Assembly: GCA_032622095.1 (NCBI GenBank)
Contig: CP136066.1
Location: 46,226,911 to 46,290,910, forward strand
DNA from: Siphonodentalium dalli
Lineage: Eukaryota > Mollusca > Scaphopoda > Gadilida > Siphonodentaliidae
DNA length: 64,000 bases
Direction: 5' to 3'
Shown here: in pieces, positions 1 to 64,000 of the stretch
How positions within the stretch are numbered: the first letter of the stretch is position 1
How the letters are laid out: each line of letters begins with the position of its first letter
Translations under genes and position numbers: made by a program
The notes under the pieces: model-generated
Told to the model about the DNA's origin: nothing
Database searches by the model: none
Seen by the model: only the letters and a program-made list of their open reading frames with translations

Positions 1-851
1 GAGAAAATCCATCCACTAATATAGTTCCTGGCCTTCCACGCTGCCAAAAGAAATGCCGGTATATAGCTGAAGCTGTCAATGAAGCATAGGATTGAACAGA
101 ATTTAAAAAATGTATGTCATTCTCAATATGCGATCGATATTAAGAGACCACTGTCGGTTCAGAAAGATGTCAAAGTCCCGGACCAAGATGTCACTAAACC
201 GGATCTTCGGTGCAGTAAACATGCGTAGCACTTAATGAGTTCTGATAAGTTTTCGCGTGTTTTGTGTGTAACTGACACTGATCAATTTGACTGCGAATGT
301 CATCTGAAATATGAATCCATAACATATTCGAAATACTGTGTACATATCTATTATGAATGCATTTCAATTGCAATTAATGGAACATCCATCTCAGCATTCA
401 GATTTGCGATCTCGAAAAGGTGAATGAATGATAACTCGATGCCTTGATCACACGCACGTGAATGCTGTCGTTCGTATGCGTGCAGCGAACTGGATATTCG
501 TTTAGTATTAACATGTTTGGAGTTTGTATATAGACCACACATGCAGGACGACACGCTACGACGTATCATTGATTTGTTGTAATCATGTTTATTTTACAGA
601 CTTTATGACTCGTTCCCACTCGAGTTGACCGTTACGCGACAATAAAACCGAATCATATATCGTTTAAGTGTCATCAGATAATATTGTTACGATTCTATGT
701 TAACCCTAAACATCCGTACACATATGGTCACAATGTATTATGTGTGCCTTCTCGTCTGGGTGTCGATGGGCCTGCCACCTCTTTATTGTGTCTATGTAGC
801 ACATGTAGTCAGCTTACCAAGCTACAACACCATGTATAAACAAAATCAGAC
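1..851 (+). repeat. left arm of a ~0.9 kb inverted repeat pair
   Basis: This stretch reappears in reverse complement at about 5280-6178, with the order of matching blocks preserved. One example is the 'ccggtatatagc' and 'cacgctgcc' blocks near the outer end; another is the 'cctaaacatccgtacac' and 'tagcttaccaagctacaacac' type blocks near the inner end. The match already holds at base 1, so the outer boundary lies outside the window. Short open frames at 697-891 and its mirror at 5259-5444 share a start and a middle segment only because the DNA is duplicated. The arms look like long terminal inverted repeats of a DNA element or an inverted duplication. No transposase was seen. Confidence 0.75.
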
Positions 852-1301
852 TCAGCGTTTATTCTCCAATCGCCGGACGTGTTCGGTATGACACAGTCTA
901 GATATTAGTACGCAATACATACATGTACATACATATATAATCGTGGCACATGCAAACAATATATATCAGAAATAGTCTACACGTGGACATGGGGTGTGTG
1001 TGAGTTGTGGGTTGGGTTTGTTGTGGTGGGGTATAGGGTGTGCATGTGGCTTTTCTCTCGTGTATTTCGCTGTATGGATGTTGGTTGGTGTGTCAGACTG
1101 GGCTATTCGTTAGTAATTGCGCGTTTGTTGGGTTGGGTGCATGGGGGCCGGAGTGGCTGGCATTCGTATACGAGTGGTGTAACGTATACACGATGCGATT
1201 GCCAATACACCGTTGACAGTAATGACACAAAGCAATTAACAGTTACATGTATGAACACATAATCGTCCTTAAGTTATCGATTTATCACGTGGGTATATAC
1301 A
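852..1301. other. spacer inside the inverted repeat, no gene seen
   Basis: This stretch lies between the left arm and the 5' end of the Helitron. It includes a G/T-rich segment at about 985-1150 (repeated GTGTG, GTTGG and GGGT runs). The open frame at 996-1262 is a product of that base composition and has no recognisable domain. Confidence 0.5.
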
Positions 1302-1494
1302 TCTATATATATATTTGCGAATGTCTGTCTGACTGTCTGTCTGTGTTCTATAGAAATTCACAGGGGACCATCTAAATGATGCCAAAGGGGTCTACTAGGA
1401 GTAGCTTTTTACGAGAAAGATAATGGTCGGGATTAGAATTTTCTAAAGTGACGCCGTTGTTGTCAGGGGCAGAAAAGGGGGAGGGGCAGCACAA

Positions 1495-2690
1495 CAAATT
1501 GTCGCCGATTGCCACCAAACTTATATATAATCATCCCCATAATATGAGGAATCTAATGGCGTGGTTTAAATATGGCAAAAGTCGCATCGTTCGCGTCAGG
1601 GGTGCCAGGAAGGGGGGGGGGAGGCAGATTTTTTTTCTGTCGCCGATAGCCACGAAACTTACATATAATCATTCCCATGATATAAAGAATCCAACGGTGT
1701 GGTTTAAATATGTCAAAAGTGGCGTCGTTTGAGTCAGGTATGAACGGAAGGGGAGAGGAGCACCAAAATTGATAAAACTAATTTTAGCGCCGATTTCCAC
1801 CAAATTGATATATATTCTTCTTCATGATATAAGGAATCTAATTGTGCGATTTAACAACGCCAAATTGTTGTTTTTGGAAGAGAGATTGGGAGGGGTGGGC
1901 ACTAAATTTGATAATAAGTCGCCGATTGCCATCACACTTATACAAAATCATCCCCATAGTATGAGGAGTCTGATGGTGTGACTTTTATCTGTCAAATGTG
2001 GCCTCATTCGAGTCAGGGTTGCATTGAAAGGGACAGGGGCACCAAAATTGATGCACAATTGTTTTAGCGCCAATTTCCACCAAATTGATACACGTTCTTA
2101 TCCATGATACGAGGAATCTAATCGTGATTTAAAGACGCCATAGTGGTGCTGTTTGGTGAGAGATGGAGAGGGGAGGGATTGGCACCAAATTTGATAAAAA
2201 AAATTGTTTAGTCGCCGATTATTACCAAACTTATAAACAATCATCTCCATGATATGAGGAGTGTAATCGTGTGGTTTAAGGAAGTCACAAGTGGGGCCAT
2301 TCGAGTCAGTGGTTTATAGAGATGAGAGGGGCACACAAAATTATATCTATATGTTTAGTGCCGATTTCCACCAGATTGATACATATTCTTCTCCGTGATA
2401 CGAGGAATCTTATCGTGTGGTTTAGATACACCAAATTGGTGCTCTATGGGTGAGAGATATGGGGACCTTAAATTTGATATACGAATTTGTATACTCGCCA
2501 ATTTTCACCAATTTCATATATATGCATCTCTAATCTCTAATGAGTCTTAGTGTATGCAGCTTGAGTCCGAAATAGGGACGGGAGGGTCACCAAAACTGAT
2601 ACAAAATATGTTTAGTACCAATTACCATCAAATTCAGACACGTTCTTCTCAAATGATACAAGAAATAAAATCGTGCTCTCTGTCTGTCTG
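1495..2690 (+). repeat. central ~140-bp tandem array of Helitron A
   Basis: About nine degenerate monomers begin near 1500, 1638, 1787, 1917, 2066, 2211, 2358, 2496 and 2618. Each starts with a variant of 'gtcgccgattgccaccaaa', followed by 'atgaggaatctaatggtg', 'tggtttaaa' and a G-rich 'gggaggggcacc' segment. Two monomer subtypes (gtcgccgattgcc and agcgccgatttcc) tend to alternate, so the array behaves as a ~280-300 bp dimer. Central tandem arrays are known in non-autonomous Helitron-type elements, including bivalve 'pearl' elements and Drosophila DINE-1-type elements. Confidence 0.8.
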
Positions 2691-2974
2691 TCTTTTTGTC
2701 TGTTTGTGTGCGTTCTATATATAACTTCACGCGGTACAATCGAGATGGCACCAAGACGTTCTAAGAGGGGTAACCTATTACAAGGAAGATAATGGTGCGT
2801 GTTAAAATTTTCTAAAATGACGCTGTTGGTGGGAGGGGAAATTTAAAAAATATGGTGAAATAGTTTTGTCGCTGATTTCCACCAAACGAATACATAATCA
2901 CCTTCGCAATATGGCGTTGTTCGAGTCAGCGTTACATCAACAATTGATTTAATAAACCAAATTCCACCAAATTC

Positions 2975-3595
2975 CACCTGATACAGACCAATGTTACTCT
3001 GTAGTAATACAAAACTATTAGTTAAAATTCCTCAGTGATAAAGGGTATGTGGCATGCCACGCCAGCCGTTGAGGCATGCCAATATCCCATAATATGTCAA
3101 ATATAGCGAATTATCGAAATATGAAATACCACGAAAAAGCGAAATAGAAAAATACAGCGAAATTGCGGAATAAAAAATGCATCGAAATGACGAAATAGCG
3201 CGAATTATGAAATAAGAAATTATTTTTATTAACTAAATAACGGAGATATTTGAAGAAGTGTATTTGACGAAATAACGGGCATATTTGGAGAAGTTTTTTA
3301 AAGAGCGTACCCCAAACCTCCCCCAAGCCCACCCACCCAAGAGAAGAATTTTACTTATATTTCACCACAGTTGATCTATTGTGGTGTTGTTATTTCTAAT
3401 ACAAATCGCCGTTATTTCGTAAATATACATTCTTTATAGAGTTATTACCCTGTGGCAATGTTACGATTTTAGCTTGTCAAAGAACATGTGGCATGCCTCA
3501 ACGGCTGGCGTGGCATGCTACATACCCTATATCACTGAGGAATTTCAACTAATAGTTTTGTATTACTACAGAGTAACATTGGTCTGTACCAGGTG
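2975..3595. mobile_element. hAT-type MITE nested in Helitron A copy 1
   Basis: This 621-bp insertion has ~107-bp terminal inverted repeats beginning CACCTG(A/G)TACAGACC, with only a few mismatches between the arms. It is flanked by an 8-bp direct duplication, ccaaattc, at 2967-2974 and 3596-3603. Helitron A copy 2 holds the uninterrupted site with a single ccaaattc (about 10707-10714), so boundaries and target duplication are read directly. Eight-bp duplications are typical of hAT elements; P-type elements also give 8 bp and are not excluded. The interior (3085-3485) has degenerate 'gcgaaata' runs and no transposase frame. Confidence 0.85.
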
Positions 3596-4665
3596 CCAAA
3601 TTCATACTCGTTTTTCTCTAATGATATACCATGAATTAAATCACATTTGGTGTCGTTTGCGTCACGGATGGCGAGCGGATATGCACTATCATTGATATTC
3701 GCCGATATCCACATATATGTTATATACAGTCACCAGGCCATCTCCATATCATTTTAAGTAGTTCGGCGTTCACATTTCACAATCCCGACATATGGTGACC
3801 CACATAAGTCACTTGAACAATTATATCTTCTTAACAGTCATATTTATATGGGAATGGCAATCAAGGCATTCACACAATGAGCTAGCAAAAAGAGATAACT
3901 AGAAGAAGCATTAAACGTATATTTATCATTCTATTGAAGAGATATATATATTCGTGCAAACTGAGAGACCTCGAACCGTCAGAGGATTGCATATATATAA
4001 TACAAAAATTTAGTCTGTTCCATTCAATACAGTTTCCACAAAAAGTTACAATTTGTCAAGAGATATGGAAGGCCTGTTCAAAAATAGTGGTCACAGTGTG
4101 CAGTCAAATATAGTTTCTTCTGATATACAAGAAAATGCAGTTAGTAGCACTAGACTTTTCAGGATCCTACCAATACTGACATCTGACAAGGGTTTTAGAA
4201 CAGACTCATCGACTGACATAAACAACTCAAAATCTCGCACTGTGCCTGGCACATGTAGCTGATATATGCGCGCAGCAACATTTCTTTTAAACTAAGAATA
4301 TTTAGCCAATATATATAGCACCATGAACAGAGGAGCACCTGGAAATTTCTTTGAAACATCTGTATCTTCATGGAGATATGATAAGCAGGTGTCCTCGAGA
4401 TCTTAGTCCAACCCACTAGATTGATTGATACATCTCAATATGTAAAACCCAATTATAATCTTTTATCGAACTAATGTGTTTATGATGTTCATGTATCATA
4501 TTATAATGTCTAATGTATACGCAGTTGTAAATAAATAAATACTTCATTATTGGTGGAACGGATTAATCGTGATAAACAGAATGACAATTAAGCAAGAGCA
4601 TTCTCTATTCCCAACAAATATCCACAACATACATTAACCTGGGCAACGCCGGGTAACCCTGCTAG

Positions 4666-5279
4666 TACTATATATATACAACATACTTACTGCTATTGGT
4701 AATAAACACTTCACTGTGGAACATGTTTATACTGTCATGATTGTTATGTACACAAGTAAATTACACTATAGTTTATAACTTTTCTAATTTAGCCCTAGGA
4801 CCACATATTCAGTGGGCATGATATTTACATAAGTCTTCACTATGTTATCATATAGGTTGCATATACTGCAATTGATATGTCTGTTTAATCGACATGAATC
4901 TTATCTTATCAGGGTCTCCGTCTGCTCAAGCATTTCTGAGTTTGGTTTATGGTTCTAACCAAAATGTTTATGGATGTTCAGCGTCACGATGACTTTCAAT
5001 TCGTATTGTTCGCAGATTTAGTTTTCGGCTGGTTAAGTTCTAGAATTATTCTTTTTCACTTATTTTGAAATAAATAATATCGCTCAGATTTGCACACAAC
5101 AATCTAATTGAAATTGTGCATAAATATCCACCAGCATGAGAGCAAGCTATGTTCGCTATCCCATTGAGGGAACATTCCGTTTTACGAAATTATGTTTTGA
5201 ATAGTGGATATCACCATTTAACTGGGAAATATATAGCTTCATCAAAGGGAAGATACGTTCATTTATCAACACCGCATGG
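4666..5279. other. spacer inside the inverted repeat, no gene seen
   Basis: AT-rich sequence between the 3' end of Helitron A copy 1 and the right inverted arm. Its last ~50 bases (about 5236-5285, 'gggaagatacgttcat...') recur in diverged form at 18379-18430. The inner edge of the arm is therefore part of a dispersed repeat. No coding potential was recognised. Confidence 0.5.
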
Positions 5280-6178
5280 TCTGGTTTGATTTTGTTTAAA
5301 CATAGTGTTGTAGCTTGGTAAGCTGGCTACATGTGCTAGACACAATAAAGAGGCCCATCGACCTCCATACGAGAAGGCACACAAGTGTTCCACACATAGT
5401 ACATTGTAATCAAAATTATGTGTACGGATGTTTAGGGTTAACATAGAATCGTTACAATATTATCTGACGACTCCTAAAAAAGCCAGAATTGCATAATTTG
5501 TAGCTATACGATATATGTATATTCGATAAGATGATTCGGTTTCATGGTCGCGTAACGGTCTAATCGAGTGGGAACGAATAATAAAGTCTGTAAAATAAAC
5601 ATATTTATATCAAATCGTTGATACGTCTTAGCGTTTCGTCGTGGTCTATTTACAAACTCCAAGCATGTTAATACTAAACGAATATCCGGTTAGCTGCATG
5701 CATACGAACGACAGCATTCACGTGCGTGTGATCAAGGCATCGCGTTATCATTCATTTACCTTTTTGAGATTGCAAATCTGAATGCTGAGATGGATGTTCC
5801 ATTAATTTCAATTGAACTACATTCATAATAGATATGTACACAATATTTCGAATATGTTATGGCTTCATATTTCAGATGACATTCGCAGTCCAATTGATCA
5901 GTCTCAGATACACATAAAAACACTCGAAAACTCATCAGAACTCCTTAAGTGCTACGCATATATATTGCACAGAAGATCGGCGTTTGGTGACATCTTCATT
6001 GGAGACGTTGACATCTTTCTGGGCCGACAGTGGTCCCTTCATATCGCGCGGATATTGAGAACGACACTGATTTTTTAAATTCTGTTCAATCCTATGCTTC
6101 ATTGACAGATTCAAATATATACCGGCATTTGTTTTGGCAGCGTGGAAGTCCAGAAACTATACTAGTGGGTGGATGTTC
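5280..6178 (-). repeat. right arm of the ~0.9 kb inverted repeat pair
   Basis: Reverse-complement counterpart of 1-851. The arms differ by scattered substitutions and small indels, so they are not a recent duplication. Without the Helitron insertion, the arms would be separated by about 1 kb. Confidence 0.75.
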
Positions 6179-7149
6179 TCGAAAATTTGAGTGAGCAAAA
6201 GCAAAATCACTATTGAACAAAATCGCCAAAAAATATTAAATGGTATGATCTGCGAAAACTGACTGACAGCGGGTGGATAAATACTCCTGCTTCGTGTGGA
6301 CATGCACATACGTTGTTCGTTGTCTGTTTTACGATGAGAAACAAGCATATCGGTTGTTACAACCATGACAATTATGTCTAAGTAAACTTATTTATTGTCA
6401 GTTTTGATAACCTACATAGTGTAGGTGGGGTTAGGGTATTTAGTGTTATTGATGACCATAACCTGCGTGCGTGTATATTCGGCTCAAATGGCTCCCAACT
6501 ATAAGATAATTTTACTGCATTATTTTTGACACGAAAATGGTTATTTTTATATTGATTAAATTAATATAATATTCCTGACTGATTTGAGTCGTTACATGGT
6601 AATTATTTTGACGGAACCTTTAGTTTCTTGTCAGATTTGATAAACTGGGTTTGGGTGACATTAGGGGTTGTAGGACGATTACTCCACCTCTCCCCGGACG
6701 TTTGCTCCCCCGGACGATTGCCCCATCACGTCATGTGCCCTCCCATAAGTTTTTACTATAATATTTATTGGTACATACTTTATTGAAATTAATTAACGTA
6801 TGGGTGAATTCAATTTTCAACTTTTAAAACACAGTGGTCAGTGATTAGTTGGTCAGCTGATTATGAAACATTAGTGTTTTGAAAACACATTGGCTTCTTC
6901 GTAGCATTATGATATAACACCACGCAGACACCATTGAAGACAAAGAGGTTAGCTAAATTAAGTACAATTAGACAACAAGTGTAGAGACGGTTCATTTTGG
7001 GGCTTAGTGTGGTATTCCAAAAGTTAGTTTTTTAAATTAAAATTTTTATTTTTGAAAATTATTTTTCACCAATGCAACTGAAATAGTCCGGGTAAATTAA
7101 AAAAAAAGAAGCTAAAATTAAAATTTAAGTTATGTCCATCAATACAACT
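6179..7149. other. AT-rich intergenic DNA with a short GC-rich tandem motif
   Basis: No gene seen. Around 6668-6727 the motif (c)ggacgattgcccc occurs about three times in degenerate tandem form ('ggacgattactcc', 'ggacgtttgctcc', 'ggacgattgcccc'). Confidence 0.4.
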
Positions 7150-7290
7150 ATAACGGTAATTTAAAAAAGGGCAATAGGAAGATGACCAATCCTGGCCATA
7201 CTGCCCCTGTACAAAACAAATTATCCACTTCTTCTCACTGTTGTAATGTAAATATGTTTTGTGCGAATAAAGAATCTAATCTAATCTAAA
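7150..7290 (+). mobile_element. 3' tail of a LINE or SINE, (AATCT)n type
   Basis: The segment ends 'gtgcgaataaagaatctaatctaatcta', a polyadenylation-like AATAAA followed by short tandem aatct units. The same architecture, with aatctg units, closes the LINE relic at 43392-43420. No coding part is attached, so it is a strongly 5'-truncated or SINE-type copy. Confidence 0.45.
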
Positions 7291-7800
7291 AAGAAGAAAT
7301 ATATGGGCAATCTTTGAGGGGCAGATGTCCCGGATGAAATCGTCCGTAATGAACTGATTCGAAGTCAGGTTCGGTCGTACCAAGAAGGGGAATGTTCCCC
7401 ACCTGTAAATTGGGTATGTGGCATTGAAATCCACCTGTGCGTACAATGAAATATCTATGTATTTATGAAACGCTGATTTTTCCCCGAATATTTTACAGAA
7501 ACATGTGAATATTTTGTCAATTTCAAAAGCGATTCTGTGGATATTCGAGTCCGTTTTCAGATCGAAAATATTTCAACTGGAACTTTGTTTCTTTCTCAAT
7601 TTAGTTAACCTGTGTGTAGGTGTGGGATATGCGGAATACCAAACAATTATTGTTTATGTTTTTAGTTCATTATATTTTTTCTCATTTTATTTACAAGACA
7701 GTTTTCGTTTTACTGTACCACAAGCAAATATTATCAGGAAGTTCTTGGGTGAAACTGCTTGTTTCCAATATATCAATCCTCGACGAAACGAATATTATCT

Positions 7801-7972
7801 GTCATATATAGAGGATATGAAATGAGTGTTTCTCTCATATGATATTTATGAAACGAGTCTGAGAATTTTCAGTTTTCTCGAGCCTCCGGTGAGAGAAAAC
7901 TGAAAATTCGTGACGAGTTTCATTAATATCATATGAGAGAAACACGAATTACATATTCTATTTATCATATGA
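7801..7972. repeat. near-perfect hairpin (inverted repeat)
   Basis: The left arm 'gtgtttctctcatatgat' starts at 7826 and the right arm ends at 7945 with 'atatcatatgagagaaacac'. The arms are about 55 bp around a tiny loop at 'ctcgagcctccggtgag'. A looser match extends outward to about 7801 and 7972. The right flank 'gaattacatattctattta' recurs at 8184-8202. It could be a MITE or the product of a hairpin-forming rearrangement. Confidence 0.75.
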
Positions 7973-8384
7973 CACCTATAAATTGATTATGATGTCCAAA
8001 ACGAACACAAATCACTAAATAGCTATATGACATCGGCAGCAAAAGGTTAATGTGACGTCACTTCATTGCACCGGAAGCCCAATTACACCTTGTGAACTAG
8101 CAGAAATAATATGCACGCGAAGATATAGTGCGATATTCTGTTCTCAGTTTGTGACATTATATCGTATGTTTATTAGATAAATACGAATTACATATTCTAT
8201 TTATCGTATAACAATGTCCAAAACTATATATTTCAAGATTATAATTGCGAGAATTTCAGCATCGCGTTGATTGACGCGCACGAATTTGACCTGCATTTAG
8301 TTAGAGATGCGGCTCTGCCCAGGCTGCCATTCAGCCAATCAGAACACACTTTTTGTCAACAAACCAATCAAATTATCGGAAGGT

Positions 8385-8471
8385 GATATGAACTAGTAGT
8401 TCATATGAAATTGATTTATGACATACTTTCCAACGTAAATAATGATTGAGTCATATGATAAATCAATTTAC
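8385..8471. repeat. small nested palindromes
   Basis: 'atatgaact-agt-agttcatat' at about 8386-8406 is a perfect short palindrome. 'aaattgatttat' (8408-8419) is mirrored by 'ataaatcaattt' (8459-8470). This AT-rich neighbourhood (7973-9079) otherwise shows no gene. Confidence 0.55.
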
Positions 8472-9079
8472 GAATATTTCCATAATATCAAATGACGAAA
8501 TTATTTATGATTGACTATATGATAGGATTGATTTTATTGTATACACCAAATGACTCATTTTACTTAAAATATTTATCTATTGAAACCTTATATTATATGC
8601 GAAAAGCCTACTGCTTTGTACTGATAGCCGACAGAGGCGATAAATAGGAACCTTTAACACTTATGATTTATATAATGGCATATCATATATACTAAAACAA
8701 AATTATTGGCTACATTTATAAAATAAAAATATAATTTATTTACTTGGTGTAAACAATATTTATTTCAAAAATCAAACATATTGCACAATACACACATAGA
8801 TACATAGAGATTTAGGAAGAGGATTGGACAACAAGCAAAATGCTTTTTTAAAGTCCTCTCCTTGCGGAATAAATGTTACATCATGTGACGGAAATATCAC
8901 TTGAGGTAAAGCAGATTTGTTTACTTAATTCAACTAGGTGTTCATTATACAAACTTGTATATTTAGCAGCGTATACTTAGAAAGGCCGGTTGCTTTTGCG
9001 CAGCAAACAATTTAAACCATAAAACATCTAGCTAAAATTATGGTATAAGAATACAAGAGCGTCGAATTATTTAGATTTA

Positions 9080-11877
9080 TCTATATCTATATTTGCGAAT
9101 GTCTGTCTGTCTGTCTGTCTGTCTGTGTTCTATAGAAATTCACAGGGGACCATCTATATGATGCCAAAGGAGTCTACTAGGAGTAGCATTTTACGAGAAA
9201 GATAATGGTCGGGGTTAGAATTTTCTAAAGTGACGCCGTTGTTGTCAGGGGCAGAAAAGGGGGAGGGGCAGAAACAAAATTTGTCGCCGATTGTCACCAA
9301 ACTTATATATAATCATCCCCATAATATGAGGAATCTAATGGCGTGGTTTAAATGTGGCAAAAGTCGCGCCGTTCGCATCAGGGCTGCCAGGAAGGGGGGG
9401 GGGGGGGGCAGATTGTTTTTATGTCGCCGATTGCCACGAAACTTACATATAATCATCCCCATGATATGAATAATCCAACGGTGTGGTTTAAATATGTCAA
9501 AAGTGGCGTCGTTTGAGTCAGGGATGAACGGAAGGGGAGAGGGGCACCAAAATTGATAAAACTAATTTTAGCGCCGATTTCCACCAAATTGATATATATT
9601 CTTCTTCATGATACAAGGAATCTAATTGTGCGATTTAACAACGCCAAATTGTTGTTTTTGGATGAGAGGTTGGGAGGGGGTGGGCACTAAATTTGATAAT
9701 AAGTCGCCGATTGCCATCACACTTATACAAAATCATCCCCATGGTATGAGGAGTCTAATGGTGTGGCTTTTATCTGTCAAATGTGGCCTCATTCGAGTCA
9801 GGGTTGCATTGAAAGGGACAGGGGCACCAAAATTGATGCACAATTTTTTTAGCGCCAATGTCCACCAAATTGATACACGTTCTTATCCATGATACGAGGA
9901 ATCTAATCGTGATTTAAAGACGCCATAGGGGTACTGTTTGGGTGACAGATGGAGAGAGGAGGGATTGGCACCAAATTTGATAAAAAAAATTGTTTAGTCG
10001 CCGATTATCACCAAACTTATAAACAATCATCTCCATGATATCAGGAGTGTAATCGTGTGGTTTAATGATGTCACAAGTGAGGCCATTCGAGTCAGTGGTG
10101 TATAGAGATGAGAGGGACACGAAAAATTATATCTATATGTTTAGTGCCGATTTCCACCAGATTAATACATAATCTTATCGTGTGGTTTAGATACACCAAA
10201 TTGGTGCCCTATGGGTGAGAGATATGGGGACCTTAAACGCCAATTTTCACCAATTTCATATATATGCATCTCTAATCTCTAATGAGTCTTAGCGTGTGCA
10301 GCTTGAGTCCGAAATAGGGACGGGAGGGTAACCAAAACTTATACAAATTTTTTTTAGTACCAATTACCATCAAATTCAGACACGTTCATCTCAAATGATA
10401 CAAGAAATAAAATCGTGCTGTCTGTCTGTCTTTTTGTCTGTCTGTGTGCGTTCTATATATAACTTCACGCGGTATAATCGAGATGGCACCAAGGCGTTCT
10501 AAGAGGGGTAACTTTTTACAAGGAAGATAATGGTGCGGGTTAAAATTTTCTAAAATGACGCTGTTGGTGGGAGGGGAAATTAAAAAAATATGGTGAAATA
10601 GTTTTGTCGCTGATTTCCACCAAACGAATACATAATCACCTTCGCAATACGGCGTTGTTCGAGTCAGCGTTGCATCAACAATTGATTTAATAAACCAAAT
10701 TCCACCAAATTCATACACGTTTTTCTCTAATGATATACCATGAATTAAATCACATTTGGTGTCGTTTGCGTCACGGATGGCGAGCGGATATGCACTATCA
10801 TTGATAAGATTGCTATTCGCTGATATCCACATATAAGTTATATACAGTCACCAGGCCATCTCCATATCATTTTAAGTAGTTGGGCGTTCACATTTCACAA
10901 TCCCGACATATGGTGACCCACATAAGTCACTTGATCAATTATATCTTCTTAACAGTCATATTTATATGGGAATGACAATCAAGGCATTCACACAATGATG
11001 TAACAAAAAGAGATAACTAGAAGAAACATTAAACGTATATTTATCATGCTATTGAAGAGATACATATATTCGTGCAAACTGAGAGACCTCGAACCGTCAG
11101 AGGATTGCATATATATAATAACAAAATTTAGTCTGTTCCATTCAATACACTTTCCACAAAAAGTTACAATTTGTCAAGAGATATGGAAGGCCTGTTCAAA
11201 AATAGTGGTCACAGTGTGCAGTCAAATATAGTTTCTTCTGATATACAAGAAAATGCAGTTAGTAGCACAAGACTTTTCAGGATCCTACCAATACTGACAT
11301 CTGACAAGGGTTTTAGAACAGACTCATCGACTGACATAAACAACTCAAAATCTCGCCCTGTGCCTGGCACATGTAGCTGATATATGCGCGCAGCAACATT
11401 TCGTTTAAACTAAGAATATGTAGCCAATATATAGCACCATTAACAGAGGAGCACCTGGAAATTTCTTTGAAACATCTGTATCTTCATGGAGATATGATAA
11501 GCAGGTGTCCTCGAGATCTTAGTCCAACCCACTAGATTGATTGATACATCTCAATATGTAAAACCCAATTATCATCTTTTATCGAACTAATGTGTTTATG
11601 TTGTTCATGTATCATATTATAACGTCTAATGTATACGCAGTTGTAAATAAATAAATACTTCATTATTGGTGGAACGGATTAATCGCGATAAACAGAATGA
11701 CAATTGACAAGGTGAGCCACTACTTATATTCCATGACTATAATAATCATGTTTTGTGATGCTATTTGAATATATAATTTATGAGAAAACGTATAACACTT
11801 TAAGCAAGAGCATTCTCTATTCCCAACAAATATACACAGCATACATTAACCTGGGCAACGCCGGGTAACCCTGCTAG
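9080..11877 (+). mobile_element. non-autonomous Helitron, family A copy 2
   Basis: The 5' end is A|TCTATATCTATATTTGCG and the 3' end is CTGCTAG|T (CTAG 11874-11877), with the same subterminal hairpin as copy 1. Most of it is collinear with copy 1 at high identity: CTGT tract, ~140-bp central array (9280-10400), second 5'-like module at about 10414-10580, and a conserved 3' half. It lacks the hAT-type MITE, so it preserves the empty site. It retains a ~100-bp segment (about 11708-11805) missing from copy 1 but present in copy 3. No replication protein is encoded. Confidence 0.85.
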
Positions 11878-12499
11878 TTGTAAATAAAAACTGCCGTAGA
11901 GTGTATCATAATCTGCAGACACGGATGTAAACACCGTAGACAATGATTCATAGGGCGTGAACACATTATATGTTATATTGGGAGCAGGGTTTCCAGGGGT
12001 ACTTGCTCGAGGTGTCATTAATCACTTAGTTCAATCGTTTGCCGCTTATAGTCTATTCCTCGTTTCTTTTCGGGGTTTTAATAATTTGTCAGATTTGGGA
12101 ACTTGAATTTTGAAATCTTTGGCGCTGATTCAATTTTGATATTCGGAAATAATCGGTGTCTAATTCATAAATGTTTTATTTCAATTTATAATAAAATATA
12201 TACTAGGAGACAACAAACATAAACAAATATATGACAATATAGTTTAACATACGAATGTGCAAATCTCAATGGCGAACTATTTGAGTAATAAATTATAAGT
12301 ATTCCAAAATGCCAATCTGCTTCTCGCTGCTATGAAATGAAATTAAATCAGGTTGTCATCTTGAAATGTCGATATTTTCTCATATGAGGTAGCACCCTGC
12401 CGCCGCCACTAAGTTGCTGTATGGTCAATTTTGTATATGCATATTCTTTCTGTATGTGGTGAATCATGTCGAATATGTTTGCATTCGATATATTATTTT
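11878..12499. other. intergenic, no gene seen
   Basis: AT-rich sequence after Helitron A copy 2. The minus-strand frame at 11800-12018 straddles the Helitron end and is not a credible gene. Confidence 0.4.
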
Positions 12500-12650
12500 A
12501 TATCCCCGACTTGGCAACAGGTAGACTAAGAGAAAATTGATGCAAGTAAGGACTAACTTTATAAAATGATATAAAAAACATGATATCACAATGGTGGTTA
12601 AAACAGGAGGCCGAAAATAAAAAAACATAAACAGTGGGTTAAAAAACTCC
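12500..12650 (+). repeat. ~150-bp direct repeat, copy 1
   Basis: The sequence starting 'ccccgacttggcaac' and running through 'ggactaactttataaaatga' to 'ataaacagtgggtt' recurs at 13425-13572 at high identity and in the same orientation. About 0.8 kb of unrelated DNA separates the copies. They could be short LTR-like ends of a small element or two copies of a dispersed repeat. No TG...CA ends or primer-binding site was recognised. Confidence 0.7.
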
Positions 12651-13424
12651 ACATAAGTTCCAACTGGTATAGCAACAGAGAGCAGCGTGCATGCTTCGAA
12701 TTACTGAGACAAATGATTGGCATAAAACATTAAAGGAAGTGAGATTCTCTGTTTGCTGCTAAACCAGATGGAACCAATAACATATGACGAAAGAGCCAAT
12801 ATAATGGAATTAACTTGTATACAACCACAGTAAATCCGGACGTTCTTTCGAAATAAGAAAAATTCAAAAAGCTTGAATTAAGACCAACTGAAATGTGTCA
12901 TGGAGTGAAAAATTAAATTTTAAGATCACATATCGTTTAAATGTTGAATATCTTGGCATAATTTCCCAGCGACAACCGGAAAAACGTGTTAACAAAAAAA
13001 TCAACATCCGAGAGGGCGATGGGGTGGTGATGGGTGAAAATATTGTAGAGAGAATTAATATGCGACTTCGCACCTAGAAGAGATTTTGTGAAAGAAAGTG
13101 CGTATATGTTTACTTGGTGTCGACATGCGCACTATAGCAACTAGTTCCAGGAGAAGAGACTATCGTGTCCTGAAATTAAAATTAAGGAACACCAACTATG
13201 TTTATTATAACCGTAGTTGTGTAATTAAAGTTACATAATAATGTTTAGGCAAATCAGTATATATATCAAGGTTATTGCACCACATTGCATCAGCTTGACA
13301 TCGGATGTTCGTAGGAAAAGATGTGCTGCGGTCACTTCTCGTAGCTCGCGGCGCGAGATATTGATTTTAAGCGCGAATTATAAATTGAAAACAGAACAAA
13401 CGCTTTGTTCCAGTGGTAATTTAT

Positions 13425-13572
13425 ACCCCCGACTTGGCAAGAGATAGACTAAGAGAAAATAGATGCAAGTAAGGACTACCTTTATAAAATGATATCAAAA
13501 ACATGATATAACAATGGTGGTTAAAAAGGTAGCTGAAGAATAAAAAACATAAACAGCGGGTTCAAAAACGCC
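13425..13572 (+). repeat. ~150-bp direct repeat, copy 2
   Basis: Second copy of the 12500-12650 repeat, beginning 'cccccgacttggcaagag'. It differs by scattered substitutions. Confidence 0.7.
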
Positions 13573-13896
13573 ACGCGACGAGAGCAAGTACAAAACCTGT
13601 ACGAGACTCAACCCAAGTTATTTACATAGGCTCACTTCGATGTTGGACAAATAATTTGTCGCCACTTGAGATTCAAGTGTATAACAACGACTATGGTGAA
13701 TAAAATGTATTACCATGCATGTATCGATTGTAGTCGGGTACATACAATATACGTGTATACAAGAGACGTCCAACTATTTGCATGTAGCCGAAGAATGCAA
13801 TTGTTACTGGAACAATAGGACAGCCGAATCAGAAAGGTATTTTTACAGAAGCAACACCTTAGCACCATTGACACTTGGTTGTTTATAATATTGTCG

Positions 13897-14216
13897 CAGA
13901 AACAAATGGACATCTTCAGAATGCAACGAGACTAGAAGTTTCAGATGAAGAGGGAAGCCCCACTACAGATACAGTTAACGAGAGTGTGTTTAAGCTGAAT
14001 TCACGTGAAGAGGGAGAGTCGGTGTTCAGACAGCATTATCGGAGCTGGTTGGTCGCATCGATTCCACACACGCATTTTAGAGTAGACCACTCGTTGGGGA
14101 AAGACGTCATTGTTTCGAGAATCGTTATGGTCAAAGATAAATACACACTAGATGTTGGTATCGCATTTATAACACAAACAAAACAAAGTACCTGCTATAC
14201 GTGTACACCACGTTAA
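13897..14216 (+). other. possible unidentified exon or chance open frame
   Basis: This is one of the longer open frames outside recognised repeats. The frame opens upstream without an ATG (first codons TTG GTT GTT), and an acceptor-like 'attgtcgcag' ends at about 13896. The predicted peptide is mixed polar/hydrophobic, contains acidic stretches such as SDEEGSPTTD, and shows no domain I recognise. Base composition is less AT-rich than its surroundings. No convincing partner exons were found, so a chance frame remains likely. Confidence 0.2.
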
Positions 14217-14385
14217 ATATTAGATACGAATACGCATCGCCGTTACAAACAACAGTTTAATCTTTCAATGAGTGAACATGAAAATCGCTCACCTGACGAC
14301 TACACATTTGAAACGATTTCAGGCTGCATGCTGAAACAACACAGGTCAGCGCGACCCTGACTGTATGCTTTAATTGTCAACGCTG

Positions 14386-14930
14386 CAAATTATCATCATC
14401 ATCAACATCCCCATCGTCATCATCGTCGTCGACATCGTCATCATCATCATTTTCATCATCATCATCATTATTCATCAGCATCATCATCATCATCATCGTC
14501 ATCGTCGTCATCATCATCATCGTCACCATCAACTCCGTCAGCATCACACCATCTTCATCACGATCCTCATCATCACCATCTTCATCATCATCGACATCAT
14601 CAATACAATCGTCATCTTCATCGTCATCATCCGTATCGTCACCGTCGTCAACATTTTGTCTTTATACATCTTCGTCCTCATCCATCGTCATCATTATCCA
14701 TCATCAGCTTCGTCGTCGTTGTTATCGTCGTCGTCAATCGTCATCATTTTCGTCGCTGTCATCTTTATCCTCATCATCACCAACATCGTCATCATTTTCG
14801 TCATAATCATCATCATAAACGACGTTATCGTCGTCGTCATTATCATCATCATCTCCATCGTACAATGCAGTCATAATCATTATCGTCGCCATTAGCGCTG
14901 TCGACCTAATCATCTTCATCTTGTCATAGT
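14386..14930. repeat. large ATC/GAT trinucleotide microsatellite
   Basis: More than 500 bp of interrupted (ATC)n/(GTC)n, mostly 'catcatcatc' with 'gtcgtc' interruptions. The long open frames on both strands (isoleucine/histidine-rich on plus, aspartate-rich on minus) are translations of the repeat and not genes. It begins ~130 bp beyond the end of the coding part of the minus-strand LINE at 15067, on that LINE's 3' side. Confidence 0.9.
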
Positions 14931-15066
14931 AGTGATTATCGTCCTGGAAACGCCTATGGCGTCTTCATCAATATCGTCGTAATTTGTTTTCTCATTCTGT
15001 AGATTAGGTACACATACTGACATTACACGTGTGTAATGCTAGCATGTGTAAATGTGGTATATCGAA

Positions 15067-17540
15067 TCATGTTGGGTCATCTCTTGTTGTTACGTGAATC
15101 TTCATACACGCCTTAACAAATATCGCTAAACTTTTCTGAATTGCTGGGTTTTGGCTACCGAGTAAAATATAAAATCGTGCTCTAGATGACTCGTGCCAAA
15201 AGTTAGCCGGAATATATTTTATTCTTAGATCCAGGTATTTTGGACAAATCATCACAACGTGGTACTCATCTTCTATGTGGGTCCTGCATTTTTGACAGGA
15301 TCGGGATTTTTTCTTTATTTTTACTCCACCTTCCAGACTCACAACGCAGTTTGTGATTACATGTTATTGTTAGTCGTAATAGTTCTTGGGCTAGGTCACG
15401 CGGTAGATTTTGCAAATAGGATTCATATTCCATTGTACGTTTAAACTTCATGTATAATTTACCACGAGAGGAGTTGTACATGTCCCACCACCAAGTCTGA
15501 ATAAAATTATCTTTGAGAGTGCTTTCGATGGCCATTTTTGTTTTCGGATGAAATTTTCTGACATGTCCATATATAACTCATGCCGACGGAATCCAATATG
15601 CCTTTAACTGATTGAATCCACGTGTTCACCTTGTCGTCCCACCCAGCTCCCCCAATCTGACGAAAAGTGAACAAAGTTCCCGCGCTAGAGGAGAACACTT
15701 GCCATTTAGTATGTGGTTCCAATATTGAATAATTCTCATCTTACATCTGATCTGACTGGATATCTGCCAACTTCTCCGTACACCATGAACGTGGGCGTGT
15801 TGATTTTCATTTTAAGAATATGTATATAATATCTCAGGATTACTTTGTCAATTCTGATGTGTTTTCTATACCCCACATTTCACTTCCATATAGAAGAATT
15901 GGTTCTATAGTTTTTGTCAAAAAGCATTATTAGTAGGTCGTGTGTCAAATTTAGGTTGTTGATATTCCCTAAAAACCCATGCATCGCCTTATTCCCAATC
16001 ACCGATATGGCTTTGACTGCTTTGCAAAATCTGCCTGTGTAAAAGAACTCGATTCCGAGATAATTCATAGTGTCAACATATTCTATTTTATTGCCACCTA
16101 GATACAAATCGTCAAAATTTTCTGGTTTTCGGTTGCAGAAGAGAATTACTTTTGTTTTTGAAGTATTTACGTTTAGTTTCCACAACGATGTATAGTCCCC
16201 AAACGCGTCGAGGGCCCTTTGCATACTGGCCTGGTTGTCGGCAAACAAAACGGTATCATCCGCATACAACAAACACAAGATTCTAATATATACTCCTAGT
16301 TTTTGTATGAATTGATCGCCTTGGAATTTCAAGTGTCGATACCACAATTTTTGAGAAATGGTTCGGGGGTCGTTTATGAATAACGAGAACAATAACGGAG
16401 ATAGTAAACCCCTTGTTTAACACCCGCTCTGCAAGTAAACAATTCTGACCGCTTGATATTCTGAACTACACAAGATGTTATGTTTCCGTACATGCTACGA
16501 ATAATTCTTAAATTTTTTCCATTTATACTGGATGTCATAAATTTGATCCAAAGTCCATCCCTCCATACTGTGTCGAACGCCTTTTTAAAATCGACAAAAC
16601 AGCAGTATATCTGTTTTCCTCTTGCAAGATAAAAGTCAATAAGACTTTTCATAATGAATATATTGTCGGTATAGTTGAGTGCTTTTACGGAATCCTGCCT
16701 GAAACTGGGTTAATATGCCCTCACCCTCACAAAATTTTGTGAGTCGATTATTCAGGACGGATGTAAATAGTTTTCCAAGTACACTGAGAAGTGTTATCCC
16801 TCTGTATGAATCGGGGTTATTCCTGTCACCCTTTCGTTTATAAATTGGCTGAATCATACCTTCGGTCCATGCATCTAGATGGGAAGCAACCTGTGTCTAA
16901 AATGGCGTTAAATAGCTTACAGTAAATTTCAGACATTATATGTATAGTGTGTTTTAAGTATTCTGGGCATACATTATCTAGACCCGACGATTTACCAAGT
17001 TTAAGTTTATCAAAATATTTCGTCGCTAGTGATAGGACAATTTAAAGGACCCTGTGCATCAATATCAAACATGTTTTCAAGTAACATACTTACATTGTCA
17101 TCTTCGTGTGACTCGGCGAGGCATTTGAAGTGTTCATAGAATAGGTCGGTTGATATCGTAGGTTCTTTCTTGGGCCTGGGTTCCCCTTTCATATCTGTTA
17201 ACGTTTTCCAGAACTCACTCGGATTTATACATGCATTGCGTAGTTGATTACATCTCTTATGGTTATATTCCGCGATTTTCTTTTTAATTACGCACTGTAT
17301 TTCCGCGCTGACGCGTTCATAAGAGTGCGATTGTGCGATGTTTTCTGTCGCCGATATTTTTTCCTCGATTTATGAAAAACATTTCGCATTCGATCGCATT
17401 CCCTGTCATACCATTCTTTCTGCTCCTCCCGTTTACTAATTCGCGACCCCCCCCACCCTTGTATACTCCTTTGCCGGCGATATTTCTGCAGACTCGTCGG
17501 CATAGTGAGAATAAGCCGTTATATTGTGTTTGATATAAAA
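15067..17540 (-). pseudogene. decayed LINE (non-LTR retrotransposon) ORF2, 5'-truncated
   Basis: Minus-strand fragments in several frames together trace one LINE polyprotein. In order they are: a linker with WYDRECDRMRNVFHKSRKKY (about 17500-17290); a region to about 17010; the RT start with NPDSYRGITLLSVLGKLF and QAGFRKS (16857-16636); the RT catalytic core VDFKKAFDTVWRDGLW (about 16590); GVKQG (about 16420); the second catalytic motif YADDTVLFAD (about 16260); the thumb with LWKLNVNTSKTKVILF; and a C-terminal CxxC...H...C zinc-knuckle-like CQKCRTHIEDEYHVVMICP near 15300-15230. Frameshifts and stops separate the pieces, and the endonuclease domain is absent, as expected for 5' truncation. 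RT signature and C-terminal knuckle point to the CR1/L2/Jockey group of LINEs, but the clade is not certain. It is not functional. Confidence 0.9.
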
Positions 17541-17547
17541 TATGCAT

Positions 17548-18009
17548 ATGTGCATATATATGAAATTACATAGATAATAATAGATTTTAACAGACAATTC
17601 TTTAAATTATATTCATTGTTGAAAATGAGCATTTTAAATTAAATTTGGAACAACTACATTTTATTTATAAATTTGAACTCCGAGTTTTCAAAAACAAATT
17701 TATTAAAACTTTAGTTACGTTTTGATCATTAAATTCGAAATTTAACTTATGAACTTTTGTAATGTTAGATCCAACTTTAAGCCATTTGTTAGAACACGAT
17801 ATCGCCGCACAAAATACCGAAACCGTTTGCGTGCATGTAATATGAAAAAATACAAGAAAATATTAATGCCAACTAAAATAAAATGCTACAACAAAACATG
17901 ACACGGATGTAAAGGCCGTAGACACAGATTAACAAATATGCATATATATAATTAAATATATGAAATTGTTTTATATTATAAAAGATTTTATCTGACAATT
18001 CTTTATTCA
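17548..18009. other. AT-rich intergenic, no gene seen
   Basis: Very AT-rich sequence with short runs of A and T between the LINE's truncated 5' end and the following minisatellite. Nothing further was recognised. Confidence 0.4.
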
Positions 18010-18330
18010 TTGACGAAATCACGGATGACCACGGCATTAACATGGATAACCACGGCATGATCAAGGATGACCACGGCATGAACACGACTTTAACACGGAT
18101 GACCATGGCGTGAACTCAGATGACAATGGCATGTACACGCCGCATTCAGACCGTTTTTGAACACGCTGGCCATTTTGCCCAAATTGACCACGCTAATAAC
18201 ACGACTCAAACACGGATGATCAAGACGTGAACTCAGATGGCCACGGCATGTACGAGCCGTGTTCAGACCGGTTTTGAACACGCTGGCCATTTTGCCGAAG
18301 TTGACCACGCTAAGAACACGGCGCGATCAA
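18010..18330 (+). repeat. 'ggatgaccacggcatgaacac' minisatellite and ~118-bp tandem duplication
   Basis: At 18015-18120, ~20-30 bp units of the type 'gatgaccacggcatgaacac' repeat about five times. From about 18112 to 18325 a longer unit of about 118 bp is duplicated. It contains 'gaactcagatg', 'ttttgaacacgctggccatt' and 'ttgaccacgcta'. The short frames on both strands here reflect the repeat. Confidence 0.75.
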
Positions 18331-18559
18331 CCGTGGTTTTTCCGTGTTAAAATGATGGCCACGCGTTGTTTTAGTGTAGATTCATCTGAGGGAAGATATG
18401 TTCATCTATCAAAAACCGCAAGGTCTGGTTTGGCGATACCTTCGGGGTTAGTGATGCCACGTACACGGGGGTGAATAACTCATTGCGGATACGTCAAAAG
18501 CCGGATATCGAAAAAAATATTATTCGTTTAAAGAATATTTTGGCATTCAAATTGCACAA

Positions 18560-19360
18560 CCTGGAAAAATGGTGATCGAATTAATGTAAGTCACTTGAAC
18601 ACTTATATCTTGTCAACTGTCATAGTTATATGGGGACGGGAATCACGGCATTCATAGAGCGCTAGAAAACTGATATCTCATTTGCTATCTATTTTGTTGA
18701 GTTATAATTATTTAGGTGAAGAGAACAGCGAGTACTCACCTCGATGTGATACATGTACATCAAGATGCCATTTTCGAGTATTTTATGACGTAAGTTCCCG
18801 GCCCTGAGTAACGTTGGGGTGGGGAGTAAGGGACAACATAAATGATACAACCGTGGTGGTTACGACATTTACCCTAAATTGATATTAGGAATCTATACTG
18901 GTGCGTTTCGAAGATGCCAAAGTGGCACCCTCTGAGTAAGAACAGGGTCGCGGCACAAAAATTTATATACAAAACAAATGCCGATCGAAAATTTAACCAT
19001 GAATGTTTGGTTACATTTTAATGGCAACTGCGTATCAATTTAACTTGATCAGGGAGTATACTCAGTCATTATCAAATCTGATATCTTATGACCACCGTCT
19101 ACTAATGCCGAGAATTCCAGCCACGTCGATTGTACAATGAAAAAAAAAAGATAACGTCTGAAGTACGCGCAGTTGTCATTAAATATTTCTTTACTCGCGG
19201 GATCGACGAATTAAACGCGATAAACAAATGGCAATCACCCCGGCAGTGTGGGCCACCATACTTATGATAATGTATAAGAATGACGTTTTGTGATGCTCGT
19301 TTTGGGTATAACATTTATGAGAATAACTCTATGAGCAAAAGTATTCTTCTGCCACCTGAG
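18560..19360 (+). mobile_element. old Helitron A remnant (3' half)
   Basis: Diverged similarity to the 3' half of Helitron A, same orientation. 'gtaagtcacttgaacacttatatctt' near 18586 matches 'ataagtcacttgaacaattatatctt' near 3806 when read as shorter blocks. The 19195-19340 segment ('aacgcgataaacaaatgg', 'gacgttttgtgatgctcg', 'taacatttatgagaat') matches 11685-11800. The terminal hairpin and CTAG were not found, so the copy is truncated or rearranged. Confidence 0.55.
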
Positions 19361-19506
19361 TTTACATCGGAATAATTTTTGTATTAAATGTTGTCTGAGT
19401 GCTAGCATCAATACACGTCTTCGTAGAAACAAGGAGAATCCTGTACATGTATTATAACTACCAATTAATCCAAGATAGTAACGTGGGATCAATTAAACGC
19501 AGTTGT

Positions 19507-19600
19507 CTATCTATCTAACAGGACATTCACGGACCATCAAGAGACCTCTTAACGATCTATCTAACAGGACATTCACGAACCATCAAGACACCTTTTAAAG
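19507..19600 (+). repeat. ~48-bp tandem duplication
   Basis: 'ctatctaacaggacattcac' followed by '(g/a)accatcaaga(g/c)acct' occurs twice in direct tandem. The flanking DNA, 19361-20405, shows no gene. Confidence 0.7.
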
Positions 19601-20405
19601 ATACTTACCTTGGTGAATCCCTGGTACACCCATGTAAATAATAAATAAATAAACCCCGATATATCCACCGCACGTAAACCCATCCAGGTATACCCTGCAT
19701 GGTTACCTACAACCCTGACATTCCCACCAATTCACTGACCGGGGTAATAATAATGTAAATCGCATTGAAACTAAGTTACTAAAGAAATAGTCTTCAAAAC
19801 TACGGTTATATCTTCATAACCTTAAACGAAACACGGGTTATCTCGTGTAATTCAATACATCATTTCAAATGAGAACCACCCTAAGTAGAAGATATACGTA
19901 TACAAGCAGAGTAAACTTTGAGATTAAAACCACATGACGGTGCGCGCTCCAAAACACACCTAATAATATTCGCTTTTGAATTTTTCAAGGTATCGAAATA
20001 GGTCGATAAATACTTGAACTACCTTTCTATGGTATCATATTTCACATACAAAATACCACTTTGAACACGGTAATTTGGGTCCCATATACACGGTGTTTGG
20101 GTGCCATGTGCACGCAAGGGAATGAAAAGAGCGTTCCGCGTTAGTTTATTCCTGATATGGTATAAATAAAGAGCGTTTGTTTATCTTCTGTGCGAAAAAC
20201 TGACAACAGCTGGACAATTTATGTGACCATGGCAAGTATTATTCAGACCATATGAAGCATCTATGCCAATAGTTCGTGTATTTGTCAACCTATTTTACAC
20301 CTCTTTCCAAAATACGTAGACAAAATTTGGAAGCTCGAATGAGCCATGTCCGTTTAATTTCGACGACCAAGACGAGTCCAAAGTTGAAATTGACATGCAT
20401 GCTGT

Positions 20406-20926
20406 CAAACATCCAGTTACCGATTGACCAAGCTGGGTTGTAAATTCGTCGATTTATATTGGCTAGTGAACAGTGTGCATGCACTGGTCAACTCGTCACT
20501 CCAATTTGGCTTCGCCTGGCTGTGACACGAATTATTAGTTTCTAAATCTTAATTTCTTTGAAAATATTAGCTGGATCCAGTCTTATTGATTTGTCTGGGT
20601 ACTTATACACTGAAGTACTGATGGTTAAGTAGTAGAAGAGTTAATGGTAGGGCAGTCCTACCTGAATGAATGTTGATGCAACACCGCAATTCCAGTGTAT
20701 ATCGAATAGTTTTTACCATCAGTGTATAAGTACCATGACAAATCAATAAGACTGGATCCAGCTAACATTTTCAAAGAAATGAAGATTTAGAAACTAACAA
20801 TTCGTGTCACCACCAGGCGAAGCCACAGTGGAGTGATCAGTTGACAAGTGCGTGCACACTGTTCACTAGCCAATACAAATCGACGAATTTTCGACACAAC
20901 TTGGTCAATCGATAATTGGATGTTAA
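20406..20926. repeat. ~520-bp inverted repeat with ~220-bp arms
   Basis: The left arm (about 20406-20627) reads 'aacatccagttaccgattga' through 'ggctagtgaacagtgtgcat', 'ggcttcgcctgg' and 'ctggatccagtcttattgat' to 'tgatggtta'. The right arm (about 20714-20926) is its reverse complement with scattered mismatches. The loop is ~85 bp. The minus-strand open frame at 20290-20484 overlaps it by chance. The structure resembles a fold-back or MITE-like element. A target duplication was not identified. Confidence 0.8.
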
Positions 20927-21004
20927 AACGTTTTTGATCGAAAAAGTTACATATTTTTTAGAAATATTTTACAACATTTTCTAATTGATACACTGTATAT
21001 AGCT

Positions 21005-24000
21005 CGGACCCAGACATACTTGTGGGGCGAATGGTCCGTATAAGCATTACTTGTGGGTTGTTGTCACTTGTGGGGAGCACCCCGGAAGTGACCATGTCGA
21101 AATGCGTATTTTTGATATATGTGAGCTGCATTCAAAATATCGTGTTCGCAACCACACCCACACGGCCGGCCATGTCTATCCGAAAAATCATCATTTTCGC
21201 TGTTTTAATTCCACCAATCAAAACTAAGTAGTTTTGCACCCCATAGATAGCAGGATACGGATTTGAAGACGTGAAAGTTCGCGCCATATAAATTTACCAA
21301 GCACGATGCACCATCTCCTCTAATGGCTGCCGGACCGATTGTTCACCTCGAAAGTTCACAGGCTCACAATTCGGATGAACATTGCCAAAGTTACATACAG
21401 ATTCTTTCAAAATGAATCTAAAATTCGTTGTTTATATATAATGACTATAGTCAGTTTATCGATTATTTTCAATTAATGGGTGAAAAACAGGTGTGGGTAG
21501 TTGTGGGTTAAATCGCACGTATCTTGAATACTTCTGGGGCGAATTGCACTTGTGGGTTTCACCTGACAATTTTGCCCCCAAAATTTAAATTCTGGTAGAG
21601 CTACCCACAAGTAGCTGAAAATGTTCACACCCCACAGTTTTCGGTCAGTAGGCTATTTTTAGTTGTCCGTCCGTAATTCGGCCGAGATCATGAACAGAAG
21701 TGTTTTTTTTTAATTGTGAGAATGTCACAAGACTTTACAAATTGAAAGTTGATATGCGCATGTGCATGGCCGTCCTGTAAATTCTGGAATTGTGGGGTTT
21801 TGTAACCAATGCTCACTCAGAATTTTGACATTACAATTTCGTATTTATTTTATAACTATTCCGAATACACAGGGAAAAGTGTTTTGACAGTAATTGAGGT
21901 GAATGTAATGCTGAATGGTTAATATTACTGTCTGAATGGTGTTGAAAACAATTAAAAACTAACAATAGATTTTCAGCCGAAAAGTAGTTTGCTACTTGTG
22001 CATATCATTATCATTTTTAAACTTTCATGACATATTAATTATCGTGGCAAACAAAATGACAACCTTGCATGGTGTTTGAGTGAGACCATACAGTGGCATG
22101 TACCCGAGACCAATGTATAGCGCTAAAAATGCGTTTAGTTTCTTATATATTTTGGGTACCTTTGATATCGTTTCATTTGTTCCAATTACATTTTTCTAAT
22201 CAGCCGATCTCCCGAGGTATGCCGGCATGTTCGTGTATTTTCGAAAATAAGTGCATTCTCGATATATATACTGCCATGTTTGTGACGTTTTTGTTTTCCA
22301 AGTTTCGCCAGCATCTCTACCACTTTCGTTGCGGGATACGGCGTTTCTGTTGAATCTTATTTGTCCATGCGAGAACAACGGTCTATGTTGACAATGATTT
22401 AATGATAGAACGGTTCTCCCGTTTGCTACACAATGTCAACATAGATTTTAGTCATTTACATTGATCCAAGTAACACAATATGTTTTTTCTCAAATATACT
22501 TTGTGTCAAATGGCAATTGTCTAGAGTCACTAACAGTTGAGCATAGCACGAATTATACATAATTTATGTTGGTCGACGAACTTCAATGCTGTATACAGTT
22601 CTTTCTAACTACCCACCAGTGAGTGACACAGCGGAAGGCGCGTGTTTGGTTATAGCATGCTTGAAAACATTTTGTTCAATGCAATTTTGTATCGATAGTA
22701 TATGTACCCAGAACGCACAAAATATTCGAGGTGGTGAAAAATAACATATTTCAAAATCAATATCTGATAACTCTGATCTTTGATTGGTGGGGTCCTCGAC
22801 TCGAATCAAATAAATTCATAAAGAAATAGTCGCTGCGCTGTTTGTTCACTGCTATAAAATTACCATCAGAGTATTAAAAAGTTCTATATTTAAACGGAAT
22901 GAATATGATCTCTACGATAGCCAGCGTAGAACTTTGTGACATGATCTAACATTTGGCGACCCATACTATATTCTATAGGAAAGAGAATTATATTTAGCAC
23001 AAACGACAAATCATGCAATTACTACAATATGTTGTGTTGAAATTTAAATACAAAGGTATCTGAACATAATTACTTATTGTATTAGTAATATTATGTTCCT
23101 GCATGTCTGGAACCCCATCGCACCGTCGCTACGTCCCTGCTAAATACAGGGGGATTGTTATATAATTAAATTCTTGTCAACAGAGACCATTAATTGTTAT
23201 CGCATGGACCCATATGACCAAATTGAAACGCCTTATCGCAGTACCGAATAAATAGAGTCGCTGGGGAAGCTTATTTACGAAGACACCCGGATATCCTCGG
23301 CTGTTGTCGGTGGTTTCTTCGTCCAAAATAGAAAGCGGATTGTTTGGGTCGCAAAAAGCCCGATTCTGTTGTAATTTTCAAGACTTGAAGGCGTCTTTTT
23401 GGGACATATATTTGTCGTAGTTTAGGCATTTATATATCTACCTATTTTTATACCTGGACAAATTCAAAAGCGAATACTATTTTGGAGCACAAGCCGTCAT
23501 CTGGCTTTAACCAGTTAATACTGGGTAGTGGCTGACAAATTGTTACGCTGTCTGTTGAACTTATTATTGGAATCCCTGCAAATAAATGAATCCATGGAGA
23601 AATATGAGGGGTGTTTTCTGTCACAACGCCCCTACACACGGAGAGTCTATCATTGCAACGCGCGCCTTGTTAACTGAATGATAGGATATGTACAATTATG
23701 GTCGTGGATACCCTATAATATTCGTCAATTTCACCCCACATGTCTACTTAAGTTGCACATATACGGACATAAGTTTCCAGAAATTATTAATGGCTCTCAC
23801 TTGTCTGACGTTGCACAAGTATATACGGACATGGATTCCAAAAACAATTTGACAATTCTCTCACCCCACACCCCACCAATATTGCACAAGTATGGCTGTG
23901 AATAGCCCGCAATTTTCGGTCCCTGACACCCCGCAGTTTTTGTCCTAAGTTGCTACGCACAACTACCTGTGGTGACCATCTTGCAACCCACAAATTGTTT

Positions 24001-24183
24001 TTGCACAAGTACCTCTGGAATCGTACGGACGGACGCGCACCTCACAATGCTCACCCCACAAGTAATGCACACTCCACAAGTAATGCACACTCACAAGTAA
24101 TGTACACCCCACAAGTAATGCACACCCCACAAGTAATGCACACCCCACAAGTCACTATATATGCACAAGTATGTCTGCATCCG
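21005..24183. mobile_element. candidate 3.2 kb TIR element with TTGTGGGG subterminal repeats
   Basis: The left end 'cggacccagacatacttgtg' (from 21005) is matched in reverse complement by 'cacaagtatgtctgcatccg' (to about 24183), a 20-bp inverted terminus with two mismatches. Inside each end the motif gcattacttgtgggg(t)tg recurs, in forward orientation near 21050-21080 and in reverse as a 17-19 bp tandem array at 24040-24150. Looser copies occur at 21540-21620 and 23700-23900. Orientation flips between the two halves, as expected for subterminal repeats of a DNA transposon. No transposase or target duplication was recognised. Composite origin is possible. Confidence 0.45.
24045..24155 (+). repeat. 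17-19-bp minisatellite 'caccccacaagtaatgcac'
   Basis: About six tandem copies of ccacaagtaatgcacac(cc), some shortened. The array lies just inside the right end of the candidate TIR element. The repetitive peptide encoded across it (NAHSTSNAHS / VMHTPQVMHTPQ) is a by-product. Confidence 0.85.
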
Positions 24184-25515
24184 TCTGGACGGAGTGGTCA
24201 TATGACACGATTGCCATCATCTCTATAGCAGAAGTAATCAAGAAATTTAGGTTATCGAAAAATAACTTTAATGGCTAAATGTTTGACTACCAATCGGTTT
24301 ATAGTATTTTGTGGATTGACAGCTTGTGATTAAATTATTGTGAAATGCCCTATATAAATGCATCGATTATTACAATGTATAATCGTGCGCATACCAGTGA
24401 TTTTTGTTTTAATATCACTCCAACTAATGTGTCCAGAATCGAAGTTGATGGTACGATTATCATGATGGTTGATTATGTGTGGACACACGTGGTAGGGATT
24501 TTTGTCAGGGTTTATGGACGAGCTACTAGCCATTCGTAAAACTAGATAATCGAGGGCGTAGCCAGAGACCATTTAGTTTACGAATGTCCAGTAGCGAGAC
24601 CATTAACCGACCAAGTTTTATAATATACAAGGAGAAATTACATTGATACAGATGAAACATTCCGATAAATATCGATAAATGAGACGTTTATGAACGTTTT
24701 CTGTGGAGAAAATAGTCCTTGGCAGACAGCAAAACCACAGCCCCTGACACGGCGCGTGTCAGTGGAAATTGCACGTGGATTTTTTCGCGGTTAAAATAAT
24801 ATTGTCCAGGCATATACAACTGTAAATTACAGCTTTGTTCGAAATTAAACTTCGATATACGCAAACATATAATAGATATTTGTTTTCGCTGTAAATATTG
24901 CGTAGTATATATACGTAACATATACGGTCGACGCAATTATCTGTGTTTTTGGGCACGAATGCATTTTATGATAGTTCTGACTCGCGAATTACCAAAGTAA
25001 TATCGTTCGGCGCAGAAGAACAGTAACTATATAGATACAACTGGTATTCAAATTAACAGAGTCGCCGTGCATATACAACGGGAGACATGAAAATTCTAGA
25101 TTACGAATGTCGACATGTGGAATAACGGATAGTATAAACTGCCCATTTGGAGATATCGAAAGTCGAGGTAGAACAAAGGAGCTGGGTTTTAAGTGCTGTT
25201 CAAGTGCATCCACGAGGAAAAGATTTTGTCTTTCAAAATACAATCGGGAAACAAATAAGATATTTCGCTGGCGTTTGAGTGTTAACATGTTATCTTCATA
25301 ACGATATTGGTATTCAGCTCAATGTCTTGACAGGCTCCAAACGAATCAGAGAATACGTGGGCAAGAGGCGGTCCAATGCGAGGGTGGCTCATCATTATTA
25401 ATGAGTCGTGGATCAATACTCAGCGGACTAACGTTGCCAACAGACCTCGCACGCTTTCATTGCGTTGTGGAATCAGCTACAACTCGATCTGTGCAGCGCA
25501 GCAAGAAAATCGAAG

Positions 25516-25818
25516 ATGAACCATTTATGCCTTCTTGTTACCTGTTCCCTTCTGATCGGGGCAGCCACTGCCAAGAAGACCAAACAGACAACGTTTGAAA
25601 TCGTTCCTGGTTGGAAAGAGAAAGGCTTCAACATCACTCATGCCGTTGGGGTGAAAGCCGTTTCTGAGACATTGTGCGCGACCTCATGCCTTCGACAAAA
25701 CTGGTGCAGGACAGTGACATTCTTTGCGGGACTTGACACTGACCAAAACTGTTTTCTTTCATGTGGGGCCGCGGGTGAGCTCGAAGAAGATGCCAGTGCC
25801 GTTCTAATGAGAAAGCGG
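25516..25818 (+). CDS. PAN/fibrinogen-related secreted protein, exon 1 (signal peptide and PAN-like domain)
   Basis: First coding exon of the only well-supported host gene. Translation starts at ATG 25516 (A at -3); the open frame upstream has no ATG, and this start places a signal peptide first: MNHLCLLVTCSLLIGAATA, hydrophobic core residues 4-17, likely cleavage after A19. Residues ~27-101 resemble a PAN/apple module: C54, C58, C64, C79 and C83, with the characteristic LCATSCLRQNWCRTVTF stretch. PAN modules bind proteins or sugars outside the cell. N39-I-T is a possible N-glycosylation site. The exon ends at 25818, phase 0, before a strong donor GTGAGT. It continues in 32616-32640 and 34685-35331 to a 324-residue protein. 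Function is inferred: a secreted, probably sugar- or pattern-binding lectin-like protein. Confidence 0.85.
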
Positions 25819-25989
25819 GTGAGTACCTTTTTTTTCCAATTTACTACTGAATAGTTCCACAAAAAGAAAAAATATCCACTCCTGCATTCCCAATGCTTTA
25901 TTTATTCTTTATTAATTGTTTTGCGAATTGCGAAATACAGAAAATCACAAGTTACAAAACGTTGAATTAAAAAAGATATACTCTTGTCT

Positions 25990-26580
25990 TTGGAAAATAC
26001 CACCATTGTTGGAATTATCTTTTTTTTTATTAAAATCCCCCGGTAAATGCACATATCATCACTTTAATAGTAATGAGTATTTATTGTTGAACTTTGATAA
26101 TAATTTCCAACAACAGTTTTTACTGCTGACAACTGTGGGAAATGCAGACTGATTACGTTGATAATCTACTTGACGACGATGACGTCGCCTGAACCAAAAA
26201 AGACTTTGTTCTACAATTAAGCCTACACAGATCACTAATTTGTTCAATTAAATGAAGCATTATCGACCAAATGTGCTGTTCACTACAATACAAGTCATGG
26301 TTATTTCACACTAATAGGATAATGTTCATACATCTTCAACTTCAACAAACAAACACGTGAGAAATTGAATTACATCAGTCATTTTGGCTAAGAAATAATA
26401 AAAATTTGAAAAAAATTAGATGGTAAAAAAGGGTGAGTTCTTATTCATTTAAAAGTCAATAATTATCGATAACACCCCAATTTTTTTTAACAAAAAGTTT
26501 CTCTGTATCGACATGTCTAATGTCAATCTCCCCAAATCGCATATTTAAATCCAAGTCGCCACTATACTCCAACTTCTGAA
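25990..26580 (+). repeat. intron 1 duplicated block, copy 1
   Basis: Starts with a T-run and 'ttattaaaatc', then 'ggtaaatgcacatatcatca', 'gataatctacttgacgacga' and 'catcttcaactt'. The same order recurs at 27535-28085 with high identity; copy 1 has a ~30-bp extra segment near 26110-26140. Confidence 0.85.
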
Positions 26581-26584
26581 ACTA

Positions 26585-26870
26585 TTGGACCGTTCCTTTC
26601 CTTGTTAAGTATGTATTGTTTATCGATCATTGTGAACTCCCTTGTTAATTGTGTATTGTTTATCGGTTATTGTAAACTCCCTTGTTAAGTATGTTTTGTT
26701 TATCGATCGTTGTAAACTCCCTTGTTAAGTATGTATTGTTTATCGATTATTGTAAACTCCCTTGTTAAGTATGTATTGTTTATCGGTCATTGTAAACTCC
26801 GTTGTTAAGTATGTATTGTTTATCGATTATTGTAAACCTCCTTGTTAAGTATGTATTGTTTATCGATACA
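26585..26870 (+). repeat. 40-bp minisatellite, short array
   Basis: About seven copies of a 40-bp unit (ctcccttgttaagtatgtat + tgtttatcgattattgtaaa). The array ends at 'tatcgatacattatttaaag', the same junction as the larger array at 30125-30955. Confidence 0.9.
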
Positions 26871-27534
26871 TTATTTAAAGTGGCGCGCTCGTTTTAAACG
26901 GCTATATTTTAATGTATATTTGACTCGTTTATGCCTACAGCAGACAACCTCCCATTTCTTTTGACATCCATACATTTGTGCACCTTCTTCAGTGTGTGGG
27001 GAAATTATATGACCTGTATTGGTTACTCTATAAAACTATATTTTAATGTATATTTTACCCGTTGTAAGGACACGCACCTGTGTTGTGAACTGGTTGGCGT
27101 TGTTGAAAATGTTGATCTTACCACCAAGCGCAACTTGATCCCGTGGTTCTCGATGTATCATCAAAGTCGTGCAGTATCTTTATAATATATCTATTAACTC
27201 CAATTTGAGAGTTTATTCAAACAAGGTCTGTTTGCACTGTAAATTATTAACCCATTTGGTCAACATTATATGGGTCATACATATTGATCACTGGGCATCA
27301 AGTGCTATCACAAGTAGCGATCATCTTACCAGCACACAACCTGGGAACCTTTGGAAGTTTTGACAGGGAACCTAATACAATCGAAAAAATAACATAGATA
27401 ATATATTTCGTTGTTATTATCTGTTTCTTAATAATGTACTTCACTGTAGGTGAAGGTCCCAACTGGAAATTTCACGCTTTAAGTGACTTTGTGAGCGATT
27501 TTGCTTTGCATTTCTTACAATTATGGAATTGTTG
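26871..27534 (+). repeat. block following the 40-bp array, copy 1
   Basis: Begins 'cattatttaaagtggcgcgc' and continues through 'cctgtgttgtgaac', 'aaaatgttgatcttaccacc' and 'tgtacttcactgt'. It is collinear with 30955-31500. Copy 1 has an additional ~120 bp near 26930-27050 that includes a second 'ctatattttaatgtatattt' motif. Confidence 0.8.
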
Positions 27535-28085
27535 CAATTATTATTTTTTTTTATTAAAATCAACCGGTAAATGCACATATCATCACTTTAATAGCAATGA
27601 GTATTTATTGGTGAACTTTGATAATAATTTCTGATTACGTTGATAATCTACTTGACGACGATGACGTCACCTGCACCAAAAAGGACATTGTTCTACAATT
27701 AAGCCCACACAGATCACTAATTTGTTCAATTAAAAGAAGCATTATCGACCAAATGTGCTGTTCACTACAATACAAGTCATGGTTATTTCACACTAATAGG
27801 ATAATGTTCATACATCTTCAACTTTAACAAACAAATACGTGAGAAATTGAATTACATCAGTCATTTTGGCTAAGAAATAATCAAAATTTGAACAAATTTA
27901 GATGGTAAAAAGGGTGAGTTCTTATTCATTTGAAAGTCAATAATTATCGATGAAACCCCAGTTTGTATTAACAAAAAGTTTATATGCATCGACATGTCTA
28001 ATGTTAATCTCCCCAAATCGCATATTTAAATCCAAGTCGCCACTATACCCCAACTTCTGAAACGAATGGACCTTTCCACAGCTGT
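27535..28085 (+). repeat. intron 1 duplicated block, copy 2
   Basis: Second copy of 25990-26580. It ends at 'cccaacttctgaaacgaatgg', where copy 1 continues into the 40-bp array. The duplication therefore covers array plus flanks. Confidence 0.85.
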
Positions 28086-28603
28086 CAATCAAATATTTAT
28101 TAGCGGATATTTTCGACCAACCAATGACTGAGCCGGCCAATGGCTGCAGTGAAAATTCTGCTGGCATCTTTCTTCACCATAATTTTTATTCCCATGCATA
28201 CATTCAGTGTTAAATTGGCTATATTGAAATAACGTTTTTATTGTCAAATCATAATATTTACATACTGAGTGTGATTATCACTAAATCCCGCATTCCCATT
28301 GGTCGGCGCCCACGTGACTAGTTGCAATTAATTCTCGGTAAGCGCAAGAGGGTCATAATTGCAACACCACAATTACATCGACGCGTCATTGATTTTGGAG
28401 AAGAATGTTTTGGGCGCATTTGCACTCGCGCAGGATTGACTTAATAAATCATCAGGTTTCAATATAAAGAGCCTCGTTTTGAAATTGTACTCAGCTGCTT
28501 TCTGGTCGGGTTGCTATGGGATATTTTGGGCTGGTATTGTCACGATACACTTTTCGATTTAAATACATTTACAAAAGTGGCATTTTCGCTAAATGTATAT
28601 AAA

Positions 28604-28768
28604 TATAAGGATTAACTGTCATGTGGACTTTTTTATGGAGATATAACCGTGCGGTAAGTGGTCATAACTTGTATGTAAAACCCGAAGGGATTTACACAAG
28701 TTATGACCACTTGCCTCACGGTTACATCTGCATAAAAACAGTCCACATGACAGTTAATCCTTAAATAT
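28604..28768. repeat. 165-bp near-perfect hairpin
   Basis: The left arm 'ataaggattaactgtcatgt' continues to 'ggtcataacttg'. The right arm mirrors it as 'caagttatgacc' to 'acatgacagttaatccttaa'. The arms are ~73 bp around a ~20-bp loop containing 'aacccgaaggga'. Likely a fold-back MITE or palindrome. Confidence 0.85.
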
Positions 28769-30124
28769 ACTGAGAGTTATATTTCCGCCATGGTGTTATA
28801 ATTTATCCGTGATTATAACAATGTTTTTCATTTGGCATGACCCTTGTCAAATTTTCACATTTAATGGCAAAACGAATGTGTGTTCTTTGGTTTAGATATA
28901 TTAAAGAGTTCAGGGACCTGTCTGTCTGTTCTGGGCTGGCCACGATGTTTCTTCCAGAGCCTTTGACCGATTTCAACCAAATTTGGTGTGGTGCCTCGGG
29001 ATACCCCGAAAGATGTTATAACGGCCGTATTCTTTTAATTGAAAATTTTAAACAAATTTATTTTTATTTAATTTGTTTTTCAAATTGTTTAATTTTTTAA
29101 TAAGAAGTTTCGTTCTAAAAAGAAATTTAAAATTTAAAAGTTAAATTAAATGTTTTTAAATTAAATTAAAAAAAATAAAAATTTATATGAAACAATTTTT
29201 TTTAATTTTCAATCTAAAAATCTAAATAGAAAATTAAAAACTTAGAAATTCAAAATTTACATAAGTCATACATGAGTACAAGTGCTGATGTGTTCACCTC
29301 GCAAGTCGATCTCACGTAACAGGCAATATGTATATGGGTTATACGTCCACCATATTTGTTATTCCACGAACAATATTTTTAAGTGGCCTGGCGACTCGGT
29401 CCAAGATAGAGACTTCTCTAGATTCCGTCTTAATTGGAACTAGAACTCAGTGCGGTCAACACGTCGGCAATGATTGGGTTGTCAGTGGGCACATATTACA
29501 TTGTCTGTATGATCCATGTAAAACACCAAATACACGATAATTACATAGATTACATGCATGTATGTATCCACCCTTAAGTCTTATTACCAACAGGCGGTAC
29601 CACCGCTCTGGGAGTGGTCTCTATGGAAAGCTCCATTACGAAGCATTTGCGGAGTATACGCATTACGCGTGATTCCGGTTTAACCAATCAACGATCAGTA
29701 TACTCAGTACGTACTCGCCAACAGGTCACTGAGTTCATGTTCAATGCACAAACTAATTAGAAATTATTGCTGAAATATGGGAAAATATTGGCGACTTGGA
29801 TTCAAATATCCGATTGATATGGGGAGATTAATTTAGATATATATGACGATATACGAAGCATATTTTGTTCAAAATGTGGGGTATCTATCGGTAATTATTC
29901 ACTTTGAAATGAACAATATATCTGCTCATGTGCTATCAAGGGCCCCATCAGCCGGTGCTCTCTGTGATTTTTGTGTTTAGCGTCTGTTTCGAATTTTTGG
30001 AACAATTTATCATGACGTATTATGATTTGAAAATATAGCTTGATCGATGGGCGTTGGAATTTTGAGAGTCAGTTCAGGCGTTTGTGAATTATGGCCGTTA
30101 GAAGTGAGGAGGTATCTGAAAAGA

Positions 30125-30955
30125 AAACTCCCTTGTTAAGTGTGTATTGTTTATCGATTATTGTAAACTCCCTTGTTAAGTATGTATTGTTTATAGATTA
30201 TTGTAAACTCCCTTGGTAAGTATGTATTGTTTATCGATTGTGAACTCGCTTGGTAAGTATGTATTGTTTATCGGTTATTGTAAACTCCATTGTTAAGTAT
30301 GTTTTGTTTATCGATTATTGTAAACTCCCTTGTTAAGTATGTATTGTTTATCGATTATTGTAAACTCCCTTGTTAAGTATGTATTGTTTATCGATTATTG
30401 TAAACTCCCTTGTTAAGTATGTATTGTTTATCGGTTATTGTAAATTCCCTTGTTAAGTATGTATTGTTTATCGATTATTGTAAACTCCCTTGTTAAGTAT
30501 GTATTGTTTATCGATTATTGTAAACTCGCTTGGTAAGTATGTATTGTTTATCGGTTATTGTAAACTCCCTTGTTAAGTATGTATTGTTTATCGATTATTG
30601 TAAACACCCTTGTTAAGTATGTATTGTTTATCGATTATTGTAAACACCCTTGTTAAGTATGTATTGTTTATCGATTATTGTAAACACCCTTGTTAAGTAT
30701 GTATTGTTTATCGATTATTGTAAACTCCCTTGTTAAGTATGTATTGTTTATCGATTATTGTAAACACCCTTGTTAAGTATGTATTGTTTATCGATTATTG
30801 TAAACTCCCTTGTTAAGTATGTATTGTTTATCGATTATTGTAAACTCCCTTGTTAAGTATGTTTTGTTTATCGATTATTGTAAACCCCCTTGTTAAGTAT
30901 GTATTGTTTATCGATTATTGTAAACTTCCTTGTTAAGTATGTATTGTTTATCGAT
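30125..30955 (+). repeat. 40-bp minisatellite, long array (~21 copies)
   Basis: About 21 head-to-tail copies of the same 40-bp unit seen at 26585-26870 (cttgttaagtatgtattgtt core). Internal copies are nearly identical (variants tatcgg/tatcga, cacccttg/ctcccttg), and the edges are more degenerate. One unit near 30230 is shortened. Confidence 0.95.
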
Positions 30956-31500
30956 ACATTATTTAAAGTGGCGCGCTCGTTTTAAACGGATATATTTTAA
31001 TGTATATTTTACTCGTTTTAACGACACGCCCCTGTGTTGTGAACGGGTTGGCGTTATTGTTGAAAATGTTGATCTTACCACCCGGCGCAACTTGATCCTG
31101 TGCTTCTCGATGTACCATCGCATCACCACAAAGTCGTGCAGTATCTTTATAATATATCTATTGACTCCAATTTGAGAGTTATTCAAACAAGGACGTTTTG
31201 CACTGTAAATTATTAACCCATTGGGTTAACATTATAACATTACATATTAATTAATGGGCATCGAGTGCTATCACAAGTAGAGATCATATTCCACTAGTAC
31301 AAACGTTTTGAAGTTTGACAGGGAACCTTATAAAATCGAAAAACATAACACAAGTTATATATTTCTTTGTTATTATCTGTGTCTTAATAATGTACTTCAC
31401 TGTTGGCGAAGTTCCCAACTGGAGGTTTCACGATTTAAGTAACTTTGTGAGCGATTTTGCTTTTACATTTATTACAATTATGGAATTTATCATGGATAAT
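30956..31500 (+). repeat. block following the 40-bp array, copy 2
   Basis: Collinear with 26871-27534: 'cattatttaaagtggcgcgc', 'cctgtgttgtgaacgggttg', 'gtgcagtatctttataatat', 'tgtacttcactgttgg'. The plus frame at 30930-31175 and minus frame at 30959-31186 lie in this repeat and are not genes. Confidence 0.8.
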
Positions 31501-31635
31501 TAATGCGATATCGGCTCACATACTGTACGTCTCAGAAAATCATACAATTTCGAGTTGGGACCTTCACCTACAGTGAAGCACACTACTAAAAAACACATAA
31601 TAACTAAGAAATATATTTCCCGTGTTATGTTTCAA
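31340..31635. repeat. inverted repeat, ~75-bp arms
   Basis: 'cataacacaagttatatatt' to 'cttcactgttggcgaagttc' (about 31343-31420) is mirrored at about 31555-31630 ('gggaccttcacctacagtga' to 'atatatttcccgtgttatg'). A related piece, 'aactaagaaatatatgtcct', sits at 50933-50952. Confidence 0.65.
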
Positions 31636-32615
31636 TTATGGGGCATGTTCACGGGGATTTCAGAAATTAATGCTATACTCCTGTATGAAAGTTGTGAAAT
31701 ACGTGGTGTCACGGATTTCGTATATAGTGGTAATCTGATCATATGTTGTGTAAACTATAGTGTAGAATATAGAACGGAGATAATTCGTTTTATTCCCCAT
31801 TTATTATGTTCTAGAATGTGATTCGGACTGTCGTGCTGCGGCATTACGCAAAAGTAAAATATGCGCTTCAAATATTTACGAATTCCAGACCTCCTGTCAC
31901 AACAACATCCAAAAGTTATTTCAACATTACTAGTGGCTTTGTTATACCGATAGAAACAACTGTGACATAATAAGACTTCAAACCTTTTTGCACTGAATGG
32001 ACTCTACCATTCAATTATACAAGTATATATTGGAATGGTATATTATATTTAGATGGGGCGATCATGCAATAAAAGTAAACGACAGACATGAAAACAGTTA
32101 ATGCAAGATTAGAATTATCCATTTCCATTGATGGGAAATGATCGTTCAACTTATTATCTGAACATTCCCCAAATTGAACTACTCGTCGGTGAGTATTTAG
32201 TAAAGAAAGGGTTAAAATACCAAACATTGTTATTTTATAATTGATAAATTAATGCCATAATAATTGCTATCGAAGTCTTCTAAATCATCAAAACTATGTA
32301 AAACGGATGTGGACAGATTTGTTGTTGACATATCATCATTTGAGTTGATGTATCGCTGCGAAATCAAATGGAACCGCGGTTGTTGATAGAAATTGTCCTT
32401 GTTGTTTACTTAGACATTTGGTAATATATCCATTTCACGTCGTACTGGTAAACATTTATAATCTGAGCATTCTGAGCTTGTACAGCTGTTTAACTTGATT
32501 GTTTCCAAATTCCTGTGCGGAATATTGTGGGGAAATAAGGTAACAATAATCAAAGCGCCAAATAACACAATTGGCTACATATTATATTATATGTTATACA
32601 TTTTGTTTTACAGAC

Positions 32616-32640
32616 ACCAGCACTAAAGAACGCTAGGGGT
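32616..32640 (+). CDS. PAN/fibrinogen gene, 25-nt microexon
   Basis: A 25-base exon between acceptor TTTTACAG and donor GTGAGT. It encodes TPALKNAR plus the first base of the next codon. Exon 1 ends in phase 0, 25 bases leave one base over, and exon 3 starts with two bases that complete the codon (G|AC, aspartate). The resulting junction reads ...NARDCKDLMDAG, matching the usual start of fibrinogen-related domains, where an 'A-R-D-C' type sequence precedes the first conserved cysteine. The phase match supports the call, although no transcript is available. It forms the short linker between the PAN-like and fibrinogen-like modules (residues 102-109). Confidence 0.75.
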
Positions 32641-32679
32641 GAGTGTATCGTATTTTATTCCCAATTAAATTCACTATCA

Positions 32680-32870
32680 TTAGTTTGGCAGACGCATCGC
32701 CAAAATAACTGAATCATACATCGATAACTATCAATAGTATGTCACACGCATCGCGAAATACACAAATACATCTATTAATCACTATAATTCAAACGCCAAA
32801 CGCATCGTGAAAATACACAAAACCATCAATCAATCACTATCATTCGTATAAATAGCACACGCATCGACTT
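32680..32870 (+). repeat. ~60-bp degenerate tandem repeat (x3)
   Basis: Three units in intron 2 carry '(c)acgcatcg(c/t)gaaaatacac' and 'atcaatcactat(c/a)attc' type sequence. Confidence 0.55.
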
Positions 32871-33595
32871 TGTGAAAATCGGCGAGTAAACAAATTTGTA
32901 TCAAATTTAGTGCCCCTATATCTCACCCAAAACAGCATCAGTTTGACGTATATCACCACAACAATTACATTTCTCGTATCACGGAGAAAAATATTCATTA
33001 ATTAGGTAGAAATCGGTGTTAAAAATATTTGGGTGCCATTCTCCAACTCCATGCACCCCTGACTCGAACGGCCCCATTTTTGACATATTTAAACCACACA
33101 ATGGGACTCATGTTATCATGGAGATGATTATTTATAAGTTTTATGGTAATTGGCACTTTATAAATTCTTATAAAATGTAGTGCCCCCCCCCTTCTCTCAC
33201 CCAAACGGTACCAATTTGGCGTCTTTAAACCACACGATTAGATTCATTGTATCATGGTGAAGAATGTGTATCAATCGGATGGAAATCGGAATAATTTTGT
33301 TTTTCCAATTTAGGTCCCAGTATCCCCTTCCGTGGACTCGTACGGTCCCACTTTTGACATATTTAAACAACACCATTAGATTACTCATATCATGAAGATG
33401 ATTATGTATACGTTTGGTGGAAATCGGCGACAATATCTGTTGCTGCCCCTCAACATTTTCTGACCCTGACAACAACAGCGTCAAAATCCTAACACGTACA
33501 TTATCTTCCTCGCAAAATGTTACCCGCTAGACCAACTAGATGGTCCCCCGTGAATGTCTATAGAACACAGACAGACATACGTTCGCAAATATAGA
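32870..33595 (-). mobile_element. Helitron A 5'-end fragment (copy 4) in intron 2
   Basis: Read on the minus strand, it starts TCTATATTTGCG at 33595. It continues with the gtctgtctgtgttctatag tract and 'gggaccatcta', then about five ~140-bp central monomers. It stops near 32870 without the 3' hairpin or CTAG, so it is 3'-truncated. The base before the 5' TC is G, not the usual A. The minus-strand frames at 33019-33204 and 33197-33484 are translations of the array. Confidence 0.75.
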
Positions 33596-34479
33596 CCTAG
33601 AACTATCATGTTATTGTCTAGATCGTACTCAGTGTTAGTAAACTAAATCCATGCTATGTTAGAGTAGAGTACGTAAAGAGTGTGATAAGCAAAACACACA
33701 ACACCGGGGAGATCCCACTAATGAACTTTGATTAAAACTGTACCATGTTGTTTATAACATACATTTAGAGCGCTAGCTAATCCTCACCACTCAACTTTTC
33801 GGTGTTGAATTGGTAACTGTGAATTAATCTCACAAAAATATCACCAGATTATTGAGTGTTTGCTTATCGCACATTTGTTATGTGCTGTATACAAACAGAC
33901 GCTCGACTCGCACACGTGTGTTTTGTGGACAATATCGTGGTCATACTATCTTGTTCTATACTATTATTATATTGTTGAGGAATTTTTATTGCTGTTTACA
34001 ATGTGAAATTTAACTTACAGCTATCCATGCCTTTAATTATCACATGGAACAGAAGATAAATATATCACATAACAATTGACATTAACTTTTCAGAAACAAA
34101 TTTTGATTCATTATTAACACAACGTGGAGACGACTGTCACTAAATAATGCTTGTTGTCTAAACATCCGTACATCAATATCAAATTTGAAAATGCAACACA
34201 CAATTTATATATTATAATTTTATTTAAAATGTCAAATTGTTATATATTGATTTGCATGTGAGAGCTAGAATAACATAATTATATTGTTTGCACTAAGCAC
34301 GAAGTTGCGGAATCTGAGCCTTTATGATGATTCTAAAACCATAAGATATCAATTCCCGATTATTTTCCAGAGTAATCAGTGTATTGCTTGGTTAGTTGAT
34401 TGTGGTTTATCATCGTTTTACGGGTAGAGGAAAGACCGCGCAGAGGGTTAATTTCACAGTGAAGTCACTCCATTGCGTG

Positions 34480-34602
34480 TAGAAACCACCGACCCCCGGG
34501 AAGCCCAGATATAAGATCATGTCTACCATCCCTTAGAGTCGACCACGAATCCGCGCTTGTCGGGCTCCGAACACTCTACCGATTGGACCACCGGGGGCCC
34601 TC
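34480..34602 (-). mobile_element. tRNA-derived SINE candidate in intron 2
   Basis: The minus strand begins gggcccccggtggtccaatc and continues ggtagagtgttcgg. This resembles a tRNA 5' end with an A box (TGGTCCAATCGGTAGAG). About 30 bases on, ggattcgtggtcgactc is a degenerate B box. The 3' side carries cttcccgggggtc, partly complementary to the start. Length and GC-rich composition differ from the surrounding AT-rich intron. A decayed tRNA gene is the alternative. Anticodon arm and clean cloverleaf were not established. Confidence 0.45.
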
Positions 34603-34684
34603 ATTATATGGCCATTACTATTTTATAAATATATCATGTAAAATACAAATATTAATTCATTATTGTATCTTATTCCCTACTCAG

Positions 34685-35331
34685 ACTGCAAAGACTTGAT
34701 GGACGCCGGCCTTGGAACTGATGACGTGTGCACAATCAACCCTGGTGGTTCCGGTGAGGTGAATGTGGCTTGCGACATGACGACCAACGACGGAGGCTGG
34801 ACAATATTTCAACAACGATCCAATGGCATGTTCGATTTTTACCGGAACTGGACGGAATATGTCGAGGGATTCGGCAGCAAATCGATAAGCGGCGGTGAGT
34901 ACTGGCTCGGCTTAGAAGCGATTCATCAACTGACCAACATGGGCCCCACTGAGCTGTATGTTAAACTCACTTCTGCTGACGGAGAGGACATATATGCTAA
35001 GTACTCTAACTTCGCCCTCGGTAACGCCATCAGCCTCTATGCGATCACAACAACATGGGGGGAAGGGACAGCAGGCGACTCACTACTGGATCATGAAGGT
35101 CGAGCATTCAGCACTTATGACAATGATCACAGCACGTCAGGTTGTGTCATTGGTGTATGTTCCATTATATTTCACGGAGCGTGGTGGTATAATTGCTGCT
35201 TTGTTTCCAACTTGAACGGAGCATACCTCAACAGCGCGAGTACTCCATTTGGACAAGGAATGCAATGGGAGACAGCATTTGGTTACTATCACTCTGTGAG
35301 AAGCACAACCATGATGCTCAGACGCAAGTAA
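34685..35331 (+). CDS. PAN/fibrinogen-related secreted protein, exon 3 (fibrinogen C-terminal domain)
   Basis: The last coding exon follows acceptor TTCCCTACTCAG and ends at a TAA (35329-35331). It encodes residues 110-324, one complete fibrinogen-related domain of ~214 residues, the normal size. Landmarks are the first disulfide pair C111-C139, CDMTTNDGGWTIFQQR (139-154), GEYWLGLEAIHQLT (180-193), the calcium site around D255-N-D257, and GAWWY (274-278) with SNLNG (284-288). The C268...C281 spacing is the family's usual 13. Such domains in ficolins, tachylectins and molluscan FREPs bind acetylated sugars and pathogen surfaces. Oddities: the usual N-C-A before GAWWY is V-C-S, and C125, C263 and C280 are extra, C263/C280 possibly forming an added disulfide. 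N164-W-T may be glycosylated. There is no coiled-coil or collagen stalk. Confidence 0.93.
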
Positions 35332-35873
35332 GAGACATGACACAAGATGTCACAAGAGAGAAGCCAAGTGTCAACGATTGGTGTGAGTTTGTGCTCTATC
35401 TAATAGATCATGCATAGGAGGCTTTTATTGACGAATTATTTTTTATGTTTGAAAAAACTGATTCATTCTATAGCAGGGACGTTGTCAGTGGTATTTGGTA
35501 CCAATACTCTGGTGTAAAAGTTTGTTCTTAGCCGGAAATTGAAATGTTGAGATTTGAGAGTAAGCAGTGTTCTTATCTTGTAAAATCAACACACGAAACA
35601 TCCGATGTAAATAGGAGATCGATTAGAACTTTTACTCGTCATTATAACATGACGATGTAGAGACATCTAGTGGGTTCAATCGTTATATTATCTCACAATC
35701 ATGCCGTAGATTTATAACATACACGTCCTCAATGTGATGTGAGTTCCGATGGCATAGAATATATTCTTATTTACGAAGTGGTTACATTTCTTGTTTCGAC
35801 TCGTGTCGTGTCACAAACAATTCTAAAGTCGGTGGACAAAAAACAAAACAAAAAAACAACAAACTATAAAAAA

Positions 35874-35886
35874 AATAAAAAATAAA
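35874..35886 (+). promoter_or_regulatory. candidate polyadenylation signals (AATAAA x2)
   Basis: AATAAA at 35874-35879 and 35881-35886, about 545 bp after the stop codon, are the first exact hexamers downstream of the gene. They lie in an A-rich tract (35830-35930), so chance occurrence is possible. Confidence 0.4.
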
Positions 35887-35939
35887 CTAAACTAATATAA
35901 AAATAAAATATAAATAAAATAAAACGTTCGAAACCGACT

Positions 35940-38040
35940 GAATACAGTTTATTCAGCTTATTTACATAACAATGTAACCTAACTGATACATGGTAAGCAG
36001 ACATGTAGTGTTTATGGTCACGCGACAACACAACAGTAGAGTATCATGACACGTCCCTGCCGAATAGAGAGTACCTCTATGGTACAACCTTACTGAGCCT
36101 CCTGGACTTGACACCCATTGACGCACGTTATCCAGCGTGTACCACACATTCATGGAGCCTTGCTTGCGCTCATGGTGCCCTGGAACACGCAAGAAGTTAG
36201 AAGAAAATGTGACACATTGGCTCTTAGTGTTTGCTGTGTTAGTTTGGGGGTTGTTTGTTTTATTTTTTATTGTTTTTTTTTTTTTCAATTTGTGCGTGTG
36301 TATTTGTATTATATTTATTTTTGGGGTATTAAAATTCTTTGCATTTTCGATCTCTTTGAGTATTTATCCAAACAATGACTATCCAAGGGTGTTACCGTGA
36401 GTATATTAGAACACGAATCCCAATGTTCAAGGACATATTATACCGACCATTATTGTCGAATAATGTAATTAAAATAACCTTTGACAAAACATGTGAAGGA
36501 AATATGGTTAACGTAATCATGTCAGATCAATCCATAATAATATCAACTGCATTTGAATAATACTTAACTTAAGAGAAACTGACAACATTTGATTCCATAT
36601 CGGTGCTCGGATAACATAAACTAGGTGTCATGCATGGATTCGAACATGGCGGTGCGTTACCTATATCGAAATGGACCTGATCGAAATTTCATTGGAGTTT
36701 CATGTTCATCTCTCGACGAATTTGATATCCTGTCCGAAAAACACACAATCGAAAAGCTATTGTTGACACTACTGTCAAGAACCGTTTGCAAACATCCTAG
36801 CCCCACATTTTAAAAAGCGCGGCTACGTGCCTGAATTTTGGATCTGGTCTACCTTTTTGGCTTACCGTAGCATGTCATACATGTATGAATGTTCTAGAAC
36901 TTACAAACAAAGAATTGTCTTACCCACCTAGCACCAGCACTTAAACAAACAGCTACATCTCTACTTTGATTTAGGTTTGTTCATTAATAAATTCGGTTGG
37001 GGTGAATATAAAGCTTTCGTTTCACACCGAAACGAGTCAGTAAACGATTTAACGAGTAAAAAACATAATTCAAAATCAGTAGCAAACGTGGATTCCATTC
37101 TTGGTGAGAATAAATGAGATTTGCGATATTAAACGGATATGGGTCATTTGATCCTCAAACTTACATGTATCTACTTTGCATACGTAATTTGGTATTAGAG
37201 ACAACAGACACCATTCACATAATAAACTACGACATATAATTATTAAGAATAGCTATTTGTAGTCGTTATTATTTCGCACGGTCCAAAAAACTTTTCGCAT
37301 CATTGACGATAACGAGTCCGTGTGGGAGACAATCCTGCTTGCCACTCGCAGTAAGGGGATGATGGTTCTGCGTGCCGTAATTATATTCGTTCTTGAAATA
37401 AAGGTTTAAACCCGAAAGGTGAACTTTATAGAATTTAAGTGCCATACCACTTCGAGAGGTGATACAGGTATAACATATATCTGTACAACTGAGCAAACAA
37501 TACAAATATCCGTCTTGTGCACGTCATGTTATATTTAATGACCTCTACCTGCCCTCAGAACAAAGCATTAACGCCAATTCCAGTATAAACACGCAACCGA
37601 ATGGCAAACAATAAAGTCTGGTAACTCTACATGCAGAATCGATGTTATCGTGAACAATAGAGTTATCTCTCTTCAATTGAGTCACTTTCAGCAGAAATGC
37701 AGATTTTACATTTTAAAAGCAGTTCCAATTATTGTATGGATAGTGTTGGTGCGTTACAGAAATTTAAACAATTGGAACGTATTTGACAATCGTTATAATT
37801 ATGTTGTTCAATGCATGTTTACGTAAATAATGTGAGTATCCGAGCATGTTATGAGGGATTCTCCGGGATAATTCCATTTCTGTCACCAACGCGTCCGCAT
37901 CAATACATCAGTTATATGAACATAATTATTTATGCTACATAGCCTGGTTATTACACTAAACCATACCCGGTGATTGGCCAACTGTCAATAATTTTATTGG
38001 TTCATGTGTGTCATATCCCAATAAAATGGGTTATGTGCAG
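35940..38040. other. intergenic, no gene seen
   Basis: Downstream of the PAN/fibrinogen gene. Small open frames on both strands (for example 35962-36288 minus and 36118-36400 plus) are lysine/asparagine- or phenylalanine-rich translations of A/T runs and have no domain signature. Confidence 0.45.
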
Positions 38041-38044
38041 CATA

Positions 38045-38495
38045 CATGTAACTGGGTGTGTTATTGGAGTGCGCGGCCATAGACTAATTTATCGATTCTT
38101 CACAGGTAGAATATTAGGATAACTTACAGTGTTGCATGGTATGTATAGCATAATATCCAAACGGTAGATTGATTTAAGAAACAAAATAGTCAACTGAGTT
38201 TGTTGAATTTAATAAGAAAATACTATATTAATAAAATAAATGAATGTAAATTGAGTGTGTTTTATTGAGAGTTATGTCGGTGTTGTTGTTGGAGCACATT
38301 TAGTGCCATAGACTAATATATCGATTATTCACAGGTAGAACATTAGGCTAACTTATACAGTTTTGCATTGTGTGTATAGTATAATATCCAAGTTTGTTCA
38401 ATTTAATGAAAAAAGCTACATAAATATAAGAAATGGATGTAGTTTGAATGTGTTTTATTTATTGAGGTTGGTGTGGTTGTTGGAGCACATTTAGT
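38045..38495 (+). repeat. ~235-bp tandem duplication
   Basis: Two diverged copies in direct tandem. Each contains 'ccatagactaat(t/a)tatcgatt', 'cacaggtagaa(t/c)attagg', 'ataatatccaa' and ends '(g)tgtgttttatt...ggagcacatttagtg'. The second copy is followed by an inverted piece, 'aacacactcaaactacattc' at 38559-38578, mirroring 'atgtagtttgaatgtgtt'. A small hairpin, gtgtgaa-gagcttcgcg-tttcacac, lies at 38493-38517. Confidence 0.75.
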
Positions 38496-38599
38496 GTGAA
38501 GAGCTTCGCGTTTCACACATTGTGTCCAACGGCATCCGTACTATGACCTTCAACCAAACACACTCAAACTACATTCAGTTCATAAATATATGCTCAAAA

Positions 38600-41500
38600 C
38601 TAGGGATCATGCGCTTTTGTGAAGCAGTTCGTGCATGGTATATGTTCTTATTCTGTGTTATACACATATGTCTGTAAATATAGATACTTGCTCATTACAT
38701 ATATCTGTTGCATCAAGATTGGGTGATCCGTATTTTATTATAGTTTGACCGTCGGATAGTTAGTCCCATGCATAAGCCATTGGCGAAGCAGCGATTTTAT
38801 TGACATGTAACGTCGGGTATTCGAACACGAAGGACGTTTGGGAACGAGCCGTCTCATACTCGGATACCGGACAATCCAACGAAACAGGTTACATTTATAT
38901 CCATTGTAATTCAATCCATCAACCAATTTAAAAAGAAACAGCACGAAAACAAAAACTTTTTATCGACTTTACATGTTTGTTTTCGCTTTCATTAGCGCGC
39001 GCTGCGTGTATACTTTTCTGCAAATTTTTGATAGCCGTGGTCCCGTGGGCATTGTATTTATAGATAATTGGTTTTTCCGGTTTAAAAGTCGAACTGCGCG
39101 ACCAGGAGGCCGAGTCCGGTAAAAGGTGTAGTTGGGAATTTCAATTTCGTTTATTGTCCTTTGCCAATAATGTTGATTTTTGGTTTGTGACAAGCTATGT
39201 CAATTATCAATAAAAGAAATTTAAATGATAATTTGTAAGTCTTATATTTCAACTTTTATAGAAATTTTTCGTTCTGCAGCCCACTGATGGTTGTGGTCGG
39301 AGACGGCCGAGTCGGCCACCGGTTCGTTAATTAGGTGCTGGTTTTTATTGTTATTTTAAAGAATTCTGAGTTGGTCATTCGCGAAACCAATATATTTTAT
39401 TTTCTATAATTACAATCATGGGTATATGATATATGATCTTGAGCGCGTTACCATTTCTGACTATGGTTTTCTTGTATTGTGTGTGTACTGCCGATATGGC
39501 GGAGTAGTACTCCTGTCGGTGTACTGAGGCACCCTGTCTCTACAGTTTTTATGAACTAGGACTATTAGCTATGCTATCACCTGATTAGGAATGCATAGGT
39601 AACGCACCAAAACACTGTAATGCAATGTATTTGCATATCTGCTGAATGTGACTCGATCGAAGAGCGATAACTCTATTGGCCATGATAACATCGATTCAAA
39701 ATGCGGAGTTTCATAGACTTAAGAATAATTTAAATTCGTGAATTTAAATAAAATCTTAATTTCAAATTATCAATTTGAATGGAAAAATCATTATCCCTTA
39801 TAACCAATGTATGCTATATAAAATATTTCCTATCATCACATTACGCTACAGTCCCATAGGAAATCCTAACCCGAGTCTATCCCAGGCAGGTCCGGTTAGG
39901 TCATTAACAACGCTCTTGCTTTGGCACAATGCTTTGACTGTGTGTGCAGGTGCGTGAATTGAGTGGTTTATTGTCGGGAATTATATGTTTATCGATGATT
40001 GTTTATATATATTATATGTACATGTGTATGGAATATGGCGATTATGGCACATGTATAGATTAATAAACTTTAATACATTGTGAACTCTATACATTTTATG
40101 CCATCACTATACCGTAAGCGAGACTTTCATTTTAAATTATCATGTCTTGTTAATTCAAGGTGACACTAAATTCATAACCAGAGAGATGAGGTATGAGCTT
40201 AAAATTCGGGCAATTTACGGGGACATTTTCGGGGTAATTTCTGGTGATTCGCATGGAAATGCTAGCTGTAAATTATGTGTTCTAATTAACTAGCAATTCC
40301 AGCAGTATGCTAAACTGGAATCGAAAGCCGATCACCGACTCGGATGCATTACAATTTTGTTTATTGGTAGCATAATTATACAGCTGCGCTTCTGACCGCA
40401 GACATGCATTCAGTTGTTACATATAGAGACCAAACAAAATTTATAGCTTACAGTAAATACACATTAGACTTAATTTCCTGCCATGAACGCCGTGCATGTC
40501 ATTCGTGAACCAATCACTAAAAATTCACACAGAAACAAAACAAACAAACAAAACAAACGTCCGACGGCGTTTTGGTAAAAAAACAAATGGCAAAATTAGG
40601 AAGTTTTACATCAATGGAAATGTTATTCAAATATATGCAAACTTTTTTTTATAATATCTATTCGAAAAAAATATCATTCAGAGAGAAACGCACATTTTAA
40701 ATTGCCTGACCATGTATGACGACCTTACAAACACAGATTTGTTCGGACCTTTTAGTATATTTTCGTTTTCTGATTGGCCATTACATTTTGCAGTCTACGT
40801 ATGGAAGGTCATCGCGATCACCTGGATCACAATAAAATTGTGTTGCGGTCAGATGCGATTTAGGCTCCTTAGTCCTTATTCTCGTTTCTTATATAAATAT
40901 AATAAACAAATCGGAGTAGAGTCAGGTCTCAATCAAAATAGAGTCGGAACTAATCACGTGTCCGTAAATCTCATGAGTATGTCAAATAGGGAAGTTTACA
41001 TGATCCGTATATGCGATAAATCTATAGACATTTAATGGAATATACGTTAATTAAATTAAATTACATTTCAAGTATATGTGCAATTTAAGCACCATTTATA
41101 TAGGAAATAAGAGATTTATGGATGCTTTAAATTTCAAATATTCGTTAAATTTATGCCTATTTTTTATTTTCATATACATGCTACATTAGCTTATTATATT
41201 TCATTTCGGTATATACGATAGATAGATACGAAAATACTGGATTGAACAATGCACACGAAAGTGCGCACTAGAAATCACTGGAATAAGTGATCAAAACCAA
41301 ACTTACCAAACTTTGCTTTGAAGATCTGGTTTGGATCAAAACAAATTGTGGAGATCAGAATCAAAACGGGTTCCACATATGTGACATGTTCAAAACCCAT
41401 TTTTGGTTTGTGTGAAATCAAATTTATAGGAATGTACGGGTATTTTATTTAATATCGTCGTCGCAGGATTAGAACCATAACAATCGTCGAAGAAGAGCAC
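38600..41500. other. intergenic, no gene seen
   Basis: No domain-bearing frame. The 107-codon plus-strand frame at 40712-41035 has a hydrophobic middle segment but no recognisable family, splice context or repeat membership, and is probably chance. Confidence 0.4.
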
Positions 41501-41504
41501 ATAT

Positions 41505-43421
41505 TATGTTAGTCTTTTCAATCTGATTTTATCGACAGGTTGTGTACCGCACGAATGGTCACTGGGCGTTATCAAACCGAGTTTTTAAAATAAGAACGAC
41601 CCCTTAAATCCAGAGAATTACAGAAGAATAACACTCCTATGTGTAATTTATAAATTATTCACTACAATTTTATGCTTGCGGATTAATGATTTCCTCTCAG
41701 CTAATAGTATTCAAACTGAAGCACAAGCTGGTTTTCGAAGGGACCACATATTCTCCATGTTCGCACTTATACAACTGGTCAAAATGAAAAAAAGGAACTA
41801 CACTGTGCATTTATCGATATCACAAAGGCTTTTGACTCTGTTTGGCGAGATGATCTATGGGCCAAACTAAAGCACTATAATATCACCGGAAACATTTTAA
41901 ATGTTATTAAGAGTATGTATTTAGACATGAACATGAATATTTCGGCAAACAGTAGCATCGCTGATAGTTTCGATAGTATTGTTGGCTTAAAACAGGGTGA
42001 AGTCCTCTCACCAATTCTTTCTGCAATATACCTAAATGACGTGGAGGAATTTCTTGAATCGCGCCGATGCTGTTCTATTGACTTCGGTGAGTCAACCCCC
42101 GATATATACATGAAATTGTTTCTCCTCATGTATGCCGATGACACCGTGATTCTATCTAATTCTGAGAGCGGATTGCAATACTCACTATATAATTTCACAG
42201 CTTAGTGCAATATGTGGAAGCTCAACGTTAACTACTCGAAGACGAAAATAATGATTTTTGTAGGACGAAGCAAAAAGAAAACACCTCCATGATTCCACAT
42301 AAATTCAATACAATCAGAAATAGTCGATGATTTCACATATCTTGGAACTTGGTTCAGCAAGTCAGGTAAATTCACAAGGGAGCGCAACATGCGATGCAAA
42401 AATGCAAAAAAGGCTATCTACACCTTGATGAGTAAAGCCAGAACACATAAGCTGCCTATTGATACCATTTTGGACATTTATGAAAAGACAATAGTTCCAA
42501 TAATGACTTACGGATCAGAAGTATGGTGTTTCGAAATTACGCGAGCATTTGAAAAAATTGAAACTCTGGTTTCTTAAATTCGCACTTGGGTTAAAATCTT
42601 CCACCATGACACCACTTGTATATGGTGAAACTGGTATATACCCAATAGAGATTAAATGACAATCAGACACCTCTCATACTGGGGAAGAATCATGGACATG
42701 AATTGTGAAAGATTGCCTTTGAAACTGTACTATATTATGATAACTACACTAAAATATTTGGCTCGATTATATCAGCAAAAATCTTGAATAATTGGGTTTT
42801 TCCTCTTTTTTGATGAAACAAAGGGTACCGGAAAACGACACACTTTAATAAGTTGCTCAAGACCCGTTCAATGGCGAGGTTATTGACGCATCCAGTAAGC
42901 GCCCTTTCTACCGTATTACCATGCCAAATTTCGCCTTAACAATATTATATATCACTTGAAAATCATAACACAGTGGCATGCCTGATGAAATTCCGTACAC
43001 GCAACCATCGACTGCCCGTGGAAACTGGATCACGGATAGGCACATCATATGAGGAAAGGAAGTACAATCTCTTGATAAACCTAGCTGCCTTCATACAATA
43101 TGCCCTTGCCAGACAAGAAACACCATGAGGCTCATGATTGACACTATATATACACACCCCTTATTCACCACCACAACAACAACTGTACTGAAGACACCCC
43201 CATGAATAATACCTATCACCGACAACGAAGAACCAAAAATGAACTAAATAATAACGAAAAGACACCCACCCACGCGACCCCACCCAACACCATTGAGTAT
43301 TGTATACTTACAACGCATGCGTTTAATTGATGTATTACTATTTGTAAACATATAATATGTCAATGCTCCAATGTCATATTTTGACTACATGAGTGAATAA
43401 ATCTGAATCTGAATCTGAATC
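41505..43421 (+). pseudogene. decayed LINE ORF2 relic with (GAATCT)n tail
   Basis: Plus-strand fragments in shifting frames follow a LINE reverse transcriptase: GCVPHEWSLGVIKPSF (about 41538), NPENYRRITLLCVIYKLF (about 41608), EAQAGFRRDHIFSM (41720), the catalytic core ITKAFDSVWRDDLWAKL (about 41817-41870), GLKQGEVLSPILSAIYLND (41985-42040), the YADDTVILS motif (about 42132), MWKLNVNYSKTKIMIF (42210), TYGSEVWCFE (42505), MTPLVYGETGIYPIEI (42605) and KFRTRNHRLPVETGSR (about 42988). Stops and frameshifts occur throughout, and the endonuclease and most of the C-terminal zinc knuckle are missing. It ends in GAATAAATCTGAATCTGAAT... at about 43392-43420, a short tandem 3' tail typical of CR1/L2-like LINEs. 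It is not functional. Confidence 0.9.
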
Positions 43422-44585
43422 TGACATTTGTCGTTCTTATTAATGTTCTTATTACACGCTGATTGAACTCACGAATACAGCTGACATGGTTCCCTGAGAA
43501 ATTGTCACAAGTATCATGGCGGAAAACAAAAACCCGACTCTCTATCTGCAATGTATATGCATGTCATCATCTTCATTGTATATAGAATCTTAGCAATTGT
43601 TAGGAGACAAGATTTGCTAGAATAATTAATAACTTCACACAAACTATGCTCGACAAATAGCTTATTGTCTTGCCTCTATGTGTTGCATTCTTGATTGCAT
43701 CATATAACACCATACCCCACATAATGTATTATAATAAAGAATAAAGCTGTCACAAATATTCCAGCCCAATTAAAACCAATGTTGATATGCAGTGTTGTCC
43801 ACCCAAGCAAGGAGTATTCAACTGGAATTAGGCCATAGTGTTAATAAATATTGTGGTCAGCTTTCAGTTGGTTATGAACCCATGAGCCACAACTCATCTT
43901 AGCCCGATTTTTCATTGATCAACAGGCATGACATGAAAATTTGGAAACATAGAACAGTATTTATGAGCAGTTGCCATTCTAAAACAAAATAATCACTAAA
44001 TTTCACGAAAAAAGAATAATTAAGTCTGCTCTCATGATCTATGGATATATATCAACTACTATTTTTAGTAAAAATCAATTATTTTACAGGAAATCTTGGT
44101 ACCAGAAATCAGTGAAATTTTAAATATTTTTCATGCCAAAAAAGTAAAGTAAATGAGGATACAATATCGAATGGGTCGATGATTCTTAAATATTTTGTAC
44201 AATAATCATAATAGCTTGCACCAAATTTCACTAAGAAATTCCAGACATATTTTGAGACATAACTTGAAATACCAGGACACTGTGGAAAACCGTGCACCTG
44301 AACTTTAAATATGGGCAAGGTCTTTTGTAGATATAGATTATGTCGACGTTAAGCAATTGAGTCAATTATCAATTAGAAGTGTTAGAAGAAACGATTCAAA
44401 CATACAATGTGTGGGAAATAGGTGACAATTTATTGTTGATACTAATCTAATTATGTGTGGGTCCGATAAGATATCGCGAAACGTGACAATGAGAACTCAG
44501 ATCTATTGACGCTTTTGTTGTCCGGGTAATGGCATATATGGCAGATTTTGGTTCAGAAAAAAATACGACGCATTTATAACGCGAC
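43421..44585. other. intergenic, weak similarity to 49660-50330
   Basis: No gene. Landmarks such as 'cttcattgtatata(g/t)', 'atttatgagc', 'ttttacag(g/a)a' and 'atttttcatg(c/t)ca' occur in the same order at 49675-50160. The two stretches may be old paralogous copies. Confidence 0.35.
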
Positions 44586-44586
44586 C

Positions 44587-45366
44587 AGTAACCCGGTTAC
44601 AAATGCGCCCTATTTTTTGGCATTTGAAGTTACATTAGGAAGTCGTTTAACCTCTTCGCTGCTAAATGACGTTATGACGTCGTGTGCTGGGCTGTAGTTG
44701 ACGTTATTGCCATTTTCCAATGGGAAACTATAACGGGAATACCACAAGAACTATAAAACTGACTCGGTTGAAAGGCTACTATCGTTCACAATCGTGGAAC
44801 ATCATACACTGTTAGAAACTTGGAGATACAGTTATTCCGATGCACCAATCTCTGAGTTCCAGTTATGTATAATGGCCTACTTTTAGTGTGCTGAAGTACC
44901 TACGGACCGTATAGCACACGGCGTGCACTTTTACGTCCGTAATAGTTACGGATGTCACAGCAGCGAAGAGGTTAAAAATTCCAACATGTTTTTTGTCACA
45001 CAGAAAATATTTCACCCATCTTTGTTTAAATAGGGTTAAAAGTTCCATTTGGAAGTCGTTTAAAAAATGTGACGTGTCTTTTGTTACATAGTTACAAATG
45101 CTTATCAGAGAATTACTCCAGTTAGAAAAATGGAAATATTTCACCTATCCTTGCTAAAACGGGTTACACAGTTATATTTGGAAGTCGTTTAAAAAATGCG
45201 ACATAGTTACAAATGCTTATCAGAGAATAACTCCAATTAGAAAATATTTCTCATATCCTTGCTAAAAAATGGTAAGATAGTTACATTTGGAAGTCATTTA
45301 AAAATGCGACGTGTTTTTGTTACATAGTTACAAATGCTTATCAGAGAATAACTCCAATTAGAATAT
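44587..45366 (+). repeat. ~130-bp satellite, short plus-oriented array (interrupted)
   Basis: Units read 'ttacatttggaagtcgttta' - 'aatgcgacgtg' - 'ttacatagttacaaatgctt' - 'atcagagaataactccaatt' - 'atatccttgctaaa'. About three to four partial units lie here, one interrupted by a piggyBac-type MITE. A ten-copy array of the same satellite lies in opposite orientation at 55080-56400. Confidence 0.85.
44651..44971. mobile_element. piggyBac-type MITE inside the ~130-bp satellite
   Basis: A 321-bp element with a perfect 13-bp terminal inverted repeat CCTCTTCGCTGCT...AGCAGCGAAGAGG, bounded by TTAA at 44647-44650 and 44972-44975. TTAA target duplication and termini starting with C-rich CCY are piggyBac hallmarks. 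Uninterrupted satellite units ('gaagtcgtttaaaaaatg' near 45053 and 45181) supply the empty site. The interior has a small hairpin (acgtccgtaatagttacggatgt) and no transposase. Confidence 0.85.
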
Positions 45367-45399
45367 AGGAAAATAGTGCCTAAACAAGTCAAATGTGTG

Positions 45400-46102
45400 T
45401 TCCAAACCATCCGACGATTTCCATATGTCACCCATCGGGTGTCCCAATTCATGGACGTGGTGTCCCAAACCACACAAATGGGTGTCTCAACCCATCAAGT
45501 GTGTACCACACGTCCAATGGTTGTCCCAAGCCAACAGATGAGTGTCCATAATCATCCGATGAGTGCCCCAAGCCACACGATGATTGGTTTGACACACTCG
45601 ATGGGCGCTCATTGTGTGGTTTGTTTTACTCATTTGATGGTTATGGACACTCATTGGATATGTTTTGTGTACCTGTTGGATGGTTTGGGACACACCTGTG
45701 TGGTTTCGAACATCGGTTGCAAAGTCTGGAGCACTATCGGTGCGGTTTGGAAAGATTCGTTGAATGGATTGAGTCCCTAATCAGGTCGATTGAGACACTC
45801 GATGTTTGGGACACCTATTTGGGTGGGTTGGAATACCAAATGCATGGTATGGGGATATATGTGTGGGTTATAACACCAGTTATCGATTGGCGCACTACGT
45901 ACCTCAGTCTACATCAGTCTGGAAGAGGAAGAGGACACTCCTTCGATTGTTTGTGACAATATTTCGATTTGGGGAGCTCGTCGTTTGAATTGTGATAATC
46001 ACATGTCGGTTTTTGGATACTAGATGGGTTTTAAAACTCTGTATATGGTTTGGTGCACTCGTTATGTGATTTTGGACACTCATTTGATGTATTATGAAAC
46101 TA
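45400..46102. repeat. ~21-bp degenerate minisatellite that switches strand
   Basis: From about 45425 to 45590 the unit is gtgtcccaagccacacgatga in ~21-22 bp steps. From about 45600 to 46100 the units read in reverse complement (tttggacactcat(t)tgatgg). The array is therefore inverted about 45595. Open frames of up to 134 codons (45376-45780 plus, 45487-45693 minus) arise because ~21 bp is a multiple of three. They are H/T/S/V-rich repeats with no domain, so I do not call them genes. Confidence 0.75.
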
Positions 46103-47341
46103 CTAGGGGATTACCTGTGTAAATGACGGGTATGTTACTTTCTGATCTCCGCGTTTATGAGCACATTATCACTTCTATATTAGTATGGATTGGTTATACT
46201 TCTCTTTCACCTGAGGAGCGTGGGAACACTTCAATGAACTAAAACTGTATTTTGTACCCCCACTCTACCCCACATATATACGCATGCACATTTGGAACGC
46301 AACAAATTCAACATGTTACTTTATTACTGTATTTACTAACTGAAACAGATTCCATTTGGGAGCATTTATTCAGCGGCTGAGGGACCTGCGGCCCCTTTTG
46401 CGCTGTAAGCCTATGGCTCGGAAACATTTTTTTCACTGATAAAACTGTAGTTTCTACTACCACCCACATATATGCGTGCACACGTGGAATGCAACACAAT
46501 CAACTGATATGATATTACTATTTTATATATTACAGTAACTGAAACAGAGACTTTATGCGCCGACGGAGTGGTCTGCAGCCCCTCTGTGCGCTTCGCGCAC
46601 ATGTATTATGAACTTCAACAGGCTCCCTTCGGGAGCTTTTATTCAGCAGCGTATATAAAGGCCTAAGGCCATAGGCCCTTGCACTGCGGTCCATTTGAGC
46701 ACTTCGCGAATATTTTTATATTGTATAAAACGTTATTTATCAATTTGCCGTCTTCCGTAAATGTACTCCGTCCATTCCACACACAATGCACAACTTTCAT
46801 AACAAAGACACAATCCATTTCTTATATTCACACTGAAGTGGCATATTATAAGACCATTTAGCACCCATTTCTAACGATGATATAGAACGTTCTAGACTCT
46901 ACTCAACATGCACTTCCACGACAAAAGCAACATGCATTACTTAGAATATTCACACTCAACCTGATCTGACAATTAATTTATAGCGCCCATTTTCAACAAC
47001 GTTTTGGTGGAGCGCATGGAAATGTCGTCAATACAATAGCAACGCAAGTTTGGGTTTGCGTACGACGTCACATGACGTCATTTCGACAAACGTCATAAGA
47101 GATAGTGTCTACTTGAGTGCAAATACTGCATTTGGGGACCATGCTAGATCTCAGGTTTGCTTTGACCAATCGGTGTGAAATTTGGTGAGTCATCCTTTAC
47201 GGCAAACTATAGGTTGTGGTACAAATTTGGGCCACATCGGACGATTGGTTAAAAAGTTATAAACGCGCCAAAAGCGTAACCGAGTTATACACAGAAAGAC
47301 ACACCCTCGCACACACAGACGACGGGTTTTATATATATAGA
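46103..47341 (-). mobile_element. non-autonomous Helitron, family B
   Basis: On the minus strand the 5' end is A|TCTATATATATAAAACCCG (T complementary to 47341). The 3' end is CCCCTAG|T (46106-46103), preceded by a stem from + strand cctgt...acggg (46114-46130). It is 1239 bp and has no Rep/helicase frame. Internal ~200-bp modules are repeated ('aactgta(t/g)ttt', 'cacatatat(a/g)cg', 'gaaacaga' at 46240-46420 and 46437-46600). Flanking DNA on both sides is the 21-bp minisatellite ('gaaacta' before, 'tttggtggctttggaactcg' after), so insertion into that array is visible. Confidence 0.7.
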
Positions 47342-47817
47342 TATTTGGTGGCTTTGGAACTCGTATGGTGGCATATATGACTACATTTATTCGATAGCGT
47401 AAGATTTTAGTAAAACAAATAAAACAACAAAACACTTCAGTTGTTCAGATCCGACTGAAAACTTTTTAGACAAAATTGTCAAATCCTCGGGATACGACTT
47501 ATCATAGCGGATTAGGATTTACAATTTTATAGTCTTAGAGTCAAGTTATCCACGAAATTACAGGCTTAAACTATGACAACAAGAATAATGCGTTTTTGTT
47601 GGATGTTCGAATCCTGTCACATCAATAGATTTAGAGAATTGGTAGTACACTCCAGGAATTGTCGCCATACTGTCAGGCACAAATACGGCCACAATCACGT
47701 TAGTGTCAAATAGTTTGTTCCTTGCAAAAAAAAAGTTTGAAACTGGGGCCCCAGTCTGGGGGATGCACGTTTGCCGATCTGGTTCCCGGACGAACATTTT
47801 CTTACATATTTTCTTCA
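47342..47817. other. intergenic, no gene seen
   Basis: The first ~60 bases probably continue the 21-bp minisatellite. After that no feature was recognised. The minus-strand frame at 47558-47818 has no domain signature. Confidence 0.35.
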
Positions 47818-48620
47818 TTTTTATCCAAAATTAACGACTTTCCCTTCATGAAACGCATGGAAATTTTTGATATGTTATTATTTGGTCACATTTAGCACTG
47901 AGGGAACTCAATTGAGCGTTTATGTTTGTGAGTTTTTGTTTACATATTCCAAACTTTTGACACAAAATTGACGACTTTCCCCATCCTGAAATTCATGGGG
48001 ATTTGGCATTTGTTATTTTATGAGTATAGTCACACTCAAAAACATCAATAGTCATTGCACAGCAAATTTGTTGATGATTGGGCGCTCCTTTCCATCAGTT
48101 TCACTGGACTAATAAGGAATTGCAAAATTTACACAAAAAGCCATTTCAAAAATATGTAGAAAATTTTCCACAAGTGAAAAAAAATAAAAAAAACAGCTGG
48201 TTAGCAATGTATTATATATCCACCTTACAATCTGAGTCTCACCAAGAAAATTACAAACAATTGTCACCATTTTTTTTATCACATATTCCTGACTTTTGAC
48301 CCAAAAATGACCACTTTCCCACCCTGGGATTCACGGGGATTTTGGGTATGTTATATGGGTATAGTCACATTCAAACACACCAAACGATATTTTTAGCAAT
48401 TTTAACGGTTGGGTGTTTCTTCCCATCAGATTGACTAGACTGATAAGGAACAGCAACATTGACATAAATACGACCCTATTTCAAAGAGCAGTAGAATGTT
48501 TCCCCCAACGCGGGTTTCAGTGGATTTTGGATATATTGTTTCCCAGATTCTGCCCGACAAAATGACACCAAAAACAGCTTGTCAACAATTTGTTCTAGGT
48601 TCACCTCAAAATCGAGTCTC
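47818..48620 (+). repeat. ~336-bp tandem repeat (about 2.4 copies)
   Basis: The anchor 'cttttgac(a/c)caaaa(t/a)tgac(g/c)acttt' occurs at about 47955 and 48291, 336 bp apart, with a partial copy at about 47825. Each is followed by 'attca(t/c)ggggatttgg' and 'gtatagtcaca(c/t)tcaaa'. Confidence 0.75.
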
Positions 48621-48859
48621 AACGACCAGACTATGTAACCTTATATGTTCTCACATACACTTTCTTGCTTCTTCATGTGAACACGCCATATTAATCTTTT
48701 CTGCCTTGTTCCAGTTGATAGCCTGGTAGAAAATAGAAAATAGATTTTTACGCAGCATGGTTTGCGTGTGGGTCGGTATATGTTTAATCGCAAGATTAAC
48801 CTTTATAACAGAGAGCTACTGACAAAGGATATTAAATTTAAGGTTTACACGAATTACAG

Positions 48860-49240
48860 CACTGTGAATTCTAGAGACGCTGGCAGCAAAATTAATTCAC
48901 AATAGATCAAGATTGATCGGTAAAATAACAGTGAGAAATTAGACAAAGCCGTCTTTTTAATAAGTAAAATTGTTCAAATCTTTAGAATATCAGATTAAAT
49001 TTCTGTTCGTACTTATGCATAATTCAGGATTGTCAATATTGTGACACGTACTCAGGTTGTGTATGGGGGTATATGGAGAGTGGCTACTTCAGCTGGAATG
49101 CGTCGTGTACTGATCAATATTATAAACTATCCGCAATGGTCCAAGATGCTGATGTTTTGTTCTTATAAATGGTTTACGTCGATAGTGTTTCCTTCTTCCA
49201 CTCACAATGTACACAGTATACCGACTGTAAAGTGTACGCG
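48860..49240 (+). repeat. spaced ~300-400-bp repeat, copy 1 of 4
   Basis: Contains 'gacgctggcagcaaaat', 'gccgtcttt', 'attgtgacacgtactcagg', 'gagtggctacttcagctgga' and 'ttccttcttccactcac'. Copies follow at 51690, 54270 and 56590 in the same orientation. Confidence 0.6.
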
Positions 49241-51689
49241 TTGTTCATACTCAATCCACAGTCCCACATGTCTTATTAAGTATCACTAATTCCCAGTTGT
49301 ATATTTTCATGACGTACATATATTTGCTAACCAACACTTTTGATTTGCGAGACTATTGGTAGCCTGACCTACATATACATGTAACTAGTGGGTATTACAC
49401 ATGATTAGGAGAACTTGGTCCCACGGAATTGCCCTTTATCCTCAGGCTGTGCTTCACGTTAGTTCGACTTCATTGAGACCTTAATTTAGGTCAGGTACCA
49501 CCATGGCCTGCATGGCCTGATATTAGACGTGTAAACATAAATGTGTTTATGAACACTTCAAACGACATTTTATTAAGGACCAGAAGCGCGTTTTGCTCAA
49601 AAGCAGGCAAAATTGCAAGAAATTTTAACGAAAAAACGTCTTTGGATCTTTATCTGGCAAAAATCTTTCATATTTCCTCGTCTTCATTGTATATAGGATC
49701 TGAATAATTATTAAGAGAAAACAAAACAATAATGGTTTTTATAATAATGCATTTGAGGTTTTGAAAATGTTATTGAGTTTTTGTATCTCTTTCAGTAACA
49801 AGAACGGTTACAATAGTTAACAATTTCACGCAGGAATCCAATCACCACATAGCTGGTGATATGACTATGGACATATGACCTAGACCTAATCACAAGCAAC
49901 CCAAAATGTTTATTTATGAGCTGACACGACATCAATACTCTCAAATATAGCATAGTATTAATGGGTGGTTGTCCTCATCAATGAAAATAATCATAAAACT
50001 TCTTCAATCAAGATTTAAATCTAAAATAATAAGTATAGTCTCGTAATCTTCGGATATGTGATATTGACATGGTGGATATATGGACTGCACTTGTTAAATA
50101 TTTATATTTTACAGAAGTTCGCTGTACCGGAAAGAAGCGAAATATACACATTTTTCATGTCATAAAAGTAGTAAACGTGGTTAAAATTTCCAACGAGTTC
50201 ACTTTTCCTAACCATAGTAAGAAATAATCAAATGAACCAGATTTCAAAAAAATATATATTTAACAGATTTTGAGAAAATCCATTTTGAACTATAGATAAT
50301 TTTTGGCAAAGAATGTGCGAGAAGACAACATATTTTACTTCCACTGGAGATCGATTAGCATACTTAATCAAACAACATTTCACAAGAGAGTGTGCCAAGA
50401 TTAACATGTTGACTCCGATAATACGCTGGTAGTGGCTAAGAACTGTAGGAATAATATCGGAATAAAACTTGGAATAGTTTTAGAACCCCCCCCCGCCATT
50501 TACTTTGAACCATAAGGTCATATCGATTACATGCACGCTTCTTCTATTATCTCGATAAAGTGGCTATTTATTAAGGGCCTCTTCCGGATATCATTATCTT
50601 ACTATGAACCCGTTTTGGTATTTACATTACTTGTTCTTCGTCGGGTCTGCATAGACTTTCGTATGGAATTAGGTATCTGTCAATTTGGGTAAATTGTTAA
50701 TTCACTTTGGCGGGATTCCTAGCATCGTTCACTCATAAACTTCATGGGTTGTTTATTTTCCCGATCATTTTCTGGTAATGTCCACTTGAAATAATAATGA
50801 CCGCACTATAATGACACTTTTAAAAATCAAGTGCATGCAACGCAGCGATCGGCTCACAAAGTTGACAAAATCATGCAACGCGAGCTGGGGCATGTACATG
50901 CTGTGAATTACATCATTAATAAAAAGTTATTAACTAAGAAATATATGTCCTATGTTATTTGTTCAATGCTATAAAGTTCTCCAGCGGAATATCAAAGAGT
51001 TCCAATGTTTTGAAATGGTGTATTATACTCTCTGTTTATCTTCACAGTCGAATTTTACACAAGTACATATTATCTATTTGCGATATCATGTTCGCCGAGG
51101 AAATGTTTTTAGCGAAGCGAAAAGGTAGTTGAGAATGTGGGGACAAGACAAGTGCAATATCTTGTCTCGTCCACTACCGATTCCGAAATATACAAACTCC
51201 AGACAGTTGCTGACCGGAATTCACGTGTCAATTTCACAAAAAACGTGCACGCACCAGAATTGGCTCATCGCTATAGAAAATATAGAAAGTTATATATGAC
51301 ATTTTCATTCACATGCGCCTAAGGTACAAGCTCGCGTGATTTTGGTTGTTGTTAACACCTTTCTATTCTAAATAAATTCTCCCAGTCAGTTATAAAATGT
51401 ACATTGGAATGATCTATTATTCATTTGGATGATGTTAGGTGATAAACTCAGACGACAGATACATCAAAGTACAGAAGTATAGCCCTATTTGTTGAGGGGA
51501 ATTGTTTAGATAATAAGTTCAATCTATTGTCGTTTGTTGGACTTACTGCCAGAACATTTGCTATATGATAACTATACGGCAACGAGGATTTAGAATCTAA
51601 AGTATAAATGAGCATGGGGTCCCCTGTGCTACTTTAGGGATAGGTTTTCTCAGATCGATAAGCACAGCAGCGTGGATTTAAATCTATCC
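49241..51689. other. intergenic, no gene seen
   Basis: Includes the part (49660-50330) weakly similar to 43560-44340 and a small C-run at 50488. No credible coding region. Confidence 0.4.
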
Positions 51690-51945
51690 CTCTTTTAACG
51701 AGTAAAATTGTTCATCTTTTTAGAATCTCCTATTGAAGTTTTGTACTTATCCTATAATTGTTGTTCTTGGTCTGGTGCCACTCAGGCTCTGTTCGCACTT
51801 GAGCACAATTCAAGAAATATCAATTGCTTCCATGTTGTGACACGTACTCACGTTCCCTGTGTGGAAGTAGTAAGAGTGGCCACTCCAGTTGGAATAACTC
51901 GCGCACTGATCAATTTTATAAAAACAAAATGTAAACAGTGATGGT
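51690..51945 (+). repeat. spaced ~300-400-bp repeat, copy 2 of 4
   Basis: Landmarks: 'taaaattgttcatctttt', 'cacttgagcacaattcaaga', 'gttgtgacacgtactcacg', 'gagtggccactccagttgga' and 'cgcactgatcaat'. The 77-codon frame at 51708-51941 falls inside the repeat. Confidence 0.6.
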
Positions 51946-52014
51946 TCATGGTGTTGATAGTTAGCAATATATATCAATATGGTTTAAACTTACTGAAAAT
52001 TATTGTTAAATAAG

Positions 52015-52390
52015 CAAATTCGTTAACTGCGTCCAGAATTGTATTATTGTATCTAAATGACACGTGCTTTGGCTTACGTCTAGGGAAACAGACCGCCTTT
52101 GATTTGCCGATGTTGATTATCAACATTCAGGTGGTACAATAGTCTTCAAAATAGTCCAATTGTAGCTGTATGTCATCTTGGTCGTCTGAAAATAACACTG
52201 TGTCATCTGCATAATTATACTAACATGAATAATTTCAAATAACTGATTGTCTCCATGTTTTAGGCCAACGAGTAAAGGAAAACTATAAGCAGATTGACTA
52301 TTATGAAAAACTCGAGACGTTATGTCCGTATACATGTCTATGATGACATTTTAATAACATTTAATAACAATTTTTACCCTTGTAATTTAA
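52015..52390 (-). pseudogene. short LINE RT relic
   Basis: The minus strand encodes NVIIDMYTDITSRVFHNSQ...FPLLVGLKHGD (about 52350-52250) and, after a frame change and deletion, NYADDTVLFSDDQDDIQLQL (about 52215-52155), then GKSKAVCFPRR. These are the RT segment before motif B, the YADD catalytic motif and the following thumb region. The span between them, including most of motif B, is missing. It is a small internal fragment of a third LINE copy. Confidence 0.75.
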
Positions 52391-53287
52391 TTCAGCGTAT
52401 TATATATAGGGCTAAAGATTAAGTAAGTGAAGAGTAGTCATTGGTCTGTACTCTGCTGCCACAAAAGGCCTGATATCCCTTCAATACCAAACTTCGTACG
52501 ATTTGCCAAATGTATTTTATCTCATGCGGTTTTTAACAGCGCACTGTGTAAAATCGATATCGATGTTCGTACATGCTACTACGAACATTGTGTTTATTTA
52601 AATAAACGTTAAAAGGTTCACAATTAAGGTGTATTAAAATGGGGCAGTTGAATGTACATGACATGTATATGAAATTTAAAATGACATGCTCGCGATTATA
52701 TTGTATGAATTTAATCGCATTACCTTTCAAATATGTGTATCCGTGTCATGGTATTATGTAAACATTGCTGACTCTGCGTTAGCCGTGTTGAATTAACTGT
52801 TAGATACATTTCTCAAAAATCACTGTTACTTTTATGGGTAGGACATATTGTCCTAGTGAGGTTGATAGCATCACAATTTACCTACGGTGGCTAATTTCTG
52901 AGACGACATATGCCCCACTTTATTCAGTTACACATATATTTGATGAAAAAGTAATGTATGTCTCTTTCAGATCCCATATTCTTATCCTTGTGTAATACAC
53001 CATACGGATAATGTTAGAGCGTCCCCAAGCAGGACCGGTGGCACATTCTAGATATATCTGCACGTAACTAAACTGTGTGGGGAATATTTCGTCACACATA
53101 TAAGAACCCCCTGCTTATATATCGAATTTTGGCCATATACTGGCAGGATATATCCGTTTTCGCACTCGTATTCTGGATTTTGCGAAAGGTCTCAAATTAT
53201 ATACTTTGTGTCTACACGTGTAAATTCGCACCATTTTCAGACACCCCTTAACCACACACTGTTTACTTCCGTGGACTCCTAGCAGAC
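52391..53287. other. intergenic, no gene seen
   Basis: AT-rich. Short frames on both strands carry no domain signature. Confidence 0.4.
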
Positions 53288-53443
53288 ATGATTTCAACCG
53301 ATACCGTTGACATAGCTAATGCCGTAGGTAAACATAAGCATGCCTGTCGCATGATTGATGACCTAATTGCCGACGGGTTCTATATGAATTTTAAAACTGT
53401 TGTACCAGTTCGAATGACTGAAGTTGTATCCCGTGCTGTTTAG
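53288..53443 (+). other. short ORF resembling a Rha-type DNA-binding segment
   Basis: A 51-codon frame from ATG 53288 to TAG 53441-53443. Its start, STDTVDIANAVGKHKHACRM followed by IDDLIADGF, has the spacing S..(V)DIA..(V)GK.H.......I typical of the N-terminal helix-turn-helix of phage Rha/antirepressor-like regulators, which also occur in some large eukaryotic DNA viruses. No further Rha-like sequence follows the stop, although another frame stays open at about 53662-53820. It may be a fragment of an integrated viral or Maverick-like element, or a chance match. Confidence 0.2.
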
Positions 53444-54269
53444 TAGGAAAGTGAAGTTGGTGGTTTTGCTGCTTATAACGAAATATTCATTTAAAAACAA
53501 ATTCAGAATGGGACGCCTTCTTAAAACAAACTCGTCAAATTATCTTTGAAGCCGACAATCCAATCAGTCTGGCCTGCAGCTTGATTACATTCGCATGATT
53601 ACTGTCTTAATTATATGATCACACGCCGCATTTCAGCAGGCAGAATGCTGATTACGATATTAGAAAGGTTTCGCAACTAACGGATATAGCAACGGATACG
53701 TTTATGGCGATGCTTATGGTTGTAGATGATCCAATTGTCATTTTCAAAGGGTACTGTCACACAATCGCACACAATATTCTAGTCCGTCTATCGTACACGT
53801 ATTTCGGCCCTGTGTGAGAAATTGTTTTAATCTGAAAGTGAAAAAGTATATTTTCGGCAAATTCAAGCCTCGCTTATTTGTTCATAATTGATTACCAGTT
53901 ATTCGCTGGCCATCGCAGAGGGGGCAGAATATTTTTAATCCAAACCTGACTGAAAAAGCAGCACAATCCCAGAAACTATAGGTTATTATGCACGTTCAGG
54001 CCTTGATTTGTATCTGGTTTGTTTGCTTTTTCTATAATTGAATAGAAGTGTTTGATTGGCGACGAGTGGGGGTCCAGGACCCACCAGTCGACATTGTTTC
54101 GGCCTGGTGGGAGAATTGTATTTATAAAATATTTATCAGCTAGATGTAATAGAATGATACAGTTTACAGTCCAGTATGGTTTCCGTATGTGCTGGGTGCA
54201 TCGCGAGCTTAACCTTGTGAACATACAGAGAGCCACTGGCACAGTTCTTTGATTATATTAAAGAGTACA

Positions 54270-54685
54270 AGAGTCCCCGTGCTGGGAATTTTAAGGACGC
54301 TGGCAGAAAAATAACCGTGGGCAGTTAAACATATAGCCGTCTTTGCAGCAAGACAAATTGATCAAACCTTTAGAAACTCGGATTATCATTTTTCCTCAGA
54401 CTGTTCTGTTAATTTGCTCTCCTTGTGTCACTCGAAAAAGCCCCTCACTCCGTTCGTACTTGAAGATAATTCAGGAAACTTTAGTATGAGTTGATTCAAT
54501 ATTGTGACATACACTTTCACATTTGTGTAGGTAGGATGAGTGGCCACTTCAGTTGAAATAACTCGTCCACTGATCAATTTGTAAACTATATGCTGATATT
54601 TCGTTCCTGTGTTTATCAATAACTGTATATCAACAGCGTTTGCTTCTTCCACTCGTCCTTGTACATTTAATACAGGCTGTTGTGT
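54270..54685 (+). repeat. spaced ~300-400-bp repeat, copy 3 of 4
   Basis: Landmarks: 'gacgctggcagaaaaat', 'gccgtcttt', 'attgtgacatacact', 'gagtggccacttcagttgaa', 'ccactgatcaat' and 'gcttcttccactcgt'. The closest relative is copy 1. Confidence 0.65.
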
Positions 54686-54694
54686 TGGCATTTT

Positions 54695-54820
54695 CGTCTA
54701 TATCTGTATTTGTCAATGTCTGCCTATCTGTCTGCTATAGAGGTTATAATGGGGTCTAACATAAGTATCATTTTACGAGAAAGATAGTGGTGCAGATTAA
54801 AATGTTCTAAAGTGGGTATA
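54695..54820 (+). mobile_element. Helitron A 5'-end fragment (copy 5)
   Basis: 'tctatatctgtatttgtcaa' followed by tgtctgcctatctgtctg, 'ctatagag', and 'cattttacgagaaagatagt' to 'ttctaaagtg' matches the first ~150 bp of Helitron A. The rest is absent. Confidence 0.7.
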
Positions 54821-55079
54821 TAATTAGTTGGTTAGTTAAATTATTAAAGTGCCCTTTTAATTAATACATCTGATGTCAATAAGCCGGACAAACGAACAAA
54901 TAGAAAAATAAAATTGAGATTTATTACTATAATGTATTCTAGTTCTAAAGTGTATGGTTCCTGTGAGCATCTTTAATATTTTGTCAAATCATATCAGCGC
55001 ATTCTCTATGGCTTCGCTGAAATTCGCCAATAGCCGAGTCGCAATCTCAACAAAGTTATCCCCCTTATAAAATAATATT

Positions 55080-56400
55080 TTCGTTGTTCTAGTTGGAGTT
55101 ATTCTCTGATAAGCATTGGTAACTTTGTGACAAAAAACACGTCAGATTTTTGAAACAACTTCCAAATGTAACATTGACACCCTGTTTTTTTTTAGCAAGG
55201 ATGGGTGATATATTTTTATTTTTCTAATTGGAGTAATTCTCTGATAAGCATTTGTAACTATGTCACACAAAACACGTCGGATTTTTGAAACGACTTCCAA
55301 ATGTAACGTTGTAACCCTTTTTTAATAATGATAGGTGAAATATTTTCATTTTTCTAGCCGGAATTATTCACTGATAAACATTTGTAACTATATAACAAAA
55401 GCACGTCGCATTTTTAAACAACTTCCAAATGTAACTTTTGTAATGTAATTTTTTAAACGACTTCCAAATGGAACTTAAACAAGGGTGGATGAAATATTTT
55501 GATTTTTCTAATTGGAGTTATTCTCTGATAAGCATTGGTAACTTTGTGAAAAAAAACACGTCAGATTTGTTAAACAACTTGCAAATGTAACATTGTAACC
55601 ATTTTTTAACAAGAATGGGGGGAATATTTTCATTTTTATAGTTGCGGTTATTCGCAGATAAGCATTTGTAACTATGTGACTAAAACCACGTCAGATTTTT
55701 TAAACAAGGATAGGTGAAAATATTTTCATTTTTCTAGTTGGAGTTATTCTCTGATAAGCTTTGGTAACTTTGTAACAAAAACACGTCAGATTCTTTAAAC
55801 GACTTCCAGATGTAACTTTGTAAACCTTTTTTAACAAGGATTGGGGAAATATTTTCTGTTTTCTATTTGGTGTTATTCAAAGATAAGCAGTTGTATCTAT
55901 GTGAAAAAAAACACGTCGCATTTTTTAAACGACTTCCAAATGTAACTTTGTAACCCATTTTTAACAAGGATAGGTGAAATATTTTCATTTTTCTAATTGG
56001 AGTTATTCTATGATAAGCATTTGTAACTATGAACAAAAAACACGTCGCATTTTTAAACGACTTCCAAATGTTACTTTTTTGTAACCCTTTTTAAACAAGG
56101 GTGGGTGAAATATTTTCATTTTTCTAATTGGAATTATTCTCTGATAAGTATTTGTAACTATGTAACAAAAAATACGTGGGATTTTTGAAACGACTTTCAA
56201 ATGTAACTTTGTAACCATTTTTTAAACAAGGATAGGTGAAATATTTTCATTTTTCTAATTAGAGTAATTCTCTGATAAGCATTTGTAACTATGTAACAAA
56301 CAAAAACGTCGCATTTTTGAAACGACTTCCAAAAGTAACTTTGTGACAAAAAAACACGTTGGATATTTTTGACTTGTAACCTCTGTAACCCGGTTACAAA
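55080..56400 (-). repeat. ~130-bp satellite, ~10-copy minus-oriented array
   Basis: On the plus strand each unit reads 'aaacgacttccaaatgtaac' - 'tttgtaaccctttttt' - 'aacaaggataggtgaaatat' - 'tttcatttttctaattgg' - 'agttattctctgataagcat' - 'ttgtaactatg' - 'aacaaaaaacacgtcgca'. Some units are shortened. The array closes at 'gtaacccggttacaaatgc' (56385-56403), a near-palindromic motif also found at the edge of the inverted partner array (44593-44611). Minus-strand open frames (56027-56560) are repeat translations. Confidence 0.9.
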
Positions 56401-56589
56401 TGCATAATGTATATTTCGTGCACCAAATCCGGACATATCTAGGTAAAGGAGCAAAATGGTACTCTGGCTCGGATCGGAATTCTAGTGGTGCTTGCAAGAA
56501 ATCGATGGGTGTATAATGCCGAGCGTGGCTCAAAAACATTTCAAAGCACAACAACAGCAACCTTATAGCTGTTGCTGCAACAAGGATAA

Positions 56590-56830
56590 ACTGTTTTCCA
56601 TTTTAGAATCTCGCATTGCATTGATCAGACCTAGCCGTTGAGAGTTGTTATGTCGCTGGTGTCAGTCAGAAACCTCCTCGGTATGTTTATACTTGACAAT
56701 ACTTCAAGAAAGTTCAATTATTTCTACATAGTGACACCTACTGTATAGAAGTCGACAGAGAGACTACTCCAGTTTTGTTAACGTGTGCACTCTTTCCGTT
56801 TATAAACTCTTCTTAATAAAACAATCCATA
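56590..56830 (+). repeat. spaced ~300-400-bp repeat, copy 4 of 4 (most diverged)
   Basis: Landmarks: 'ttttagaatctcgcattg', 'cttgacaatacttcaagaaa', 'tagtgacacctact' and 'gactactccagtttt'. It aligns best with copy 2. Confidence 0.5.
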
Positions 56831-57440
56831 TTAATGATATTTTCTTTCTATGATCTCAAATGTGTTCTGTTATACAGTCCATCCACAGTTTTCTCTGTTC
56901 GGAAGATAAAGCACTTCGTTCCATACAGGCACATAAGTAAATAGTTTATGGGTCAATATTACTTTATTAGATCCCTCGTCGCATTCGATCGATGGAAGAG
57001 AGTGGGCGCGCTATGTCACTTTCCTTTGGGGAAGCATATTTCAACATCTCTTTTACTTGGCTAAATAGGCGAGGGGGTCTTCTCGTGTTTATTCCTTGCA
57101 ATGAAGTGAACCTACATATCCATGACCAAGAAATCAGTTCACATAAAAACTCTCTTCGCCGTCTATGTATACGATGAGAATTAAACCCGGAAATGTCGAG
57201 TTAATTATCGAGACGATAAATTTACACCACTCCGAAGATCACATGAAAAACAAAATACAATCATGAATATATAACCATGGAGCTTTCAAACAGAAATGTG
57301 CGGACGAAATGCCGGTGCCTGTGTATTCTATACATGCGTATATTCACAAAATGTAACCTTACAAAAAAACAGCCATGTTTCCCCCTTGCATCTAGGCATT
57401 TTGTGTGCGTCAGTGGTTGGTCATAACCTGCATGGTGCAC

Positions 57441-57615
57441 GCGATTTACTCTATCAGTGTACTAGACTACAAACGGAATGGCGATTTACTCTATCAGTGT
57501 ACTACACTACAAACGAAATGGCGACTTACTCTATCGGTGTACTAGACAACAAACGGAATGGCGATTTACTCTATCGGTGTACTAGACTACAGACGAAATA
57601 ACGATTTACTCTCGC
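57441..57615 (+). repeat. 40-bp minisatellite, forward half of a mirrored pair
   Basis: Four full units plus a partial of gcgatttactctatcagtgt + actagactacaaacggaatg. The frame at 57296-57601 runs through it. Confidence 0.9.
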
Positions 57616-57688
57616 TCCCGTTGAAATAAAGAGCTAGAAAACTATATGATGGCAAGTTATACGCACCTACATGTATGTTGGACGCTGA

Positions 57689-57932
57689 AGTAAATCGCTA
57701 TTTCGTCTGTAGTATAGTACACTGATAGAGTAAATCGCTATTTCGTCTGCAGTCTATAACACTGATAGAGTGAATGGTTATTTCGTTTGTATTCTAGTAC
57801 ACCGATAGAGTAAATCGCCATTTCGTTTGTTGTCTAGTACACTGATAGAGTAAATCGCCATTTCGTTTGTAGTCTAGTATACTGATAGAATAAATCGCCA
57901 TTCCGTTTGTAGTCTAGTACACTGATAGAGTG
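57689..57932 (-). repeat. 40-bp minisatellite, reverse half of the mirrored pair
   Basis: Six units of the same 40-bp sequence in reverse complement (gtaaatcgccatttcgtttg + tagtctagtacactgataga). About 73 bp of single-copy sequence (57616-57688) separates the two halves. The whole is a ~490-bp imperfect palindrome. Confidence 0.9.
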
Positions 57933-58211
57933 AGATAGCATCACGACTTAGACGGAGAAGTGCTACGAAATTCAACTAACTACACTTCTAATTGTTTTTC
58001 TCTTGGCTTATATGCTGAGTAGACATGTGCGATAGTTATTGAGTGCCCTTAAAGACTGTCATTGGTATTTGTTGACAGTCTCAACCACAAACTGGTCGTG
58101 TAATTATCATTAATGAGGGCAGTTCGTCACGCCGTCATTCGACTGGACAATCACCTTTTATTTAAATGGCCGCTCTTCGTTAACCCTGCTTACATGTCTC
58201 ACGGCCAGTAG

Positions 58212-58332
58212 AGTCACACCCCTATATAGCCGGCCAGCACTGTATTGGTTACATGTCACACCCCTATGTAGCCAGCCAGCACTGTTTTGGTTACATGTCA
58301 CACCCCTATATACCCGGCCAGCACTGTCTTGG
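58212..58332 (+). repeat. 42-bp minisatellite (2.9 copies)
   Basis: The unit gtcacacccctatatagccg + gccagcactgtattggttac + at is repeated nearly three times with a few substitutions. Confidence 0.9.
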
Positions 58333-58796
58333 CACACCGGATCACTGCCACCACGTACACATACTGTGAGGAAATAACGATCTTAAGTTAATACTTTTGC
58401 CATTTACAATTCATTCTGCACTATTCTGAGAAACCGAACAGTCCATATTCATTTTGAAACTTGGCTAATACAAGCCAGAACGAATTGAAACTGACAAAAA
58501 ACGTAAATAAAAAATATTAGATTTAATTATGAAAATATACGTAATGGCAGCGGTCAAACCAATATGATTTTAACGAGGCTACAGAGGAGTGCCTAATTCA
58601 TAAATCAGTACTAACGCAAATATAGATTCAAAAATAATTATTGCTCTGATTGTTTACAAAATAAAAACTAAGTTGATTATCAAAGTACCACTAACCGTAA
58701 TGGAAGTACCATTTACATGGCCTATAAATCTCGTCCCGGACACGGCTGTATAATGACATTATATGTATATTTATCGTGTGTAAAGTATGTGTATAC

Positions 58797-59025
58797 TATT
58801 ACGTTATGGCATGGACAGTTTATGTATAATAGTATGTTACCGCATGGACAGTATATGTATAATATATTACCGTGTGGACAGTATATGTATAATCATGTTA
58901 CCACATGGACATCATATGTATAATAATATGTAACCGCATGGACAGTATATATATATAATAATATGTTACCGTGTGGACAATATATGTATAATAGCATGTT
59001 ACCGTGCGGACAGTATATGTTTATA
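58797..59025 (+). repeat. ~37-bp minisatellite (about 6-7 copies)
   Basis: The unit 'tatgttaccgcatggacagt' + 'atatgtataataa' is repeated with variation in the ccg(c/t)(a/g)tgg segment. The 58717-58923 frame is largely a translation of it. Confidence 0.85.
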
Positions 59026-59805
59026 GACATGACCCTACACCCAGGGCCTGTATTTTGTATTGTGTCGTAGTACCAGGAACCTAATGTAATCTCCAGACCT
59101 TCGGTTCAGAAGTTCGGATAGCTGCTATCTGGAACTCACACAGTTATAGAGCTGGATATTTAATGTTAGTTATTTGATGGAACGTACGAGTGAAAGTGTA
59201 TCTCTTAAATGCATATACTGGGGGGGGGTTGGAGGAAACTGAAAGGTTATTAAAACTTAGATGGACCTCCACTCCACACACTGCATAGTATATATGTGTA
59301 TTCTAAATTATCCAATAATGACAACACTATCATTGCCATCAGGCCTCGCCATGACCAGAGTTGACGTCCGCGTTTATTGGTAAACATGCTTACAGGTTAA
59401 GGAGCGGGCAATTGTTCACGTACAGGTTAATTACATCTGATTAGTGATAATTTAATGCAATTATATCACAGTTACATTGCACCGTCAACCCAATGTATCT
59501 TCATTTGATGGCGCTGTGGTCAAATTATTACTCTGAACTACTTGGGCATGAACACATTTTATGTTGTTCAGCTTTTGAAACTCTGGAAATATCCATTCAG
59601 TTAGTCTGAGACTTACTCATATCATTGCCCACACGACGAATATGAAAAAAATTCCGTGTACATATTATCAATCTTAACCACGTCAGTATGCACCAATCAT
59701 ATTATCTTTATTGAGTGTTCACCCTCCACGTCGCTGAGGTCACGGCACTATATTATACAAAATTGTGTCTTGAATAAATTAAATATAACGCGGGAGTCTC
59801 TGGTT
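59026..59805. other. intergenic, no gene seen
   Basis: Contains a G9 run at 59221-59229. No coding region was recognised. Confidence 0.35.
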
Positions 59806-60090
59806 TCTACACTATATATTTTCTACCACATGTGCATGTAATTTCCATGGTCATATTGTCTTCTATTGTGTCATGTTTAGAGTTTTTGTAATTATGCATC
59901 TAATGCAGATTAGACAATGGCATGCATTTATCAGTCACGATTTATACACACAAATTGAATATATATCTCCTACCACATATGCATGTAATTTCCATATTCA
60001 TATTGTCTTCTGTTGTGTCATATTCAAAGTGTTTATCTTCACGTGTCTAATGCATATTAGACAACCGCATATATATATCAGTCAAGGCAT
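59806..60090 (+). repeat. ~145-bp tandem duplication
   Basis: 'taccacat(g/a)tgcatgtaattt' + 'ccat...catattgtcttct(a/g)ttgtgtcat' to 'attagacaa(t/c)(g/c)gcat' occurs at 59822 and again at 59971. Confidence 0.8.
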
Positions 60091-60928
60091 ATAAGCGCAT
60101 ACGGACAAAATAAATTTCTATACATTTGCTGCCATATTGAATGCCATCATATACCATAGTTACCGGTTCATACCCTAATGAGATTGCATTTTATAGGCAA
60201 TACTCCCATTCGCTTAATTTTTTAAAATATGTTCATCTCACACTAAAATATGGCCAGGAACCAATATTGAGTTTTCGGGGAAATTTCAAACCACGTTCCG
60301 TAAGATACATTTCCTTTGGGATTGGAAGTTACTGAAACAAAATAAACAAAATATAGTACTGAGAAAATAATAGTAAGATATGAATAATAAGAAGACAAGG
60401 CACAATTTGCAACCATTTCAAACAATATGAACGGATGTTGGAGACATGAGTTGAAACAATCCTATTTTTCACATTCCGGTCGCCATTTTGGCAGCCATCT
60501 TTCTAATGTAGTGCCAATGTTTCCTAAAACAGTAGTATAATGTAATTTCATCCAAATAGTATACGATTTGTTTACATTTTATGAAATATGATTTTCCAAC
60601 TTAAAAAACCGATTAAACTGACTTAGTTCACATTCTATACTACGGCGGCCTTGTTGGACGACATATTGGATTATAGGAAATTCAAACTAATTGATGATTG
60701 ATGGACACAATCTTCATAGATGATGTGCGATACGCACATTTCAAAGTTGAAATTAACTTTTATTATATGCTTACAATATTTAAACGTCAATCAATAACAC
60801 CTCTCAAATGTTTTAAGCAATTAAAATTTGGAGCTGATCCGGTCGACAAGACGCTTCGGCTAGAAATACCACCAAACCCTCCATAATCATGTAGCAATAG
60901 TTATAGTATGAATTCTTTGTATTGGTCA
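60091..60928. other. intergenic, no gene seen
   Basis: AT-rich sequence leading to Helitron A copy 3. Nothing recognised. Confidence 0.35.
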
Positions 60929-63900
60929 CCAGCAGGGTTACCAGGCGTTGCCCAGGAGAAAGTGACGTGAAACCCTCTGCTTGCTGTGGATATTTGTTGG
61001 GAATAGAGAATACTCTTGATCAAAGTGTTACACGTATTCTCATAAATTGTTTAGTCACGTACCATCACAAACATAATTCTTACACAGTCATGGAATATAA
61101 GTAGTGGATCACTTTGTCGATTGTCATTTTGTTTATCACGATTAATCCGTTCCACCAATAAAAAAGTATTTATTTATTTACAACTGCGTATACTTTAGAC
61201 GTTATAACATGATAAAAGAACATCATAAACACATTAGTTCGTAAAAATAAAAGACGACAATTGGGTTTTACATATAGAGATGTATCAATCAATCTAGTGG
61301 GTTGGACTAAGATTTTGATGACATCTGGCTATCGTTTCTCCATGAAGATACAATGTTTGAAAGAAACGTCCAGGTGCTCCTCTGCAAATGGTGCTATATA
61401 TTGGCTAAATATGCTGATTTTAAAAGAAATGTTGCTGTGCACGCATATCAACTACATGTGTCCGACACAGAGCGAGATTTTGAGCTGTTTTGTTAGTCGA
61501 TGAGTCTGTTCTAAAAAATCCGCTGTATCAGGCAGATTTATCCTTGTCATTAGTCAGCATTGGAGGATCCTGAAAAGTCATATGCTAATGACTGAGTTTT
61601 CTTTATATCAGAAGAAAATATATTTGACTGCACACTGTGACCACTATTTTTTGAACAGACCTTCGATACATTTCCATATCTCTTGACAAATTGTGACTTT
61701 TTTGTGAAACTTTATTGAATGGAACATACTCAATTGCAATTGTGTTATACTATATACATGAGCCATTCTAATATGCAATCCTCTGACGATTCGAGGTCTC
61801 TCCAGTTTGCAAGAATATGTGTATCTCTTAAAAAGAATGATAAATATACTTGTAATGCTCCTTCTATGTATCCGTTTTTGCTAGCTCATAATGCAAATGC
61901 CCTGATTCCCATCCCCATATAAATATGACAGCTGAGAAGATATAATTGTTCAAGTGACTTAATTGGGTCACCATTTGTCGAGATTGTGAAATTGGAACGC
62001 CAAAAACGCATGAAAACGATATGGAGATGGCCTGGATGACTATATATACCTTATAGGTGGATATTGGTGAATAGCAATCTTATCAATAATAGTGCATATC
62101 CTCTCGCCATCCGTAACACAAACGACACCAAATGTGATTTAATTCATCGTATCATTAGAGAAGAACGTGTATGGATTTTGTGGAAATTAGTGCTAAATAT
62201 ATTTATATCAGCTTTGGTGCAAGTGCCATCCTCATGCATGACTTTAATGGCGCCACTTTTGACATATTTAAACCAGGTCAATTAGACTCATGGATGCATG
62301 ATAAACTGGTGATGATTATATATAGGTTTGGTGGTATTCAGCAACTAAACAAATTCTTATCATAGTTATGACCCCCCTATCTCTTACCCAAACGATAGCA
62401 GTTTGGCGTCTTTTAATCGCACGATTATATTCCTCGTATCACGGAGAAGAATAATATATCAATTTGGTTTATTAAATCAATTGTTGTTGCCCCCCCCCTG
62501 CGACGATAACTCGAACAACGCTATATAGCCGAGATGATTATGTATGCGTTTGGTGGAAGTCGGCGACAAAACTATTTCATCATATTTTTTAAAATGTTGA
62601 AGCCCTTCCCCCTTTCTTCCCCTGACACCAACATAGTCACTTTAGACAATTTTAACCCGCACCATTATCTTCCTCGTAAAAAGTTACCCCTCTTAGACCG
62701 CCTTGGTGCCATCTCGATTGTACCCCGTGAAGTTATATGTAGAACACATACAGACACACATAATGACAGACAGCACGATTTGATTCCTTGTATAATTTGA
62801 GAAGAACGTGTATGCATTCGATGGCAATTGGTATTAAAAATATTTTTTATCAGTTTATCTGATTATGGAGATGCATATATATACAATTTGTGAAAATTGG
62901 CGATTATACAAATTCGTATCAAATTTAAGGTCCCTATATCTCTCACCCAAAACGACACCAATTTGGTATATCTAAACCACACGATTAGGTTCCTCGTATC
63001 ACGGAGAATATTATGTTTCAATCTGGTGGAAATCGGCGTTAAACATACTGTTATAATTTTGTGTGTCCCTCTCACCTACATGTACCACCGACTCGAATGG
63101 CCCCACATGCGACATCATCAGACCACACAATTACACTCCTGATATCATTGAGATATTATAAATATTTTTGATCACTTTATCTCATTATGGAGATGCATGT
63201 ATATACAATTTGTGAACATTGGCGAGTATACAAATTCGTATAAAATTTAAGGTCCCTATATCTCTCACCCAAAACGACACCAATTTGGTATATCTAAACC
63301 ACAAGATTAGGTTCCTCGTATCATGGAGAAGATTATGTTTCAATCAAATTACACTCCTGATATCATGGAGATGATTATTTATAGTTTGGTGCTAATCGGC
63401 GACTAAACAATTTTTTATCAAATTTGGTTCCCACCCATCCCTCCCTCCCCATCTCTCATCCAAACAGCACCAACATGGCGTCTTTAAATCGCATGATTAG
63501 ATTTCTCGTATCATGGATAAGAACGATTAGATTTCTCGTATCGTGAATAATAACGATTAGATTTCTCGTTTCATAAATAAGAATGTGTATCAATTTGGTA
63601 GAACTTGTCGCTACAAATATTGCGTATCAATTTTGGTGCCCCTCTCCCTTTCAGTGTATCCCTGACTCGAATGACGCCACTGTTGACATATTTAAGCCAC
63701 ACCATTAGACTCCTCATACATGGGGATGATTTTGTATAAGTGTGGTGGCAATCGGCGACTTAACTCATTCTTATCAAATTTAGTGCCCACCCCTCCCAAT
63801 CGCTCATCCAAACGACACCAATTTGGCGTCTTTAAATCGCAAACTTAGATTGTATCATGAAGAATATTATATCAATTTGGTTGAAATCGGCGCAAAAATT

Positions 63901-64000
63901 AGTTTTATCAATTCTGGTGCCCCTCCCCCCTTCCGTGCATCACTGACTCGAACGACGCCACTTTTGCCACATTTAAACCACACCATTAGATTCTTCATAT
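60929..64000 (-). mobile_element. non-autonomous Helitron, family A copy 3 (runs off the window)
   Basis: Minus-strand copy whose 3' end lies at 60929: CTGCTGG|T on the minus strand, with the hairpin cctgggc-aac-gcctgg just inside. CTGG is the alternative CTRR form of the CTAG seen in copies 1 and 2. Moving right it is collinear with copies 1 and 2: the 3' half at 60960-62100, the internal 5'-like module with 'cccgtgaagttatatgtaga' at 62725-62790, then the ~140-bp monomer array at 62800-64000, still continuing at the window edge. It is older than the other two, with more substitutions and some rearrangement. Its 5' terminus is outside the window. Confidence 0.75.

Follow-up and report, generated by a model that had tools for sequence, protein, structure and literature searches.

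A predicted 25-nt microexon joins a PAN-like region to a fibrinogen domain in a gene of the scaphopod Siphonodentalium dalli

The combination of a PAN/Apple domain with a fibrinogen domain has already been reported in molluscs. One study describes a B. glabrata FREP that carries a PAN/Apple domain, and states that among molluscs domains of this kind occur in four genes of C. gigas and in some FReDs of L. gigantea (PMC7588048). The gene described here lies in a 64,000-nucleotide stretch of Siphonodentalium dalli DNA (contig CP136066.1, positions 46,226,911 to 46,290,910; hereafter the window). In its predicted form it shares that domain combination with the mollusc PAN/Apple FREPs as they are presented in the same text (PMC7588048), and it would represent an additional PAN-like and fibrinogen protein in a known, diverse family of invertebrate recognition molecules. 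The B. glabrata PAN/Apple FREP is described there as also having an IgSF domain, unlike the present gene (PMC7588048). No IgSF family was matched by the product (E up to 10) or by the six frames of positions 22001-37002 (E up to 1), and the product falls outside the strict definition of a FREP, in which one or two IgSF domains precede the fibrinogen domain.

Microexons are often missed or overlooked in annotation, according to the available text of two reports (PMC8831610, PMC7821500), and this risk is well described in the accessible parts of these and a third (PMC8831610, PMC7821500, PMC12409088). The 25-nt exon predicted here resembles the animal and plant microexons (≤30 nt) described in those texts in how small it is and in how easily annotation can miss it, and a tiny exon of this sort is not new in kind. 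No report of a microexon in a fibrinogen-related gene was found among the titles and opening parts of abstracts listed from one open-access library. Gene finders could plausibly overlook this exon, and an annotation without it would contain either two fragments or a probably incorrect two-exon gene, with the start of the fibrinogen domain lost.

The locus very probably holds a three-exon gene in which a signal peptide, a PAN/apple-like region, an eight-residue linker encoded by a constitutive 25-nt microexon, and a fibrinogen C-terminal domain follow one another (Table 1). The gene appears to be intact and of animal type, and would be transcribed and spliced in this three-exon form to give a secreted, fibrinogen-related, lectin-like protein of 324 aa. 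The exon 1 and exon 3 coordinates and splice-site flanks proposed in the initial annotation are present in the sequence, and its estimates of 6.8 and 2.0 kb for the introns agree with the measured lengths. Exon 1 opens with ATG and closes with CGG, after which comes a GTGAGT donor. The microexon (ACACCAGCACTAAAGAACGCTAGGG) is flanked by TTTGTTTTACAG upstream and GTGAGTGT downstream, with TTTTACAG on its acceptor side and GTGAGT on its donor side, and CCCTACTCAG stands directly 5′ of exon 3 (fuller upstream context TTATTCCCTACTCAG). One coordinate had to be corrected: the microexon had been placed at 32616-32640, and the sequence and flanking sites put it at 32614-32638. With the former interval the first two microexon bases are lost and the donor GT is read as exon, and translation of the joined exons stops just before exon 3. 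With the corrected position the three exons join to 975 nt encoding 324 aa and a stop, the frame is open throughout, and the phases close from the phase 0 end of exon 1 through the 25-nt exon to exon 3, as had been proposed. KNAR-D-CKDL is read across the junction of the microexon and exon 3, and the ARDC motif at the start of the fibrinogen domain is restored as claimed. The corrected three-exon structure and its frame closure hold as a prediction.

Table 1. Coordinates of the features of the predicted gene in the window.
Feature	Position	Strand	Description	Basis
Exon 1	25516-25818	+	303 nt, 101 codons, ends in phase 0	Reconstructed frame
Likely signal peptide, MNHLCLLVTCSLLIGAATA	25516-25572	+	Hydrophobic core, A-x-A before the cut	By eye
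PAN_1 match	25636-25779	+	Exon 1 residues 41-88	Pfam
Alternative donor-like GTGAGC	25775-25780	+	In exon 1, phase 1	
Intron 1	25819-32613	+	6795 nt; holds 40-bp tandem arrays and repeats	
Predicted microexon	32614-32638	+	25 nt; TPALKNAR and the first base of an Asp codon	
Intron 2	32639-34684	+	2046 nt	
Exon 3	34685-35331	+	Almost the entire fibrinogen C-terminal domain, then TAA	

Base composition differs between the exons and the introns. The GC content by codon position is 47-54% in both large exons (48-51% in exon 1), and intron 1 (33.4%) and intron 2 (36.6%) are below both of them; the window as a whole ranges from 32.5 to 41.0% in 2-kb steps. There is no TATA-like box within 300 nt upstream of the ATG, and the first AATAAA 3′ of the stop, at 35874, is inside an A-rich tract. 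These signals therefore do not define the outer ends of the gene, and both observations count against the three-exon reading.

The presence of the fibrinogen domain is beyond doubt. The whole product matches Fibrinogen_C (Pfam PF00147) with 185.1 bits (E 2.1e-54, cut-off 22) over residues 108-322 and nearly the full profile (2-219 of 221), bearing out the domain named in the initial annotation, and exon 3 alone scores 180.6 bits (profile 5-219). A PDB search returned 68 distinct sequences at E ≤0.001, the best being ficolin-2 chains (E 3.3e-49), and the matches listed include FIBCD1, MFAP4, tenascins, angiopoietins, fibrinogen chains and techylectin-5A. In NCBIfam, a bacterial fibrinogen-like domain is the one match to exon 3, at 26.6 bits vs a cut-off of 30. 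A tblastn search of the window gave no second fibrinogen gene, the best match outside the gene's own three exons having E 0.46. Exon 3 queries of two non-animal collections, which are uninformative on conservation, confirmed none of the pattern-matched stretches (0 of 1 in viral_contigs, 0 of 118 in genome_contigs).

As in ficolins, FIBCD1, MFAP4 and techylectin-5A, the fibrinogen domain is complete, and the alignment with ficolin-2 has points of agreement and departure. Both Asp residues of the D-x-D segment, which we take to be calcium ligands, are aligned (FSTYDND with FSTKDQD), and the domain may bind its ligand with calcium. The ficolin stretch WWYKNCHVSNLNG corresponds to WWYNCCFVSNLNG in the present protein, and the Asn-Cys-His of ficolin-2 is replaced by Cys-Cys-Phe, with Phe in the position of His. 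The Asn-Cys-His stretch, including its His, is presumably part of the ficolin acetyl-binding pocket, and because of this replacement the ligand may differ from that of ficolins. A further difference is that the PAN-like front part stands where ficolins have their stem, which is collagen-like.

The assignment of the front part is less secure. PAN_1 (PF00024) matches exon 1 with 20.8 bits (E 3.4e-4) and the full product with 18.3 bits, both under the cut-off of 21.4, and PAN_4 gives 15.4 bits in exon 1 vs a cut-off of 27. Since these scores are below the curated cut-offs we refer to the region as PAN-like only; that label, which the initial annotation also used, is a fair one, although the Pfam PAN_1 profile does not lift it to full domain status. 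A phmmer search of exon 1 against the PDB found no PAN protein among its two hits to E 10, both of which are NADH dehydrogenase chain 1 (E 1.4), and there is no NCBIfam match for exon 1. A single-sequence AlphaFold2 model of residues 21-101, the mature part of exon 1, has a mean pLDDT of 42.8 and is of no use for judging an apple fold. The low PAN_1 score and the lack of a PAN protein among the PDB hits count against the PAN-like component of the preferred reading. The region may make protein or sugar contacts. The likely signal peptide points to a secreted product, and two N-glycosylation sequons, at residues 39 and 164, fit a secreted protein.

We scored the plus-strand GT and AG sites of the window with approximate metazoan matrices, for which splice-site frequencies were entered from general knowledge. 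The main exon 1 donor at 25819 (11.49 bits) ranks first of 3859 GT sites and the microexon donor ninth, and the acceptors of the microexon and exon 3 rank ninth and twenty-fourth of 2820 AG sites. Exon 1 contains a second donor, at 25775 (CGCGG/GTGAGC), which scores 10.74 bits and ranks fourth of the 3859; its in-frame connection to exon 3 is missing from the earlier three-exon reading, and it counts against the three-exon gene. The gene, or an isoform of it, could have two exons, with exon 1 cut at 25774 and joined directly to exon 3. The donor is strong and its phase 1 suits exon 3, and the 301-aa product, which is without the last 15 exon 1 residues and the eight microexon residues, is in frame and matches Fibrinogen_C with 183.2 bits. 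This two-exon structure seems unlikely, however. It uses the weaker of the two donors, its profile scores are lower, if by small margins (Fibrinogen_C 183.2 vs 185.1, PAN_1 16.7 vs 18.3), it leaves a strong microexon unexplained, and the Arg before Asp-Cys is lost. Moreover, in the three-exon model the 25775 site is read as Gly-Glu, and the fibrinogen exon has GGTGAG Gly-Glu codons of its own at 34753 and 34894. The donor-like sites that these create, at 34754 (GTGAGG, 11.18 bits) and 34895 (GTGAGT, 10.57 bits), are presumably unused, as their use would cut the fibrinogen domain. Because such sites recur, we take the 25775 donor to be a coding coincidence.

A variant of this idea is that two in-frame forms arise by coordinated choice, either donor 25819 with the microexon or donor 25775 without it. 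We regard this as quite improbable, but were it true, the two forms would differ by exactly 23 residues comprising the end of the PAN-like region and the linker, this could alter how far the fibrinogen domain reaches or how it assembles, and the microexon and its twin donor would form one switch. A scan of the introns for further in-frame internal exons of 6-400 nt found none at ≥15 bits under the three-exon model (0 of 55 candidates in intron 1, 0 of 12 in intron 2). When the 25775 donor is used, one of the 76 candidates scores at least 15 bits, and it corresponds to the microexon entered from a weaker acceptor (32621-32638, 15.45 bits).

Returning to the three-exon gene, the microexon was compared with chance expectation in several ways. 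Linking candidates were defined as in-frame exons of 6-300 nt in the 8.9-kb gap with each site scoring at least 0, and the microexon, at 19.59 bits, is the best of 78, with a runner-up at 12.89 bits. Dinucleotide shuffles of the gap reached its score in frame in five of 1000 cases, and none of 1000 matched the score together with the Arg and Asp ending. Among splice-site pairs 6-60 nt apart in any frame and scoring at least 17 bits there are two on the plus strand, of which the microexon is the better, and five on the minus strand of the window, two with a common donor and the best at 20.6 bits. These strong pairs elsewhere in the window count against the preferred reading, and site strength alone is thus no proof of the microexon; beyond it, the case for the predicted exon is carried by the frame, the absence of stops and the domain junction. 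That exons 1 and 3 derive from different genes or gene remains, with the microexon as a chance splice-like pair, would suit the repeat-rich 9-kb gap between them and the minus-strand pair that outscores the microexon, but is highly improbable given the shuffling results and the strong sites at the bounds of two large exons that are both open.

In the three-exon gene the microexon would act as a frame adaptor (25 = 1 mod 3) between the phase 0 end of exon 1 and the phase 1 start of exon 3, so that its skipping from the main donor would ruin the frame; splicing exon 1 straight to exon 3 from that donor leads to stops. In contrast to regulated cassette microexons, its length is not a multiple of three and skipping it from the main donor does not keep the frame, and it therefore looks constitutive. 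TGC elements are associated with neural microexons; within 100 nt upstream of the predicted exon there is one, at -98, which gives no clear indication of neural-type regulation. An origin of the microexon from a repeat is not supported, as the window contains it once when up to three mismatches are allowed.

Other features of the window, namely its repeats, reverse transcriptase fragments and a partial channel match, have no bearing on the finding of the gene. ARAGORN reports no tRNA and there is no Rfam match at gathering score in the window. Ten ORFs elsewhere in the window, picked from 81 of at least 80 aa, were scanned against Pfam, and three contain reverse transcriptase (RVT_1) above the cut-off (15883-16416 and 16377-16709 on the minus strand, 41720-42202 on the plus strand); the other seven have no Pfam match at E 0.1. 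The reverse transcriptase fragments are most likely from LINE-type elements. Within intron 1, a segment is duplicated at 26149-26596 and 27631-28077 (94% alike), and the first duplicate includes a match to part of a Cys-loop channel ligand-binding domain at 26262-26477 (21.4 bits, below the cut-off of 26, E 1.8e-4). This match consists of two stretches in one frame interrupted by stops, and is either the decayed remnant of a captured sequence or due to chance. The same intron has two tandem arrays of a 40-bp unit, at 26600-26872 (6.8 copies) and 30125-30955 (20.9 copies), which have similar flanks on their 3′ sides (27037-27530 and 30991-31487, 85%), and arrays and flanks together may represent a mobile element whose interior contains the tandem repeats. 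A dispersed family of repeats, subdivided internally into units of ~138-140 bp, is present at 1301-2974, 9079-10712, 32869-33432 and 62461-64000, and its intron 2 copy starts ~230 nt downstream of the microexon. Two more 40-bp tandem arrays are at 57441-57612 and 57689-57931, and their consensus units are reverse complements up to rotation, such that the two arrays face each other.
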